From NCBI RefSeq assembly GCF_001078375.1, contig NZ_BBXI01000009.1:124001-188000 (forward strand): a DNA stretch of 64,000 nucleotides. Reading direction: 5' to 3'. Both the position numbers and the translations under genes were made by a program. The stretch is from Veillonella tobetsuensis (GTDB lineage Bacteria > Bacillota > Negativicutes > Veillonellales > Veillonellaceae). How positions within the stretch are numbered: position 1 is the stretch's first letter; each line of letters begins with the position of its first letter. This document shows positions 1 through 64,000 of this stretch, one piece after another. Below the pieces are notes generated by a model. The model ran no database searches and was not told where the DNA came from. It saw nothing but the letters and a program-made list of their open reading frames with translations.

Positions 1-1
1 T

Positions 2-1003
2 GCTATTCCGTGGAGTGAAAGCAACCCTGAAGCATTCGCAGGCCTACATAATCAAGGTAATCGAATACTTATCATCTTTGATGAAGCATCCGCTATTTCC
101 GATAAGATTTGGGAAGTAACAGAGGGTGCGTTAACAGATAAGGAAACCGAGATTATATGGTGTGTGTTCGGAAACCCTACACGTAACAGTGGCAGGTTTA
201 GAGAATGTTTCAGAAAGCATCGTGCATATTGGACTACCTATCAGATTGATAGCCGTACTGTAAAAATCTCAAACAAAGCGAAATTACAAGAATGGGTTGA
301 TATTCATGGTGAGGATAGCGACTTTGTAAAGGTGCGTGTAAGAGGAATATTCCCTAGTGCATCTGATACTCAATTCATATCCGCATCAATTGTAGATGAA
401 GCACAAAAGAGAGTGTATAAAGTAGGGCAATTCGATAATTTACCTACTATTATCGGTGTAGACCCTGCATGGACTGGTGGCGATACATTAGAAATCGTGA
501 TGCGACAAGGCTATTCGATGAAGTGTTTGGCAACAATCGAAAAGAATGACGATGATATGCGCATGGCTAACCTCATTGCACAATTTGAGGATGAATACAA
601 AGCGGATGCGGTATTCATTGACCAGGGGTACGGAACAGGTATTTATAGTATTGGTAAGTCGATGGGTAGAAAATGGCGGTTAGTTGCCTTTGGTGGTGCA
701 TCGCCTAACAATATGTACCTCAATATGCGTGCGTACATGTGGGGCGAAATGAAAGAGTGGTTAAAAGAGGGCGGTGCAATTCCTAATGAGCAAGGATTGT
801 ACGATGACCTCGTAGGGCCAGAAGCGATCATTGATAAAAACGGCCGTATCCAACTGGAAAGCAAAAAAGACATGAAAGAACGAGGGTTACCATCACCGAA
901 TAAAGGCGATGCATTAGCCTTGACCTTTGCATTTAGGGTCACTAAAAAAATAAATGGCAATCATAGAAGAGTAGCGAATACAGAGTACAAACCATTTGGG
1001 TAA
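2..1003 (+). CDS. terL: Phage terminase large subunit (5' truncated by window edge)
   Basis: The C-terminal two thirds of a large terminase, the ATPase-nuclease motor that cuts concatemeric DNA and pumps it through the portal. The frame is open from base 2, so the true start is off the window; the GTG at 164 is internal. A Walker B-like segment (RILIIFDEAS) is encoded near bases 53-82. The RNase H-like nuclease domain follows, with acidic motifs IIGVDPAWTGGD (about 450-485), DAVFIDQGYGTG (about 607-640) and KGDALALTFAF near the end. These are the usual metal-binding positions of terminase nucleases. The Walker A motif would be upstream and cannot be seen. Function assignment is secure. Confidence 0.9.
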   Translation, partial: AIPWSESNPEAFAGLHNQGNRILIIFDEASAISDKIWEVTEGALTDKETEIIWCVFGNPTRNSGRFRECFRKHRAYWTTYQIDSRTVKISNKAKLQEWVDIHGEDSDFVKVRVRGIFPSASDTQFISASIVDEAQKRVYKVGQFDNLPTIIGVDPAWTGGDTLEIVMRQGYSMKCLATIEKNDDDMRMANLIAQFEDEYKADAVFIDQGYGTGIYSIGKSMGRKWRLVAFGGASPNNMYLNMRAYMWGEMKEWLKEGGAIPNEQGLYDDLVGPEAIIDKNGRIQLESKKDMKERGLPSPNKGDALALTFAFRVTKKINGNHRRVANTEYKPFG

Positions 1004-1016
1004 AGGGGGAATGTGA

Positions 1017-1214
1017 ATGTGTATGAAAGCTAAAACACCAGATATTAAGCAACCAGCACCATCGCCTACACCAGTTGCACAAACTGATGATATGGCACAA
1101 AAAAGAGATGAACAATGGTTCACTGATAAGAAGCGCAAGAAAACTGGTTATGATAGCACCATCTTGGCTAGTGCATTGAGCCAAGCTACAGGTAAAACAA
1201 CATTAGGCGGTTAA
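1017..1214 (+). CDS. Small phage structural-region protein, 65 aa
   Basis: A short hydrophilic protein between terminase and portal. The ATG at 1017 follows a strong ribosome binding site (aaaggggga, 1002-1010); the ATG at 1011 is followed at once by a stop and is not used. The N-terminal half is Pro/Thr/Gln-rich and looks disordered. The C terminus reads GYDSTILASALSQATGKTTLGG; short podovirus proteins in this position often end in a similar K-T-L-L/G-G motif, which I recall only in general terms. It ends one base before the portal start, so translational coupling is likely. A role in packaging or portal assembly is inferred from position only. Confidence 0.7.
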   Translation: MCMKAKTPDIKQPAPSPTPVAQTDDMAQKRDEQWFTDKKRKKTGYDSTILASALSQATGKTTLGG

Positions 1215-1215
1215 T

Positions 1216-2937
1216 ATGAGTACTATCTTATCAAGTCTAGCAAGGCAACCTACAGAAAAGCCTGTAACTAAACCGAAAGACTATAAAAAAATAAAAGCTA
1301 AATTCAATCAGATGTTCACCAATCGTCAAAAGTACGTTGAGAAATGGAAGATGATTAGAGATTATCAGTTGCCATTCCTTGGTGTGTTCGATGGCGAACA
1401 AGACCAATCAAAGTTGTATACCGATAAAATACTAACTGGTATAGCATGGGAAAGCTGTCAAATATTCGCTAGTGGTGTAATGAGTGGAATGACACCGCCT
1501 AGCCGTAAATGGTTTAAGCTAACCATGGAAAATACGGATATGGCGGCGAATAGTGAAGTAGCGAAAGTATTAGATGAACGTGAAGAAATATTGTATGCAG
1601 TGTTTGCAAAATCCAATTTCTACAATGTGGTTCACCAAGTCTATATGGAGTTGCCGTTTGGACAAGCACCGATGTCAATCATGCCTGATGGTAAAGTTGG
1701 TGTACGTTTCACATCGTATCCAATCGGTACTTATGCATTAGAATGTAATGCTAATGGTGAGGTTAATACGTTTGGGCGGAAGTATAACATGACTTGCGAC
1801 CAACTCGTGGAAGAGTTTGGATATGATAACTGTACCGAAAAGATTAAAAACGCATACGATGATGGCAAGGGTAATGCAACTGTATATACTGTTTGTTGGC
1901 TAGTGTGCGAAAACAAAGACCGCAATGGAAAACTAGGTAACAAGAACATGCCTTATTCCTCTATTTACTGGGTTGAGGGTAGTAGAGATGATGAAATCTT
2001 GCGACATAGTGGCTATGAAGAATGGCCTATTCCGATTGCACGGCACACTACACATGATCTAAATGGCTATGGTAAAGGTAGTGCATGGTTCGCACAATCA
2101 GATGCGATGATGCTGCAAAAGTTGGAACTGGACAGACTAACCGCTATTGAGTTAGGTGTAAAACCACCAATGGCCGTTACATCCGATGTGATTGGTAGTG
2201 TATCACTATTTCCGGGTGGTATAACCGAAGTCGATACAGGCGGTAAGGTTGAACCTATATTTAACGTAGGTATCAATCTTGATTGGATAATGCAACAAAT
2301 CATTGAAGTTAAAGACAGTATCAAACGTGCGTATAGTGCTGATTTATTCCTAATGCTTGATAACATGGACAATGGACAAATGACGGCAAGGGAAGTCATG
2401 GAACGCACGCAAGAGAAACTACAACAATTAGGCCCTGTAGTGGAACGGCTACTATCTGAATTTCTTAATCCGATAATCGAACGTACATATGCGATATTAG
2501 ATCGTGCAGGTGTGTTTCCGCCAATCGACGAAGCATTAGCGGAAGAGTTAAACGGCCAAGATGTTAAGATAGAATACATCTCACCATTAGCACAGGCGCA
2601 GAAAGTATCTTCATTAACTTCAATTGAACAGTATTTTGCGTTCCTTATGTCATTAGCACAGGGCAATCCTAATATTCTACAAAAATTCAATTTTGAAGAA
2701 GCAGCGGATTATTATGGTGTAAACCTCGGTGTTCCTGCAAAAGTAATTGTATCCAATGACGAATATCAAGCTAAGATGGAAGAACAACAACAGGCACAAC
2801 AGGAACAAGAGGAACAAGCACAAATGATGCAAGCAGCACAATTAGCACCTCAAATGGCTAGTGCGGCGAAACAAGCAACCGACGCAGCAAATGATGGAAA
2901 CCCTGTAATGCAACAGTTAATGGGAATGGGGTACTAG
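1216..2937 (+). CDS. Portal (head-to-tail connector) protein, 573 aa
   Basis: Forms the dodecameric ring at one capsid vertex through which DNA enters and leaves. The length and the overall sequence match the podovirus head-to-tail connecting protein family: an N-terminal region with WKMIRDYQLPFLGVF, a conserved segment ASGVMSGMTPPSRKWFKL (about residues 86-103), and a helical part ending in REVMERTQEKLQQLGPVVERL (about residues 395-415). The C-terminal 60 residues are Gln/Ala-rich and low in complexity, as is common for the portal barrel or tail. It sits directly after the terminase region and before the scaffold and capsid genes, which supports the call. ATG start with AGGCGG upstream. Confidence 0.9.
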   Translation: MSTILSSLARQPTEKPVTKPKDYKKIKAKFNQMFTNRQKYVEKWKMIRDYQLPFLGVFDGEQDQSKLYTDKILTGIAWESCQIFASGVMSGMTPPSRKWFKLTMENTDMAANSEVAKVLDEREEILYAVFAKSNFYNVVHQVYMELPFGQAPMSIMPDGKVGVRFTSYPIGTYALECNANGEVNTFGRKYNMTCDQLVEEFGYDNCTEKIKNAYDDGKGNATVYTVCWLVCENKDRNGKLGNKNMPYSSIYWVEGSRDDEILRHSGYEEWPIPIARHTTHDLNGYGKGSAWFAQSDAMMLQKLELDRLTAIELGVKPPMAVTSDVIGSVSLFPGGITEVDTGGKVEPIFNVGINLDWIMQQIIEVKDSIKRAYSADLFLMLDNMDNGQMTAREVMERTQEKLQQLGPVVERLLSEFLNPIIERTYAILDRAGVFPPIDEALAEELNGQDVKIEYISPLAQAQKVSSLTSIEQYFAFLMSLAQGNPNILQKFNFEEAADYYGVNLGVPAKVIVSNDEYQAKMEEQQQAQQEQEEQAQMMQAAQLAPQMASAAKQATDAANDGNPVMQQLMGMGY

Positions 2938-3255
2938 ATGAAACAGAAAAGAGATTATATGCGAGAGCGTGATGTTGAAGCGCTAAACCACGTACTGAGT
3001 GATGAACTTGGTAGGTGGTTTTTTTATCGCATTCTTGACCGAGCAAAACTGAATAGCCAATCATTCACAGGCAACAGTACAACATTCTTTAATGAGGGAA
3101 TGAGGGCTGTTGCTATTTTATTGCAAAACGATTTAGGAAAGATTGGCGATGGTGTAGAGGGTGTTAAGAAATATCACCTAGCACAAATAGAAAATATTCA
3201 GATGCAAAAATATTTCAAGACTTTAGAACAAAGCGAATTAGAGAAAGGTGAATAA
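2938..3255 (+). CDS. Bbp19-like phage protein, 105 aa
   Basis: A small protein starting immediately after the portal stop codon. The central part, with DELGRWFFYRILDRAKLNSQSF, then GNSTTFFNEGMRAVAI, matches what I know of the Bbp19-like phage domain (residues near R/F-x-x-R-L, a conserved SF-GN segment and FNEG-R). In BPP-1-like phages this gene lies beside the portal and scaffold genes, the same context as here. Exact biochemical function is not known to me; a role in head completion or scaffolding is likely by position. Confidence 0.7.
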   Translation: MKQKRDYMRERDVEALNHVLSDELGRWFFYRILDRAKLNSQSFTGNSTTFFNEGMRAVAILLQNDLGKIGDGVEGVKKYHLAQIENIQMQKYFKTLEQSELEKGE

Positions 3256-3257
3256 CC

Positions 3258-3881
3258 ATGGATGAAAATTTAGAACAAGGCACAAACAATAACACGGATA
3301 GTGCAAATGGTGGTACACCACAGGACACGAACACACAAAACCAACAAAGTACGATTTTAGGCGGTGGCGGTGATACTAACACCGACCAACCTGCAGAACC
3401 TACTGTATATGATTTCTCAACTGCATTTGAGGGTGGCGAAGTAGACCAAACCATCGCAGATGAGTTTTCAAAAATGCTTAATGGTGTAGGTGCAACGCAA
3501 GAACAAGCATTACAGATGGCTAAGTTTGGCAATCAATATGCTACCAATCTTGTAACGGCTTACGAAAACCAAAAGCAAGAAGCACTCAAAGCACAATACG
3601 ATGGGTATGCAGAAAACGCTAAAAAGGTATTAGGTAACAAATTCGATACTACTGTTAGCCAAGCGGCCGCAGGTGTTGAAGCAGTAGAAAAGACAATTCC
3701 TAATATCCGTGAAATTCTAGCTGAAAATGGCTTGGGTAATCGTGTAGAAGTAATTCAATTATTCGCACATATTGCTGGTATGGCAAGCGAAGATAGCAAT
3801 GCAGGGAATAACACACCTGCAAATAATCAATCGGATGAAGCTATTAGACGAAATATGTATCCGTCTATGTTTAAAGATTAA
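3258..3881 (+). CDS. Capsid scaffolding protein, 207 aa
   Basis: An acidic, helix-rich protein placed directly before the major capsid gene, the standard position of a scaffold. The first 50 residues are rich in Asn, Thr, Gln and Gly and appear disordered. The rest is predicted helical with long Glu/Lys/Ala stretches (for example about residues 95-125), and the C-terminal tail ends with basic and aromatic residues (RRNMYPSMFKD), which in many scaffolds binds the capsid protein. There is no protease-like motif, so a separate or self-cleaving protease is not indicated. Assigned by composition and position rather than by a clear motif. Confidence 0.75.
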   Translation: MDENLEQGTNNNTDSANGGTPQDTNTQNQQSTILGGGGDTNTDQPAEPTVYDFSTAFEGGEVDQTIADEFSKMLNGVGATQEQALQMAKFGNQYATNLVTAYENQKQEALKAQYDGYAENAKKVLGNKFDTTVSQAAAGVEAVEKTIPNIREILAENGLGNRVEVIQLFAHIAGMASEDSNAGNNTPANNQSDEAIRRNMYPSMFKD

Positions 3882-3894
3882 AGGAGATTAATTA

Positions 3895-4890
3895 ATGGCT
3901 ACAATCGGAACTAACAATCCTACATTATTGGATTTGCAAACACGCATGGATCCAAATGGTAAAATTGCACAAATCATTGAGCAATTAAACCAAACAAACG
4001 AAATCATTCAAGACATGACAATGATTGAATGTAACGATGGTACATCTAACAAAACAACTGTACGTACTGGATTACCATCCACTACATGGCGCATGTTGTA
4101 TGGCGGTGTACAACCATCTAAATCCACTACCAAACAAATCACAGATACTTGTGGTATGTTGGAAGCATATTCCGAAGTGGATAAAGACTTGGTTAAACTT
4201 TCTAATGACCCTGTAGCGTTCCGTGCAACAGAAGATAGTGCATTTGTTGAAAGTATGGGTCAAGAAATCGCACGTACACTTTTCTATGGTGATGAAACTA
4301 CACCAGAAAAATTCATTGGCTTATCCGCACGTTTTAATACATTAGACACTAAAAAAGCTGATTGTGCTAAGAACATTATTGATGCAGGCGGTACTGCTAA
4401 CCTTGCCTCTATGTGGATCGTAGGTTGGGGCCCTCTTACTGTACATGGTATTTATCCACGTGGCAGTCAAGGCGGTTTAGAACAAGAAGATTTGGGCGAA
4501 GTTACAGTAACTAAAGCTGATGGTTCTATGTTCCAAGGTTATCGTACCCATTTTAAACAAAACATTGGTTTATCTGTTCGCGACTGGAGATATGTAGTGC
4601 GTATCGCTAATATCGATATGAAATCTATCAAAGAAGATATTTCCGCAGGCCCTAACTTGATTAACTTGATGATCCGTGCAGAAGAAAAAATGCAATCTCT
4701 CACAGGATGCCGTCCAGTATGGTACATGAACCAAGAATTGCGTACATTCTTACGCTTGCAAAAGAATAAAGTGCATGGTTCTACTATCACAGAAGATATG
4801 GAAATGGGTAAAATGGTTACTCGTGCTAACGGTATTCCTGTTCGCAAAATTAATGCATTGCTTTCCACCGAAGCACGTGTTACTGCATAG
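3895..4890 (+). CDS. Major capsid protein, 331 aa
   Basis: The shell-forming protein of the icosahedral head. Length, position after the scaffold gene, and the very strong ribosome binding site (aaaggagatta before ATG 3895) fit a highly expressed capsid protein. The N-terminal sequence (LLDLQTRMDPNGKIAQIIEQLNQTN) and the later segment ending RANGIPVRKINALL resemble major capsid proteins of BPP-1/Epsilon15-type podoviruses with an HK97 fold. Codon use is noticeably more optimised than in the neighbouring tail genes, as expected for abundant product. A cement protein gene follows 17 bases downstream. Confidence 0.85.
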   Translation: MATIGTNNPTLLDLQTRMDPNGKIAQIIEQLNQTNEIIQDMTMIECNDGTSNKTTVRTGLPSTTWRMLYGGVQPSKSTTKQITDTCGMLEAYSEVDKDLVKLSNDPVAFRATEDSAFVESMGQEIARTLFYGDETTPEKFIGLSARFNTLDTKKADCAKNIIDAGGTANLASMWIVGWGPLTVHGIYPRGSQGGLEQEDLGEVTVTKADGSMFQGYRTHFKQNIGLSVRDWRYVVRIANIDMKSIKEDISAGPNLINLMIRAEEKMQSLTGCRPVWYMNQELRTFLRLQKNKVHGSTITEDMEMGKMVTRANGIPVRKINALLSTEARVTA

Positions 4891-4907
4891 TAGAGAGGAG
4901 AAAATAC

Positions 4908-5258
4908 ATGATTATCGATACTTTAAATACATTCCATTGGAAACGTGAATTATCTGGCAATGTCAGCTCCGATGTTATGGTTACTAGCGGTGATGCTGAC
5001 CCTAACTTGTGGTTGGTTGTTCGTGTAGACAAAGCATTAACAGGTGCTGCATTAATCAACGTATATACATCTGATACAGAAAACATCGCTAACCCTGTAT
5101 TGTTGCATGGTATTACATTACCAGCCAATGCACCAGCTGGGTACGAATATAAAGTACGATTGGCAAATGGTGTTAAACGTTATACACGTGCTAATGTCAA
5201 CAATGCAACGGCTGGCACAATTTCTGTATTCTTAACTAGCGGTATCACTAGCAAATAG
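4908..5258 (+). CDS. Bbp16-like capsid cement/decoration protein, 116 aa
   Basis: A small beta-rich protein following the capsid gene with a good ribosome binding site (agagaggagaa). The opening MIIDTLNTF, a middle segment with a VYTSDTENI strand, and a C-terminal half with GYEYKVRLANGVKRYTRANV then GTISVFLT follow the pattern of Bbp16-like cement proteins, which clamp capsomers in BPP-1-like phages. This is a family-level call from motif spacing and gene order; a general decoration protein is the safe reading. Confidence 0.75.
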   Translation: MIIDTLNTFHWKRELSGNVSSDVMVTSGDADPNLWLVVRVDKALTGAALINVYTSDTENIANPVLLHGITLPANAPAGYEYKVRLANGVKRYTRANVNNATAGTISVFLTSGITSK

Positions 5259-5266
5259 GGGGTAAC

Positions 5267-5482
5267 ATGGAATACATTGCAAAAGTAACTTTGTATCACA
5301 ATACAAAGGGTTTAATTGAAGAAGGACAAACAGTAGAACTTACAAAAGAAGAAGTAGCTGAATATGATAAAGATTACTTCAATGATTTGTTTGAGGCTGT
5401 AGGCGCAGAAGAAACCGAAGATGGCGAAGAAAAGCCAAAGACTAAATCTAAAGGCAAGAAATCGGAAGAAACTGCAGAATAA
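5267..5482 (+). CDS. Small acidic phage protein, 71 aa
   Basis: Unrecognised. The N-terminal 40 residues (AKVTLYHNTKGLIEEGQTVELT) look like a small beta-structured domain of the type found in many short phage head-region proteins; the C-terminal 25 residues are a highly charged Glu/Lys tail. It has a clear ribosome binding site (agggggtaac) and is the last gene before a terminator, so it closes the head-gene transcription unit. Confidence 0.7.
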   Translation: MEYIAKVTLYHNTKGLIEEGQTVELTKEEVAEYDKDYFNDLFEAVGAEETEDGEEKPKTKSKGKKSEETAE

Positions 5483-5488
5483 CAGAAT

Positions 5489-5515
5489 GAGGGGTGCTTA
5501 TGCATCCCTCTTTTT
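5489..5515 (+). terminator. Rho-independent terminator after head genes
   Basis: Nine-base-pair stem GAGGGGTGC / GCATCCCTC (one G-U pair) with a four-base loop, followed by five T residues. It separates the head genes from the tail genes. Confidence 0.85.
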
Positions 5516-5535
5516 CACTATAAAAAGGGGGCAAT

Positions 5536-6129
5536 ATGACACCTACTGATATTTGCAACATGGCTTTGTCATTAATCAATGGCGGTAGGATATACGGCCT
5601 TGATGAAGAAACAGAAACGGCTAGACAATGCAGATTGCACTATGATGCAACACGCAAGATGCTACTATCTCAATACGAATGGAATTTTGCACGTAAGCGT
5701 GAAGAGTGCGTACTATCTGAGCATAAACTAGCTGGCTATGAATTTGTTTATGCATATCCTGAAAAGTGCATCCGTATCCTTGGGGTTATTCCTAAAGGGG
5801 AACGATTTAAAGCGGAAAGCCAAAAGGAATATGATGTGTTTACTTTTGATGATAACACAAAGTACATAGTAAGCGATGTACCGCTTGCGTACATTGACTA
5901 TGTGTATGATGTGAAAGATATAGATGTATTCAGTCCTGTATTCGTACAGGCCTTGAAATCTAAAATGGGGGCAGAACTAGCTATGCCATTAACTGGTAAT
6001 AGTGGTTTATTCGACCAATGCTATAAACTCTATCAAGCAGCAACGCAAGAGGCCAAGAGTTTGAGTGCTAAAGAACGTAGGCAAGATATGCCATATATTT
6101 CTAACTATGTAAAAGCAAGGAGTTGGTAG
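5536..6129 (+). CDS. Tail tubular protein A (T7 gp11-like), 197 aa
   Basis: Adaptor joining the portal to the tail nozzle in short-tailed phages. The N terminus (TDICNMALSLINGGRIYGLDEETETARQC) and the following helix with HYDATRKMLLSQYEWNFARKR are characteristic of the T7 gp11-like family, in which a short helical region is followed by a beta domain (YVYAYPEKCIRILGV-type strand, here FVYAYPEKC). Length agrees with the family (about 190-200 residues). It is followed by the nozzle gene, as in T7. Confidence 0.88.
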   Translation: MTPTDICNMALSLINGGRIYGLDEETETARQCRLHYDATRKMLLSQYEWNFARKREECVLSEHKLAGYEFVYAYPEKCIRILGVIPKGERFKAESQKEYDVFTFDDNTKYIVSDVPLAYIDYVYDVKDIDVFSPVFVQALKSKMGAELAMPLTGNSGLFDQCYKLYQAATQEAKSLSAKERRQDMPYISNYVKARSW

Positions 6130-6131
6130 TC

Positions 6132-8456
6132 ATGAAACCAATGTATATATCGCAACTTGCATTTACAACTGGTGAGATTTCGCCTGATGTATCTAGACGA
6201 TTTGACTTAGATCAGTTTAAAAGTGCGTTACTATTAGCAGAAAATGCAGTAATCAGACCTTATGGCGCAGTAGCTAGACGGCAAGGGTCAGAGTATATAG
6301 GGCAAGTCAAGAACAAGGATAAATCTACACGGCTATTTGAATTTACGGCCGAAAAGAACAAATCATTCCTACTTGAAATAGGAGAACAGTACATCAGAGT
6401 GTGGCGAAATGGTATCTATACAGGTATAGAACTAGAAACACCATTTGAAAGCGATGTAGTCGATAAATTGAACTGCATCCAAAGTGGCGATGTAATGTTT
6501 ATTTGTAGTGGCAAGTATCCAGTAAAAACGTTATCACGATATAGTGATACAGACTGGCGATTTGATACATACAAACTATCTGAGCAACCATACGGCGAAG
6601 TCAACACAGACAAAGAAAGTACTGTAATCTTGAATGGCGATACCTTAACAGCTACAAAAGATATATTCAATGCTGATATGGTTGGTTCGGTTATGCAGAT
6701 TGAACATTATGTAAAAGCAATTACGACTAACAGTACTGGTACAGTAATTGAAAGTAGTCGATGGGTGTATGGTGATGAACATGGCCATGAGGAGCATAAC
6801 ACAAATTATAACAATATAGATTACAATGTAGAACAATTTAGTACTGATGAGGATTTATCATGGAAATTCACATCACATGGTACATGGAATGGTACTGTTA
6901 AAATCCAAATCAGTAATGACAATGGCACTACGTGGAAAGATTACAGGGTATATACATCCAACAATGACTACAACGTTACAGATACAGGCAAGGTTACGCC
7001 TAGTGCTAAATTGAAAGTTGTTTCTGATTTGAAAGGCGGTAGCGTTAATGTAGATTTATCTTTCTTGCCACACTCTAATTATGGTGTAGTTGAAATCAAA
7101 GAATTTATAGACAGTAAACACGTTAAAGTAAATGTATTAAACAACGTTGTAGAAAATGAAGCTACATCTAAATTCAGATTTGGGCAATGGGGTAAAGGCC
7201 TTGGTTATCCTCGTGTATGCACATTCTACCAAGATAGATTTATCCTAGCATCCAGTTTTCAATATCCTAACTACATATGGTTCAGTCGCACAGGCGATTA
7301 TTCCAATTTTGGTGTAGAAAAGGTAGGCGGTACGATTACAGATGATAGTGCAATCACACTACCAGTAATTAATCGTAAAATGTATGACATTAGACATTTG
7401 ATACCAGCTAATGACTTATTGATTTTGACAAGCGGTAACGAATGGATAATTGATGGTTCAAAAACTATCACACCGACTAACTGCAATTTGCGAACACAAA
7501 CCCAACGAGGTGCATCTGAATGTGAGCCACAATATATAGGTAATAGATGTGTTTATGTACAGGCTCGAGGTTGTGTAGTGCGTGATATGGGTTATTCCTA
7601 TGAAAGCGATAACTACACAGGGGCAGACTTAACTTTATTTGTTAAGCATCTAACCAAGTACAGAAACTTCATCACAAGTGCTTACGCACAAGACCCAGAC
7701 AGTATTGTGTATTATGTAACGGATGATGGCAAAATCAACTGTTTAACCTACATTCCAGAACAAAAGGTGTATGCATGGTCGCACTTCACCACAAAAGGCA
7801 AATATAAATATGCTGAGAGTGTGGCAGAGGGCGAACAAGACAGTTTATATGTAATCGTTGAGCGTGATTTTAAAAGTGGCACAGTTATGTGCATAGAACG
7901 ATTTGAGCCAATGTATAACGCTGATAATAACAACGTGTATATGGATTGTTACATTCGACAAACTAGCACAGAGAATATCAGTACTATCACAGTACCTCAT
8001 CTGATTGGTGAGGATGTGCAAATCGTTGTAAATGGTATGGAACGGCCAATTAAGGAAGTACCACCTACGGCAATTATTAATATCGATGGTAAGGCACAAA
8101 GCGTAGCCGTTGGTATTAACTACACTACACGATTACGTATTCCGAGCATCGAAATGCAAATACAAGATGGCACATTACAAGGCCGACAATTAACGATGAG
8201 TAGATTATCGATGAACATCTTAAATTCATTCGGTGGCAAAATCGGAAGAAACTTCAACCATATGGATGATATTTCATTACCGCCACTCAAGTTATATAGC
8301 GGCGATAAGGTATGTATATTGCCAAAATTCGATGGAGTATACTCAACCGATGCATCTGTATGCATTTTGCACGAAAAACCTTATCCATTTAACCTTTTAA
8401 GCGTTACAAGAGAGATAGAAATAGGCGGTGGTTTTCCAAATGTTACAGGACTTTGA
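6132..8456 (+). CDS. Tail tubular protein B / tail nozzle (T7 gp12-like), 774 aa
   Basis: The hexameric nozzle of the short tail. The N-terminal segment (SQLAFTTGEISPDVSRRFDLD, then ALLLAENAVIRPYGAVARRQG) is diagnostic for the family. The rest is beta-rich and rich in Tyr, Thr and Asn. I place the start at ATG 6132 because AAGGAG (6117-6122) lies nine bases upstream; an in-frame TTG at 6123 has no spacing for a ribosome binding site. The start is two bases after the stop of the preceding gene and the end overlaps the next gene by 17 bases. Confidence 0.88.
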   Translation: MKPMYISQLAFTTGEISPDVSRRFDLDQFKSALLLAENAVIRPYGAVARRQGSEYIGQVKNKDKSTRLFEFTAEKNKSFLLEIGEQYIRVWRNGIYTGIELETPFESDVVDKLNCIQSGDVMFICSGKYPVKTLSRYSDTDWRFDTYKLSEQPYGEVNTDKESTVILNGDTLTATKDIFNADMVGSVMQIEHYVKAITTNSTGTVIESSRWVYGDEHGHEEHNTNYNNIDYNVEQFSTDEDLSWKFTSHGTWNGTVKIQISNDNGTTWKDYRVYTSNNDYNVTDTGKVTPSAKLKVVSDLKGGSVNVDLSFLPHSNYGVVEIKEFIDSKHVKVNVLNNVVENEATSKFRFGQWGKGLGYPRVCTFYQDRFILASSFQYPNYIWFSRTGDYSNFGVEKVGGTITDDSAITLPVINRKMYDIRHLIPANDLLILTSGNEWIIDGSKTITPTNCNLRTQTQRGASECEPQYIGNRCVYVQARGCVVRDMGYSYESDNYTGADLTLFVKHLTKYRNFITSAYAQDPDSIVYYVTDDGKINCLTYIPEQKVYAWSHFTTKGKYKYAESVAEGEQDSLYVIVERDFKSGTVMCIERFEPMYNADNNNVYMDCYIRQTSTENISTITVPHLIGEDVQIVVNGMERPIKEVPPTAIINIDGKAQSVAVGINYTTRLRIPSIEMQIQDGTLQGRQLTMSRLSMNILNSFGGKIGRNFNHMDDISLPPLKLYSGDKVCILPKFDGVYSTDASVCILHEKPYPFNLLSVTREIEIGGGFPNVTGL

Positions 8457-8928
8457 TATTTGCCCTGTAAGGCACACTTCATTAATTCATGACTTATATA
8501 TCAACTTAAGGCCTATAGACACCTTAGAGGTCAATATAGCGAACCAAAATTCCCCGAATTATGGAAAAAATGATTTTGTAAAGGATATATGTAGTGATGA
8601 TTACGAAAACCACATTGTAATTGAGAATGATGTACCGATAGCCGTATATGGAATTTCAAAAAAGCCAATCAACGGAATGTACTGCATTTATTTCTTGGGT
8701 AATAAGATACTGGATACGAATTTGAAATTGCAAAAGGAATTTCTAAAACGAAGTAACGCAATCATAAAAGAGTGGTTATCCACTCATGAATGTTTATTCA
8801 ATTTCATACATAAGAAAAATAACCGCTCGAAGCGATGGCTTACATCACTAGGGGCGGTTATTCATTCTGATATAACGCATAACGGAATGGAACTATTTAC
8901 ATTGAGAAAGGGGGATGCGAATGTGTAA
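8440..8928 (+). CDS. Phage gp13-like protein, possibly GNAT-fold, 162 aa
   Basis: Lies between the nozzle gene and the first internal virion protein, the position of gene 13 in T7-like phages. The segment HIVIENDVPIAVYGISKKPINGMYCIYFLGN (about residues 61-91) resembles the central strands of GNAT-fold proteins, and RSKRWLTSLGAVIH (about 128-141) fits the C-terminal part that proteins of this group share. I cannot see a firm acetyl-CoA pyrophosphate loop, so enzymatic activity is doubtful. ATG 8440 is preferred over an in-frame GTG at 8428 for its spacing to AGGCGG. In T7 gp13 is needed for correct assembly of internal proteins. Confidence 0.65.
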   Translation: MLQDFDICPVRHTSLIHDLYINLRPIDTLEVNIANQNSPNYGKNDFVKDICSDDYENHIVIENDVPIAVYGISKKPINGMYCIYFLGNKILDTNLKLQKEFLKRSNAIIKEWLSTHECLFNFIHKKNNRSKRWLTSLGAVIHSDITHNGMELFTLRKGDANV

Positions 8929-9514
8929 TCCTATTGCATTAATGGCAGGTCAATTGGTTACTACATTGTGGGGGCAACACCAACAAACCAAAGCACAAAC
9001 TGCAATGTATAATGCACAGGCACAAGCAGCGGAAGCGAATGCACGTATATCCGATAGGAAACAACAGGATATTGCCAATCAAGCACTACAAGAGCGAGAT
9101 AAGATGGACAATAAGATGCGGTTAATTGCAGGTCAGAATACGGCTGAAGCAGGCGCTACTGGGTTATCCATGAGTGGCACACCATTACAATTAATGGCTA
9201 GTAGCTACGATGAATACAACAAGGATATTAACAATTGGGAAACTAATAAGAATAACAGCATTTACAATGAATATCTTAATGGGGTTAATTATCGCAATGA
9301 AGCTAGTAGCGCAAGAGCAGCTGCATCTAATGCTAAAACGCAAGGGCGATTGCAAATGCTCGGTACTATCTTGAGTGGTGCATCTAGTATATATGGGATG
9401 AAACAACAATATGCAGGTGGTAAATACACAACTCAATATGGCGGTGATGTAAATGGTGTAACAGAAAGACCAGTTAAAACAGTTAAGAAAGTTTGGACTT
9501 TTAACGGCAGGTAA
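8921..9514 (+). CDS. Internal virion protein B (T7 gp14-like), 197 aa
   Basis: Probably an ejection protein that forms the outer-membrane part of the DNA channel. The N terminus (CNPIALMAGQLVTTLWGQHQQTKAQ) is followed by an Ala/Gln-rich helix, a pattern typical of gp14-like proteins; further on, AEAGATGLSMSGTPLQLM is also commonly conserved. ATG 8921 is chosen because the ribosome binding site (aaaggggg, ending 8914) is too close to the alternative ATG at 8915. It overlaps the previous gene by eight bases. Confidence 0.8.
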   Translation: MCNPIALMAGQLVTTLWGQHQQTKAQTAMYNAQAQAAEANARISDRKQQDIANQALQERDKMDNKMRLIAGQNTAEAGATGLSMSGTPLQLMASSYDEYNKDINNWETNKNNSIYNEYLNGVNYRNEASSARAAASNAKTQGRLQMLGTILSGASSIYGMKQQYAGGKYTTQYGGDVNGVTERPVKTVKKVWTFNGR

Positions 9515-9516
9515 CT

Positions 9517-11682
9517 ATGAAATTAGTTAATTATGAACAAAATGAAAGATTGAATACAGTTAATGGTGAGTTTAGACCAACAATCAATGCGGAAGCATAT
9601 GGTGTTAACCAAAACGGCATTAACACATTTGCAAAAGCATTAGATGATGCATCTAAAACTTGGCTTGAAATCGATAAACAAAAAGATTATATCAATGCTA
9701 CAAATGCTATTAATGAATTTAATCAAAAAGTAACTGAATTAAAATTTGATAAAGATAAAGGGTTAATGTACCAAAAAGGTATGAATGCACAAGGAATACT
9801 ACCTACATACCTTGAGAGTACACAAAAATTCCAAAGCGAACTTGCTGCTAAATATAACTTACGTACAACTGATGCGGTAAACGCTTTCAATAAAGCGGTT
9901 GAAACATCAAAAACAAACGATTTAGATGGTATATCTAGGTACATGAGAGGTCAGTACGAGGATGCACTAAGCACAGCCACACAAAATCAAATCAATAACT
10001 TGAACAACAATCTGTTACAAACGGGTGATGTTAATCAACAAATGAAAACATTAACATTAACAGGCGATTTAATAGAAGCAACTGGTAAACAATTAGGGCT
10101 TGATGATGAACAAATAGCATCTAAAAAACAACAAAACTATGATCTTAATGCTAAAACATTATTAGACAAAACTGTTGCTGATAATAATTCAGAAACATTG
10201 GACAAGCAGTTGACTGCATTAACTGGGCTTGCTAGTGAGAATGTATTAACACCATACAGGAAAATGTACCAACAAATGGGTATAAACAAAATCGCTAACA
10301 ATGAAAACGATTTCGGCGCAATCCGATTAGCTGCAGGCGATGATGTAAATCGTGGTATGGACATTATGGGTTCACGCATACGTTCGCAAATGGAAGCTAA
10401 GAATAAGGAAGCTATGCAGTCAGGTGTTGGTGCTAATCAACATTTATGGAAATTAGCACAATATGCACATAATAAGTATGGTATCAATACAGAAATTGCA
10501 TATAGGCAGTTGTATGCAGAGGGTACAGATGGTGGCAAACTTAGTAGATTAGCAAGAGAAAATCATAACTACGCAGGGCTAACTCAATCAGAACCTAATG
10601 GAGAAGAAAATAAACAACCAGATGGAACGAATTATTACAAAATGTATAATTCCGACGAAGAGTTTGTGGATGATTGGATTGAACACTATATTAAACCGAA
10701 TGGCGCAGTAAACGCACAGAGCATAGACGAATACGCTGACAAGTTAAAAGCAGGTGGATATTATGGCGCAGATGCAGAACATTATAAAGAATTAATGCGC
10801 AATGTACCTATGACTAAAGGCGGTCAACCTGTTTATTCTGAAGATCAGATTGAAAAGGCGGTTAAACAAGGCCGTGAAAATTATAAAGGATGGCTGACAA
10901 TGCAAATGAACATCGAAGCCAAGCAAGCTAAAGATAGAATTACTGCAGCTAAAATTGTATATAACCAATTAATAGCAAAAGGTGATTATGTAGGTGCATC
11001 ATCTTACGCACACGCACAAGCAGCAGGCGCACAGACCGATATGGAAAAGGAAGCGTGGAGCGGTACAGAAGCATCAATGCGACCTAAACTTGATTCTATG
11101 TATGAAAAAGGCCTTAAATTAAATGCAAAACAAAAGTTTGAGTTGAAAAAATATGCTGAAACTCATACATACGAAGAAACACTAGCACACGCACAGAGAA
11201 TGTATCCTGATAAAGTTGTTGATGATAGTTTCGATGGAGTGTTGCTTGAAGCGAACGATAACCGATTAAAGGCCAACAAAATTGATTTAACACCTTATGA
11301 TAGCGAAATACAAAGTGCGTTGCCTGCTGACAAATCATTGCGTTCAAGTTTTGAATATGGTGTTAAACAAGAGATGTTAAGCCGTAAAGCTGACTTTGAA
11401 AGCAAACACGGCAGAGCGCCTACAGAAGCAGAAATGCATGATATATTTGAGGGCGCATTAGCAACACAAACATTACGAAGTACGGAAAAACCATATTTCG
11501 GTGATGGCGATGATTATAGCGCACCTATTAGTGCAGCAAGCAATAGAGCGATGGGTATTGTACATGTTGAACCTGTTGGCAACCATTATGTGCGTGTAAC
11601 ATATCAAGATGGCTCAACAAGAGATATTTACGAAAGCGTGTATAACAACATGCAAAGAAGATATAACGATAACGGAGATTAA
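9517..11682 (+). CDS. Internal virion protein C (T7 gp15-like), 721 aa
   Basis: Second ejection protein in a gp14-gp15-gp16 series. The sequence is Gln/Lys/Ala-rich and almost wholly helical, with no signal peptide or membrane segment. Residues about 307-420 (LWKLAQYAHNKYGINTEIAYRQLYAEGTDGGKLSRLARENHNYAGLTQSE-type region) look like a lysozyme/glucosaminidase-type module: NYAGLTQ with a following segment of aromatic residues is frequent in such domains and in gp15/gp16 proteins that locally open peptidoglycan. That domain reading is inference from pattern. It starts two bases after the previous gene. Confidence 0.75.
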   Translation: MKLVNYEQNERLNTVNGEFRPTINAEAYGVNQNGINTFAKALDDASKTWLEIDKQKDYINATNAINEFNQKVTELKFDKDKGLMYQKGMNAQGILPTYLESTQKFQSELAAKYNLRTTDAVNAFNKAVETSKTNDLDGISRYMRGQYEDALSTATQNQINNLNNNLLQTGDVNQQMKTLTLTGDLIEATGKQLGLDDEQIASKKQQNYDLNAKTLLDKTVADNNSETLDKQLTALTGLASENVLTPYRKMYQQMGINKIANNENDFGAIRLAAGDDVNRGMDIMGSRIRSQMEAKNKEAMQSGVGANQHLWKLAQYAHNKYGINTEIAYRQLYAEGTDGGKLSRLARENHNYAGLTQSEPNGEENKQPDGTNYYKMYNSDEEFVDDWIEHYIKPNGAVNAQSIDEYADKLKAGGYYGADAEHYKELMRNVPMTKGGQPVYSEDQIEKAVKQGRENYKGWLTMQMNIEAKQAKDRITAAKIVYNQLIAKGDYVGASSYAHAQAAGAQTDMEKEAWSGTEASMRPKLDSMYEKGLKLNAKQKFELKKYAETHTYEETLAHAQRMYPDKVVDDSFDGVLLEANDNRLKANKIDLTPYDSEIQSALPADKSLRSSFEYGVKQEMLSRKADFESKHGRAPTEAEMHDIFEGALATQTLRSTEKPYFGDGDDYSAPISAASNRAMGIVHVEPVGNHYVRVTYQDGSTRDIYESVYNNMQRRYNDNGD

Positions 11683-11684
11683 AA

Positions 11685-14600
11685 ATGGCTAAACAAACAC
11701 TTGAACAAGAACGGCAGGAAGCACTAGCTGTACAGAATGGCTATGTTAAAACATCACCATCTTTTAGTGCTAGTGCTGGTGTTCAGTCTAAACCTACTGG
11801 CGGTTTTACTGAAGTTGGTAATGCAATAGGTGCAGGGATAGATACAACGGCACAAGTAGTTGATAATGCTATTAATGCAATTAAGGCTATTGCAAATACA
11901 CCACGCACAATGGAAGAAACTAATGCTGATGGTACAACCACATATTATCCGTTTGGTAAAGCTGACAATCCATATCAAGGTTTAGAACCACTAGGACAGT
12001 CATTACAGAAAGTACTTCCTACAAGTGTTGTTAGTAATACGGATAGATTGTTTCTATACAATAATGATACCCTACGTTATAACGAAGCAGTTAGAATGGG
12101 AAAGGTATTAGATATTGACCCTGATGTAATTATGCGTGGTGATGATAAAGCGTTTGAACGTGCTGATTATTTATCAAGACGAGTTGAACGTGGCGCAGTA
12201 TTACAAGATATATACGATGAATTTCCTGAACTGTATAAAGTAAAATATGGTTCACAAGCGGAACAATTACAAGCAATCAACAATCTACAATCAATTCGTG
12301 CTACGAAATCTACATTCGATGCAATTCAACAAGGTATTTGGTCTATGAACGATCAGATGAAGTTGGGTGATGTTGGATTTGAATTGGCACATACAAAAGA
12401 CCCTGAACGTATTAACGAATTAACATCAGAAATGGAACGCTTACAAAATAACTTGCGCAACTACAGAACACCTGATGGAACTAATCCATTACAAGAAGTA
12501 TTCGGACAAACGGCAGCACAAGCATACATGATGGGTAAACAAGGCGGTACAGGTGCAATCATAGGCGGTGCAATCGGTGCGGTAATTGGCGGTTTAACTA
12601 CCGATGGTGTAGGTATAGGCGCAGGTGCAGTAACTGGTGCTAAATGGGGTGGCGGTGCTGACATGGCATACGAAATGTACAAAATGTCATTTGGCAACAA
12701 ATACCTAGAACTCATTAATAAACGTGATGCAAATGGCAACAAAGTATACTCTAATGATGAAGCCTATAAATACGCCATGACATATGCTGCAGTTGATACA
12801 GGTATCGAAATGGCATCTACACGTTTCATGATTAAAGGTGTAGGTAAAGTAGCGCCTAAAGCGGTTATGTCAAAAGTATTACGAGGTGCTACCAGTGATA
12901 CACTAGCAACATTTAATAGGGGCATTGGCACTACTGTTGCACAAATGGCTAAAGCATCTGTTAAAGCTGGCGGTTCTGAATTAGTTGAAGAGGGCTTGCA
13001 AGACATTAACGAAAAATTCCAACATAACCTATACCGCAATGCTAATGACCCAGAGGGAGTATATTCCATAGGTGATATGGCAGTAGGTGCAGGCGGTGCA
13101 ATGCTACAAGCACTACCAGCCGTTATTGGTTTAGGCGCAATTGGTGGCGGTGTTAGTGGTATTCACACTATGAAAGCCTTTCACGAATTTCAAAAGCTAA
13201 CACCAGAGCAACAACAACAAGCGGTGATGGCAGAACAAAATCGAAATGGTACTGCTATCATGCAAGCGTTGAAGCAAGATGCATCTTCAAACAAAATGGC
13301 AAAAGAAAACCCTGAGTTGTACGGAAAAATCGTACAAGCACAGGGCGATAATGTAGGTGTATCCACTGCATATGTAAATGTTAATGAAATGGCAGAAACA
13401 GAGCAAGGGCAACAAGCCATTAAGAATATGATTGATAGTGGTTTGGTTACGCAAGAGGAAGTATCGAAGAGTATCGAAGCTAATGCAGATATTCCTGTAC
13501 CAATCGGAAAGTATGCACAATTAAGCGGTGGCTTGACGGAAGAAACTGTAAAGGCACTAGAAGAAAGTACATACTTTACTCGTGGTGGTATGTCTATGAA
13601 AACCCTTGAACGTGCAAAAGCGGAAGTGGAAGCCTTTAATAATAACCTAGTTGATGCAACAGAAAAGAAAGCACAACGAGTTAAAGAAAGCATTATCCGT
13701 GATGAATTTGAAGATGCAAGCGATGTAGATCGTGAAGTACTAGACCAAGTATTTGCTAACCCTACACAGGTTAAGCAAGCATACAACAACCTGTACAAAA
13801 ACCTAGTGCAAGAGTATCGTGAAAACTACGCAAGCGACTTTGACAACATGGACAATGATATTAAAGAAGCTACGGCGAGTGGTGTAGAGCCAGAATGGTT
13901 GACTGATTATAAGTCTAATAATGGCGGTAAAGCACCACGCACGAATGCAGAACGTAGACGTGCAGCATTTCATTCTAGCGTAGCAAAAGCACAAACTGCA
14001 TTTGTTGATAATACAGAAGCACTTAACCAAAGCAATATCCATCATGCTGATATGGAGCATACGCTACAACAAATTGAAAGCCTTGAACGCTTGCATGATA
14101 AGATTTTCACATTAGCGGATAACGATATAGCGTTACGGATGCAATTATCCAAGAGTGGCTATGAAGTGTACAACAAAGTAGTTAAAGCGATTGGCGAAAG
14201 TAACGATAGAAAACAACGTGAAACGGCAAAAGCTAATGCGTTGTTGATGGCACAACATGCTGATGTAATGGCACAATATATGCGACAAAAGGGAAAAGGC
14301 GGTTATACCGCTATGGATTATTTCCGTGATAGTATACAAATCAAGATGAATGCGGTTTTAGATAATCAAAAATGGTATGCACAACAATTGGTAATGCATC
14401 AAAAATTACAAGCCGATATAACTCAATGGGGGAAAATATTAAACGATTTACAAAACGGAACGCTTAAACAAGGTGTAAATAAAATAATGTCAGCACCTTT
14501 AGTGTTTAGCACAATTAAAGATCCTGACTACAAATTTACAACTGGTGATGTTTATATAACAACGAAAATGCTTAATAAAGTATTTGCCACTAAGCATGCA

Positions 14601-17600
14601 CATAAGTTTGACTTAAATGTTATGAAACAGTTACCTGGTGCGTTATCTAATCCGATTGCAATATTCAAAAACTTTGACCCTGTTGCTAATGCATCGGTAA
14701 AAGGTGAGATTATTGCCGTTGTTGAATTAAGAGATACGCAAAATAACCTTGTTCATGTGCCGTTGGTTTTTGATGTTCAAAGCGGAAGAAATAGCTATCA
14801 AACTAGGGTTAAAAGTATATTCCCTAGAGTTAATACTACATGGTACTCTAATGCGATAAATAATGGCGATTTGTTATATGTTAATACAAAAAAAATAAAC
14901 CAACTAACAGTCAATAACGTCCAATCAAGCGGACAAATGAGTGTTAGTTGGTCTAATATTATTAATAGTATACCAAATGAAAATGATTTAGACAAGCTCC
15001 GAAAGAAACATAATTATCAATATTATCAATCCGCATGGCATGGTTCACCACATGACTTTGATGAATTTGATTTAGGTGCTATTGGTACTGGTGAGGGCAA
15101 CCAAGCACATGGATGGGGATTGTATTTTGCTAAAGATAAAAAAGTATCCAAACTGTATAAAGAGGTATTGAGTAAAGCACAAGGTTCTAACAAAAGCAGT
15201 TTATTTAAAGTAGAAATACCAAATGAAACAGAGTTATTACCAGAGCAATATCCTATTTCTGGATATAGTCGATATGTAAGAGATAGCTTGAAAAACGGAT
15301 TACATAAAATGTCAGAAGAACAACTGGAACGTTTTACAAGTCTATTAATTAAATATCACAAAGGTTCTATTATTGGTGATGAACGAATAGATAAATACAT
15401 ACGATTTATGGATATTGGGTACATAATATCTGAGCTACACAATAAAAATAAAACAATAAATGACATCAAGAAAATTCAAAAAAGAAATATTGATAGATTT
15501 TTGAAGTCGGTAGGCATAGATGAAGATTTAGATACTATAGCCAGCAATGAAGATTTATTGGAAGAAGTGTATAAAAAGTTTAGATATGAATTGTATCCAC
15601 AGTACGAAAAAGAAAAACAGTTAGAACGAGAACGTGAAGAAAAAGCGATCTCGAATGTTAAGGCTGATGTATATGGTGCATTAGAGAAAACAAATATTGA
15701 TGGTAAACAGTTGTATTCGTTTTTATCTCATGCACTTGGTAATGATGAACATTTTAATCTTCATAGTGTGAAAAATGCTAAAAAGGCTAGTGAATTTTTA
15801 AATAGTATCGGTATAAAAGGCATATACTACGATGGCGAACAAGATGGACGATGCTATGTAGTGTTCGATGATAAAGCAATCAAAGTCATTGAAAAATACA
15901 ACCAATCTGTTAATGGCATGACCGAAATTATGAGCGATGGTGAACGTATTATCAGCATCTTTAAAACCGCAGATAGAAGTACATTCTTACACGAAATGGG
16001 GCATGTATTCTTTGATGATATTCAAAAACTAGCATCTATGGACAATGCACCTAAACAATTACTTGATGATTGGAACGCACTCAAAGAGTGGAGCGGTTGG
16101 ATTGATGGCGAAAACGTAGACAATACCAAAGCACACGAGAAATTCGCACGAGGTTGGGAAAGCTACTTACGAAGTGGTGAAGCACCAACAAAAGGATTAC
16201 AACGTGTATTCCGTCAATTCTCTAAATGGTTAACTCGTATTTATCGTAGTGTTCAACGATTAGGCGGTGAAGTACCATCTGACATTAAAGATATAATGGC
16301 ACGCATGATAGCTACACAAGACGATATTGAAAACTACGCACATGAGCAAGCATTAGAGCAATTTGAAAATACAAAATTGTATCAACAGTTGAGCGAAACC
16401 GAACAAGCACGAGTGCAAGGCTACATTGCTGACATTAAAGAAAAAGCTAAAGAACGTGTAATGCGTAAGTACATGAAAGAGTTAGATAATCGACCTATTA
16501 AAGAATGGGAAGAAGTAAAAGACGATGTACAGGTTGCAATCGAAAAGCGTTTAATCGAAGAATATCCTATCTATAAAGAACATCAACGATATCTTGCAAT
16601 TGGCGATGCAGCGTTGGTTAATACTCAATACGGCAACATCGAAAACCTAAAGAAAGCAGAAATAGAAGAAACAGGGGCCACATTTGAAGATGCTATTAAG
16701 CAAGAGATGGAACACGCAAGATCCGAATTTGTTGAGGTCAACAATATCGGAAAATCCAATGAGCAAATAGCGGAAGAAATGTTATTATCTAACCAAGGTC
16801 AAATGGCACTTACAGAAGAAGAGGCTAAACTTATTAAGCAATATACTAATAAGGATTTGGCTAACAATTGGCAACTATTGGATAAATTGCAGCGGTTAGA
16901 CCCTAATAGAGAAAATCTTGATGCGGAACTAGCACCGATTGAAAAGGCAATTACTAAAGCGGAACAAATCAAACAGGATAATGCAAAAGTAGCTAAAGAA
17001 TTGAACTCTACTTCTAAGGAACTCGACAAAGCCGAAGATAAAATAGAGAAATTGAAAGCACAGTTACAAGAACGCATTAATGCTGTTCGTGCAATCCGTG
17101 ATGGTGGATTTGGCACTATTCCTAAATACATGAATAAGGCCCGTGCTGAATTAGGTGATTTGACATTGGCACAAGCGAGCCAATATAAGAAATACCAAAA
17201 TCAAGCAATCAGAGATGGTAAGAATGCAGATAGAGCATTAGCCGTTAATAAGGTAGAGGAAGCATTAGAGCATAAACAATCTCAAATGATGAATCAAGCA
17301 AGGGCTAGAGTGGCATTTGAAAATCAACAACGTATCAAGAAATTACGTACTAAATTGTTAGAACAAAATGCACGCATTACTCGTGCGAAAAACCCTGTAA
17401 TGCTAGACCCTCAATTGCGGTACTTCTATACTCATATGATGTACCAAATGGGGTTGATTAAGCGTGACGGATTGATTCCTACAGATGGATTTGATGAAAC
17501 GGTTATTACTAATCGACTTGACCCAGACGCAGGTATAGCAGGATTCAATACATTAATTAGTATGGATGATACTGTAAGCGGTATTTTTAATGCTAAATTA

Positions 17601-19922
17601 CCTCGTACATTCGCTACCTTAACCGTTAATGAATTGAACATGCTCGAAGAATTAATGACTGGCATGTATAAAAACGGACGTAGGGAATATGAGCATAATA
17701 GCTTTTTAACCGAAAACGGCAATCCTTTATCTATTGATTATGTAGAACGTGATATCCTTGATAAGGCTATTGAAACATTTGGCGAAGTAGAAGAAAGCAC
17801 TTTCAACATTGAAAATAGCAAGACTACTAAAAACGCTATATTCAATAAGATGGCTAACTTCATTGAATCGTTACAACAAATCAAAACCATCTTGCGCCGT
17901 TTAGATGGTGGCAAGGGTGGCCCTGCTGAAATATATATCTACGATACTATTAACCGTGCACGGCAACATTTCAACGAACGTCTTGAAAGTGAAACGATGC
18001 GCCTAGCTAAAAACGTAGCATTATATTCACGTAAGGAACTCTATAAAATCCGTAACGAACGAGGCTATCAAGTAGGGGACGCAAGAAACCTCACTAAAGA
18101 GCAAGTTATGGCCCTAGCCTTGAATTGGGGGACAGAACGTAATAGACAACGTGCTATAGAGACCGTAAAAGCCAATGAGGTTGAAATAGAACGACTATTC
18201 CAAGACGTACTCGATGATAGAGACTGGGAATTTATTATCCGTGAATGGGAGCAAATCAACTCATTTTATCCAGAACGTAGTGCAGTACAAGAACGCATGA
18301 CAGGTAATCCATTAAAGAAAGAAGAAGGAATTACATTTAGAATCGGCGGACGTACCATAGAGGGGCAATATTACCCTATAATGTACGACCCTAAGACTAG
18401 CGGTAAATCTTCTAATCATGAAATGGAAGATATAGCACAATCATTCATGAGTAGTAATGCTACCTTTGGTTATGGCATGAGTGCTACTAAATCACGTCTT
18501 GATAAGGTGAAAGATAAACAATTGTTATTGTCTTTAGATGTAATACCTCGTGCAATTACAGAAAGCATCAATCACATTACGATGCGTGAGGCGGTTACGG
18601 ATGTAAATACGTTAATTAATCGTAAAGAATTTGCGGACTATGTTACAAATAAACTCGGTGCTAGTGAGTACCAATACTTGCGCCAATGGGTACGAGACCA
18701 ATGGACAACGGAAGTATCTCGGTTAACCGAATTTGACAATATGATGCAAACGATTAAGCGTAATATCTCATCTGCTGTTATGGCAGGCAAGGTAAGTGTA
18801 GCTATCCAAAACGTGGCGAATATTCCTGTGGCTATGGAACAATTAGGCGCAGCAAGAGTAATGCGTGCGTTATATCGTGCAGGTGTAGGCGTATATGGCC
18901 GAGGTTCTGGACGGTATAACGAAACTTATGGATTTGTATTAGGAAAATCCGTAATGCTCCGTGAGCGTGCACAAACACTTGATAAGGATATGCGTAGAGG
19001 TTTAGAAATTGGCGGTAAAGGATTTACGATTGATGGTAAATCTGTAGGCGGTTACACCATGGAACAATTAGGCGAGGCCCGTGATGCTATTAATAGTTGG
19101 GGTTACAGTCTACTTTCTGAAACGGATCTAATGCTTTCTGTTCCGATTTGGAAAGATGTATACGATGTGGAATATTCTAAACTTGTACAAAAAGAGGGTA
19201 TATCTTTAGAGTGGGCAGACCAACGAGCAATTGAACTAGCTGATAAGGCTATCATTGATATATTTGGTAGTGGTGATATTAAAGACCAAGCAGGCATACA
19301 ACGTAACAAAGGGACTATCGCTAATTTTGCGACTACGTTCTACACGTATGCTGGCACACTATGGAATATGCAACTTGACGGATTCTATGCATTTAAAGAT
19401 AGAGGGGATTTCAAGAAATTCGCTCGTGTAATCTTCTATGACCTATTTATGCAAGCTGTAATCATGGTTATATATAATAATCTCTTTGGTAGTGATGATG
19501 ACGATGACCCTACAAAAGTAGCTAAGTCATTAACTAAAGAATTTGTAAATCAAAGCGTCATGGGCGTACCGTTCGTGCGTGAGGGTATCACACAAGCTAT
19601 GAATAGAATGTTAGGCGAAAAGGTATACAATCGTGGAACGTCGCCGTTATCCTATGCGGTAATCGATAAAATCGATGATATATTTACTGCTGTGAATAGT
19701 AGTAAAAAGGATTGGACGGACGTAGGACGTGCAGGACTACAATTTACCAATTCTATGACAGGGTTAAGCAATACACTAACCGATGGCGTCATGACAATTG
19801 CAAAATACGGTTTAACGGATATAGATGCAGAGCTCGAAGATTTGCTATATTCCGTCATTTTTGATAAACGATTGAAATCTAAGAAAGAAAAACAAAAGGA
19901 AAAAAAGCAAAATAAGCATTAA
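11685..19922 (+). CDS. Giant polyvalent ejection protein (gp16-like) with ART and metallopeptidase modules, 2745 aa
   Basis: By position this is the T7 gp16-like third internal protein, but about twice the length of gp16 (about 1,300). Visible parts: a glycine-rich hydrophobic stretch at about residues 286-325 (AIIGGAIGAVIGGL) that could insert in a membrane; an ADP-ribosyltransferase-like module beginning with AWHGSPHDFDEFDL and HGWGLYFA at about residues 1117-1150 and closing with GIYYDGEQDGRCYVVFDDKAIK at about 1380-1400; a zinc-peptidase motif HEMGH at 1436-1440; long coiled coils (about 1740-1920); and a hydrophobic segment near residue 2590 followed by an acidic run. This is the architecture of phage polyvalent proteins injected with DNA. 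Start ATG 11685 is two bases after the previous gene. Confidence 0.82.
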   Translation: MAKQTLEQERQEALAVQNGYVKTSPSFSASAGVQSKPTGGFTEVGNAIGAGIDTTAQVVDNAINAIKAIANTPRTMEETNADGTTTYYPFGKADNPYQGLEPLGQSLQKVLPTSVVSNTDRLFLYNNDTLRYNEAVRMGKVLDIDPDVIMRGDDKAFERADYLSRRVERGAVLQDIYDEFPELYKVKYGSQAEQLQAINNLQSIRATKSTFDAIQQGIWSMNDQMKLGDVGFELAHTKDPERINELTSEMERLQNNLRNYRTPDGTNPLQEVFGQTAAQAYMMGKQGGTGAIIGGAIGAVIGGLTTDGVGIGAGAVTGAKWGGGADMAYEMYKMSFGNKYLELINKRDANGNKVYSNDEAYKYAMTYAAVDTGIEMASTRFMIKGVGKVAPKAVMSKVLRGATSDTLATFNRGIGTTVAQMAKASVKAGGSELVEEGLQDINEKFQHNLYRNANDPEGVYSIGDMAVGAGGAMLQALPAVIGLGAIGGGVSGIHTMKAFHEFQKLTPEQQQQAVMAEQNRNGTAIMQALKQDASSNKMAKENPELYGKIVQAQGDNVGVSTAYVNVNEMAETEQGQQAIKNMIDSGLVTQEEVSKSIEANADIPVPIGKYAQLSGGLTEETVKALEESTYFTRGGMSMKTLERAKAEVEAFNNNLVDATEKKAQRVKESIIRDEFEDASDVDREVLDQVFANPTQVKQAYNNLYKNLVQEYRENYASDFDNMDNDIKEATASGVEPEWLTDYKSNNGGKAPRTNAERRRAAFHSSVAKAQTAFVDNTEALNQSNIHHADMEHTLQQIESLERLHDKIFTLADNDIALRMQLSKSGYEVYNKVVKAIGESNDRKQRETAKANALLMAQHADVMAQYMRQKGKGGYTAMDYFRDSIQIKMNAVLDNQKWYAQQLVMHQKLQADITQWGKILNDLQNGTLKQGVNKIMSAPLVFSTIKDPDYKFTTGDVYITTKMLNKVFATKHAHKFDLNVMKQLPGALSNPIAIFKNFDPVANASVKGEIIAVVELRDTQNNLVHVPLVFDVQSGRNSYQTRVKSIFPRVNTTWYSNAINNGDLLYVNTKKINQLTVNNVQSSGQMSVSWSNIINSIPNENDLDKLRKKHNYQYYQSAWHGSPHDFDEFDLGAIGTGEGNQAHGWGLYFAKDKKVSKLYKEVLSKAQGSNKSSLFKVEIPNETELLPEQYPISGYSRYVRDSLKNGLHKMSEEQLERFTSLLIKYHKGSIIGDERIDKYIRFMDIGYIISELHNKNKTINDIKKIQKRNIDRFLKSVGIDEDLDTIASNEDLLEEVYKKFRYELYPQYEKEKQLEREREEKAISNVKADVYGALEKTNIDGKQLYSFLSHALGNDEHFNLHSVKNAKKASEFLNSIGIKGIYYDGEQDGRCYVVFDDKAIKVIEKYNQSVNGMTEIMSDGERIISIFKTADRSTFLHEMGHVFFDDIQKLASMDNAPKQLLDDWNALKEWSGWIDGENVDNTKAHEKFARGWESYLRSGEAPTKGLQRVFRQFSKWLTRIYRSVQRLGGEVPSDIKDIMARMIATQDDIENYAHEQALEQFENTKLYQQLSETEQARVQGYIADIKEKAKERVMRKYMKELDNRPIKEWEEVKDDVQVAIEKRLIEEYPIYKEHQRYLAIGDAALVNTQYGNIENLKKAEIEETGATFEDAIKQEMEHARSEFVEVNNIGKSNEQIAEEMLLSNQGQMALTEEEAKLIKQYTNKDLANNWQLLDKLQRLDPNRENLDAELAPIEKAITKAEQIKQDNAKVAKELNSTSKELDKAEDKIEKLKAQLQERINAVRAIRDGGFGTIPKYMNKARAELGDLTLAQASQYKKYQNQAIRDGKNADRALAVNKVEEALEHKQSQMMNQARARVAFENQQRIKKLRTKLLEQNARITRAKNPVMLDPQLRYFYTHMMYQMGLIKRDGLIPTDGFDETVITNRLDPDAGIAGFNTLISMDDTVSGIFNAKLPRTFATLTVNELNMLEELMTGMYKNGRREYEHNSFLTENGNPLSIDYVERDILDKAIETFGEVEESTFNIENSKTTKNAIFNKMANFIESLQQIKTILRRLDGGKGGPAEIYIYDTINRARQHFNERLESETMRLAKNVALYSRKELYKIRNERGYQVGDARNLTKEQVMALALNWGTERNRQRAIETVKANEVEIERLFQDVLDDRDWEFIIREWEQINSFYPERSAVQERMTGNPLKKEEGITFRIGGRTIEGQYYPIMYDPKTSGKSSNHEMEDIAQSFMSSNATFGYGMSATKSRLDKVKDKQLLLSLDVIPRAITESINHITMREAVTDVNTLINRKEFADYVTNKLGASEYQYLRQWVRDQWTTEVSRLTEFDNMMQTIKRNISSAVMAGKVSVAIQNVANIPVAMEQLGAARVMRALYRAGVGVYGRGSGRYNETYGFVLGKSVMLRERAQTLDKDMRRGLEIGGKGFTIDGKSVGGYTMEQLGEARDAINSWGYSLLSETDLMLSVPIWKDVYDVEYSKLVQKEGISLEWADQRAIELADKAIIDIFGSGDIKDQAGIQRNKGTIANFATTFYTYAGTLWNMQLDGFYAFKDRGDFKKFARVIFYDLFMQAVIMVIYNNLFGSDDDDDPTKVAKSLTKEFVNQSVMGVPFVREGITQAMNRMLGEKVYNRGTSPLSYAVIDKIDDIFTAVNSSKKDWTDVGRAGLQFTNSMTGLSNTLTDGVMTIAKYGLTDIDAELEDLLYSVIFDKRLKSKKEKQKEKKQNKH

Positions 19923-19928
19923 TAAATA

Positions 19929-19957
19929 AGGACTACTCAATTATGGGTAGTCCTGTT
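19929..19957 (+). terminator. Probable terminator before tail fibre gene
   Basis: Eight-base-pair perfect stem AGGACTAC / GTAGTCCT around a ten-base loop, followed by a short T tract (gttt). The weak T run may make it leaky. Confidence 0.6.
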
Positions 19958-19978
19958 TAATTAGAAAGGGGAACAAAT

Positions 19979-22459
19979 ATGATACCAGAGGTCAAAAAGC
20001 CTAGTGTAGTTTATCAATGTGATGGAGCAAATAAGAAATGGATATGGCCGTATGATTTCAATAGGATTGAAGATATAGCCTTAATTATTGTTGATGCTGA
20101 CGGCACAGAAAGCGTGCAAATAGGAAACATCGATTATGATAAAGAAAGCAAAACTTTAACATATCCTACTGATGGTGATCCGTTAGACAATACGCACAAG
20201 GTTATTCTTGAACGTAGAACACCAATCACTCAAGACACGGATTTGCCTGATGAATATCCTTTCCAAAATATCGAACACATGACAGATAAGGTTACATTGA
20301 TATTGCAAGAAATGCAGGAGAAGATGAATAGAGCCTTATTAATCCGTGTTGATAGCGATGAGGATGCAACTACAGTTGCACGTAAGATTGTAGATACATC
20401 GACAAAGGCAGCAAATGATGCTATAGATGCATATGAAAAAATCAAAGCCGAAAGTGATACTATTAATGCTAATGCAGAAATAATTAAAACATTAGGCGGT
20501 GAAATCACAGAATTAAGCCGTACAGTTGATGATAAACTAGCGACTAGCAATACTGCACTTAATACATCTAGTGCTAATGTAACGAAAGCAGAAAAGCTAG
20601 TGGCAGATGCAAAAGCGTATGCAGGACAAACAACTGTTGATAAGCGTGATATTAATGAGTTGGTGAGCCAAGCACGAACTTTAAAAACTGACATTGATAA
20701 CAAACAAACATCAATCGCAAGTAACGCTATCAAGGCAACAGATGCAGCTAAACGCGCAGAAGTCGCAGCAAGTAAAGCGGAACAAATCGCCTTGCCTAAT
20801 GGTGGTGGTTTGATTACCAAGACAGAAGCTGATACAAAATTTATTCCTAAAGATAGCCTATATGGCATCGTATCTGTTAAAGACTTTGGGGCGGTTGGTG
20901 ATGGTGTAGCAGATGATACCGCATCATTCAAACGTGCTAATGATAATCTTAAAAATAAGATATTGTTAATTCCTAATGGCATCTACAAAATCAATGAGCA
21001 TATCTCATTTGATACAGTTGATAGTGTAATGGATATGGGTACATACAATTCCATTAAGCCGTTCTACCCTACCGAAACACCAATGTTAAAAGGTGCATCA
21101 AACATCGCCTTTGTTAAAAACATCCAATATGGTGATGAGGTTAACCAATGTCAAGGCTTTACCTACAACGATAAAAAGAATGTGTTTTTGTTAGCTTGTA
21201 TTAATAGCGATGGTACAAAACAAAACTTGTACGAACTCAATCCAGATACATTTGAAATCGTAGGTACATATAAGTTTAGCGACCCTGACAAAATGGGTCA
21301 TTGTAACACTATGTGCTACAACAAATACACGAACAAGATTTACCTTGCCAATGGTTTAAAGAATGGTAATAACCTATCTGTATTTAATGCGGATACTATG
21401 ACATTTGAAAAGACCATCACATTGAACGAGCGTGTATTTAATATCGGATATGATCCTATCACACGAACTTATGTGAGCATTGTACCAATTAGCGGTCAAC
21501 AACGCTTACGTGAAGTCAACTTGTACAATGATGATTTCCAAAAGATGAAAACATATCAAATTGACTACCAATACGATGACTTTAACAACAATGGTGCATT
21601 AATGCTTAACGGATGCATCATGAGTGCAACGCTCGGTAGTTTGGTAGAATGCACACCATTTGGCACAGTTAAACAAATCATTGAAATCAATAGAACTACT
21701 GAAATTGAAGATATAGCATACTGCAATGGCAAATTTTATTTTGCGGTGCTAACAGAAAAACCTAGTAAACGGCATCAAGTTGATATTTATGTAGGTAATC
21801 CAAACCGAGATTATCAAAATTCCATTAATACTGCACGATTGGCAACGCTTGATTATCTCAAACTCACAGGCGGTAATGTAAGCGGTTCTATCGTGCTTAA
21901 TAACAATACATTGTTAGAGGGCAAGAAAACCGATGGACATGGTGTGCGTATCGGTAAAGTATCAACATCTGATGCGGTGGAATTGGGAGACCCTAGCGTA
22001 CCTGTATACTTAACTGGTACTACCTTGAAACACTATGACGGCACGGATAGTAGCACAGTATTAACTACTAAACATTATGACAAGGCTATTTACAGCAAGA
22101 CTAAAGCGGACGAAGTATTTGTCAAAAAAGATGATGCAGGTTCATTTGGTTTTCCTTATTCTAAATTAGATACCGCAACAGATTGGAATACACTCACAAC
22201 GCAAGGGTGCTATGAAATTAATTTTGATGGTGGTGATAACAATCCACCACGTTCGCATAAGCAAGGTATGTTGATTGTATTTAACTTTGGAGGTGGCAAA
22301 TTAATCGACCACACGCTACATACATTAAACGGCGAAACATATCATCGTACTTTCATGGCTGATAAATGGGGTAGCTGGGGAAGAGTACAAACATCGTTGA
22401 ATAGCCGATTGCAATTATGGAGTGCTAGCGGAAAAGTAGAGGTGGGTGTAAATGGCTGA
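19979..22459 (+). CDS. Tail fibre / tailspike with T7-type N terminus, 826 aa
   Basis: Receptor-binding protein. The N terminus (about residues 1-120) follows the T7 gp17-like tail-attachment domain (VVYQCDGANKKWIWPYDF, then YDKESKTLTYP and HKVILERRTPITQD). A coiled-coil stem covers about 140-265. At 300-345 is a pectate-lyase-type start, VKDFGAVGDGVADDTASF, usual for beta-helical tailspikes. Residues about 380-615 contain repeated blade-like motifs (FTYNDKKNVFLLAC, MCYNKYTNKIYLANG) that suggest a beta-propeller. The C-terminal part (about 727-815, DWNTLTTQGCYEI to WGSWGRV) matches a pyocin-knob domain. This modular make-up marks it as the likely host-range determinant. Confidence 0.88.
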   Translation: MIPEVKKPSVVYQCDGANKKWIWPYDFNRIEDIALIIVDADGTESVQIGNIDYDKESKTLTYPTDGDPLDNTHKVILERRTPITQDTDLPDEYPFQNIEHMTDKVTLILQEMQEKMNRALLIRVDSDEDATTVARKIVDTSTKAANDAIDAYEKIKAESDTINANAEIIKTLGGEITELSRTVDDKLATSNTALNTSSANVTKAEKLVADAKAYAGQTTVDKRDINELVSQARTLKTDIDNKQTSIASNAIKATDAAKRAEVAASKAEQIALPNGGGLITKTEADTKFIPKDSLYGIVSVKDFGAVGDGVADDTASFKRANDNLKNKILLIPNGIYKINEHISFDTVDSVMDMGTYNSIKPFYPTETPMLKGASNIAFVKNIQYGDEVNQCQGFTYNDKKNVFLLACINSDGTKQNLYELNPDTFEIVGTYKFSDPDKMGHCNTMCYNKYTNKIYLANGLKNGNNLSVFNADTMTFEKTITLNERVFNIGYDPITRTYVSIVPISGQQRLREVNLYNDDFQKMKTYQIDYQYDDFNNNGALMLNGCIMSATLGSLVECTPFGTVKQIIEINRTTEIEDIAYCNGKFYFAVLTEKPSKRHQVDIYVGNPNRDYQNSINTARLATLDYLKLTGGNVSGSIVLNNNTLLEGKKTDGHGVRIGKVSTSDAVELGDPSVPVYLTGTTLKHYDGTDSSTVLTTKHYDKAIYSKTKADEVFVKKDDAGSFGFPYSKLDTATDWNTLTTQGCYEINFDGGDNNPPRSHKQGMLIVFNFGGGKLIDHTLHTLNGETYHRTFMADKWGSWGRVQTSLNSRLQLWSASGKVEVGVNG

Positions 22460-22937
22460 TATAACTATTAACGGGGAAGTTATAGCTACATTAACCGAAA
22501 ACGCAAAAGACATGGGGAATAGTGAGTATTTAAAAATTATAATCGGTAGCAAGTCTTATTACGCTAGGCTTGCTACCGACACGAGCAAGCTGTTTGTGTA
22601 CAAGGAAAACAAAAAACAATATGTACAGAAAGACGCTATCTTTTTTGAAACCTTTCGATACGAAAGAAAGTTCGAAAACTTTGAACAAAGATTTAATTTA
22701 TGGTTGCCAAAAGGGGAATACTCAATCTCACTTGGAGCATCAACAACAATTTCAAAGACAATTACCATTGCAGAGGGGGAAGACGTTGGTATTGTATTTC
22801 AATGTGCAATATATAAAAAAACAGGTAATGGAAACAACCATTTGACAATCATGGATGGGAGTGGAACTCTATGTTACATTCATAACTATAACAATCGAAG
22901 TAATGCATGGTTCACAATATCTAGACAGGGAGATTGA
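22452..22937 (+). CDS. Hypothetical phage protein downstream of fibre, 161 aa
   Basis: Not recognised. It overlaps the fibre gene by eight bases, so it is translationally coupled, and may be a fibre-associated protein or chaperone. The sequence looks beta-rich: MADITINGEVIATLTENA, then SEYLKIIIGSKSYYARL, WLPKGEYSISLGASTTIS, and a terminal NNHLTIMDGSGTLCYIHNYNNRSNAWFTI. The regular strands with Gly/Ser turns suggest a jelly-roll or knob-like fold that could form a tip domain. No signal peptide or membrane segment. Confidence 0.7.
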   Translation: MADITINGEVIATLTENAKDMGNSEYLKIIIGSKSYYARLATDTSKLFVYKENKKQYVQKDAIFFETFRYERKFENFEQRFNLWLPKGEYSISLGASTTISKTITIAEGEDVGIVFQCAIYKKTGNGNNHLTIMDGSGTLCYIHNYNNRSNAWFTISRQGD

Positions 22938-22957
22938 TTATTCGTAGGGAGATACAG

Positions 22958-23500
22958 ATGATTGAAATATTTTTACCGATGTTTGATGAGGTGTTTAACG
23001 TGAGTGAGGCAGTACGAATTTCATTAGCTATATTTACAAGTGTGATACTTGTATTTGTAGATACATTTCTAAGGGTGTTTGTTGAGGCTAGAAACTACAA
23101 TCTAGCAACTAAGAGAGAAGTTACAATTAAAAATACTTTACTGGCTATCCTGTGGCGAGGGTGGGCGGTAGTAGAAATTGACGGAAAGAAAAAGCGATTT
23201 TTAGTTAGCAACAAGCTGCGAGCAGACATGACCAAGAAATTGGTTATGTCTTATCCGTGGCTTTTTTTGTTGTCATTTATATTGTTGACATTGCCAGATG
23301 TAGAAGTACCTGTAATAGGCAAGGTAGATGTATTTTTAAGTACTTTGATGTATTTGATACCTATATTCATCGAGTTGGCAAGTTGTGTGGAAAACATGAT
23401 TGAACTTGAATTTGTTGAAACGATATGGTTCAAGCGTGCGATTGAATTATTTAAACAGGTGATAGGGTTCGTTAAATCAGTAAAGGAAGCGATTAAATGA
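22958..23500 (+). CDS. Holin-like membrane protein, 180 aa
   Basis: Probable holin of the lysis cassette. Three hydrophobic segments are visible: about residues 21-41 (ISLAIFTSVILVFVDTFLRVF, containing an Asp), about 97-113 (YPWLFLLSFILLTLPDV) and about 122-140 (FLSTLMYLIPIFIELAS). The ending ELASCVENMIEL recalls the E-xx-S-xx-EN signature of the phage_holin_4_1 family. The start is taken at ATG 22958, six bases after AGGGAG, not at the upstream TTG 22934. It overlaps the next small gene by an ATGA junction. Confidence 0.62.
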   Translation: MIEIFLPMFDEVFNVSEAVRISLAIFTSVILVFVDTFLRVFVEARNYNLATKREVTIKNTLLAILWRGWAVVEIDGKKKRFLVSNKLRADMTKKLVMSYPWLFLLSFILLTLPDVEVPVIGKVDVFLSTLMYLIPIFIELASCVENMIELEFVETIWFKRAIELFKQVIGFVKSVKEAIK

Positions 23501-23670
23501 TTGAAAAAATAAGTATACGAGAAGTACTGACAATCATCATATTAGGAACTGTAAATATAATGGCTATCCTATATGGTTACAACGAGTTGGCGATGAGTAT
23601 ATCGTCAGGATTGGTTGGATACCTAGGCGGACGTGAAAGTAATAGAAAGGAGCAACAAAAATGGAATTAG
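23497..23670 (+). CDS. Small membrane protein in lysis cassette, 57 aa
   Basis: A short gene that overlaps both neighbours: its ATG shares four bases (ATGA) with the stop of the holin-like gene, and its end runs ten bases into the endolysin start. The product has a hydrophobic helix at about residues 10-28 (LTIIILGTVNIMAILYGY), a second mildly hydrophobic Gly-rich segment (MSISSGLVGYLGG, about 33-45) and a charged C terminus (RESNRKEQQKWN). This layout fits a two-helix class II holin or antiholin. Assigned by context and topology only. Confidence 0.65.
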   Translation: MIEKISIREVLTIIILGTVNIMAILYGYNELAMSISSGLVGYLGGRESNRKEQQKWN

Positions 23671-24317
23671 GCGGATTAAGTGCTGTATACGAAAGCAATG
23701 GAAACCCTGCTTGTGTATCAAGTGGTGTTAATGATGCAGGCGGTATTTCTTATGGCACGTATCAATTAGCTAGTAATTGCGGTAGCGTTGATGAATTTCT
23801 AGGTTGGGGGTTACGACAAGGCGGATTTTATACAGACTACGCAAGAGCATTGGTGGATAGTGGTGAAATCAATAGTGATGAGTTTATCGACCAATGGAAA
23901 GAACTCGGTGCTATTGATAGACAAGGATTTGCACAGATGCAACATGACTACATCAAGGCTAAATACTATGATGTAGCGTGTAAATTGTTACAAGATAACC
24001 TGTTCCATGTGGATAAACACTCCGACACATTGAAAGATGTGATATGGAGTAGAACAGTACAATATGGTGTAGGCAATATCGTTGATATGTTCAACGATGC
24101 ATTGAAGTTAATGGAAAAGGCTTTGAATTTAGAATTGCCTAATCTATCCTACGTTGATGATAAGCGGTTCGACTATGACATCATCGCTTGTATCTATGAT
24201 GTATGTATGACTACTGCATGGAATAATAGCGTGTTGCGTGATAATTTGAACGAGCGTTTCGCCGATGAAAAGTTTAGAGCGTTGGAAATGCTACAAAATG
24301 AATTAAACGAGGTGTAA
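23661..24317 (+). CDS. Endolysin (peptidoglycan hydrolase), 218 aa
   Basis: Likely muralytic enzyme. The N terminus, with LSAVYESNGNPACVSSG and DAGGISYGTYQLAS (residues 6-38), has the arrangement seen in a lysozyme-like family found in phage endolysins and in VgrG-linked effectors: an early Glu (E11) before S-N-G, then GG-SYG-YQ. The remainder is helical. No signal peptide, so export should depend on the holin. Placed between a small membrane protein and a spanin-like protein. A strong ribosome binding site (agaaaggagcaac) precedes ATG 23661. The precise bond cleaved cannot be read from sequence. Confidence 0.7.
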   Translation: MELGGLSAVYESNGNPACVSSGVNDAGGISYGTYQLASNCGSVDEFLGWGLRQGGFYTDYARALVDSGEINSDEFIDQWKELGAIDRQGFAQMQHDYIKAKYYDVACKLLQDNLFHVDKHSDTLKDVIWSRTVQYGVGNIVDMFNDALKLMEKALNLELPNLSYVDDKRFDYDIIACIYDVCMTTAWNNSVLRDNLNERFADEKFRALEMLQNELNEV

Positions 24318-24320
24318 GCC

Positions 24321-24893
24321 ATGTTAATTAGTAAGTTGGTACAAACTATCAAGGAACACTACAAAATAGCCGTAGCGATTGCCCTATGCGTTTTTATCGC
24401 TATTGTAGGTGTAGTAATATATCATCACAAACAAAAAGAATTAGAAAAGCCTGTTATTCTTACACAAGAGCAGGCTAAATCACCTACAGAATTGTCAAAA
24501 ACAATTCATGTTACTAAAACGGAAGCACAGGAAGTTATTTCCAAAAAGGAAAGAACACAACCGATAGCGACTTATTACACACAAGCACCTACAGTTGAAG
24601 TTGCAGCAGAACAGGTGAAACAGGATATTGCACATAGCAATCCTAACCTACCAAAAGTGGCTACTGAAAAATCTGATAGAACCGCAGTAGTTGCTAACAC
24701 CGATGAACAAAAAGTCGATGTATATAAAATCAATCTAAACAAAGTACATAAGATAAAAGCTGGTGTTACTTTGATAGATAATAAAGCCTATGAAACTATA
24801 GGCTATCAAGCAGGTAAGTTTGAAGTGTTAACACATTTCAATGGACAACATTTAGAGGGCGCTAGCGCACTTTACACAGTAAAGGAATGGTGA
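24321..24893 (+). CDS. Spanin-like inner-membrane protein, 190 aa
   Basis: One N-terminal membrane anchor (about residues 15-34, IAVAIALCVFIAIVGVVIY) followed by HHKQKELEK and a long hydrophilic periplasmic part rich in Thr, Glu, Lys and Gln. The position after the endolysin and the topology match an i-spanin (Rz-type), which with an outer-membrane partner disrupts the outer membrane at the last lysis step; that would make sense in a diderm host. No embedded lipoprotein (Rz1) gene was found in the overlapping frames, so the partner is missing or unrecognised. The C terminus (GVTLIDNKAYETIGYQAG and on) looks like a small folded domain. Confidence 0.55.
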   Translation: MLISKLVQTIKEHYKIAVAIALCVFIAIVGVVIYHHKQKELEKPVILTQEQAKSPTELSKTIHVTKTEAQEVISKKERTQPIATYYTQAPTVEVAAEQVKQDIAHSNPNLPKVATEKSDRTAVVANTDEQKVDVYKINLNKVHKIKAGVTLIDNKAYETIGYQAGKFEVLTHFNGQHLEGASALYTVKEW

Positions 24894-24908
24894 TCTAAAT
24901 ATCTCCGA

Positions 24909-24948
24909 GTTGCACGGCTTGCAACAATCAACTGTTAATTGACAGTTG
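24909..24948 (+). other. Two adjacent small hairpins before last prophage gene
   Basis: GTTGCA-N5-TGCAAC (24909-24925) followed after three bases by CAACTGT-N6-ACAGTTG (24929-24948), neither followed by a T tract. They lie between the spanin-like gene and the 54-residue gene and could stabilise or separate transcripts, or be a small operator. Function unknown. Confidence 0.5.
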
Positions 24949-24983
24949 GAAAGCATTACTTTATAACTGAAAGGAATAACACA

Positions 24984-25148
24984 ATGGCACAAGTATTTAC
25001 ATTTGAAGGAAAAACACATCAATTCGCAGAAGATATTCAACCTAACAAAGAGGGGTTATATATGGCAACTCTAAAAGACGGCGATAACGTAACATGTGAA
25101 ATGTGGTTTGTAAACGGCGAACTACACCGATTAATTGAATTAGACTAA
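24984..25148 (+). CDS. Small phage-end protein, 54 aa
   Basis: Unrecognised small protein (MAQVFTFEGKTHQFAEDI, ending VNGELHRLIELD) that looks like a compact beta-sheet unit. ATG 24984 follows aaagga at the right distance; a longer in-frame reading from TTG 24939 runs through the hairpin at 24929-24948 and has no binding site. It is separately placed after the lysis genes, immediately before the final terminator, a position where prophages often carry lysogeny-expressed cargo. No function can be assigned. Confidence 0.65.
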   Translation: MAQVFTFEGKTHQFAEDIQPNKEGLYMATLKDGDNVTCEMWFVNGELHRLIELD

Positions 25149-25155
25149 ACGTATT

Positions 25156-25187
25156 AGAGGGTAGCGTAATTGCTACCCTCTTTTTTT
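25156..25187 (+). terminator. Strong terminator at prophage right end
   Basis: Ten-base-pair perfect stem AGAGGGTAGC / GCTACCCTCT with a six-base loop and a run of T residues. It should insulate smc from prophage transcription. Confidence 0.92.
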
Positions 25188-25189
25188 AT

Positions 25190-25211
25190 TTCGTCAAATA
25201 TTCGTCAAATA
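25190..25211. repeat. Tandem 11-bp repeat, candidate prophage attachment site region
   Basis: TTCGTCAAATA occurs twice in direct tandem (25190-25200 and 25201-25211), just between the prophage terminator and the host smc promoter. It could be part of attR or integrase arm-type sites. The left end of the prophage is not in the window, so the duplicated core cannot be tested here. Confidence 0.45.
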
Positions 25212-25296
25212 TTAGATTTGAAATATTATATTTTGTTGCAAATATTAACTTATAGTGTTCACATAACTGTATATGTTGCGTGTATTTGTAATTATT

Positions 25297-25325
25297 TTGA
25301 ATTTCGTATGTTTATAGCTTATAAT
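25297..25325 (+). promoter_or_regulatory. smc promoter (sigma-A type)
   Basis: TTGAAT at 25297-25302 and TATAAT at 25320-25325 with a 17-base spacer, 45 bases before the smc start codon. It lies outside the repeat at the prophage end, so integration left it intact. Confidence 0.8.
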
Positions 25326-25369
25326 TAAAGATATGATTTAATGGGGTTATACTAAGAAAGGAGGCAGTC

Positions 25370-28300
25370 ATGCAATTACTGCGGCTAGAATTAAAAGGAT
25401 TTAAATCCTTTGCTGATAAAACAGTTGTGAAATTCTCCCCAGGGATGACTGCCGTTATTGGTCCTAACGGGAGTGGTAAAAGTAATATTACGGATGCTAT
25501 GAAATGGGTTCTAGGGGAATCCAATGTGCGTAATTTACGGGGCCAACGTGCAGAGGATATCATTTTCTCTGGCACAGAAAAACGAAAACCGATGAGTGCT
25601 GCCGAGGTTACCCTTGTATTTGATAATGCAGATGGTCAACTCGATGTGGATATGCAAGAGGTGGCCATTACACGTCGTATCTATCGGACAGGTGAAAGTG
25701 AATTCCTCATCAATAAACGGACATGCCGTTTAAAGGATATTCACTTGTTATTAGCTGATACAGGCCTTGGCAAAGATTCGATGGCTATCATTGGGCAAAA
25801 TCGTATCGATGCTATTCTTAATAGTAAACCAGAAGAACGTCGCCTTATATTTGAGGACGTTGCAGGCATTTCTCGTTTTAAAATTAATAAAGAAGATGCT
25901 TTGCGTCGTATTGCGAGCACAGACCGTAATATGGAACGTGTTCGTGATATTATGGCTACTATTGAGGAGCAGTTAGAGCCTCTTGCTGAAAAAGCGGAAA
26001 TGACGAAAAAGTATATGGCATTAAGCCGTAGTAAGCGTGAATATGATGGTATTATAGGCTTTCACAATTATAAGACTGCTGATCGACTATTAACACGTGC
26101 AGAAAATGATAATATTGCATTAAAGGACGAAGAAATTGAATTGCAAACTCAATTATCTACCCTCGATGCACGACGTCATACTTTACAAGCTGAAAATGCA
26201 AAGGATCAAGAACAATTAAAATCTTGGGAAGCACAGTTTAGCGATAAGCAACGAGAAGAAGAACGCATTAATGGTAATGTCACGCTTTTAGAAGAACAGT
26301 TGCGTACAACAAAGCGTGAAGTAGAGGATACGTCTTTGCGAATTAGTGAGGCGAAAGCATCCAAAAAGGGCGAAGAGCAACAATTGCTTATTCTTGAACG
26401 CCTTATTGAAGACGAAACATCCCAATTAGATGCTGAACTCATTCAGTTTGCAACATTAGAGACTAAATATAAAGAGGCTGTTGCTCAACTAGAGATGGAA
26501 CAATCATCGTGGAAGACTTTAGAGAGTGATAGACAGGCGTATCAACAACGCCAATTAGATATAGTTGCTAGCATTGAAACGTCAAAGGCTACATTACGAA
26601 ACTTGGAAGGGCGTAAGTCTGAGTCTGTAGCGCAAGTCGAAACCTTAGAGGCGGAAATTAAAGAGGTTCAGTCGAATCTAGCAGTAGCCAAGTGCGAACA
26701 TGAATCATTAGAAACTCAATTCAATGGATTATCGGAGAAGAGAAAATCCTTACTTGATGAAGAACGATCTGCAACAGAGCGTTTGCGTGAGGCGAGAAAA
26801 TCATTAAATCGCATGAGTAGCGATGTACAAAAAGCACAGGGGCGCTTAGAACTACTGGCACAATGGGCAGAGCAGCATGAGGGCTACTTGGAAGGTACGA
26901 AAAATATCCTTAATGGTAAAGGCCCTTGGCGTGAGGCTGTAAAAGGTGCCGTCGGTGATTTATTTACTGTAAATAATCGTTTTACCGTTGCTATTGAAAT
27001 TGCATTAGGTGGTAGTGTTAACCACGTTGTAACAACAACAGCAAAGGCTGCCTCAGAAGGTGTTACATTCTTAAAATCGATTCAAGGTGGACGCGTTACG
27101 TTCTTACCTATGGAATCGGTGAAGGGCCGCCCTTATGATACACCAGCTTTATCGGAAGATGGCGTGATTGGCACTGCTGTCGATTGTATTGAATTTGATG
27201 CTGTATATAGTCATATATTCCAATATTTATTAGGTCGTACATTAGTTGTAGAAACAATGGAACGAGCTATTGAATTACAAAAGAAATATAATCAGCAGTT
27301 ACGCATCGTTACATTAACGGGTGAGCAATTTCAACCGGGCGGTTCCTTAACAGGTGGTGCAACGAAGAAAAAACGTAGTTCCTTGTTAAGTCGGCGTGAA
27401 GAGGCTTTGCGTTTAGAGTCCGAATTAGCTTCTGTAGAAGAGCGTACGACGCAACTTGAACAGCAAATAAAGAATGAAGAGAATCGTATTGAGAGGGCAC
27501 AACAAGAGCGTAGTGTATTAGATGAACAATATCAACATACAAATCTCTTATATTCTGCTAGTCAAACGAAGATTCAGAATATTGAAAATCAATTAGAACG
27601 TAAAAACCGTGTTCTTAATGAAGAACGTGAAAGGATTGTTCAAATTGATATAGAGTTGGGACAAACGAAACATCTACTTTCACAATCAGAATCGGAATTA
27701 GCCGCGTTGCATAATTCACCTGAGCAGCAAGGTGACCAGTCGGCTATTATGGAGCGATTAAGCACCTTGCAAAAGGCACAGCAAGAAGCATACGAGGCAT
27801 TTACTGCGTCTAGATTACTGTGTGAACGATTAGAAGATACATTAGAAGAGCGTAAGTTACAACAAGAACAACGAAAACAAAGCTTAGAAACTATAGTCAC
27901 TCGTTTAGCGCCTCTAATGGCATTGTTACAATCAAGCCAAGAGCGATTAAACGTAACTATACCAGACCAAATTCGGGTTGCAAAAGAGTCTCTTGATGCA
28001 ATTAGAAAAGAAGTTGAAAAGCTTCGTGTTTTACGTGATGAAGCATATCAGTCTACATCAGGTGCACGAGAAGAAATCGAGTCTATTTTATCGGAACAAG
28101 ATCGACTTAATCAACGCTATAAGGTCGTTCAGAATCGTCTAGTTGAGGCTGAAGGTAAATTGACGCGATACCGTATGGATTGTGAGCGGTCTATAGAGGA
28201 TTTGAATAAGTTAGGATACTCGCTCGAGGATGCACAGCACATCCATATTGAAGGTTCTGTTAATGACTGGAAGATGGAACAAGCTCGACTCATGGCAGAA

Positions 28301-28924
28301 ATTGCTGAACTTGGATCTGTTAATCCTAACGCTGTTGAGGAATATGAAGAAACGAAAACCCGTTACGATTTCTTATCGAATCAATTAGCAGATCTCGATA
28401 TAGCAAAAGAGCAATTACAAGCGGTAATCGCTGAAATGGATAAGGCTATGAGTACGCAGCTTTACGATGTATTAGATGTAGTAGGTCAACGTTTCCAAGA
28501 GGTGTTTAGTCAACTCTTTGGTGGTGGTACTGCTCAGATTGTACTGACAGATCCAGATAATATTTTGACTGGTGGCATTGACTTTTACATTCAACCACCA
28601 GGGAAAAAGCGTCAACAATTGACCTTATTATCCGGTGGAGAACGGGCATTAACGGTTATAGCTTTATTGTTCTCATTCTTAGATTATCGTCCAGCCCCAT
28701 TCTGTGTGCTTGACGAAGTTGATGCTGCCTTAGATGAGGCTAATGTAGAGAGATTTAGTTCATATCTAAATCGCGTAAATAAAGAAACGCAATTTATCGT
28801 TGTATCACACCGTAAAAAGACGATGGAAGCTGCCGAAGTATTACAAGGTGTAACCATGGTTGAACGTGGCGTGTCACGATTATTGACTGTTTCATTTGAA
28901 GATGTGAAGGAGGATCTAGCATAA
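25370..28924 (+). CDS. smc: Chromosome segregation ATPase Smc, 1184 aa
   Basis: Condensin subunit that organises and helps segregate the chromosome with ScpA and ScpB. All parts are visible: Walker A GPNGSGKSN (residues 31-39), N-terminal coiled coil, hinge at about 520-640 (GAVGDLFTVNNRFTVAIEIALGG), C-terminal coiled coil, ABC signature LSGGERAL near 1084 and Walker B FCVLDEVDAALDEAN near 1110. Length is typical. Start ATG 25370 follows aaaggagg. Its stop codon overlaps the ftsY start (TAATG), the classic firmicute smc-ftsY pairing. Confidence 0.98.
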   Translation: MQLLRLELKGFKSFADKTVVKFSPGMTAVIGPNGSGKSNITDAMKWVLGESNVRNLRGQRAEDIIFSGTEKRKPMSAAEVTLVFDNADGQLDVDMQEVAITRRIYRTGESEFLINKRTCRLKDIHLLLADTGLGKDSMAIIGQNRIDAILNSKPEERRLIFEDVAGISRFKINKEDALRRIASTDRNMERVRDIMATIEEQLEPLAEKAEMTKKYMALSRSKREYDGIIGFHNYKTADRLLTRAENDNIALKDEEIELQTQLSTLDARRHTLQAENAKDQEQLKSWEAQFSDKQREEERINGNVTLLEEQLRTTKREVEDTSLRISEAKASKKGEEQQLLILERLIEDETSQLDAELIQFATLETKYKEAVAQLEMEQSSWKTLESDRQAYQQRQLDIVASIETSKATLRNLEGRKSESVAQVETLEAEIKEVQSNLAVAKCEHESLETQFNGLSEKRKSLLDEERSATERLREARKSLNRMSSDVQKAQGRLELLAQWAEQHEGYLEGTKNILNGKGPWREAVKGAVGDLFTVNNRFTVAIEIALGGSVNHVVTTTAKAASEGVTFLKSIQGGRVTFLPMESVKGRPYDTPALSEDGVIGTAVDCIEFDAVYSHIFQYLLGRTLVVETMERAIELQKKYNQQLRIVTLTGEQFQPGGSLTGGATKKKRSSLLSRREEALRLESELASVEERTTQLEQQIKNEENRIERAQQERSVLDEQYQHTNLLYSASQTKIQNIENQLERKNRVLNEERERIVQIDIELGQTKHLLSQSESELAALHNSPEQQGDQSAIMERLSTLQKAQQEAYEAFTASRLLCERLEDTLEERKLQQEQRKQSLETIVTRLAPLMALLQSSQERLNVTIPDQIRVAKESLDAIRKEVEKLRVLRDEAYQSTSGAREEIESILSEQDRLNQRYKVVQNRLVEAEGKLTRYRMDCERSIEDLNKLGYSLEDAQHIHIEGSVNDWKMEQARLMAEIAELGSVNPNAVEEYEETKTRYDFLSNQLADLDIAKEQLQAVIAEMDKAMSTQLYDVLDVVGQRFQEVFSQLFGGGTAQIVLTDPDNILTGGIDFYIQPPGKKRQQLTLLSGGERALTVIALLFSFLDYRPAPFCVLDEVDAALDEANVERFSSYLNRVNKETQFIVVSHRKKTMEAAEVLQGVTMVERGVSRLLTVSFEDVKEDLA

Positions 28925-29859
28925 TGGCATTCGGATTCTTTAATAAAATTAAAGAGGGCTTGGAGAAAACTCGTAAGTCTTTTGTAAAAAATGTGGAGAC
29001 CGTTATCATTGGTTATGCACAAATCGATGATGATTTTCTCGATGATTTAGAAGCAGTTATGCTTACAAGTGACCTTGGGCCTAAGACTACAGAGTACTTG
29101 ATGAAAGAAATTCGTCGTGGTGTTACTGAAGGCATAATTAATCATACAGGTGATGTAATGCCATTTATGGAAGACCGCATCACAGAAATGCTCGTTGACC
29201 AAGAAGATGAGATTACACTACATCACCCAGAGGTGATTCTCGTAGTAGGCGTTAATGGTGTTGGTAAAACGACTACCATTGCTAAGTTAGCAAACTATTA
29301 TGTAAAAGAAGGTAAAAAGGTTATTATTGCTGCAGGCGATACATTCCGTGCCGCTGCAGCGGACCAACTATCTATCTGGGCAGATCGCGTTGGTGTACCT
29401 ATCGTAAAACATAAAGAAGGTGCAGATCCTGCAGCCGTTGTATACGATGCCATGGAAGCAGCGAAAGCTCGTAATGCAGATATGGTCATTGTCGATACAG
29501 CAGGTCGTCTTCATACAAAAGTAAATCTTATGGAAGAACTCAAGAAGATGGGCCGCGTGGCAAATAACCATGTAGAAGGGGCACCTCATCAAACCCTGCT
29601 CGTTCTAGATGGCACAACAGGTCAAAATGCAGTAAGCCAAGCTAAATTATTTGGTCAAGCTGTACCTGTGAATGGTATTGTAGTAACGAAATTAGATGGT
29701 ACTGCAAAAGGTGGCGTAGTTATTTCTATTAAGGAAGAACTAGGCGTGCCTGTACGTTGGATTGGCGTTGGTGAAGGTATGGATGATTTGCGTCCATTCA
29801 ATGCAAAAGAATTTGCCAATGCACTATTTAATAAAGGAATGATTCAAGGTGATAAATAA
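28924..29859 (+). CDS. ftsY: Signal recognition particle receptor FtsY, 311 aa
   Basis: GTPase receptor that docks the SRP-ribosome complex at the membrane for co-translational insertion. A short N-terminal helical N domain is followed by the G domain with [10 protein letters not shown] (residues 109-118), the [12 protein letters not shown] motif, DTAGRLHTK, and [10 protein letters not shown]. The acidic A domain found in E. coli FtsY is absent, as usual for the shorter firmicute form. Translationally coupled to smc by a one-base overlap; its end overlaps the next gene by eleven bases. Confidence 0.97.
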
Positions 29860-30232
29860 ATACAACCGGGAATTCTTACTTGAATATGTAGAGTCTGAAA
29901 ATAAGAAAAATAAAAGCCAAGTCAGTTCAGAAGCAATGGACAAGATTGTGAGTTTAATCGAATATTTCGGTATTGAACTCTATCGTCCTATTGCACGCTT
30001 GTTGCTGACTAATTGGCAAGAAATTACGGATCGTATTAATAATTATAGTGAAGCTGATTGGATGATGGCTGATGAAATTCATAAGTCGACCCCTACATTA
30101 GACCGCTTCTCCATTGCTATGCTCATAGAAGTATTAGAAGGAGAAGATACATTGAATCAGGCGGAAAATGCAGGACAACGGTTGTCAGATGCAGAACTTA
30201 GAGCCATCCGTAAGCATCAGGATGAACAGTAA
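29849..30232 (+). CDS. Conserved-context hypothetical protein, 127 aa
   Basis: Unrecognised. It begins at GTG 29849 inside the ftsY stop region and ends overlapping the uvrB start codon, so it is the third gene of an smc-ftsY-orf-uvrB chain. The protein is charged and mainly helical, without signal peptide, membrane segment or metal-binding motif: [20 protein letters not shown], a central [20 protein letters not shown], and a C-terminal acidic helix. Tight coupling suggests a cytosolic housekeeping role connected to its neighbours, but nothing more specific can be said. Confidence 0.75.
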
Positions 30233-32406
30233 TGAAGCATAATACATATAATTACGAAGGGGGCCAACCATTTAAGGTGGAGGCGCCCTTTGCGCCTACT
30301 GGGGACCAACCTACGGCTATTCAATCGCTTACAGAGGGGATTGAACGTGGTGAGTGGGCTCAAGTCCTATTAGGTGCTACTGGGACAGGTAAGACTTTTA
30401 CCATGGCAAAGGTTATTGAGGCAGTTCAAAAACCAACTTTAATCATTGCCCACAATAAAACATTAGCAGCTCAACTTTGTAGTGAGTTTAAGAGTTTCTT
30501 TCCTAATAATGCAGTTGAGTACTTTGTATCTTATTACGATTTCTATCAGCCTGAGGCGTATATTCCTTCTAGTGATACATATATCGAGAAGGATGCGTCT
30601 ATTAATGATGAAATCGATAAATTGCGCCACAGTGCTACTATGAGCCTCTTTGAGCGCCGCGATGTGATCATCGTTGCCTCTGTTAGCTGTATTTACGGCT
30701 TAGGTGACCCTGAGGACTACTCTGAACTCGTGTTGTCCTTGCGGTTAGGTCAGACAAAATCTCGCGACGAAATTCTGTCTAAACTCGTAGACATTCAATA
30801 TACGAGAAATGATATGAACTTTATCCGCGGCACCTTCCGTGTACAAGGGGATACTATCGAGATTTTCCCTGCTGCGTATAGTGAAAGAGCCATTCGAGTG
30901 GAACTCTTCGGCGATGAAATCGATCGCCTCGTTGAGGTAGATGCTTTGACTGGTGAAGTGATTGCTGAACGCAAGCACGTTGCGGTATATCCTGCATCTC
31001 ACTATGTAACTACGAAAGATAAGATGCGTATTGCTGTAGAGCGTATTGAGGCTGAGTTAGAGGAACAGTTAGCTAAGTTGAAAGCTGCTGATCGTCTATT
31101 GGAGGCTCAACGTCTTGAGCAGCGTACCCGTTACGATATAGAAATGATGCAAGAAATGGGCTATTGCTCTGGCATCGAAAATTATTCCCGCCATATGTCT
31201 GAACGTAAGGCTGGAGAGGCGCCATATACATTGATAGACTATTTTCCAGATGATTTCCTCATCATGGTGGACGAGTCTCATGTTACGATACCTCAAGTGC
31301 GTGCCATGTACAATGGTGACCGTGCACGTAAAGAATCACTTATCGAATATGGCTTCCGTCTGCCTTCAGCGCTTGATAATAGACCTCTTCAATTCGATGA
31401 ATTTGTAGAGCGTATCAATCAAATCGTCTATGTATCGGCCACGCCTGGTCCATATGAAATGGACGTAGAAACGAATGTGGCAGAACAAATCATTCGTCCT
31501 ACAGGCCTATTAGATCCATCTATTGAAATTCGTCCTATTAAGGGGCAAATGGATGACTTGCTCAGTGAAATTCATAAGAGAGCTGCCAAGAATGAGCGTG
31601 TTCTCGTGACGACCTTAACAAAGAAAATGGCAGAGGATTTAACAGAGTTCTTAAAAGAAATGGGCGTCCGTGTTCGATACCTTCATTCTGATATTGTTAC
31701 TATTGAGCGTGCTGAAATCATTCGTGACTTACGGGCCGGTGTATTCGATGTACTGGTGGGTATCAACCTACTTCGTGAAGGTCTTGATATGCCAGAGGTT
31801 TCTTTAGTGGCTATCTTAGATGCGGATAAAGAAGGTTTCTTACGCTCCGATACAGCTATGATTCAAACTATTGGTCGTGCTGCTCGTAATGTGAATGGTC
31901 ACGTTATCATGTACGCTGATCGTGTAACAGGTTCTATGCAGCGCGCCATCGATGAAACAGATCGCCGTCGTGCTGTGCAAGAGGCTTATAACATTGAACA
32001 TAATATTACGCCTAAGTCTGTCTCTAAAGATGTAAAAGAGCTTATTGAGTTGACGAAAATTGAAGAAGATATGGTCACCGATGGAAAGGACTTTTCACCG
32101 AAGAAGGGGAAAAAGAAATCCTCTACAACGGGAATGGACCATGGACACGAACCATATGCACAAGATATATCTAGTCCTAAGGTGGCAGATATAACGCCGG
32201 AAGAGTTATTCAATAAAATTGAAGAGCTTGATCGTCAAATGAAGGCCGCTGCAAAGCAGCTTGAATTTGAAAAGGCTGCAAAACTTCGTGATCAATTAGG
32301 GGAACTACGTCAACAATGGTCCGATATGCATAGTGCAGGTGAAAGTAAGTTAAAAAAACCTGCATCAACTAAAGGTAGAAAGCGGACTAGCTCAAAAAGT
32401 AAATAG
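30232..32406 (+). CDS. uvrB: Excinuclease ABC subunit B (UvrB), 724 aa
   Basis: Damage-verifying helicase of nucleotide excision repair, loaded by UvrA and recruiting UvrC. Walker A GATGTGKT is at residues 48-55; the beta-hairpin region that clamps the strand ([24 protein letters not shown]) is at about 101-124; helicase motifs [34 protein letters not shown] and QTIGRAARN follow. The UVR motif that binds UvrC ([20 protein letters not shown]) is near 663-682. It is about 50 residues longer than E. coli UvrB because of a Lys/Ser-rich linker (about 618-640) and a basic tail. ATG 30232 overlaps the preceding stop. Confidence 0.98.
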
Positions 32407-32481
32407 ATTGTAACAAAACACATAGATTATATAGACTATACGTGCGATAATATACATATATTATTTCATGTTAGTAAACAG

Positions 32482-32512
32482 AGAGATGATGCCGATTGGT
32501 ATCATCTCTTTA
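32482..32512 (+). terminator. Terminator-like hairpin between uvrB and uvrA
   Basis: Twelve-pair stem AGAGATGATGCC / GGTATCATCTCT (one G-U pair) with a GATT loop and a short T tract. It lies only 14 bases before uvrA and may be partial or may attenuate uvrA expression. The AT-rich stretch before it (32407-32480) could hold a uvrA promoter, but no clear hexamer pair was found. Confidence 0.65.
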
Positions 32513-32525
32513 AATAGGGAACATA

Positions 32526-35378
32526 ATGAAAGATCAATTGATAGTAAAAGGTGCGCGTCAGCATAACCTTAAAAATATAGATATATCCTTACCACGGGAC
32601 CAGTTTATCGTGTTGACGGGGCTCAGTGGTTCTGGTAAATCGTCCTTGGCATTTGATACGATTTATGCAGAAGGGCAACGACGCTATGTAGAATCATTAT
32701 CTGCTTATGCTCGTCAATTCTTGGGACAAATGGATAAACCGGACGTAGACTATATTGAAGGTTTATCTCCAGCTATTTCTATCGACCAAAAGACTACAAG
32801 CCGTAACCCTCGTTCTACAGTTGGTACTGTAACGGAGATTTACGATTACTTGCGTCTATTATTTGCTCGCGTAGGTCATGCTCATTGTCCTGAATGTGGT
32901 AAGCCTATTACACAGCAAACGATACAACAAATGACAGACGATGTAATGAACTTCCCAGAAGGTACTAAGATTTTAGTACTAGCACCTATGATTCAAGGAA
33001 AAAAAGGGGAGCATAAATCCGTCTTTGATCAACTTCGAAAAGAAGGCTTTGTTCGTGCCCGTGTAGATGGCGTAGTACGTACATTGGATGAAGAGATTGT
33101 ATTAGAGAAAAATAAAAAACATTCCATCGATATCGTTGTAGACCGTCTCGTGGTTAAAGAGGGTATTGAATCTCGCTTAGCAGACTCTATGGAGACCGCA
33201 TCAAAATGGGCAGAAGGCATTGTAGTTATCCAAGAGGTAGATGGACCTGAACACATGTATAGCCAACACTTTGCATGTCCAGATTGCCATATTTCCTTAC
33301 CGAAGATTGAACCACGTATGTTCTCCTTTAACAGTCCATTTGGTGCCTGCCCGGCTTGTTTGGGTATTGGCTCCACCATGGAAGTAGACGAAGAGCGCGT
33401 TATTCCAGATGGATCTATTAGCTTTGCCGATGGATGTGTACAAGCGTTGAGCTCTAACCCTAATGCATGGTTTATGCGCCAACTAGAAGGTCTATTAAAA
33501 GCTAATGGATACTCTTTAGATTCTACCTATGATGAACTACCAAAAGCCTTGCAAAAAAAGGTAATGTACGGTACGACAGATAAGGTGGCTTTCACGTACG
33601 AAAATATGCGCGGTGAAGTGAAGGAATTCTTTACTGAGTACGAAGGTATTTTACCGATGGTAAAACGCCGTCATAGTGAAGCCTCTACAGATTCTATGCG
33701 TGAAGAGTTTGAAAAATTTATGTCCATTAAGCCTTGTACTACATGCCATGGAGCTCGTCTTAAACCTGAAGTATTAGCAATTACCGTAGGGGATAAGAAT
33801 ATTAATGAGGTAACGCAGTTAACTATTAAAGAAGCACTCGATTTCTTTGGTAAGTTACAGTTAACAGAGCGGGAACAAGTGATTGGGGCTCAAATTTTGA
33901 AGGAAATCAATGCTCGTCTTGGGTTCCTCAATAATGTAGGCCTTGATTATCTTACTATGAACCGTAGTGCAGGTACTCTATCTGGTGGTGAAGCGCAACG
34001 TATTCGTCTAGCTACGCAAATCGGCTCTGGTTTGGTAGGTGTATTGTACATCCTAGACGAACCGTCCATAGGGCTACATCAACGAGATAATGATCGACTC
34101 ATCGATACCTTAAAAGGCTTACGGGACTTAGGTAACACCTTACTTGTCGTAGAACACGACGAAGATACTATGCGTGCAGCTGACTATCTCGTGGACATTG
34201 GTCCAGGTGCAGGTGAGCATGGCGGTCAAATTATTGCCGCTGGTTCTGTTGACGAAGTTATGAAGGTAAAAGACTCCATTACTGGTCAATATTTGAGCGG
34301 CCGTAAATTTATCGCCCTTCCTGAAGAACGTCGTAAACCAGGTAAGAACTGCATTGAAATTCGCGGTGCGAAGGAAAATAATTTACAAAATGTAAATGTT
34401 AAATTCCCTATTGGCTTATTCAATGTTGTTACTGGTGTCAGTGGCTCTGGTAAGTCTACCTTGATTAATGAAATTCTCTACAAAGGGTTAGCTAATCAAT
34501 TATATCGCTCTAACCACAAAGTAGGGGCTCATAAAGAAATCCGTGGTCTTGAACATATCGATAAAATCATCAATATCGACCAAAGTCCTATCGGTCGTAC
34601 ACCGCGCTCTAATCCAGCTACCTATACAGGTGTATTTGATGCTATACGCGAACTCTATAGTCAAACACCGGAAGCAAAAATGCGCGGTTACAAACAAGGG
34701 CGCTTTAGCTTTAACGTAAAAGGTGGCCGCTGTGAAGCTTGTCGTGGTGATGGTATCATCAAAATTGAAATGCACTTCTTACCAGACGTGTACGTACCTT
34801 GTGAGGTTTGTAAGGGAGCCCGTTATAACCGAGAAACCTTAGAGGTTAAATACAAAGGTAAATCTATTGCAGATGTACTAGATATGACGGTAGATGATGC
34901 GGTTGAGTTCTTCAGCGCTATTCCGAAGATCAATCGTAAAATGGTTACCTTGCAAGAGGTAGGTCTTGGCTATATTCGTTTAGGTCAAGCCGCAACAACC
35001 TTATCTGGTGGTGAAGCACAACGGGTTAAATTAGCTACTGAATTAGCTCGTCGTAGCACTGGTAAAACACTGTACATCTTGGATGAACCGACTACAGGTC
35101 TTCACGCCGAGGATATTCGCAAGTTATTACACGTATTGCAACAACTTGTAGAGGGTGGCGATACAGTTGTCGTTATCGAGCATAATTTAGATGTGATTAA
35201 GATGGCAGACCACATTATAGATCTAGGTCCTGAAGGCGGTAATCGCGGTGGTACTATCGTAGCTACCGGTACACCTGAGGAAATCGTTAAGGTGAAAGAA
35301 AGCTATACAGGCAAATTCTTAGGTCCTGTCTTAGAACAGACTAAGAAATTTATGAAAGCAGCTCAAAAGAAGAAATAA
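32526..35378 (+). CDS. uvrA: Excinuclease ABC subunit A (UvrA), 950 aa
   Basis: DNA-damage sensor ATPase of nucleotide excision repair. Two ABC ATPase modules are present, each split by insertions: Walker [10 protein letters not shown] near residue 33 and GVSGSGKST near residue 639, signatures [16 protein letters not shown] and [16 protein letters not shown], and Walker [11 protein letters not shown] and [10 protein letters not shown]. Zinc-binding pairs CPECGKP, CPDC-CPAC and [14 protein letters not shown] are all intact. Length is typical. It follows uvrB by 119 bases and precedes uvrC by 43 bases, grouping all three excinuclease subunits. Confidence 0.98.
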
Positions 35379-35421
35379 TAGTGAGTACAAAGCTTAAAAA
35401 TCTACGAGGAAAGGAGGACAT

Positions 35422-37248
35422 ATGCCATCTGAAGAATTACTAGAGAAGGTCAGTCATTTGCCGACTACACCGGGCGTGTATTTATGGCGTGATCAATATA
35501 ACCGAATTATCTATGTTGGTAAGGCCATTAACTTGCGCAATCGAGTGCGTTCCTATGTACGCAATGATGCCAATCGGGCTCCCAAAGTAACGGCTATGAT
35601 GAAGCGTGCAGTCGATGTGGAGATTATCCAAACTAAGACGGAAATGGAAGCCCTTATCTTAGAGAATACGCTTATCAAAGAACATGAGCCTAAGTACAAT
35701 ATTAGGCTTCGCGATGATAAGACATATCCTTATGTAAAGATTTCAATTCAAGAGGATTACCCTCGCGTGTATATGACACGCCGTCTTGAACGAGATGGGG
35801 CAAAATATTTTGGACCTTTTACAGATGTGACATCGGTACATGTGGTACTGAAATTAATACGACAATACTATCCACTCAGGACATGTAAGTCTATGAAGGT
35901 AGAGCGACCATGTTTGCAATATCATATGCACTACTGTGAAGCACCGTGCTTTAACAAGATTTCCGTATCGGATTATCGAAAGTATATCGATGAAATCATA
36001 GAGCTCTTTGAAGGTAAGCCTATACCATTGCTTAAAGAAATCAAGGAAAAGATGGAATTAGCTGCTGAAGACTTACGCTTTGAAGATGCAGCACGTTATC
36101 GTGACCAATTGACGAGCATTGAAAAAATTCAAGAAAAACAACGAATGGTAACACAACGAGGTGATCTCGATGTACTAGGTATTGCTGTAGATGGACAATT
36201 GGCTTGTGTACAATTGCTTTTTATTCGGGGAGGACGTCTTTTAGGACGGGAAAATTACTTCATACAAAATGAGGGGGACTCCGAAGAAGTTATTATGACT
36301 GACTTCATCAAGCAATACTATGGGGATACTACATTTATTCCTAAAGAATTGCTATTACCCATGGAAAGTTCAGAACAGAATCTATTTAAGGATTGGTTTA
36401 GTGAAATGAAGGGCCAACAAGTGGATGTTCTCGTACCTCAACGGGGGTATAAGATGGATATGATCAAGATGGCCCATGAGAATGCGGAAACCTTCCTTGA
36501 AGAGCGACGTCGTCAATGGCAGCATCAAATCGATAAGAGTGGTGGCGCTATTAAAAAATTAGCTGAAGTATTGGATTTGCCACGATTACCTGAACGTATG
36601 GAATGTTTCGACATATCTCATACCCAAGGTTCTGAAACGGTAGCCTCTATGGTTGTCTTTGAAGGTGGTAAGCCTGCGAAGAAAGAGTATCGACGTTTTA
36701 AGCTCAAGACTACGCAAGGCAAACCTGACGATTTTAAATCTATGGCAGAGATCATGGAGCGTCGCTATGGTAAAGAAACAGATTGGCCTATGCCAGACCT
36801 CATCATTATCGATGGTGGCAAGGGTCAACTCAATGCTGCTATACCGCTCATACGTGCTGTAGGCGTCACAGATGTACCTGTTATATCTCTGGCAAAACGC
36901 ATAGAAGAGGTTTTTGTAGAGGGGCAATCAGAGAGTATTATATTAGATCATCGCACACCAGAGCTTCAATTATTACAACAAATCCGTGACGAAGCCCATC
37001 GATTTGCTATTACCTATCATCGCAAATTGCGGGGCAAACGCAATTTAGAATCAGTACTCGATCACATTGATGGCATTGGTCCTAAACGACGCAAAGCATT
37101 ATGGACGCATTTTAATAGCCTTGACGCCATGAAACAAGCCACTATAGATGAATTGACACAAGTTGATTCAATGAACTATAAAACGGCGGAAACCTTATAT
37201 AATTTCTTTCGTATGTCCAAAGTAGAAAAACAAGATATATTAAAATAA
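35422..37248 (+). CDS. uvrC: Excinuclease ABC subunit C (UvrC), 608 aa
   Basis: Dual-incision nuclease of nucleotide excision repair. N-terminal GIY-YIG nuclease (TTPGVYLWRDQYNRIIYVGKAI, residues 15-36), a central UVR motif that contacts UvrB (about 207-235), an RNase H-like second nuclease (ECFDISHTQGSETVASMVVFE, about 394-414, and LIIIDGGKGQLNAA, about 461-474), and C-terminal tandem helix-hairpin-helix (LDHIDGIGPKRRKALWTHF). Start ATG 35422 has the binding site aaaggagg. Length is usual. Confidence 0.98.
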   Translation: MPSEELLEKVSHLPTTPGVYLWRDQYNRIIYVGKAINLRNRVRSYVRNDANRAPKVTAMMKRAVDVEIIQTKTEMEALILENTLIKEHEPKYNIRLRDDKTYPYVKISIQEDYPRVYMTRRLERDGAKYFGPFTDVTSVHVVLKLIRQYYPLRTCKSMKVERPCLQYHMHYCEAPCFNKISVSDYRKYIDEIIELFEGKPIPLLKEIKEKMELAAEDLRFEDAARYRDQLTSIEKIQEKQRMVTQRGDLDVLGIAVDGQLACVQLLFIRGGRLLGRENYFIQNEGDSEEVIMTDFIKQYYGDTTFIPKELLLPMESSEQNLFKDWFSEMKGQQVDVLVPQRGYKMDMIKMAHENAETFLEERRRQWQHQIDKSGGAIKKLAEVLDLPRLPERMECFDISHTQGSETVASMVVFEGGKPAKKEYRRFKLKTTQGKPDDFKSMAEIMERRYGKETDWPMPDLIIIDGGKGQLNAAIPLIRAVGVTDVPVISLAKRIEEVFVEGQSESIILDHRTPELQLLQQIRDEAHRFAITYHRKLRGKRNLESVLDHIDGIGPKRRKALWTHFNSLDAMKQATIDELTQVDSMNYKTAETLYNFFRMSKVEKQDILK

Positions 37249-37295
37249 GAAACCAGGAGTATCTTACAGTTTCACTGCAAGATGCTCCTGGTTTC
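37249..37295. terminator. Bidirectional terminator between uvrC and MATE gene
   Basis: Arms 37249-37269 and 37275-37295 form a 21-pair stem with two imperfect positions and a five-base loop. It is centred between two convergent genes (uvrC ends 37248, the MATE gene ends 37300) and is flanked by A-rich and T-rich sequence, so it should serve both strands. Confidence 0.85.
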
Positions 37296-37299
37296 TTAG

Positions 37300-38655
37300 T
37301 TATTTAGTTATAGTTGCTTTATGATGTTGGATATACCAGGTACGCCATGTAAATAATATACCGGCCGCTAATACACTAGCTAATAAACCAATCCATACAC
37401 CGAAAGGTCCATACGCTGGATTTTTGGCTAAGATATAGGCTATTGGGAAGCATACGCCCCAATAGGATACAAGTGAGATATAAAATACGATTTTTACATC
37501 CTTGTAACCACGTAAGATACCTTGTAGTGGTGTTCCAATTGCATCTATGGCAGCAAAGAATACGCCATAACCAAGGAATCTATAAATTAGATTATATACC
37601 TCTTCATCATTGGTAAAGAGAGAAGAAATACTTTCCATATTTGTAAAGGTAAAGCCACATATAGCTATGGCTACAACAATAGCTACAATACGAGATATGT
37701 AAGAATATTGTACAGCGTCTTTTTCTCTACCTGCACCGAGTTCATAACCAACGGCAATAGTAGCTGCCATAGCAATACTGAGCGGCAGACAATAAAATAC
37801 ATTAGTAAAGGATATAACTGATTGATGGGCTGCTACTACGGCAGAACCAAAGTGAACCATTAAGAGTCCGGCAATACTGAAAATGCTGGCTTCAAAAAAG
37901 ATGGAAAAACCAATAGGCAAACCAACTTGTAATTGCTCTCTTATATAATGCCAATGAGGTCCGAAGTAATCCTTATAAATGCGATACTCTTTTAATTTAG
38001 GATGGAATAAGATGACTGCACTAAATAGGATAAAGTTGGTCCAACAAGCACCGGCGATACCATAGCCTGCACCTACACCACCGATTTCTGGAAATCCAAA
38101 GTGACCAAAAATCAAAGAGTAATTTAGAAATACATTGACTACAAAGCTAGTTACTACGATAGCCATTGAATAATGAGTTAATCCGTGTGCGTCCACCGTG
38201 TTTCGCAATGTATTCACCCATAATAGAGGGAAGAGTCCTAGAGCGAAAGCTTTCAGATATTCTAGACATACCGCCGTGGCAGCCGGTTCTAAATTAAGGA
38301 AATTTAGGAGTGGTTTAAGTCCGAAAATTCCCAGCAATAATATAGTCATAGCTAAGACCGTAGCAATATAGAAACCTTGATATATAATTGTAGGAATAGT
38401 ATCTGTTTTTTGAGCACCCAGTAACTGCGCGATAATTGGGGTAATACCCATTAATGTACCTTGTGCGAAGATATAGAATAGTAGCCATAGATTGTAACCT
38501 GTAGCGACACCTGCTAAGTCTATGGTACTATATTGACCTGTTAAAAAGATGGCAATAAAGGTGCCACCGACGAGAGAAAATTGAGTAATGCACATAGGAG
38601 TAAATAGTTTAATGAACAACCATAATTTTTGCATTATAGAATATGTTTTGTACAT
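37300..38655 (-). CDS. MATE family multidrug efflux transporter, 451 aa
   Basis: Integral inner-membrane antiporter of the MATE superfamily, expected to export cationic compounds using Na+ or H+ gradients. Twelve hydrophobic segments in two related halves are apparent; the first half holds QFSLVGGTFIAIFLTGQYSTIDLAGVATG and GTLMGITPIIAQLLGAQ, the second VAAHQSVISFTNVFYCLPLSIAMAATIAVGYELGAG, both typical. Length is standard for the NorM/DinF type. ATG start with gggagg upstream on the minus strand. Substrate cannot be inferred. It is transcribed alone and divergently from terC-like genes. Confidence 0.93.
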   Translation of the reverse strand: MYKTYSIMQKLWLFIKLFTPMCITQFSLVGGTFIAIFLTGQYSTIDLAGVATGYNLWLLFYIFAQGTLMGITPIIAQLLGAQKTDTIPTIIYQGFYIATVLAMTILLLGIFGLKPLLNFLNLEPAATAVCLEYLKAFALGLFPLLWVNTLRNTVDAHGLTHYSMAIVVTSFVVNVFLNYSLIFGHFGFPEIGGVGAGYGIAGACWTNFILFSAVILFHPKLKEYRIYKDYFGPHWHYIREQLQVGLPIGFSIFFEASIFSIAGLLMVHFGSAVVAAHQSVISFTNVFYCLPLSIAMAATIAVGYELGAGREKDAVQYSYISRIVAIVVAIAICGFTFTNMESISSLFTNDEEVYNLIYRFLGYGVFFAAIDAIGTPLQGILRGYKDVKIVFYISLVSYWGVCFPIAYILAKNPAYGPFGVWIGLLASVLAAGILFTWRTWYIQHHKATITK

Positions 38656-38786
38656 AATAACCTCCCTAGTTGATGATATAGTATACCATAAAGTTAGTTA
38701 TTTTGGTAGATTAAGCCCGTAAATGAAATTGATGAAGCTAAGTTGAAATGTATGCTAAAAATGTATATATAATTTAATAATTAAAT

Positions 38787-38816
38787 TTTACACCTTATAA
38801 CTATATCGATTATAAT
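38787..38816 (+). promoter_or_regulatory. Promoter of first TerC gene
   Basis: TTTACA at 38787-38792 and TATAAT at 38811-38816 with an 18-base spacer, in an AT-rich divergent region. No recognisable yybP-ykoY manganese riboswitch is present between it and the gene. Confidence 0.6.
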
Positions 38817-38850
38817 ATATATACTATGTTAATATTCTAAGGAGGGTACA

Positions 38851-39510
38851 TTGGACATCTTATCTGTACAAGGTTTATTAGCGATGCTTCAAATCATCGT
38901 TATCGATATTTTACTAGCTGGCGATAATGCCATCGTTATCGGCATGGCGGCGCGTAACTTGCCAGCTAATTTGCAAAAGAAAGCAATCTTTTGGGGCACT
39001 GCAGGGGCCATCATTTTACGCCTTGTTATGGCATTCCTATTTGTAGAGGCTTTAAATAATATTCCAGCCTTGCGTCTAGTTGGTGGTATTCTTCTTTTAT
39101 GGATTGGCTATAAACTCGTTGCCGATGATGAAAGCGAGCATAATATCGAAGCAAAAGATAATTTGTGTGCTGCTATTACGACGATCGTCATTGCTGATGG
39201 TATCATGGGTATCGATAATGTTATCGGTGTAGTTGGTGCTGCTAATGGTGATATGATGTTGGTAGCAATCGGTATGTTAATTACAGTGCCAATCATCATC
39301 TATGGTAGTACATTGTTTGTGAAAGTTATTGAACGTTTCCCAATTATTCTTTATGTTGGGGGCGGTATCCTTGGTTGGGTAGGTGCTGGTATGAGTGTGG
39401 AAGATAAGTTAATCTCTCATACGGTTGAACCATATGCATTATTTATCAAAATTGCAGCAGTTGTCTTGGTAGTGGGGGCCTCTTTGCTAGCAAAGCAACT
39501 TAAGAAATAA
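38851..39510 (+). CDS. TerC family membrane protein (paralogue 1), 219 aa
   Basis: Polytopic membrane protein with about seven hydrophobic helices. The family signature DILLAGDNAIVIGMA (about residues 17-31) and the second acidic motif IADGIMGIDNVIGVVGAANGD (about 113-133) place it in the TerC/YjbE/YkoY group, members of which are linked to Mn2+ export and metalation of secreted proteins. It starts with TTG 38851, which is the only start matching the strong binding site AAGGAGGG (38839-38846). The next gene is a diverged paralogue. Confidence 0.92.
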   Translation: MDILSVQGLLAMLQIIVIDILLAGDNAIVIGMAARNLPANLQKKAIFWGTAGAIILRLVMAFLFVEALNNIPALRLVGGILLLWIGYKLVADDESEHNIEAKDNLCAAITTIVIADGIMGIDNVIGVVGAANGDMMLVAIGMLITVPIIIYGSTLFVKVIERFPIILYVGGGILGWVGAGMSVEDKLISHTVEPYALFIKIAAVVLVVGASLLAKQLKK

Positions 39511-39521
39511 TTAGCTGATTA

Positions 39522-39562
39522 AAATATCTCTTCTCTTATCTATAGGGGAAGGGATATTTTTT
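39522..39562 (+). terminator. Terminator after first TerC gene
   Basis: Fourteen-pair stem AAATATCTCTTCTC / GGGAAGGGATATTT (with G-U pairs) followed by a T run. It separates the two TerC paralogues into independent units. Confidence 0.8.
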
Positions 39563-39670
39563 GTGTAAAATTTATGCCCTACTAAGTCAATCCTTTTTAA
39601 TGAGAAAATACGAGAATTATGATATAGTTAAGGGATAGATATTGAATGTATATAGTTGAGGTACGTACAG

Positions 39671-40339
39671 ATGGAATTTTTAGAAGCTGCTACATGGGTC
39701 ACCATTAGCAAAATTATATTGATAGATATTTTATTAGCAGGCGATAATGCTGTTGTAATTGGTATGGCAGCAGGTAAACTAGCCCCAGAACTACAAAAGA
39801 AAGCAGTTCTATGGGGGACTGTCGGCGCTATCCTGATGCGCCTTATTTTCGCTACTATTTTGGTAGAGGCTTTAACCTTGATTCCACTCATCCATTTGGG
39901 TGGTGGCTTAGTTCTTGTATGGATTGCTATTCAGCTTTTAAAAGGTGGCGATGAAGAGACTCACATTGAGGCTAAAAACTCTTTAAGTGGTGCTATTTGG
40001 ACGATAATCGTAGCCGATGCGATGATGAGTATCGATAATGTTATCGGTGTTGTGGGCGCTGCAAAAGGTCATTTAGAGCTTGTTATTGTTGGTATGCTAA
40101 TTACGGTACCTATCATCGTATTTTGTTCTACACTATTCGCTCGTATTATTAACAAATTCCCAGCCATTCTTTGGGCTGGCGGTGCACTACTTGGATGGGT
40201 TGCCGGTGAAATGATCGTAGAAGATCCACTTCTTTTACCATATATTCAAGGCGAAGAATTACTCGTTAAATTTGGTGCGGTATTCTTTGTACTCATCGTG
40301 ACTGGTATGATTAAAATTTGGAAGAAAAGAGACGCGTAA
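39671..40339 (+). CDS. TerC family membrane protein (paralogue 2), 222 aa
   Basis: Second member of the TerC family, with DILLAGDNAVVIGMAAGKLAP and MMSIDNVIGVVGAAKG motifs and about seven membrane helices; it shares most core positions with the preceding gene but differs in loops and at the C terminus. I start it at ATG 39671; an upstream in-frame TTG at 39656 has no binding site. Its stop codon overlaps the start of the rRNA methyltransferase gene (TAATG), so the two are co-translated. The predicted role is metal-ion homeostasis, probably manganese. Confidence 0.9.
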   Translation: MEFLEAATWVTISKIILIDILLAGDNAVVIGMAAGKLAPELQKKAVLWGTVGAILMRLIFATILVEALTLIPLIHLGGGLVLVWIAIQLLKGGDEETHIEAKNSLSGAIWTIIVADAMMSIDNVIGVVGAAKGHLELVIVGMLITVPIIVFCSTLFARIINKFPAILWAGGALLGWVAGEMIVEDPLLLPYIQGEELLVKFGAVFFVLIVTGMIKIWKKRDA

Positions 40340-41796
40340 TGAACGGTACAGGTCGTACATCTCGTAAGAATACATCTAAACAACAGAATACAAGTGGTAA
40401 GATTTCTAAAAAACAACAGGCTGTTTTGAATGCTCCTGTTAAACTAGGGGATGAGGTGCTCGTAGAGATACACGGTATCGGTAGTAGTGGGGAAGGTGTA
40501 GGTCGCGTAGATGATTTTACTGTCTTTGTTCCCTTTGCCTTGCCTGGAGAAACGGTGAAAGTATCTATTAATATGGTGAAAAAGACCTATGCTACAGGCA
40601 AGTTAATAGATATTGTAACACCAGCTTCTAATCGTATAGAGCCTACCTGTAATTTATATGGTGTATGCGGTGGGTGCCAATTGCAACATATTACCTATGA
40701 AGGACAGCTTTCGCTAAAAACACAAAAGGTGAAGGATGTTATTGAACGAATTGGTCATCAAAATCCTGATCTTGTAAAACCTGCACTAGGACCAAAAGAA
40801 CCTTGGGCGTATCGAAACAAGATGCAAATGCCTGTCGGTGGTGCTAGAGGCGACATTCAAATGGGATTCTATGCAATGGGGTCTCACGATATCGTACAGG
40901 GGACGAATTGTCCTATCCAAGATGATGGAAATAATCGTATAGCCCAAATCTGTTATGACATAGCCAAAGAGCTTGATGTTGAGCCATACGATGAACATAC
41001 GGGAAAGGGCGTATTGCGTCATATTATCGGACGTATCGGTCAATCCGGATGGATGGTCATTCTCGTAACTGCTACTGAACATTTACCGCATCAAGAAGAA
41101 TGGGTTGAGAGAATTACAAATCGTATTCCACAAGTGGAAACCATTGTTCATAATGTGAATGGTAAACGAACCAATGTTATTTTAGGTCCTACTAATCATG
41201 TTATCTATGGAGATGGTACAATCACTGATCATATTAAGGACCTACGATTTAATTTATCGCCACATTCATTCTTCCAAGTGAATCCAGAACAAACAACGGT
41301 ACTTTACGATCAAGCATTAGCTTATGCAGACCTAATAGGGGATGAAACCGTTATCGATGCCTATTGTGGAACAGGCACTATTTCACTGTTCTTAGCTCAT
41401 AAGGCAAAACATGTCATCGGTATAGAAATCGTAGAACCAGCCATTATTAATGCTCGTGAAAATGCACGACGTAATGGCTATGACAATACTGAATTTATTG
41501 TCGCTGATGCGGCCGTAGAAATGCCAAAACTCTATAAAGCCGGTGTACGACCAGACGTGATCGTATTCGATCCAATTCGGGCAGGCTGTAAAGAAGAAGT
41601 ACTAACCTCTGCAGCTGGCATGGAACCGAAACGAATTGTTTACGTATCCTGTAACCCAGCCACCATGGCGCGAGACATTGAAATCCTCACACACTACGGC
41701 TATGAATTAAAAGAAGTACAACCTGTAGACATGTTCCCAATGACAGCACATGTCGAAGCAGTGGCTTTGCTTACTAGAAGCGAAGCGATGTTGTGA
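40339..41796 (+). CDS. rlmD: 23S rRNA (uracil-C5)-methyltransferase, RlmD/TrmA family, 485 aa
   Basis: SAM-dependent methylation of uridine C5 in 23S rRNA. Domain order: basic N-terminal tail; TRAM RNA-binding domain (about residues 35-90); iron-sulfur cluster cysteines C104, C110, C113 and C191; methyltransferase domain with SAM motif DAYCGTG (340-346), FDPIRAGC, and catalytic Cys C438 in VSCNPATMARD. Length and cluster are as in RlmCD/RumA proteins of Firmicutes; whether it modifies one or two sites cannot be told. ATG 40339 overlaps the preceding stop codon; the longer in-frame TTG start lies inside the TerC gene. Confidence 0.93.
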   Translation: MNGTGRTSRKNTSKQQNTSGKISKKQQAVLNAPVKLGDEVLVEIHGIGSSGEGVGRVDDFTVFVPFALPGETVKVSINMVKKTYATGKLIDIVTPASNRIEPTCNLYGVCGGCQLQHITYEGQLSLKTQKVKDVIERIGHQNPDLVKPALGPKEPWAYRNKMQMPVGGARGDIQMGFYAMGSHDIVQGTNCPIQDDGNNRIAQICYDIAKELDVEPYDEHTGKGVLRHIIGRIGQSGWMVILVTATEHLPHQEEWVERITNRIPQVETIVHNVNGKRTNVILGPTNHVIYGDGTITDHIKDLRFNLSPHSFFQVNPEQTTVLYDQALAYADLIGDETVIDAYCGTGTISLFLAHKAKHVIGIEIVEPAIINARENARRNGYDNTEFIVADAAVEMPKLYKAGVRPDVIVFDPIRAGCKEEVLTSAAGMEPKRIVYVSCNPATMARDIEILTHYGYELKEVQPVDMFPMTAHVEAVALLTRSEAML

Positions 41797-41878
41797 GGAT
41801 TAGAATGGCTCATATTAGAGATGTCCAAAATTTATGGAAAAGCTTATTTTTAAAAGTATATGTTTTGTAGGTGAGATT

Positions 41879-42586
41879 ATGAACTTTAAGAAACAAATTG
41901 TTTTATTTTCAATTTTAGCTATGTCTGTTATGGCAGTATCTGCTGAAGATATTAGTACTTATAATCCTCAAGTTATTGAGAAACACCAAATTACAAATGA
42001 AGATATTGCATCAGCAACATCTTATGGACAGTCTTTAGTAGAAAAGAAAAATATCAAAATGATATCTACTGCTAAGAAAAAGTTTATTAAAAGACGTTAT
42101 GGTGGAATTTTCCCAAGAAATGAATTGCAAGGTATCGTATATGTTCAAACTCCATTCGCAATTTTTGCAAATACGGCATTGGAGGATGCTAGAGGTGTAG
42201 CAAGTACTTATTCAACAAGAAATGCTACTAATATATTACAGGTTAGATCTTTCCTTTATATGCCGGAAAGTAAGATGTATAATGATACTAATAATGTTGT
42301 TATATCTATAGTACAAAATGGATATACATATTATCCAATAGAAACCGTACGTGGCGATGATCAATATGAAGGTCCTGGTATGTGGGTAACAGTAGGTTAT
42401 CAATCATTATTTGAATTATCTAAGATTGATACTAATAGTCCTTTTGAAGTTCATATTAAGTCTGATGCGGTTAAGGTTGGAGATGCAGTAATTCAGTTTC
42501 CAGCATTAAATGCGTCAAATAAGTATGTTTTGGATGACTCTTATTCACTTTATAGAGGTGATGCAGTGTTTATCGATAAGAAATAA
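41879..42586 (+). CDS. Secreted protein of unknown function, 235 aa
   Basis: Unrecognised exported protein. MNFKKQIVLFSILAMSVMAVSAED is a clear signal peptide with cleavage probable after VSA. The mature part is about 210 residues: a helical start (NEDIASATSYGQSLVEKK), a basic patch (KKKFIKRRYGG), then a beta-rich domain including YMPESKMYNDTNNVVISIVQNGYTYYPIETVRGDDQY and a strand-rich end. I choose ATG 41879 (AGGTGAG upstream), because a longer reading from 41834 places residues before the signal peptide. Single gene followed by a terminator. Periplasmic or outer-membrane-associated location is inferred. Confidence 0.8.
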   Translation: MNFKKQIVLFSILAMSVMAVSAEDISTYNPQVIEKHQITNEDIASATSYGQSLVEKKNIKMISTAKKKFIKRRYGGIFPRNELQGIVYVQTPFAIFANTALEDARGVASTYSTRNATNILQVRSFLYMPESKMYNDTNNVVISIVQNGYTYYPIETVRGDDQYEGPGMWVTVGYQSLFELSKIDTNSPFEVHIKSDAVKVGDAVIQFPALNASNKYVLDDSYSLYRGDAVFIDKK

Positions 42587-42716
42587 TATTTATTTAAGTG
42601 CATTGTTCTAGAACTGAATAAATCTGATTTTTTATTTAGACCTAATATAATAAAGCGGATGTAATAGAATACAGTTCGTTTAACTAATCAAATAATAGTT
42701 TTATAATATAGTAAAC

Positions 42717-42757
42717 GTAGCCCCAATAAAAAGAAACATAAGCGGGGCTACTTTTTT
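42717..42757 (+). terminator. Terminator for secreted-protein gene
   Basis: Eight-pair perfect stem GTAGCCCC / GGGGCTAC around a 19-base loop, followed by six T residues. It shares bases with the opposing terminator at 42732-42798. Confidence 0.85.
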
Positions 42758-42798
42758 ATACCTAAAATCAGTATAAAGGTAGCCTTACTTATGTTTCT
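42732..42798 (-). terminator. Overlapping terminator for TonB-receptor gene
   Basis: On the minus strand the arms 42788-42798 and 42732-42742 (AGAAACATAAG / CTTATGTTTCT) plus GGCTAC / GTAGCC form a long two-part stem, followed by a T run. It uses the same bases as the right arm of the plus-strand terminator, so the two structures exclude each other. Confidence 0.7.
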
Positions 42799-42818
42799 GT
42801 TAATATGATGAGAATCGA

Positions 42819-45098
42819 TTAGAATTTAAACTTCATACTTGCCGAGTACGTACGACCTGCTGTAGCTTCATCGCTAAAGAAGACGCGATTAAATACATTT
42901 TGAACACCAAATTGTAATGTCGCTTCTTTAGATAATTTATAATTTACAGCTACATTAGAAATGAAGTAGCTATCTTCAGAACCGTATTGACCAGTAACAT
43001 CATCTACAGATTGACGACGGCTTACGTATTGTGCATCCCAAAGAGCATCCCATTTGCCACTAGTATATTCAACACCAGCATGGAATGTATGTTTAGGAAT
43101 GTCATAATTCACCTCTGCATATTCGCTTGCATTTGTATTAGGAAGTTCTTTATGTTTAATCCGTCCTGTTTGCCATGTGTAGTTTCCAAATACAGACCAT
43201 TTAGATGACAATTGATGATGAACTTCTAGTTCCACACCGCGGCGAGATTCTTCATCTACGTTATTGTACATTTTATAGTCTACATTGCCACTATTGTCAT
43301 AATATGTAAGATATTTAACTTTGTCCTTAGTTTTGACATAGAATCCAGAGACATTTAATGTAGTCTTTGTATTCCATTCTTTTTTCAAACCAATTTCAAA
43401 TGAATCAGAACGTTCTGGATCTAAGTTAGGATTTGCTTTCACAATATCACTATAACGATAGACTTGGCTCAATGGAGGTGGGTTAAAGGAATGACCATAA
43501 GATGCATACATATTCAAGGAGTCAGTTACATAATACTCAATGGCAAGCTTAGGACTTAATTCTGTATAAGTGCCGGTTCCATGATTCACTGTATCATATC
43601 TGCTATTAGCTTGGTCATAAGTCACATGTTGACCATCGAATTTTTTAAATCTGTCTATACGAAGTCCACTATAAATAGCCCAGTCATGATTAGGACGATA
43701 TGTATCTTGAACAAATAATGCTAGATTACTTGTAGCGCCTTTGTTGATTTCGTACAAACCACCTGGATACGTAGTGGAATCAAAAGAGGAATGGTTTCTC
43801 CAATTCGTTAATTCTCGTCGTTTTTGGTTAAAGCTTTCTTTTTTCCAGTTAAATCCAGCAACAACACTGTGTTTGCCTCTGCGGTCCCATACTTTCTGTA
43901 CATCTAAATTAATTGTTTTTCCAGGATAGAAGGAGTCATCCCCAGATCCACTATAATTTGGCGTATTTGGGTTAGCAGGGCTAGAGAAACCATCTTTTTT
44001 ACGATCTAACATATTGAACGTAGCTTGAATCTTATTTTTGTCATTTTTATATTGTAAGTTATGGGAGTGATACTCTTTTAATCCGTCATAACCTAAATAT
44101 CGACTTGTTCTAAGGGCTACATATTTTTGATTGCTAACTTTGACATTACCTGAAAAAACTGGTTGACCGCCAACTGTAATCGTACTCATTGGATTTTCAT
44201 AAGCATATCTGTTTTTTGTATATAGATATGAATATGTTAACGACTCTCTATCACGAAGCTTCATCGTAATGTAGGTAGAAAGGCTTTTATTGTCATAGGA
44301 TTTATCGCCACGACTACCTAATAGATAGGACCCATCTTTTGTTTGCGGTACAGGATTATCTGGTGTAACCGTCACTGTAGTAGGTCTAATGTTGGCAGCT
44401 CTGCCAGTAATAAAGAAACCAGGGTATCCATCGGTTTTTCTTTGTTCTCCGGACATACCAACGGAGACGCGATCAGATACACGCGCATCAAAACCTAATT
44501 CATTGTTGCGAGTTCCGTGGGAACCATATCCGATTTGTCCATGCCAATGGATATCTTTCACATCTTGTTTAGGTTGTAGCTGTTTCGTTTGAATGCTGAT
44601 AACACCAGCAACACCTCGACCACCATATAAAGAGGAGCTTGGACCACGTACTAACTCAATTCGATTAATTGAATGTACCGGAATAGTTTCCCAATCTACA
44701 CTATTATTAAATGTATTATTCATTGGTACACCATTGAGTAATACTAATGTGTTAGTGGAGTCAAAACCACGAATTTGTAATCCTCCATTTGCCTTTTGGC
44801 TTTTATAAACACCTGGTAGCATTTGTAAAGCATCAGCTACTGTATCAACTCTGCGTGCTTCAATATCTTTAGCTGTAACTACAGAAACGGAACTTGGTGT
44901 TTTTGAAATATCTTCCATTGTTCTTGTAGCTGTTACCGTGATAGTTGGTACTATGGTTTGCTCAGATCCAGCATTGCTGTCAGTAGCATTTACCACTTGA
45001 CCACTCATAGCTGTCAAAATCATAGAAAATAATACGGCCTTTGACGTGCTAAATCGACCCAAACGCGTTACATTTCGCTTACTTATACTTTTTCTCAT
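42819..45098 (-). CDS. TonB-dependent outer-membrane receptor, 759 aa
   Basis: Energy-coupled uptake receptor, probably for a siderophore, haem or cobalamin. A long signal peptide (ends near MSGQVVNA) is followed by a TonB-box-like IVPTITVTATR, a plug domain (about residues 65-175: PSSVSVVTAKDIEARRVDTVADALQMLPGV, GGLQIRGFDSTNTLVLLNGVP, INRIELVRGPSSSLYG) and a 22-strand-type barrel ending in ASMKFKF with a terminal Phe. Length is typical. ATG 45098 is eight bases from AGGG; GTG 45104 is too close. Ligand cannot be assigned. It is divergent from an adhesin gene. Confidence 0.93.
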   Translation of the reverse strand: MRKSISKRNVTRLGRFSTSKAVLFSMILTAMSGQVVNATDSNAGSEQTIVPTITVTATRTMEDISKTPSSVSVVTAKDIEARRVDTVADALQMLPGVYKSQKANGGLQIRGFDSTNTLVLLNGVPMNNTFNNSVDWETIPVHSINRIELVRGPSSSLYGGRGVAGVISIQTKQLQPKQDVKDIHWHGQIGYGSHGTRNNELGFDARVSDRVSVGMSGEQRKTDGYPGFFITGRAANIRPTTVTVTPDNPVPQTKDGSYLLGSRGDKSYDNKSLSTYITMKLRDRESLTYSYLYTKNRYAYENPMSTITVGGQPVFSGNVKVSNQKYVALRTSRYLGYDGLKEYHSHNLQYKNDKNKIQATFNMLDRKKDGFSSPANPNTPNYSGSGDDSFYPGKTINLDVQKVWDRRGKHSVVAGFNWKKESFNQKRRELTNWRNHSSFDSTTYPGGLYEINKGATSNLALFVQDTYRPNHDWAIYSGLRIDRFKKFDGQHVTYDQANSRYDTVNHGTGTYTELSPKLAIEYYVTDSLNMYASYGHSFNPPPLSQVYRYSDIVKANPNLDPERSDSFEIGLKKEWNTKTTLNVSGFYVKTKDKVKYLTYYDNSGNVDYKMYNNVDEESRRGVELEVHHQLSSKWSVFGNYTWQTGRIKHKELPNTNASEYAEVNYDIPKHTFHAGVEYTSGKWDALWDAQYVSRRQSVDDVTGQYGSEDSYFISNVAVNYKLSKEATLQFGVQNVFNRVFFSDEATAGRTYSASMKFKF

Positions 45099-45104
45099 AC
45101 ACAC

Positions 45105-45366
45105 GACCCTTTACATTATAAAATAAAAATAATATGCACTATCTTAAGTATATCATTGGACTATATCTTTTAAAAATTCTACATTATGAATACTGGTTAT
45201 ATACTTATAAATACCGATTATATTCAAAAAGCTTATAAAATCAGTGCCTTTGGCCTTCATCTGACTTGTAGTAGATATACTATTTTATGCAAATGCTGCA
45301 TATTATACCAATAGGGGTATTAGTAAAACTTATAAACATATGAATTTATTTCATTAATATAAAATA
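45105..45366. other. Divergent intergenic region with 21-bp-spaced repeat
   Basis: Non-coding, strongly AT-rich. It contains AATACTGGTTATAT (45189-45202) and AATACCGATTATAT (45210-45223), near-identical and exactly 21 bases apart, that is, on the same helix face. TTATAA occurs many times in the region. A minus-strand TATAAT lies near 45118-45123. No clear Fur-type 19-bp palindrome is seen. Likely holds control elements for the receptor gene. Confidence 0.5.
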
Positions 45367-45395
45367 TTGAACAACTTATAAAATTTTCTTATAAT
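45367..45395 (+). promoter_or_regulatory. Promoter of trimeric autotransporter gene
   Basis: TTGAAC at 45367-45372 and TATAAT at 45390-45395 with a 17-base spacer. The start codon is 135 bases downstream, giving a leader of roughly 125 bases. Confidence 0.7.
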
Positions 45396-45530
45396 GAGCT
45401 TATCTTATGTATATCTTGCAAAATAAAATGTTCTTTTTAGTGAATTTGTATGTATCTATTAGTGAATGTAACTAAGAAAATTTTATGGAGTAAGAGATTG
45501 AGTATAGTTATAGAGAAGGAAGAGAGAGAC

Positions 45531-47099
45531 ATGTTTACTATGAACAAATTGAATTCTCAACAACAAAATGGCAAGAAGGTAAGACGTGTAAGTGCATCGT
45601 TAACGGCTTGTGTGTTTGCATTAACCTTAGGATCTGTTGCCGTGTTAACTGCCCCAACTGTAGAGGCAGCTGGTCAAGTCATAGGCGGCTATGCTGCTGG
45701 TAATCAGGCATTAGGTGACGGCAGTGTTGTCGTAAGTGGAGGTAAAGATAAAGAGCCTAATGTTGCAGAAGGTGAAAATAGTGCTGTACTTGCAGGTACG
45801 ATGAATGCAGCAGAAGGATCATATACAGCTATTGTAGGTGGTTTTAAAAATATAGTTCACGAAGAGATTAAAAGTGGTGCTATTCTTGGTGGTACAAAGA
45901 ACCAAATTGAAGCTGTTGGTTCTTTAGTGGGTAATTATGCAACAATCAGCGGTGGGGAAGATAATATTGCGTATGGTGAATCTTCTTCTATTTCTGGTGG
46001 TAATGCCAATGGTACCTATGGGTTACACAGCTCTATTGCTGGTGGTCGTGGCAATAATGCAGGCGGTGAAATTGGTTCCGTTATTGGGGGATCACAAAAT
46101 AATGCAGATGGTCATGGCAGTACCCTCGCTGGTGGCTTAGGTAATACCGGTGTAGGCATGTGGTCCTCCGTATTTGGGGGCAGCAAAAATGAAGCTGTAG
46201 GTGTTGGTGCGTCCATTCTTGGTGGCGGTGGCCGTGAATTTACAGGTCGCAGATTTGTTAATCATAAAAATATTGCAAATGGTGAATACAGTACAATTGT
46301 AGGTAGTCGCGATGGAAGAACTGTAGGAAATGGTAGTACTGTTGTTGGTGGTTCTAATGGTCTAACACTTGGTGTAGCATCTACATCTATCGGTGGCGGA
46401 TTTACAGGTTCTCATGCAGAGAACAGTTTAGCCTTAGGTCATAAGGCAGGAACGACTGTTAAATATGGCACTGCTATCGGTTATGAAAGCGTAGCTACAG
46501 AAGAAGGCACAATTGCATTTGGTCATGATGCTGGTGATGTTTCTGGTTACACAGTAAAATATCCAGATAAAGAAATCACCACACACTTAGGTTATAAAAA
46601 AACTGTGCCAGATTATGATAAAGAGCCTACAGTAACGCCTACTACATATTCAGATGCTAAATATAATCGTTTGGTGAAAGTTGCTGATGGTGTTGATGCA
46701 CATGATGCAGCTACAGTAGGTCAATTGGAAAATGCTATTAGTCAAGTGCAATCAGTTGGTACAAATATAGAAACTACAGTTAATAAAGCGACTGCATCTA
46801 GTTATGCATTAGCTGCATTACAACCAAACTTCTCAGAAGGTGAAACTGGATTGGGTGTAGCCGTTGGCTTTGGTCATTATCATGGTAAAACAGCAACTGC
46901 TTTAGGTGCTTACTACCGTCCAAACCGCAATGTACAATTTAATGTAGGTACTGTGGTTGGCAATGGTAACCAAGGCTTTAACGGTGGCCTTAGCTTTAAA
47001 GTAGGCCCTGAATCTAAAACAGCTCCATCCTCTACAGATGCTAGAATTGCTCAACTGGAAAAACGTATCCAAGAATTAGAGCAAGCTAGAAATAATTAG
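45531..47099 (+). CDS. YadA-like trimeric autotransporter adhesin, 522 aa
   Basis: Surface adhesin of type Vc secretion. A long signal peptide (about residues 1-44, cleavage near VEAAG) is followed by a head of YadA-like left-handed repeats with recurrent GG, N-x-A-x-G and SS-I/V-x-GG motifs (about 50-330). A neck-like segment (NRLVKVADGVDAHDAATVGQLENA, about 378-400), a short coiled coil and the membrane anchor (about 400-492, SYALAALQPNFSEGETGLGVAVG to GGLSFKVG) come next. About 30 residues then follow the last anchor strand, including a heptad-like helix (ARIAQLEKRIQELEQA). ATG 45531 matches the binding site aaggaagagag; the reading from 45450 is non-coding upstream. Confidence 0.9.
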   Translation: MFTMNKLNSQQQNGKKVRRVSASLTACVFALTLGSVAVLTAPTVEAAGQVIGGYAAGNQALGDGSVVVSGGKDKEPNVAEGENSAVLAGTMNAAEGSYTAIVGGFKNIVHEEIKSGAILGGTKNQIEAVGSLVGNYATISGGEDNIAYGESSSISGGNANGTYGLHSSIAGGRGNNAGGEIGSVIGGSQNNADGHGSTLAGGLGNTGVGMWSSVFGGSKNEAVGVGASILGGGGREFTGRRFVNHKNIANGEYSTIVGSRDGRTVGNGSTVVGGSNGLTLGVASTSIGGGFTGSHAENSLALGHKAGTTVKYGTAIGYESVATEEGTIAFGHDAGDVSGYTVKYPDKEITTHLGYKKTVPDYDKEPTVTPTTYSDAKYNRLVKVADGVDAHDAATVGQLENAISQVQSVGTNIETTVNKATASSYALAALQPNFSEGETGLGVAVGFGHYHGKTATALGAYYRPNRNVQFNVGTVVGNGNQGFNGGLSFKVGPESKTAPSSTDARIAQLEKRIQELEQARNN

Positions 47100-47173
47100 A
47101 AAAAAATAGATTAGATAAAATAAAAGTATTTTATATAGATTTTATCGAGTAGTAGGGAACATCCTTAATGTTT

Positions 47174-47209
47174 ATAGCACTAACTATGAAAATAGTTAGT
47201 GCTATTTTA
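47174..47209 (+). terminator. Terminator after autotransporter gene
   Basis: Perfect 14-pair stem ATAGCACTAACTAT / ATAGTTAGTGCTAT closed by a GAAA tetraloop, followed by TTT. It marks the boundary between core genome and defence island. Confidence 0.85.
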
Positions 47210-47262
47210 TATATATGACTTTTCTGAAGGAAAATAATTCTGTAAGTTTATTCATAAATAGA

Positions 47263-47291
47263 TTTTCATAGAATATGGTTTCTTATATAAT
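47263..47291 (+). promoter_or_regulatory. Promoter of helicase-type III operon
   Basis: TTTTCA at 47263-47268 and TATAAT at 47286-47291 with a 17-base spacer. The sequence between 47261 and 47292 recurs with few changes before the GmrSD-like gene (58778-58809). Confidence 0.65.
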
Positions 47292-47355
47292 ATAAATATA
47301 AGTGTTACAGCAGACTATAATGGGGGAAATTATTCAGAGGTAAGGGGTTATACTG

Positions 47356-50300
47356 ATGGATGTAAAAATTTTTGATAATATTAATGACATTGTTCGTGAT
47401 GATATGATTTCTACAATAAATAAGGGGAGTAAGATATCAATAGCTGCTGCTTGCTTTTCAATCTATGCTTATAAAGAATTGAAGGATCAGCTAGAACAAA
47501 TAGATGAGTGTAGATTTATTTTTACAGCACCGACATTTATTAAAGAAAAAACAGAAAAACAAAAGAGAGAGTTTTATATTCCTAGATTAAATCGTGAAAA
47601 TAGCTTATATGGTACAGAGTTTGAATTGAAGCTACGTAACGAAATGAATCAGAAAGCAATAGCAAAAGAATGTGCAGATTGGATTAAACGAAAAGCAATC
47701 TTTAAGTCTAATATTACTGGGGAGAATATGACTGGCTTTGTAAATGTAACAAGTTCTAATTCTGCTACTACTTATATGCCTATTAATGGTTTTACAACCG
47801 TAGATATTGGCTGTGAACGTGGTAATAATACTTATAATATGGTTAATCGTTTTGAATCCCCGTTTGCTGATTCGTACATCAATTTATTTGAAGGCCTATG
47901 GAATGATAAAAATAAACTTCAAGATGTTACGGATATTGTTATAGACAATATGACTTCTGTTTATAATGAAAATTCACCAGAGTCTATTTATTTCTTGATT
48001 TTATATCATGTCTTTAGTGAGTTTCTAAATGATATCTCCACTGATGAATTACCAAATGAAGCTACAGGGTTTAAACAAAGTAAAATTTGGAATATGCTAT
48101 ATGACTTTCAACGAGATGCAGTACTTGCCATTATAAACAAGTTAGAACGATATAATGGATGTATTCTTGCTGATAGTGTTGGATTAGGGAAAACTTTCAC
48201 TGCATTAGCAGTTGTAAAATACTATGAGAATCGAAATAAAAGTGTTCTAGTTCTTTGTCCTAAAAAATTAGCAGAGAATTGGAATACATATAAAGATAAT
48301 TATGTAAATAATCCAATTGCTGGAGATCGACTTAATTATGATGTCTTATTCCATACGGATTTATCTAGACCTGGTGGCTTTTCAAATGGCCTTGATTTAA
48401 ATCGGTTAAATTGGGGAAACTATGATTTAGTTGTTATAGATGAATCACATAATTTCCGTAATGGTGTTGGCACGCATGCTAATACGGTGGAGAATCGTTA
48501 TGTAAAACTGATGGATAAAATTATTAGGTCTGGTGTAAAGACAAAAGTATTAATGCTTTCCGCAACACCTGTAAATAATAGATTTATTGATTTAAAAAAC
48601 CAATTAGCCATAGCTTATGAAGGAGATACCTTCCTTATTGATAATAAATTAGGTACCACAAAATCTATTGATGAAATATTTAGACAAGCACAACGAGCAT
48701 TTAATACTTGGAGTGAATTAGATGTAGCTGATCGAACAACAGATGCTTTATTAAGAACATTAGATTTTGATTTCTTTGAATTACTAGATAGTGTTACGAT
48801 TGCACGGTCTAGAAAGCATATTGCAAAATATTACGATACTGCCGATATTGGTAAGTTTCCTATAAGGATGAAACCTATTTCTTTGAGGCCTGTACTTACT
48901 AATTTAGAAACAGCTACTAATTATAATCAGATTTATGAAGAGTTAAGTAAGCTTTCCCTTTGTATCTATACACCATCTAACTATATTTTCCCAAGTAAAA
49001 TTCAAAAATATATTGACCTAACACATAATAAAGGGAATGAGTTAACCCAAACGGGTCGTGAGCAAGGTATTCGTAAATTAATGAGTGTTAATTTGTTGAA
49101 ACGTTTAGAAAGCTCTGTTAATTCATTCCAACTTACCTTACAACGTATTTATAATCTTATTAATGATACTGTAGACAAGATAAACCGATTTGAGCAATAT
49201 GGTACAAGTAGTATTGATATGTATGAATCTACTGATACCGAGTGGGATATCGATGATAGTAATACGGAATATTTTACTGTTGGAAATAAGGTTCAAATTG
49301 ATTTAGCAGATATGGATTATAAAACATGGCGGGCTGAACTTACTTTAGATATTGAGGTATTAAATAGTTTGATGAGTATGTTGAATGTAATAACACCTAA
49401 ATATGATGGTAAGTTACAATCATTGCTTAAGGTTATATCTGAGAAAATAGAAAATCCAATTAATATTAATAATAAGAAGGTTCTTATTTTTTCTGCCTTC
49501 TCAGATACTGCTGAGTATTTATATGAACATGTTAGTGCTTATATAAAGGAAAAATATGGACTTAATACAGCTGTTATAACTGGTTCTATTGATGGTAAAA
49601 CTACTATTAAGAATTTTAAGGCTACCCTTAATAATGTATTGACATGTTTTTCTCCTATTTCAAAAGATAAATCTGTTTTATTGCCGAATAGTAATGATGA
49701 AATTGATATATTAATTGCTACAGATTGTATATCCGAAGGTCAAAATTTACAAGATTGTGACTGTGTTATTAACTATGATATTCATTGGAACCCAGTACGT
49801 ATCATCCAACGATTTGGTCGTGTGGACCGTATTGGTAGTAAAAATGAAAGTATCAAACTTGTTAACTTCTGGCCTGATATGGATTTAGATGAATATATTA
49901 ACCTTAAAGGTCGTGTAGAAACAAGGATGAAAATATCTATTATGTCATCAACGGGAGATGACGATCTTATTAACGCTGAGGAGAAGGGTGATTTAGAGTA
50001 TAGAAAGCAGCAGCTAAAGCGTTTACAGGAAGAAGTAGTAGATATAGAAGATATGTCTACTGGTATTTCTATTATGGATCTAGGATTAAATGAGTTTAGA
50101 CTTGATCTTTTAGAGTATATAAAAAATCATGGGGATATGGATACAAAACCAAAAGGGTTACATGCTGTTGTTTCATCATCTGAAGAACTTCCAGAAGGTG
50201 TAATATTTGTACTGAAGAATGTTAATAACTCTGTTAATATAGATAATCAAAACAGAATCCATCCATTTTATATGGTTTATATTGGTATGGATGGAGAAAT

Positions 50301-50592
50301 TATTTGTGACTATCTAAATCCAAAACAATTGCTTGATGATATCAGATTATTGTGTAGAGGCAAAAAAGAACCGATTGTAGATTTGTGTCAAAAGTTTAAT
50401 GAAGAAACGAATGATGGGAAAGATATGCAGGAATTATCAAATCTTCTTCGTGAAACAATTTATTCTATTATCGATACTAAAGAAGAAAGTGATATAGATA
50501 GCTTATTTACTGTTGGTGGAACCTCCGCACTTATCTCAGTAGTATCTGGCTTAGATGATTTTGAGCTCATTTCTTTCTTAGTAGTTAAATAA
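47356..50592 (+). CDS. Snf2/HepA-like helicase with PLD-like N-terminal region, 1078 aa
   Basis: First gene of a four-gene restriction operon. Superfamily 2 helicase motifs are complete: Walker A GLGKT (residues 276-280), DESH box (362-365), LMLSATPVNN, and motif VI QRFGRVDRIG (818-827) preceded by ATDCISEGQNLQDCDCVINYD. The N-terminal 230 residues resemble the phospholipase D-like region seen before some Snf2-type helicases, but no HKD catalytic motif is visible, so it is likely a binding or regulatory domain. The C-terminal 200 residues are unassigned. ATG 47356 follows aagggg. The operon partners (DUF4391-like, Mod, Res) argue for a role in anti-phage restriction as a DNA translocase. Confidence 0.88.
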   Translation: MDVKIFDNINDIVRDDMISTINKGSKISIAAACFSIYAYKELKDQLEQIDECRFIFTAPTFIKEKTEKQKREFYIPRLNRENSLYGTEFELKLRNEMNQKAIAKECADWIKRKAIFKSNITGENMTGFVNVTSSNSATTYMPINGFTTVDIGCERGNNTYNMVNRFESPFADSYINLFEGLWNDKNKLQDVTDIVIDNMTSVYNENSPESIYFLILYHVFSEFLNDISTDELPNEATGFKQSKIWNMLYDFQRDAVLAIINKLERYNGCILADSVGLGKTFTALAVVKYYENRNKSVLVLCPKKLAENWNTYKDNYVNNPIAGDRLNYDVLFHTDLSRPGGFSNGLDLNRLNWGNYDLVVIDESHNFRNGVGTHANTVENRYVKLMDKIIRSGVKTKVLMLSATPVNNRFIDLKNQLAIAYEGDTFLIDNKLGTTKSIDEIFRQAQRAFNTWSELDVADRTTDALLRTLDFDFFELLDSVTIARSRKHIAKYYDTADIGKFPIRMKPISLRPVLTNLETATNYNQIYEELSKLSLCIYTPSNYIFPSKIQKYIDLTHNKGNELTQTGREQGIRKLMSVNLLKRLESSVNSFQLTLQRIYNLINDTVDKINRFEQYGTSSIDMYESTDTEWDIDDSNTEYFTVGNKVQIDLADMDYKTWRAELTLDIEVLNSLMSMLNVITPKYDGKLQSLLKVISEKIENPININNKKVLIFSAFSDTAEYLYEHVSAYIKEKYGLNTAVITGSIDGKTTIKNFKATLNNVLTCFSPISKDKSVLLPNSNDEIDILIATDCISEGQNLQDCDCVINYDIHWNPVRIIQRFGRVDRIGSKNESIKLVNFWPDMDLDEYINLKGRVETRMKISIMSSTGDDDLINAEEKGDLEYRKQQLKRLQEEVVDIEDMSTGISIMDLGLNEFRLDLLEYIKNHGDMDTKPKGLHAVVSSSEELPEGVIFVLKNVNNSVNIDNQNRIHPFYMVYIGMDGEIICDYLNPKQLLDDIRLLCRGKKEPIVDLCQKFNEETNDGKDMQELSNLLRETIYSIIDTKEESDIDSLFTVGGTSALISVVSGLDDFELISFLVVK

Positions 50593-50603
50593 GAAGGAGA
50601 TAT

Positions 50604-51260
50604 ATGATGCTAGGTTTATCAAAAGCTACAGAATTTAATCGGCGTATTCCTAAAGCTAAATTCTATGAGAATATAAATATTACGACTTCTTTAAAAAGAT
50701 TGTTTGTAGATCATGTAAAGAATATTTATTGGAGAAATAAAATTGCGTCTACAACTACTAATTTGTCTGCAGGAAAATACGTAACAGAGATTGAAGTATT
50801 TGAAGTCAATCTTAATAGTCCTCAAGTTGATATAGACTTATTAAAATGTATTGATAGTGTAATTCCGTACCATATTCTTTATATCTTAGAATACAATGGT
50901 AAGTATCAGGCTTGGATTGGATATAAAGAAACTATGGATATATACAAGAAAAGATCTAAAGTGGATAGATACTATCATACAAATTGGTTTGAAGAAACGG
51001 AATTAGTAGTAAGACTTGAAGGTCTTAACCTTGATGATGTATATGAAAACTTAGTACGTCAAATTGCTGGTGATAAGTTACAATCTGATAGTTCTACTGA
51101 GAGTTTGAAACAGTCTGTAGAACGTGATAAAGAAATAGAAAGTTTGCAAAAGCAAATTAGTATATTACAAAATAAAATACGAAAAGAAAAGCAGCTAAAT
51201 AAACAAATAGAAATAAACACTGAGTTGAAGAAGTTAAGAAGTGCATTGGAGAATATATAA
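50604..51260 (+). CDS. DUF4391-like protein, 218 aa
   Basis: A small partner in the restriction operon. The N-terminal part (LGLSKATEFNRRIPKAKFYEN, then VKNIYWRNKIASTTTNLSAG and VTEIEVFEVNLNSPQVDIDLLKCIDSVIPYHILYIL) follows the pattern of DUF4391 proteins, which often sit between a helicase and a type III methylase gene. The C-terminal 50 residues form a heptad-rich coiled coil (DKEIESLQKQISILQNKIRKEKQ), likely for oligomerisation or docking. Biochemical function is not known. Start may be ATG 50604 or ATG 50607; AAGGAG lies at 50594-50599. Stop overlaps the mod start. Confidence 0.8.
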   Translation: MMLGLSKATEFNRRIPKAKFYENINITTSLKRLFVDHVKNIYWRNKIASTTTNLSAGKYVTEIEVFEVNLNSPQVDIDLLKCIDSVIPYHILYILEYNGKYQAWIGYKETMDIYKKRSKVDRYYHTNWFEETELVVRLEGLNLDDVYENLVRQIAGDKLQSDSSTESLKQSVERDKEIESLQKQISILQNKIRKEKQLNKQIEINTELKKLRSALENI

Positions 51261-53302
51261 TGGAAAAAATGAGAATGGAATCAGTAGATATGACTGAAAA
51301 AAATATAGAAAAAATGGAATTATTGTTTCCTAATTGTATTACAGAAGCTTTAGATAAAAGTGGAAAGTTAAAAAAGGCTATAAATTTTGAAGTGTTAAAA
51401 CAAATGCTTTCTGATGAAATTGTGGATGGTGATGAAGCCTATGAGTTTACATGGGTCGGTAAAAAAGCTGCTATCGTTGAAGCAAATAAGTCGATTCGAA
51501 AAACCTTACGTCCTTGTATTGAGGAAAGTATTGAATGGGATGATACTGAAAACTTATATATTGAAGGTGATAATCTTGAGGTATTGAAACTTTTACAGGA
51601 AAGTTATCTTGGAAAAGTAAAAATGATATATATAGATCCCCCATATAATACTGGAAATGATTTTATTTATAGAGATAACTTTTCATTAAGTATTAGTGAA
51701 TACGAAGAACAATTAGGCGTATTAGATGAAGGGGGAAATATATTATTTAAAAATACATATAATAATGGTAGATTCCACTCTGATTGGTGTTCCATGATTT
51801 ATTCACGTTTAATGTTGGCTAGAAATCTCTTATCTAATGATGGTGCAATATTTATTAGTATTGATGATAGCGAATTAGAAAATTTAAAGAAAATATGTGA
51901 TGAAGTTTTTGGTGCCGATAATTTTATTAATATAATTTCATTAAAACTTAAAAATATAGCAGGTGCTTCTGGAGGAGGACAGGATAAACGATTAAAAAAG
52001 AATATGGAGTTTATTCTTCTTTACGCAAAGAATTATAAGGCTATAGAACCATTTGAGAATATTTATTCATATACACCTATTAGTCAATTGGTTGAATTTT
52101 ATAGGAAAAATGGAATTAGTTGGAAATATACATCCGCATTAGTGAATTCTGGCGATAAAATATATGTTGCTTCAACAATTGATGGAGATGGTAATGAAAT
52201 AAAAATATATAAACGTGAGAACTATAAGATTGAATCAATTTCATCAATTATGAAATCAGAAAATATAACTGAAAAAGAGGCTTATGATAAATATTCCAAT
52301 TGTATTTTTCAGACTGCTATGCCACAAAGTTCTATTAGACCAAGAGTAATAGAGAAGCTTAAAGAAATTGGGATAGATAGTGATTTATACTCTATAGAAT
52401 ATATTCCTAAAACTGGAAGAAATAAAGGTAAATTATATGAGCAGTTTTATAAAGGGAAAAATTTCCGTTTATTTGCATGGCTTAGAGATGTAGCCGAAGA
52501 AATAGATGGTGTTCTATATAAAAAAGATTTACAAGGAACTTATTGGGATTTTGTAGGAGAAATTAACAATTTAACGAAAGAAGGTGATGTCTCTTTTTTA
52601 AATGGTAAAAAACCAGTAAAACTATTGATGCAAATGCTGAAGATGATTACGAATGAAAATGATATTGTATTGGATTTCTTTTCAGGAAGTGCAAGTACAG
52701 CACATGCTGTGATGCAACTAAACTTAGAGGATAATGGAAACCGAAAATTTATCATGGTTCAAATCCCTCAAGAAATAGATGATGACTCTGAAAGTACTTA
52801 TAGTAATATATGTGAATTAGGCAAAGCTAGAATTAGACGGTCTGGTAAAAAGATTTTAAAAGAAAATACAGAAAAAGTGGCTGTTCAAAATTTAGATGTA
52901 GGATTTCGTGTTTTTAAGTTAGATGATTCTAATATGACCAATGTATTTTATTCAGTAGATGATTATTCACAAGGCTTACTTTCAAATTTAGAAACAAATA
53001 TCAAGTCTGATCGTAATGACCTTGATTTATTATTTGGATGTCTTATTGAATGGGGATTACCATTATCTTTACCATATAATTCAGAAAAGATAGAAGGGTG
53101 TACTGTACATAATTATAATAATGGAGATTTAGTGGCATGTTTCAATGAAAATATACCAGACTCAGTTATTAAACATATTGCAAAAAAACAACCTCTCCGT
53201 GCAGTTTTTAGAGATAGTAGTTTTGCTAATAGTCCTTCTAAAATTAATGTAGGTGAGATCTTTAAGTCCTTAGCTCCGGATACAAAAGTAAAAGTTATTT
53301 AG
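51260..53302 (+). CDS. mod: Type III DNA methyltransferase subunit Mod, 680 aa
   Basis: Site-specific N6-adenine methylase of a type III restriction-modification system; it also provides target recognition for Res. Catalytic motif DPPYNTGNDF (D126-P-P-Y129) precedes the SAM-binding motif DFFSGSAS (472-479), the beta-class order. The region between (about 200-440) is the variable target-recognition domain. The length is normal. ATG 51260 overlaps the preceding stop (TAATG). No simple-sequence repeat tract that would signal phase variation was seen. The gene is complete, so the host should carry the methylation mark. Confidence 0.95.
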   Translation: MEKMRMESVDMTEKNIEKMELLFPNCITEALDKSGKLKKAINFEVLKQMLSDEIVDGDEAYEFTWVGKKAAIVEANKSIRKTLRPCIEESIEWDDTENLYIEGDNLEVLKLLQESYLGKVKMIYIDPPYNTGNDFIYRDNFSLSISEYEEQLGVLDEGGNILFKNTYNNGRFHSDWCSMIYSRLMLARNLLSNDGAIFISIDDSELENLKKICDEVFGADNFINIISLKLKNIAGASGGGQDKRLKKNMEFILLYAKNYKAIEPFENIYSYTPISQLVEFYRKNGISWKYTSALVNSGDKIYVASTIDGDGNEIKIYKRENYKIESISSIMKSENITEKEAYDKYSNCIFQTAMPQSSIRPRVIEKLKEIGIDSDLYSIEYIPKTGRNKGKLYEQFYKGKNFRLFAWLRDVAEEIDGVLYKKDLQGTYWDFVGEINNLTKEGDVSFLNGKKPVKLLMQMLKMITNENDIVLDFFSGSASTAHAVMQLNLEDNGNRKFIMVQIPQEIDDDSESTYSNICELGKARIRRSGKKILKENTEKVAVQNLDVGFRVFKLDDSNMTNVFYSVDDYSQGLLSNLETNIKSDRNDLDLLFGCLIEWGLPLSLPYNSEKIEGCTVHNYNNGDLVACFNENIPDSVIKHIAKKQPLRAVFRDSSFANSPSKINVGEIFKSLAPDTKVKVI

Positions 53303-53313
53303 GAGAGAAAGAG

Positions 53314-56300
53314 ATGAAACTACAATTTAAGCATCAAAAATTCCAAGCAGATGCTGCGAAAGCCGTGGTTGATGTATTTGCGGGGCAGCCTTATCTAACT
53401 CCATCATATATGATGGATAGAGGTTCTGGATATATCCAGCAATCACTAACAGAGGATTCAGATTTTACTGGCTTTAGTAACCAGAAAATAGCAAAAGAAT
53501 TAAATGATGAATTAATTCTTAATCGAATAAAGAAAATACAACGAGATAATCAAATTCAATCATCTGATAAACTAGAAGGTAGATATAATTTAACTATTGA
53601 AATGGAGACTGGTGTTGGTAAGACTTATACATATATTAAAACTATGTATGAGCTTAATAAACATTATGGGTGGAGTAAATTCATAATTGTTGTGCCCAGT
53701 ATTGCCATACGAGAAGGCGTTTATAAAACTTTTCAAGTTACACAAGAGCATTTTGCCGAAGAATATGGTAAAAAGATTCGATTCTTTATATATAATTCTG
53801 CTCAATTAACTGAAATAGATCGTTTTGCATCTGATAGTTCAATTAATGTAATGATTATTAATTCTCAAGCATTTAATGCAAAGGGTAAGGATGCTAGACG
53901 CATTTATATGAAATTAGATGAGTTCAGATCCCGTCGTCCTATAGATATTATTGCAAAAACAAACCCTATATTAATTATTGATGAACCTCAATCTGTAGAA
54001 GGGAAACAGACAAAAGAAAGTTTAAAACAATTTAACCCATTAATGACTCTTCGTTATTCTGCAACACATAAGAGTGATAGTATATATAACATGATTTATC
54101 GGTTGGATGCATTAGAAGCTTACAATAAACATCTTGTTAAAAAGATTTCCGTTAAAGGAATTACTGAATCAGGAAGTACAGCCACTGAAAGTTATATTTA
54201 TCTGGAAGGTATTAATCTATCAAAGTCAGCACCTACAGCAACTATTCAGTTTGACTATAAAGGTGCTAAAGATATTCGAAAGATAACTAGAGTTGTTTCG
54301 GAAGGCTATAACCTCTATGATAACTCAGGCCAAATGGAAGAATATAAAGAGGGGTTTGTTGTATCTAGAATCGATGGTCGCGATGACTCAGTTGAGTTCA
54401 TTAACGGGGTAAAGATCTATGCTGGTGATGTAATTGGTAAAGTAAATGAAGATCAACTTCGACGCATTCAAATAAGAGAAACCATTTTATCTCATATTGA
54501 AAGAGAACGAGACCTATTTTATAAGGGGATAAAAGTTTTATCTTTATTCTTTATAGATGAGGTAGCAAAGTATAAGCAATATGATGCTTCTGGAGAGCCT
54601 ATTAATGGTATTTATGCGGATATGTTTGAAGAGGAATATAAGGATATTGTTAATAATCTTCAAACAAAATTTGGTGAAGATGAGTATTTAAAGTATATTA
54701 ATGCTATTTCTGAGTCTTCTACACATGCTGGTTACTTCTCCATTGATAAAAAAGGAAAAATGGTTGATTCTAAGCTAAAAGATAAAAAAGAGATGACATC
54801 TGATGATGTTGATGCGTTTGATCTTATTATGAAGAATAAAGAACTTCTTTTAGATAGAGACCCTAAGAAATCTCCTGTTAGATTTATCTTTTCTCACTCA
54901 GCTTTACGTGAAGGCTGGGATAATCCAAATGTCTTTCAAATTTGTACATTAAAACAAAGCAGTAGTGATGTGCGTAAACGTCAAGAAGTAGGTCGAGGCC
55001 TTCGTCTTTGTGTCAATCAAGATGGAGAACGCATGGATACGAATGTACTTGGTAATGATGTACATAATGTAAACGTTCTTACTGTAATAGCTAGTGAAAG
55101 CTACGATAGTTTTGCAAAAGGCTTACAGGCTGAAATTGCTGAGGCGGTTGCTGATAGACCTAAATCAATCACGCCTGAATTATTTATTGGAAAAGTAATT
55201 AAAGATATTCATAATAATGAACAGGTTATAGATGATAAATTGGGACGTGCTATTCATTTTGACCTTATTGTAAATAGATACATTGATAAAACTGGTGCTC
55301 TTACTGATAAATATTATGACGATAAGTCTAGTGGTCTAATACAGGTTGCTGATGAAGTAGCTGACTCCAGAGATGCAGTTATAGGAATCATTGATTCCAT
55401 TTATGATGCTAAATCAATACAATTTGAAAATGCACGCAGTAATAATGTAGAGCTACACTTAGACGAAGATAAAGTTTCTATGCCTGAATTCAAGGCATTA
55501 TGGAAAAAGATAAACTCCAAATCAGTGTATATCGTTGATTTTGATACGGATGAGCTTGTTAGAAATGCAATTTTAGCTTTAGATAGCAAACTTCGAGTTT
55601 CAAAACTTTTCTATAGAGTTGAATCTGGTACAATGAAGCAGATTAAATCAAAAGAGGAGTTAGAAACATCAGGTTCTTTTGTAAAAGAATCTGCTTCAAC
55701 TTATGGAAGTAAAAATGCTGTAAACGCTAATGTTAAATATGATTTAGTCGGTAAACTAGTGGATGAGACCGGACTTACTCGAAAAGCAGTTATACAAATT
55801 CTTCAAGGTATTGAAACTGCAGTATTTAATCAATTCAAAGATAATCCAGAAGAGTTTATTATTAAAGCTGCATCACTTATAAATGACGAAAAAGCAACAG
55901 CAATTATTGAGCATATTACATATGATGTATTAGATGAAAAATACGATACTAATGTATTTACAGATCCAACAATTAAAGGACGTTTAGGCACGAATGCAAT
56001 GAAAGCTAATAAGCATTTATATGATCATATTATTTATGACTCAACAAATGAGAAAAACTTTGCATCTGAATTGGATATAAACTCTGATGTAGCTGTCTAT
56101 GTTAAATTACCTGACGGATTTTATATTTCTACGCCGGTTGGTCGTTATAATCCGGATTGGGCTATAGCTTTTTATGAAGGTACAGTAAAACATATTTATT
56201 TTATTGCTGAAACAAAAGGATCTATGAATTCAATGCAACTTCGTTTGATTGAAGAATCCAAAATACATTGTGCAAGAGAACACTTTAAAGCAATCAGTAA

Positions 56301-56364
56301 AGGAGACGTTGTTTATGATGTTGTTGATAGCTATAAGTCTCTACTTGATATTGTGACTAAGTAA
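53314..56364 (+). CDS. res: Type III restriction enzyme subunit Res, 1016 aa
   Basis: ATP-dependent restriction subunit acting with Mod. Helicase motifs: Walker A TGVGKT (99-104), DEPQ box (D223-Q226), SHSALREGWDNPNVFQ, and RQEVGRGLRL. The C-terminal endonuclease domain shows PD948 and E966-T-K968 (NPDW, 17 residues, ETKG), the PD-(D/E)xK arrangement of type III enzymes. All key residues are present, so it should be active. It lies 11 bases after mod. Length is typical. Confidence 0.95.
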   Translation: MKLQFKHQKFQADAAKAVVDVFAGQPYLTPSYMMDRGSGYIQQSLTEDSDFTGFSNQKIAKELNDELILNRIKKIQRDNQIQSSDKLEGRYNLTIEMETGVGKTYTYIKTMYELNKHYGWSKFIIVVPSIAIREGVYKTFQVTQEHFAEEYGKKIRFFIYNSAQLTEIDRFASDSSINVMIINSQAFNAKGKDARRIYMKLDEFRSRRPIDIIAKTNPILIIDEPQSVEGKQTKESLKQFNPLMTLRYSATHKSDSIYNMIYRLDALEAYNKHLVKKISVKGITESGSTATESYIYLEGINLSKSAPTATIQFDYKGAKDIRKITRVVSEGYNLYDNSGQMEEYKEGFVVSRIDGRDDSVEFINGVKIYAGDVIGKVNEDQLRRIQIRETILSHIERERDLFYKGIKVLSLFFIDEVAKYKQYDASGEPINGIYADMFEEEYKDIVNNLQTKFGEDEYLKYINAISESSTHAGYFSIDKKGKMVDSKLKDKKEMTSDDVDAFDLIMKNKELLLDRDPKKSPVRFIFSHSALREGWDNPNVFQICTLKQSSSDVRKRQEVGRGLRLCVNQDGERMDTNVLGNDVHNVNVLTVIASESYDSFAKGLQAEIAEAVADRPKSITPELFIGKVIKDIHNNEQVIDDKLGRAIHFDLIVNRYIDKTGALTDKYYDDKSSGLIQVADEVADSRDAVIGIIDSIYDAKSIQFENARSNNVELHLDEDKVSMPEFKALWKKINSKSVYIVDFDTDELVRNAILALDSKLRVSKLFYRVESGTMKQIKSKEELETSGSFVKESASTYGSKNAVNANVKYDLVGKLVDETGLTRKAVIQILQGIETAVFNQFKDNPEEFIIKAASLINDEKATAIIEHITYDVLDEKYDTNVFTDPTIKGRLGTNAMKANKHLYDHIIYDSTNEKNFASELDINSDVAVYVKLPDGFYISTPVGRYNPDWAIAFYEGTVKHIYFIAETKGSMNSMQLRLIEESKIHCAREHFKAISKGDVVYDVVDSYKSLLDIVTK

Positions 56365-56396
56365 AACTAAATAGATATTTTATCGGGAGGATAATA

Positions 56397-57193
56397 ATGG
56401 GAGTTAGTAAGTTGATTAATTTATAAATGGAGATGATTCTTTGGCTAATTATGCATATAGAGATAAAGAAAGACGACAAATAATATTAGCAAATGAGGCT
56501 CTTGAGGAAGATAGGAATAAGTCATTTTACTGTCCAAATCCACGATGTAATAGTAAATTATTTATATGTGCTGTTGATGGCTCTCGGAAAGCATATTTTC
56601 GAGCAACTAAATCTGCTTATAAACACATTGATAATTGTCCTTATGCAAATAGTTCAGTCACTTTTGATGAGAAGATATTTAATCAGTCAAATTTTTCTTT
56701 TGAAAATGCAATACAAAATCTTTTAGTTGAGAATAACTCAAAACCTGTAATGAGTGACTCTAAAAGCACTTCTTGTGGTGAACATATTAATCATACATTA
56801 ATAACAATTAGGCAGATATATTCTATGTGTAAACAATTTCCTCCTAATTACTCATATGGAAATGAGAAAATTGGGAAAATGATTTTAGACGATAGAACTG
56901 AATACTGGTATCCTAAAGGTGTTTTTGGCTTTAAAATAATTGAGTCTTGTGTAAAAGGTCGCTTTTACGATAATGATAAAAATGAGATTTATTTAGTAGC
57001 TCCTATAGCAAATCCCAATTATCATTTTATATTATCTATTCCTGATATAAACCTTTATAGAAAAATAAGAAATATGGTATTTGAAAATAAAGATAAATTT
57101 ATTATAGTTGCTGGACAATGGAATTTATCTAAAGCAGATGGAAGGACAATAAAATCAATTATACATAGTAATAAACAAATAACTATTATATAA
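56397..57193 (+). CDS. Zinc-finger protein with apparent 5' frameshift, about 250-266 aa
   Basis: The open frame runs from TTG 56441 (250 residues, MANYAYRDKERRQIIL). A better initiation site, ATG 56397 after ggagg, encodes MGVSKLINL and stops at 56424. Adding one T in the run at 56420-56422 joins the two into MGVSKLINFINGDDSLANYAYRD, which suggests a one-base deletion. The N-terminal domain has a CHC2-like zinc site, CPNPRC then HIDNC about 30 residues later, as in CoiA-type or RNA/DNA-binding fingers. The rest is unassigned. TTG 56441 with GGAG (56429-56432) may still initiate. Function unknown; its place after res suggests a defence link. Confidence 0.6.
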
Positions 57194-57276
57194 TAATAAA
57201 TAATTTATCGATTATAGATTTTGTTTGGGGATTATATTTTATTTTGAAATATAAAGGTAATTAGGGCGGGTGTTAT

Positions 57277-58326
57277 ATGGAATCAGAAACTATAGTTATT
57301 CCACCAGAAGCAATTGAAGTTGAAACTTTATCTGAGTATCAATCGGACTTATCGGAACATTTTAATGAACTTCCCAAAGTTGCTAAGTCACTATTAAATG
57401 AGGCTAATAATTTATTTTCTAAAATTGAGAATTTATTATATACTACTCCAACTTTAATTAATGTTGTTAAGTCGGCTTTTCCCGATACAATGATACAGGC
57501 TGTTCTTACTAATGAACAGAAAGAAAAAATAGCTAAAGGTGTACTAGAGCTAATGACTAAGAAAGATGGTACTCTTTTGGCGACTCTTGTTGATCCTAAA
57601 ACGAAAAAAGTTATTCATCAGATTCCTCTAGAGTCTATAAAGGTTGGACCTGAAATATCTCAAGCTATGACAAATTTTTCAATGCAAATGCAAATGGCTC
57701 AAATTGCGCAGCAAATTCAAGTAGTACAACATGCTATTGAAGAAGTACGACGTGGTCAAGAGTTTGATCGTTTAGCTACAGCCTATAGTTGTCAACAAAA
57801 GTTGCTTCAAGCATTAGAAATTAAGAGTCCAAGTTTAAAGGAACATGCTTTAATGCAATTAGTTTCTTCTGCTGAAGATAGTAGAAATCTTTTAATGCTT
57901 AGTCAAAAATCAAATATAGAATTTATAAAAAAACAACCTGAAAGCTCCTTTAAAAAATTATTTTCATCTATATCAACAGAAGAAAATGATAAAAGGATAA
58001 GTGATATCAGAGAAAGCCTTAATGCAGTAAATATGGTATCATTTGTACAAGCGATGGCCTATCAAAATCTTGGTGAATATGAGGCTGCTAGGATGAGTCT
58101 GACTTATTATGCTGAATTTATTAAAGATACTTATACCTCAAATCCAGACTTGTTAGATAGATTAGATATGGTTGATCCAAGCACTGAAAATTATTGGACC
58201 AAATCATTACCAGTTATCGAGGAAAAAATTCAAAAACTTCCATATGGGTTTAGTGTGTTAGAAATTAAAAAGATTAAAGGGAGACAAAAGAAAAATGATA
58301 AACGAAAATGTAAAGCGAATTTGTAA
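57277..58326 (+). CDS. Unrecognised helical protein, 349 aa
   Basis: Not recognised. The product is soluble and mostly helical: an N-terminal acidic region, a central Gln/Met-rich segment (FSMQMQMAQIAQQIQVVQHAIEEVRRGQ, about residues 129-156) that looks like a coiled coil, and a C-terminal segment with TPR-like pattern (FVQAMAYQNLGEYEAARMSLTYYAEF). It ends with a very basic tail (KIKGRQKKNDKRKCKANL). Its 3' end overlaps the next small gene by 32 bases, so the two are translationally coupled. It may be a host-specific or defence-associated two-gene unit; no catalytic motif is visible. Confidence 0.72.
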   Translation: MESETIVIPPEAIEVETLSEYQSDLSEHFNELPKVAKSLLNEANNLFSKIENLLYTTPTLINVVKSAFPDTMIQAVLTNEQKEKIAKGVLELMTKKDGTLLATLVDPKTKKVIHQIPLESIKVGPEISQAMTNFSMQMQMAQIAQQIQVVQHAIEEVRRGQEFDRLATAYSCQQKLLQALEIKSPSLKEHALMQLVSSAEDSRNLLMLSQKSNIEFIKKQPESSFKKLFSSISTEENDKRISDIRESLNAVNMVSFVQAMAYQNLGEYEAARMSLTYYAEFIKDTYTSNPDLLDRLDMVDPSTENYWTKSLPVIEEKIQKLPYGFSVLEIKKIKGRQKKNDKRKCKANL

Positions 58327-58480
58327 AGGAGAAGGTTGTAAAAAGGAATTACCTGTTGGGTATAAATACGAGAAATGTGAGTCATGTCGAAATAAATTTA
58401 TTGAATCTGGGCAAGATATATTTAAGTTTGGTGTGACAGCACTAGCAGCTGTTGCATTATTTGTTATGAGTAAAAAATAA
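58295..58480 (+). CDS. Zn-ribbon plus membrane-anchor small protein, 61 aa
   Basis: Four cysteines at residues 10, 15, 28 and 31 (ICKGEGC and CESC) form a likely zinc ribbon, and residues about 43-58 (FKFGVTALAAVALFVM) are a single C-terminal membrane helix ending in SKK. It overlaps the end of the 349-residue gene by 32 bases; AAGGGAG lies 11 bases before ATG 58295. Tail-anchored Zn-ribbon proteins of this size often tether or sense a partner; here the natural partner is the overlapping gene's product. Confidence 0.72.
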   Translation: MINENVKRICKGEGCKKELPVGYKYEKCESCRNKFIESGQDIFKFGVTALAAVALFVMSKK

Positions 58481-58779
58481 TTGGTTTAAATCGCAATATG
58501 TAATTAAATAATTTCATATATATTGTTTAATTAACATAGATAGGAAAGACTTAATGTAGTACTCTGTAATTTAAATTTTTATATAGTTCATATAATTAAT
58601 AGCAAAACCCTTCGCTATGATGCGAAGGGTTTTGCTATACGCTAATACTTATAAATGCAATATAGTTGAACTAAATATTAGTTTGCTTATGAAGAAGGGT
58701 GCAGCTTGTATAGTTGTACCTTTTTCTTTACATAATTTTTGGTAGAAACTATATTATTTACATTCATTGATTAAATTGA
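58481..58779 (+). terminator. Intergenic region with two terminator-type hairpins
   Basis: About 355 non-coding bases separate the 61-residue gene from the GmrSD-like gene. At 58600-58637 is a perfect 16-pair stem TAGCAAAACCCTTCGC / GCGAAGGGTTTTGCTA with a six-base loop, with T-rich arms working in both directions. At 58695-58725 an imperfect stem AAGG-TGCAGCT / AGTTGTA-CCTT is followed by TTT. The rest is AT-rich with no coding potential seen until the promoter at 58780. Confidence 0.7.
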
Positions 58780-58808
58780 TTTTCATAGAGTAGGGTTTCT
58801 TATATAAT
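58780..58808 (+). promoter_or_regulatory. Promoter of GmrSD-like operon
   Basis: TTTTCA at 58780-58785 and TATAAT at 58803-58808 with a 17-base spacer. Nearly identical to the promoter at 47263-47291. Confidence 0.65.
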
Positions 58809-58851
58809 AGATTTGTAAGTATTTTTCTAGAATGTAGTGGGGAAATGGGAA

Positions 58852-60645
58852 ATGCCAACAACAATAGAAGTAAACAAACAGAGTGTAGAAACATTATTAG
58901 GAAGTGGGAGATTTAAACCTTTTGTTATTCCAGAATACCAAAGACCATACGCATGGAGTGATGAGCAAGTTGAGACACTATTTGAGGATTTGTGGGAGTT
59001 TACTGCAGGTACTGGTGGAACAGAGAATAATGGATCTTATTTTCTTGGAAGTATTGTTTCTTATGAAAATGATGATGGTGAACAGGAAATTATTGATGGG
59101 CAACAGCGTATTACCTCTTTGTTTTTACTATTAAGAGCCATATATACTAGATTAACTGATACCTTAGAATCAGAGAGAACGGCAGAAGCTAAAAATTTCA
59201 TTAGTAAAATAGAACCTACTATCTGGAGAACTAATAAACTAACAGGGGTTGTTGATTATACGGATATTTTATTAACTTCTCGTGTCATGAATAATGATGG
59301 CAATCAAATTCTTAAAACAATACTTGAAACTGGTGAGACTAGTGAAAATGCTAAAGATAATTACTCTAAAAACTATAGACTATTTCAGCGTTTGTTAGAT
59401 AAACATTCTCTAGAGAATCCTTTGATGGTATATCAATTTATTTATGCATTACTGAATCAAGCTATTTTACTTCCTATAACAGCAGACACTCAAGATACTG
59501 CATTAACAATTTTTTCTACATTGAATGATAGAGGATTGCCATTATCCGAAGCAGATATTTTCAAGGCTAAGATTTATAATCAACTCGATGTAGACAACAA
59601 GGAGCTTTTTATTAAAGGATGGAAGGATCTTGATGAACAAGCAACATATAATAAAGAAAGTATTCAACAGCTATTTTATTATTATATGTTCTATTTACGT
59701 GCTTTAGAAAAGGATATAAAAACTACCACTCCTGGTATAAGAAAATATTATGCTAATGAAAAGTTTAAACGATTATTTGAAGTAGATTTAATGGATAATC
59801 TTTGTATAATTTTAAATTTATGGAAGGTGATTAATAAAGGACAGGAGATTGATGGGGAAGCATGGTCTAAGAATAATAAAATTAAGCAATCATTAGATAC
59901 CCTATCATCATATCCAAATGAGTTTTGGAAATATCCTGTTGTAATTTATTATATCTGTCATAGAAACAAAGAGGATTTTGAAGTTAAATTTACAGCATTT
60001 TTAAATAAATTACTTTTGGAACTATTTACAAAGTATTTAATATCTCCAACTGTTAATGCAGTTAAGACAGATATTTTAAAGCTTAATGCTGAAATTGTTA
60101 AATCTGATAAGCCTATATTCAATTTTAAAGAAATTGACATGGCTATTCTTGAAAATCATATCCAAAATCCGCATAGAAATCTTGTACGGATGCTACTAAA
60201 AATTCTTGCTTATCAAGAACAAGATACCCTTCTACCTGATAATTGGGAAATTGAACATATTTTCCCACAAAAATGGCAAGATAATTATTTCACAGATGTA
60301 TCAGAAATAACTATTAAAGAAAAGATTGAATACATAGGAAATAAAGTTCCTTTTGAAAAGAAACTTAATATTATCGCTGGAAATGGCTATTTTGGTAAAA
60401 AGAAAAAAGAGTATTTATTATCAAATATTTCAATTACTAAGAAATTAGGAACACTAGAAATTGATGAATGGAATTTAGATTCTATCATGACAAGAAATAT
60501 TCGTATATTAGATACTGTTAAAAATATTTTAAGTCAATGGAATGATAGATATAATAATATTTCCACTGAATCTACTATAGAAGCACAGCCAACAGATTCT
60601 GATTTGGAGAAAATTGAAGAGTATAAACGAAAAGGGTGGATATAG
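58852..60645 (+). CDS. GmrSD-like DUF262/DUF1524 nuclease, 597 aa
   Basis: Single-chain type IV restriction-like protein. The N-terminal DUF262 (GmrS-like) part has the ParB-type signature FVIPEYQRPYAWSDEQVETL, FLGSIV and EIIDGQQRITSL (IDGQQR at 81-86). The C-terminal DUF1524 (GmrD-like) part holds the HNH-type motif WEIEHIFPQKW (H469) and a downstream GNKVPFEKKLN. In known GmrSD enzymes these domains are an NTP-dependent modification sensor and a nuclease for glucosylated or otherwise modified phage DNA. ATG 58852 gives the normal family start; GTG 58837 would add five residues. The next gene begins 12 bases after the stop. Confidence 0.9.
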   Translation: MPTTIEVNKQSVETLLGSGRFKPFVIPEYQRPYAWSDEQVETLFEDLWEFTAGTGGTENNGSYFLGSIVSYENDDGEQEIIDGQQRITSLFLLLRAIYTRLTDTLESERTAEAKNFISKIEPTIWRTNKLTGVVDYTDILLTSRVMNNDGNQILKTILETGETSENAKDNYSKNYRLFQRLLDKHSLENPLMVYQFIYALLNQAILLPITADTQDTALTIFSTLNDRGLPLSEADIFKAKIYNQLDVDNKELFIKGWKDLDEQATYNKESIQQLFYYYMFYLRALEKDIKTTTPGIRKYYANEKFKRLFEVDLMDNLCIILNLWKVINKGQEIDGEAWSKNNKIKQSLDTLSSYPNEFWKYPVVIYYICHRNKEDFEVKFTAFLNKLLLELFTKYLISPTVNAVKTDILKLNAEIVKSDKPIFNFKEIDMAILENHIQNPHRNLVRMLLKILAYQEQDTLLPDNWEIEHIFPQKWQDNYFTDVSEITIKEKIEYIGNKVPFEKKLNIIAGNGYFGKKKKEYLLSNISITKKLGTLEIDEWNLDSIMTRNIRILDTVKNILSQWNDRYNNISTESTIEAQPTDSDLEKIEEYKRKGWI

Positions 60646-60657
60646 GAGAAATGTAAC

Positions 60658-61452
60658 ATGTTAGGAGCAATCATTGGCGATATAGTCGGTTCACGATTTG
60701 AATTTAATAATTATAGACATAAGGACTTTGATTTCTTTACAGATCAATGTGTGTTAACTGATGATAGTATCATGACATTTGCCATAGCAAAGTCAATTCT
60801 TATGAGTCAACCGGATTACAGCAATCTTTCGAAGAATGCAGTGGAATGTATGCAAACGATTGGTAGATGTTATCCCGGTTATGGATATGGAAGTCAATTC
60901 TATAGATGGATCTTTGCAGAGAACCCAAAGCCATATAATAGTTATGGTAATGGTTCTGCCATGAGAGTTAGTGCTGCTGGATTTGCAGCACATAGTTTGG
61001 ACGAAGCAAAGCTTCTTTCTAAATTAGTTACTGAGGTCACTCATAACCATCCAGAAGGTATGAAGGGGGCGGAGGCGACCGCAGTTGCCATATATCTAGC
61101 TAGAACTGGCAAAGATATACCCGAAATCAGAGATTATATTAATCAGCATTATTACACTATGGATTTCACATTGGATGAAATCAGAGATACCTATAGATTC
61201 GATGAAAGCTGCCAAGGTACAGTTCCACAAGCACTGCAAGCCTGCTTTGAATCTACTGATTATGAAGATGCTATTCGTAATGCTATCTCAATAGGTGGCG
61301 ACAGTGATACTATTGCTGCAATTTGTGGTGGTGTAGCTCAGGCCTATTATGGTACTCCAGCAGACATTAGAAAACAGGCTTTATCGTTTTTAGATACTAA
61401 ACTGCTAGGCATATTGACGTCCTTTGAAGAAAAGTATATGCCTACTATATAA
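60658..61452 (+). CDS. ADP-ribosylglycohydrolase family protein, 264 aa
   Basis: Member of the DraG/ARH family, which removes ADP-ribose from proteins or nucleic acids with a two-magnesium centre. The metal-binding motifs are intact: GDIVGSRFE (D8), LTDDSIMT (D35, D36) and GGDSDTIAA (D215, D217). The protein is standard length and cytosolic. It follows the GmrSD-like gene by 12 bases and so is probably co-transcribed with it. Its substrate is unknown: possibilities are housekeeping protein ADP-ribosylation, or reversal of a toxic ADP-ribose mark. ATG with binding site aggagaaatg. Confidence 0.9.
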   Translation: MLGAIIGDIVGSRFEFNNYRHKDFDFFTDQCVLTDDSIMTFAIAKSILMSQPDYSNLSKNAVECMQTIGRCYPGYGYGSQFYRWIFAENPKPYNSYGNGSAMRVSAAGFAAHSLDEAKLLSKLVTEVTHNHPEGMKGAEATAVAIYLARTGKDIPEIRDYINQHYYTMDFTLDEIRDTYRFDESCQGTVPQALQACFESTDYEDAIRNAISIGGDSDTIAAICGGVAQAYYGTPADIRKQALSFLDTKLLGILTSFEEKYMPTI

Positions 61453-61517
61453 TTCTTGATTTAATAATGATGACCCATATATACGTATAATAAAGAAACC
61501 TATGTCATAATGGCGTT

Positions 61518-61541
61518 TGTAGTGATCCCAAAAAGTTAGAC
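61518..61541 (+). repeat. Left terminal inverted repeat of IS
   Basis: TG-x-A-xx-GA-x-CCC followed by A-x-GTTAGAC, matching the inward-read right end at 63058-63081 at most positions. Confidence 0.75.
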
Positions 61542-61581
61542 TTTTATTTCCGAGTAACCTAAACTGGTTGCTCGGAATTTT

Positions 61582-62382
61582 TTATGCTGCAGTAGTAGCT
61601 AAACGATAGTCAACTGGACTTAGCCAGTTCAATCTTTCCTTAATTCGTTTAGTATTGTAATACATAATATAGTTTTTAATCGCCATTTTTAACTCATCAT
61701 AGCTATGAAAGGTATTGCCATAATACATCTCTTGTTTTAAGATGGCAAAGAAGTTTTCCATTGGTGAATTGTCAAGACAATTACCTCTTCTAGACATACT
61801 TTGGAATATATTATGCACATTTAAATTATATTGATACGTTTTCATTTGGTAACCCCAACCACGGTCAGAATGAAATGTCCGCCGATACTTAGCATCAGCA
61901 GTTTTTTCAATCGCCTGTTGTTGTGCTGAAAGTATAAACTCAGCTGATGGTGTAGGACTTATACTAAAACTGATAATTTCAAGATTATATAAATCCATAA
62001 ATGGATCTAAGTATAGTTTTCTGACTTTCAAAGCACCATTTGCATCTAGTTCATAATACTTAAATTCAGTTGTATCTGTAGTAATTTTTTGATGTGGTTG
62101 ATTACAATGGAATCTACGCTTAATGCGATTAGGTGCAATCCGTCCTTTAACGCCTTTATATGAGTTATATTTTCGGCTCTTACGGGAAAATGCTATTACT
62201 TGCAAATTGAACTTTTGCATAATTCGTTGTAATCGTTTCTTATTAACAACAATACCTCGTGATTGTAACAAGGGTAACAATCTTCTATATCCATAGTTGG
62301 GATGGTCTTTACGAATATCTTCAATAGCTATTTGTATTTGTAGATCTGAATCTACTCGGTCAAAGCGCTGTTGCCAGTACAT
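61582..62382 (-). CDS. IS3-family transposase OrfB (DDE integrase), 266 aa from internal ATG
   Basis: Catalytic subunit. Motifs: HTH_21-like start HPNYGYRRLLPLL, first Asp in TTDTTEFKYYELD, second Asp in FHSDRGWGYQM, and Glu in DNSPMENFFAILKQEMY, then the family's RIKERLNWLSPVDYR ending. The frame stays open upstream of the ATG at 62382 as far as 62518 and encodes the expected junction (REFKLTEILAALCFPKATY), so the natural product is almost certainly an OrfAB fusion made by -1 frameshifting rather than a protein starting at this ATG. Confidence 0.9.
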   Translation of the reverse strand: MYWQQRFDRVDSDLQIQIAIEDIRKDHPNYGYRRLLPLLQSRGIVVNKKRLQRIMQKFNLQVIAFSRKSRKYNSYKGVKGRIAPNRIKRRFHCNQPHQKITTDTTEFKYYELDANGALKVRKLYLDPFMDLYNLEIISFSISPTPSAEFILSAQQQAIEKTADAKYRRTFHSDRGWGYQMKTYQYNLNVHNIFQSMSRRGNCLDNSPMENFFAILKQEMYYGNTFHSYDELKMAIKNYIMYYNTKRIKERLNWLSPVDYRLATTAA

Positions 62383-62423
62383 ATATGTTGCTTTTGGAAA
62401 ACATAAGGCAGCAAGAATCTCAG

Positions 62424-63023
62424 TTAGTTTGAATTCTCTTCGGAGACTGCTAATGATTCTTGCTGCTCTTTCATTTTCCGAGCATCCTCGATGCGCAATC
62501 TCCTCAATTCTTTTAAATAGGCATTCTCTATTTGAGCATAGCGTAATTGTTTTTCTAGTTCTAAAATACGAGCTTGCTCTGGTGTTAATTCTTTTTTCTT
62601 CTTTGGGTTACGAGATTTAGTATGTGTGCTAATCTTTGCTTTTTCATCTGTTCGACTCATGGTAGGTATTCGTCCTTTCGGTCGCTCGACAAAAGCATTG
62701 GCCCCATATTTCATAAAATCCGATTTCCAGCGAGCTATTAATGAAGGATTATTCATCCCATATTGTAATGCAATTTGCCGATACGATAATTCACTAGTTA
62801 AGTATGACTCTACCACAGCTAGCTTAAATTCTAAAGTATATCTTGTATTATTTTGCTTTCGACACAAACTATCTTTCCCAAATTCTTTAAATGCACTAAT
62901 CCAACGACAAACTTGCGATGCATCCTTTACACCGTATTTCTTAGCTAAAGAGCTATATCCACCCTTGCTATTTAGATATGCAGTAACGACTTTTAATTTA
63001 AATGTTAAGCTATATTTTGCCAT
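62424..63023 (-). CDS. IS3-family OrfA (DNA-binding, two HTH), 199 aa
   Basis: Two helix-turn-helix units: KYSLTFKLKVVTAYLNSKGGYSSLAKKYGVKDASQVCRWISAF-type at the N terminus and YTLEFKLAVVESYLTSELSYRQIALQYGMNNPSLIARWKSDF at about residues 60-105, followed by a basic linker and a coiled coil (LTPEQARILELEKQL). This two-HTH layout is usual for IS150-group OrfA. It binds the IS ends and provides the N-terminal part of the OrfAB fusion. ATG 63023 with AAGGAGG eleven bases upstream. Confidence 0.88.
   Translation of the reverse strand: MAKYSLTFKLKVVTAYLNSKGGYSSLAKKYGVKDASQVCRWISAFKEFGKDSLCRKQNNTRYTLEFKLAVVESYLTSELSYRQIALQYGMNNPSLIARWKSDFMKYGANAFVERPKGRIPTMSRTDEKAKISTHTKSRNPKKKKELTPEQARILELEKQLRYAQIENAYLKELRRLRIEDARKMKEQQESLAVSEENSN
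62511..62517 (-). promoter_or_regulatory. Candidate -1 frameshift heptamer T TTA AAA
   Basis: In the OrfA frame the codons are TAT TTA AAA GAA, so the heptamer obeys the X XXY YYZ rule, and the -1 frame is exactly the OrfB frame. A small hairpin (GCATC-GAG-GATGC) is about 15 bases downstream. Confidence 0.5.
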
Positions 63024-63029
63024 AGAAAA

Positions 63030-63078
63030 ACCGACCTCCTTAATGTTAAGATTTTTGGTCTAACATTAAGGGGTCGGT
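63030..63078 (-). promoter_or_regulatory. Hairpin at IS tip covering OrfA ribosome binding site
   Basis: Arms 63030-63048 and 63061-63078 pair over 18 positions with one bulged base and a 12-base loop. The arm nearest OrfA contains AAGGAGG, so the binding site is buried when transcription enters from outside the element. Confidence 0.75.
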
Positions 63079-63138
63079 TCAGCAAGTAAAGAAGCTGAGA
63101 GATAAATATATGGTCGGTGTAATCTTAGGTCTGCACGG

Positions 63139-63158
63139 CTCTTTTAAATTTAAAAGAG
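63139..63158. repeat. Perfect 20-bp palindrome
   Basis: CTCTTTTAAATTTAAAAGAG, self-complementary over its whole length, between the IS end and the XRE promoter. It may be a protein-binding site. Confidence 0.6.
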
Positions 63159-63188
63159 TTCGATTAAAGAGAATATATTCATGAAAAA

Positions 63189-63213
63189 AGTATATTTTGT
63201 AGTATAATATACT
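63189..63213 (+). promoter_or_regulatory. XRE gene promoter with overlapping operator
   Basis: AGTATATT-N9-AATATACT is a perfect inverted repeat that contains the -10 hexamer TATAAT (63203-63208). The regulator encoded 31 bases downstream probably binds it to repress its own transcription. Confidence 0.65.
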
Positions 63214-63243
63214 AAATATAGTTTTCTTGAACGGAGGATAAGA

Positions 63244-63456
63244 ATGAGAATTTTCAGTTATAAAAGATTGTTCAAAAAACTGATTGATTTAGATATGACA
63301 AACAATGAATTGATGGAAAAAGCAAAAGTAAGTAAAAGTACATTCTATAAAATGAAGAATGGGCAAAATGTGACTACGGATGTTTTGCTTAGGATTTGCA
63401 ATGCTTTGGATTGTGATATTGAGGAAATAGTGGAGTGTATAAGAATTGATAAATAG
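63244..63456 (+). CDS. XRE (Cro/CI) family transcriptional regulator, 70 aa
   Basis: A compact single-domain repressor. Residues 7-65 form the five-helix HTH: FKKLIDLDMTNNELMEKAKVSKSTFYKMKNGQNVTTDVLLRICNALDCDIEEIVE, with the recognition helix at SKSTFYKMK. It is preceded by an operator-like palindrome over its -10 box and followed after 20 bases by a DUF4297-like gene with its own strong ribosome binding site. The pairing is typical of regulated defence operons. ATG 63244 follows cggagg. Confidence 0.88.
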   Translation: MRIFSYKRLFKKLIDLDMTNNELMEKAKVSKSTFYKMKNGQNVTTDVLLRICNALDCDIEEIVECIRIDK

Positions 63457-63476
63457 ATTTTGAAAGGAGGTTAATT

Positions 63477-64000
63477 ATGGATAAAGAAAAGTACTACATG
63501 AACTTACCAAAAGATTTATCTGGAAGCATAGCTAAAAATCGCTTTAGATTAGAATTATTATGGGGAATTAGTAAAATAATAGATGAACATAAAGCAAACA
63601 ATGAATATACGATAATTTTTGATTTTAAATGTGATATCGAACTGCATAAAGATGATGAATTGAATTTTTACCAAATCAAGACGAAAAAAAGTGGTAATTA
63701 TAATTCGAATAACTTATGTAAGAAAGGCAATAATGAGAATAATTCTATTTTAGGGAAATTATATGCTTTATATTCACCAAATTACAATATAAAATTAGCA
63801 ATTGTATGTAATAAACAACTTAAAATCAATAATAAGGAAATTGATTTTCCTGAGCAATGTTTTGGAGATTTAGATCAGGATGTACTTGATGATGTTAGGG
63901 AAAAGTTGTGTACAGAATTAAATTTAAACACTGTGTGTTTAGATAATGTATTTTATATATTTGATAACATGGATTTATTAAATCCAGAGGATTCTATTAG
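63477..64000 (+). CDS. DUF4297-like nuclease-domain protein (3' truncated by window edge)
   Basis: The first 174 residues of a larger protein. ATG 63477 follows aaaggagg. The segment AKNRFRLELLWGISKIIDEH, then YTIIFDFKCDIELHKDDELNFYQIKTKKSG shows the pattern of DUF4297-type double-strand nuclease domains: an early conserved Arg/Phe helix, an acidic residue (D-x-K-C-D-I), and Q-x-K, together a PD-(D/E)xK-like site. In Cap4 (CBASS) and some Avs proteins this domain is fused to a sensor (SAVED or STAND ATPase). The C-terminal sensor would lie off the window, so the system type cannot be decided. Confidence 0.65.
   Translation, partial: MDKEKYYMNLPKDLSGSIAKNRFRLELLWGISKIIDEHKANNEYTIIFDFKCDIELHKDDELNFYQIKTKKSGNYNSNNLCKKGNNENNSILGKLYALYSPNYNIKLAIVCNKQLKINNKEIDFPEQCFGDLDQDVLDDVREKLCTELNLNTVCLDNVFYIFDNMDLLNPEDSI

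Follow-up and report, generated by a model that had tools for sequence, protein, structure and literature searches.

A Snf2-family ATPase and a DUF4391 protein in a type III restriction operon of Veillonella tobetsuensis

The four genes of the operon

The window, a stretch of 64,000 nucleotides from Veillonella tobetsuensis, holds on its forward strand an intact operon of four genes, as judged from the open reading frames, the Pfam matches and the motifs in the translations. The first gene (47356..50592, +) encodes a Snf2-family ATPase of 1078 aa, here called HEL, and is followed by the genes for a DUF4391 protein (50604..51260, +; 218 aa), the type III DNA amino-methyltransferase Mod (51260..53302, +; 680 aa) and the type III restriction subunit Res (53314..56364, +; 1016 aa). 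In this order the genes are set apart by a gap of 11 bp, a 1-bp overlap and a gap of 11 bp, and the preliminary description was thus right in placing them within 12 bases of each other but loose in calling them mostly overlapping. Its start for the operon, 47263, lies 93 bp 5' of the first start codon in the HEL frame. Its central observation, that a complete type III operon includes an extra intact ATPase and a DUF4391 protein, is upheld by the motifs, the Pfam matches and the genomic linkage.

The Snf2 core of HEL (residues about 240-860; Pfam SNF2-rel_dom and Helicase_C) carries the full helicase motif set described earlier (GLGKT, DESH and QRFGRVDRIG), and the motifs are retained in 104/104 aligned HEL proteins, the third in the form QRFGR[IV]DR[IL]G. 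No other gene of the operon is as conserved as HEL, which has a median pairwise identity of 0.63 over 61 loci and lacks a hypervariable block, its lowest 50-aa mean of commonest-residue share being 0.50, compared to 0.06 in Mod. The HEL profile gave no match at 1e-10 against PDB sequences. When the predicted structure (mean pLDDT 73.8) was compared by VIA-align, the 50 rows listed were Snf2-type motors, Chd1, ISW1, Rad54 and SWR1 among them (Z 15.7-18.1), the matches of the whole-HEL model covering residues of about 225-914 and thus not the N-terminal domain, and Foldseek ranked RapA first and Mot1 fourth. The core is followed by a C-terminal domain of the last about 200 aa and preceded by an N-terminal domain (about 1-235) that is degenerate PLD-like at best and lacks HKD. 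The best PADLOC match to HEL was model C3a139 ("HKD+Snf2"; 392 bits), the alignment of which runs nearly end-to-end, N-terminus included, in the relatives L147, L149 and CFT073. A weak PLDc_2 match to the N-terminus (E 0.1) was obtained for one of the seven proteins tried, and residues 1-235 of the window HEL had no Pfam match even at E 5. The catalytic HxKxxxxD was absent from the first 240 aa of the window protein and present in 2/104 of the HEL N-termini. The PLD-like front proposed earlier is therefore weakly supported, and an active PLD (HKD) nuclease in HEL was rejected.

The DUF4391 assignment is secure (PF14335, 189 bits against a cut-off of 29.9). The AlphaFold2 model (pLDDT 94.2, pTM 0.88) consists of an alpha/beta domain (about 1-145) and a C-terminal helical hairpin or coiled coil (about 143-217). 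No clear structural relative of the model was found, with a best Foldseek E of 0.16 and a best VIA-align row of Z 4.3, and the profile matched just two designed coiled coils among PDB sequences, at the C-terminus (E 1e-4 and 0.057). It is the fastest-evolving gene of the operon (median identity 0.29 over 61 loci). In the full-text literature searches DUF4391 was named in one paper, as a line of a table (PMC7784981).

Mod (PF01555, N6_N4_Mtase; PADLOC MTase_III, 643 bits) matches 6k0w and EcoP15I Mod (4zcf) in PDB. It combines the amino-methyltransferase motifs with the internal variable target-recognition region of a type III enzyme: the DPPYN motif of the window protein is kept in 88/88 Mod proteins, and the target-recognition region (about 200-450) has a median identity of 0.25 versus 0.53 in the core. 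Four E. coli loci share HEL at 99.3-99.7% and Res at 99.7-99.9% identity, while their Mod proteins fall, depending on the pair, to 10-26% in the lowest 50-aa block; by this comparison of sequences, target specificity is assigned to Mod. Res (PF19778, RE_endonuc, and PF04851, ResIII; PADLOC REase_III, 952 bits) matched EcoP15I Res in the PDB profile search (4zcf_C, E 1.9e-65). Lying adjacent to mod, it has the type III architecture of an SF2 motor with ATPase motifs and a C-terminal PD-(D/E)XK endonuclease domain (about 899-1005), and the motifs GxGKT, DEPQ and PD...ExK are kept in 79/79 Res proteins. The Res proteins of HEL-type loci form a branch apart from EcoP1I, with P1 Res placed elsewhere with 100% support.

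Linkage and covariation across genomes

Linkage was counted in two partly overlapping samples of 200 and 398 genomes of the window's phylum, genomes listed in both being entered once. HEL matches were restricted to E 1e-60, and before counting we excluded PF19778 matches below 85 bits, DUF4391 matches below 26 bits and, where a gene was broken (G114, G355), its second piece. DUF4391 was found within 3 kb of 46 of the 47 near-full HEL genes, and a strong Res within 16 kb of 39. In seven of the other eight a contig end truncates the locus (Mod and the beginning of Res are visible in two of the seven, and Mod in one), and the eighth, G159, is a rearranged locus with a Mod fragment next to DUF4391. 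When 84,980 species genomes were scanned, 63 of the best 80 HEL loci had all four genes, and the remaining 17 records stop inside the operon, at most 1.9 kb from the last gene seen. The preliminary description had taken missing linkage in other genomes as the result that would speak against it; the linkage proved near-absolute and far beyond chance. The operon with the extra ATPase is thus no local oddity, the four-gene arrangement being widespread across bacteria. It had also been asked whether the first two genes ever occur without mod-res, and no clear case was seen among the 47 near-full HEL genes. A truncated HEL of 657 aa (L172) does stand by itself, and four weak DUF4391 genome matches below the Pfam cut-off (L056-L059) had no operon gene nearby.

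Seen from Res, HEL or DUF4391 adjoins 49 of the 91 strong type III Res matches in the two samples, which suggests that a large share of annotated type III restriction-modification may not be the textbook two-gene enzyme. The 42 strong matches with neither gene within 16 kb are an upper bound, since some sit at the end of a contig and for nine (G048, G159, G349, G423, G428, G502, G509, G521 and G561) the genome carries HEL or DUF4391 elsewhere, on a different contig or at a different place; neighbours were inspected for 27 of the 42, and the other 15 were counted only. In five loci (L052, L055, L173, L177 and L186) HEL is lost or decayed and Mod and Res are full length, and HEL loss falls at the tips of the Res branch. 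L047 has full-length HEL and Mod, with Res in two pieces. In three further loci of the same branch (L156, L180 and L182) a DrmD-like Snf2 helicase stands upstream of mod-res in place of HEL-DUF4391, as if a Snf2 motor were the thing needed. That a distinct system captured mod-res, as suggested earlier, is disfavoured, because in the same branch mod-res persists where HEL is lost or a remnant, whereas HEL-DUF4391 was never clearly seen without mod-res.

The operon is mobile, as it was found on plasmids, in one phage record and in chromosomal islands. An ORF of at least 90 aa lies at the DUF-MOD junction in 37/88 loci and at the MOD-RES junction in 33/83, and the cargo families vary by locus. 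Three E. coli loci differ from one another in the DUF-MOD slot, and all of them have HEL-DUF4391. The PDC names of PADLOC presumably come from a preprint about defence genes nested within other immune systems.

Pairwise divergence was compared over 61 loci by partial correlation. The values were 0.46 for HEL-DUF, 0.40-0.47 for DUF-RES, 0.52-0.66 for MOD-RES, 0.30-0.31 for HEL-RES, 0.00-0.03 for DUF-MOD and -0.06 to -0.09 for HEL-MOD. DUF4391 divergence thus follows HEL and Res and not its neighbour Mod, a pattern compatible with a place of DUF4391 between HEL and Res, although these are 61 related loci, DUF-RES ranged from 0.16 to 0.63 in half-samples and contact is not provable in this way. 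The direct covariation of HEL and Res (partial correlation 0.30) indicates that DUF4391 need not be the sole link between them.

Relation to known systems

Classical type III enzymes cut in an ATP-dependent manner about 25 bp from the site and need two inverted unmodified sites. The Mod and Res of EcoP1I and EcoP15I are homologous to those of the window, but neither HEL nor DUF4391 adjoins P1 res. An extra ATPase with type III genes is already in print: Murray 2021 (PMC8259958) described an additional helicase-like ATPase 5' of mod in Eco86II and BspHIV, an intact SF2 ATPase without a nuclease motif that is co-localised in >500 genomes and whose function was left open. As in the window, type III Mod and Res are there preceded by an intact SF2 ATPase; however, that ATPase lies directly 5' of mod, whereas the window and the other four-gene loci have DUF4391 in between. 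The NCTC86 locus, which from strain and layout we infer to be Eco86II, encodes a DrmD-like Snf2 protein of 963 aa, a Mod of 1040 aa that starts 20 bp further on and a Res of 1126 aa, and DUF4391 is absent from it. Its helicase shares with HEL the Snf2 core alone (25% over 608 aa), the match of its Mod to the Mod profile of the present branch is weak (166 bits) and its Res gave no match to the corresponding Res profile at E 10. The candidate locus thus carries another helicase family, and identity of HEL with the published Eco86II-type ATPase is disfavoured. A DUF4391 version of the type III operon was not described in our full-text searches, which missed most subscription papers and preprints, and the parts of PMC11514479 and PMC13335696 that were available mention no extra helicase in type III systems.

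DISARM shares a Snf2 helicase and a methyltransferase with the operon, and DrmD is a distant relative of HEL. However, HEL scored 153.1 bits against the DrmD equivalog, with a cut-off of 610, and MZB/DUF1998 (PF09369) had 0 matches in the whole genome, while the same search was positive in 8 of 14 control genomes. DISARM was therefore rejected, in agreement with the preliminary description. The BREX-related (DUF499) types 1-2 (PMC12839542) likewise pair a Snf2 helicase, with an HKD front in type 2, with an adenine methyltransferase, but they are centred on a DUF499 ATPase where the window operon has a type III Res; neither PglZ nor a DUF499/BrxC ATPase was found among the 10 ORFs scanned in 41834-60645. 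C3a139, the PADLOC model closest to HEL, is a model name that comes with no function or system in the search output, and the window protein, like nearly all its relatives, lacks the HKD.

A possible role for HEL and DUF4391

We tentatively favour the reading that HEL boosts restriction as a dsDNA motor independent of sequence, with DUF4391 coupling it to Res. Mod would mark one strand of a short asymmetric site, and unmodified sites would be found by Mod-Res and cut by Res. HEL would be a dsDNA translocase of the Snf2 type that has no nuclease itself and acts after recognition by Mod and without sequence specificity, and the coiled-coil tail of DUF4391 may couple it to Res. By powering movement or removing DNA-bound proteins, HEL could let Mod-Res complexes meet or cut more efficiently; classical two-gene type III enzymes use ATP-triggered diffusion. 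Gene content, intact motifs, near-obligate linkage, the lack of a hypervariable specificity block in HEL, the one-way dependence of HEL-DUF4391 on mod-res and the covariation of DUF4391 with HEL and Res are the observed basis of this reading. A physical complex, translocation and an effect of HEL-DUF4391 on restriction would go with it, and the earlier idea of a translocase that extends type III restriction is still the best reading in this conditional sense. As the DUF4391 model has no clear structural relative, its role as a coupler is drawn from shape and covariation. A point against the boosting motor is that Mod-Res of the same branch survives without HEL. In addition, partly purified native Eco86II cut DNA, partially, with no peptide of the extra helicase-like ATPase seen (PMC8259958), and such motors may thus be dispensable in vitro, though the helicase there is probably of a different family.

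It is also conceivable, but unlikely, that HEL-DUF4391 restrains or edits restriction. It would then be a remodeller of the RapA/Mot1 kind and displace Mod-Res or other proteins from the DNA of the host, for instance at sites that are newly replicated or unmodified, thereby averting self-damage or making establishment in a new host possible. The Foldseek ranks of RapA and Mot1 agree with this, as does the one-way dependence on mod-res, and in a mobile operon establishment in a new host matters. Host protection would nevertheless make HEL loss costly, and yet five loci have lost HEL or let it decay beside full-length Res and Mod, and up to 42 of the 91 strong Res matches do without HEL and DUF4391 nearby. 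Nor do we consider it probable that HEL-DUF4391 is a second, separate anti-phage effector using Mod methylation as its self-mark, as has been proposed for BREX-related Snf2 helicases. Those systems do pair a Snf2 helicase, with an HKD nuclease front in one type, with an N6-methyltransferase (PMC12839542), HEL is the most conserved gene and its nearest PADLOC model is of the "HKD+Snf2" kind. However, no nuclease motif was seen in HEL (HxKxxxxD in 2/104 N-termini), and HEL-DUF4391 with a methyltransferase alone was not found, Res being present wherever the contig is long enough except in G159, with the qualification of the split Res in L047. Least of all does the pair look like cargo hitch-hiking on the restriction operon without functional coupling, which we regard as very improbable: such operons do carry cargo at both junctions, but the cargo families change by locus while the position of HEL-DUF4391 is constant, the conservation of HEL exceeds that of Mod and Res, and the E. 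coli loci that differ in the DUF-MOD slot all keep HEL-DUF4391.

Returning to the boosting motor, a wider version of it, which we hold to be rather doubtful, is that these operons are a major type III subtype in which a processive HEL tethered by DUF4391 would replace the search by a few ATP and then diffusion and escape the need for inverted site pairs, the operons also being a platform in which back-up toxins and defence genes could be exchanged at two slots. DUF4391, without a described function in the literature searched, now has a context and a testable role. The function of the extra ATPase is directly testable in laboratory E. coli, given the four E. coli versions with exchanged Mod specificity and the natural loci that have lost HEL.

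The operon and its linkage across genomes

The operon is a real, intact and widespread type III restriction subtype to which a Snf2 accessory motor and a partner protein, DUF4391, are added. In the window it consists of four consecutive genes on the + strand (47356-56364), with 11 bp between the first and second and between the third and fourth, and an overlap of 1 bp between the second and third. The first encodes HEL (1078 aa), a Snf2-type ATPase according to Pfam, PADLOC and NCBIfam alike, and the second DUF4391 (218 aa), recognised by Pfam only. Mod (680 aa; PADLOC MTase_III, 643 bits) and Res (1016 aa; PADLOC REase_III, 952 bits) follow, both with Pfam and NCBIfam concurring, and solved structures related to them are an EcoP15I subunit for Res and an EcoP15I subunit and 6k0w for Mod. 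The genome of 2.16 Mb has a single match each to DUF4391 and to RE_endonuc (PF19778), which marks Res, and none across its whole length to MZB/DUF1998. The nearest named relative found was Veillonella sp. T11011-6, with a HEL identity of 95%.

The preliminary description had read the four genes as one unit from this sequence alone, and their linkage holds beyond the window. In two partly overlapping samples of the phylum, comprising 200 relatives and 398 genomes, matches were detected to HEL in 20 and 34, to DUF4391 in 31 (26 above the cut-off) and 34, and to RE_endonuc in 49 and 63 genomes, respectively. When the samples were pooled, with genomes present in both entered once, DUF4391 was located within 3 kb of 46 of the 47 near-full HEL, and 39 had a strong Res no more than 16 kb away. 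The sole HEL with no DUF4391 nearby (G502) is on a 4,753-bp contig that stops 1.5 kb past HEL. Seven of the eight near-full HEL with no strong Res nearby are in loci truncated by contig ends: Mod and the beginning of Res are visible in G428 and G322 and Mod in G352, and the contigs of G048, G502, G521 and G561 stop earlier. G159 is rearranged, with HEL, DUF4391 and a Mod fragment in one place and a Mod-Mod-Res stretch in another. HEL was missing within 3 kb for only three of the 52 DUF4391 of at least 85 bits, two of them at contig ends and one with a fragmented HEL. For at most 42 of the 91 strong Res hits, HEL and DUF4391 were both absent within 16 kb. This figure is an upper bound, because some of these hits are located at contig ends and the genomes of nine have HEL or DUF4391 elsewhere or on a different contig.

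Over 84,980 species genomes, the search for HEL gave at least 580 relatives, and all four genes were present in 63 of the best 80, which were retained; in the remaining 17 the record stops at most 1.9 kb beyond the last gene found. These 80 loci represent 11 phyla, chiefly Bacillota (45) and Bacteroidota (23), and include many metagenome bins. The operon is also carried by plasmids of E. coli, Listeria and Acinetobacter, with mod split or interrupted in the latter two, and the record of Erysipelothrix phage phi1605 (L149) contains it complete, with mef(A)/msr(D) and a number of recombinase genes in the vicinity. HEL-like DNA was detected in 68 of 5,426 E. coli genomes, with at least 80% of the query covered in just 10, and the chromosomes of CFT073, 0H26 and NCTC11023 have the order HEL, DUF4391, mod, res, the mod of 0H26 being broken by IS30. 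In the closest Veillonella relative (L067:13905-17655, the same as L035), the stretch from DUF4391 to res includes a tandem pair of full-length mod genes.

Protein anatomy, conservation and covariation

The motifs GLGKT, DESH and QRFGR[IV]DR[IL]G are kept in all 104 HEL sequences. Snf2 motors align to residues ~225-914 of the AlphaFold2 model of HEL (mean pLDDT 73.8; best Z 18.1, rmsd 5.7, 450 aligned), and RapA is its top Foldseek hit. The front of HEL had earlier been called PLD-like, which is plausible for the N-terminal domain, as the PADLOC 'HKD+Snf2' alignment runs through it in the E. coli plasmid version (L147), L149 and CFT073, but the PLD signal is weak in Pfam. An active PLD nuclease is unlikely, because HxKxxxxD is found in just 2 of the 104 sequences. 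DUF4391 is confidently modelled (pLDDT 94.2) as an alpha/beta domain followed by a helical hairpin at the C-terminus, and structure searches found no clear structural relative for this model.

Among the window and 60 loci, each with a single full-length copy of every gene, median pairwise identity was highest in HEL (0.63), followed by Res (0.49) and Mod (0.46), and lowest in DUF4391 (0.29). The centre of Mod is hypervariable (TRD 0.25 vs core 0.53), and such a block is absent from HEL and Res of the same loci. Comparison of four E. coli loci, three on plasmids and one on a chromosome, gave >99% identity for HEL and Res and 92-98% for DUF4391, against 10-26%, depending on the pair, for the lowest 50-aa block of Mod. 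Sequence specificity is therefore located in Mod.

Partial correlations of divergence were 0.46 for HEL-DUF4391, 0.40-0.47 for DUF4391-Res and 0.52-0.66 for Mod-Res, weaker for HEL-Res (0.30-0.31), and 0.00-0.03 for DUF4391-Mod despite the adjoining genes. This pattern would be expected if DUF4391 were an adaptor linking HEL to Res, although it is not proof, and due to the direct HEL-Res correlation DUF4391 need not be the sole link.

Proposed role, known systems and apparent exchange of the motor

The most likely role of HEL, which we propose tentatively, is that it would act as a sequence-independent motor coupled to Res and improve restriction. The main rivals of the motor reading are that HEL-DUF4391 restrains restriction or that the pair is a separate effector, and we consider each of these unlikely. 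The general idea of a type III system with an extra helicase-like ATPase is already known and unexplained. Murray et al. 2021 (PMC8259958) describe Eco86II and BspHIV, and also >500 genomes, as having such an additional gene directly 5' of mod; according to the same study, the ATPase is dispensable for methylation, and no ATPase peptides were found in a partly purified Eco86II preparation that cut DNA. For classical type III enzymes, PMC8259958 and PMC12707154 state that ATP starts one-dimensional diffusion between inverted sites. BREX-related systems are described, in PMC12839542, as having a Snf2 helicase (with an HKD front in one type) and an N6-methyltransferase around a DUF499 ATPase.

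The NCTC86 chromosome has a three-gene locus (L201) of the published helicase, mod and res kind, which we infer from strain and layout to be Eco86II, although NCTC86 may hold other type III loci. It differs from the present operon in its helicase, a DrmD-like Snf2 protein (664 bits) with 25% identity to HEL over 608 aa, in a Mod of 1040 aa, in the absence of DUF4391, and in a Res with no match to the HEL-branch Res profile at E 10. We found no description of the four-gene version in the literature searched.

Res trees were built from 113 rows by FastTree and 62 rows by a mixture model and rooted on the P1 group; their proportions are biased, as the HEL rows were gathered through HEL or DUF4391 searches. 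One side, with phage P1 Res and four loci that lack HEL, was separated with support of 100 from the other, with all HEL loci and the remaining loci. Within the HEL branch, most HEL-less or remnant loci were placed singly or paired beside HEL loci. Mod and Res are full length and HEL lost or broken in L052, L055, L173, L177 and L186, L047 is the reverse case with HEL intact and Res broken, and in L033, L038 and L044 HEL is intact and Mod split. Three loci that also belong to this Res branch have, upstream of mod-res, a DrmD-like Snf2 helicase in place of HEL-DUF4391 (L156:7485-10331; L180:2-1882; L182:7797-9110), and under the P1-group rooting HEL has there apparently been exchanged for another Snf2 motor. 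L156 and L180 are among the rows of the mixture-model tree as well. In L180 and L182 this helicase is partial as read, and an extra ORF lies between it and mod.

L164:1-9948 is a DISARM-like locus enclosing type III mod-res, with a DrmMII-like cytosine methylase, full-length DrmD, Mod and Res in one row together with a DrmA-like gene that is truncated by the end of the locus. In L154:4324-9531, with no HEL-DUF4391, McrBC-like genes (by eye) adjoin a mod seemingly without its N-terminus.

Cargo slots and surroundings

Two cargo slots recur, at the DUF4391-mod and mod-res junctions (L031-L146; E. coli L195, L197 and L198). In loci with a long HEL, ORFs of at least 90 aa were found at 37 of 88 DUF-MOD, 33 of 83 MOD-RES and 8 of 99 HEL-DUF junctions, and 91 of the 97 ORFs are co-directional with the operon. 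After removal of 2 near-duplicates, 6 on the opposite strand and 3 doubtful ones, 86 were scanned. Among the matches listed, Pfam gave RhuM, YhcG/DUF1016 and Fic six times each, Schlafen AlbA_2 five times, and SLATT_4, SMODS, GmrSD and AbiU2 once each, and PADLOC gave PDC-S05 in 7; SMODS and SLATT are CBASS-like families. Among the E. coli loci, the DUF-MOD slot of NCTC11023 is almost empty; that of 0H26 contains a 900-aa gene, and that of CFT073 a short remnant annotated with the product name of the 0H26 gene. Toxins embedded in restriction-modification loci are known in general, as PMC3710099 describes.

The window operon has no cargo ORFs between its genes. Its surroundings look defence-like, because res is followed in the same direction by two ORFs of 250 and 349 aa (56441-58326), with no Pfam, PADLOC or NCBIfam match at E 0.001, and a GmrSD gene (Pfam) lies 3' of the operon, within 58837-63023. 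The latter interval also contains a putative ADP-ribosylglycohydrolase ORF and an IS3-like transposase pair, both families assigned by eye. No regulator ORF is listed directly before HEL in the window, unlike in E. coli L195:8099-9004, L197:8099-9004 and L198:8172-8336, where the gene directly 5' of HEL encodes a helix-turn-helix regulator, of WYL/YafY type or other, or is a small, mad1-like HTH gene.
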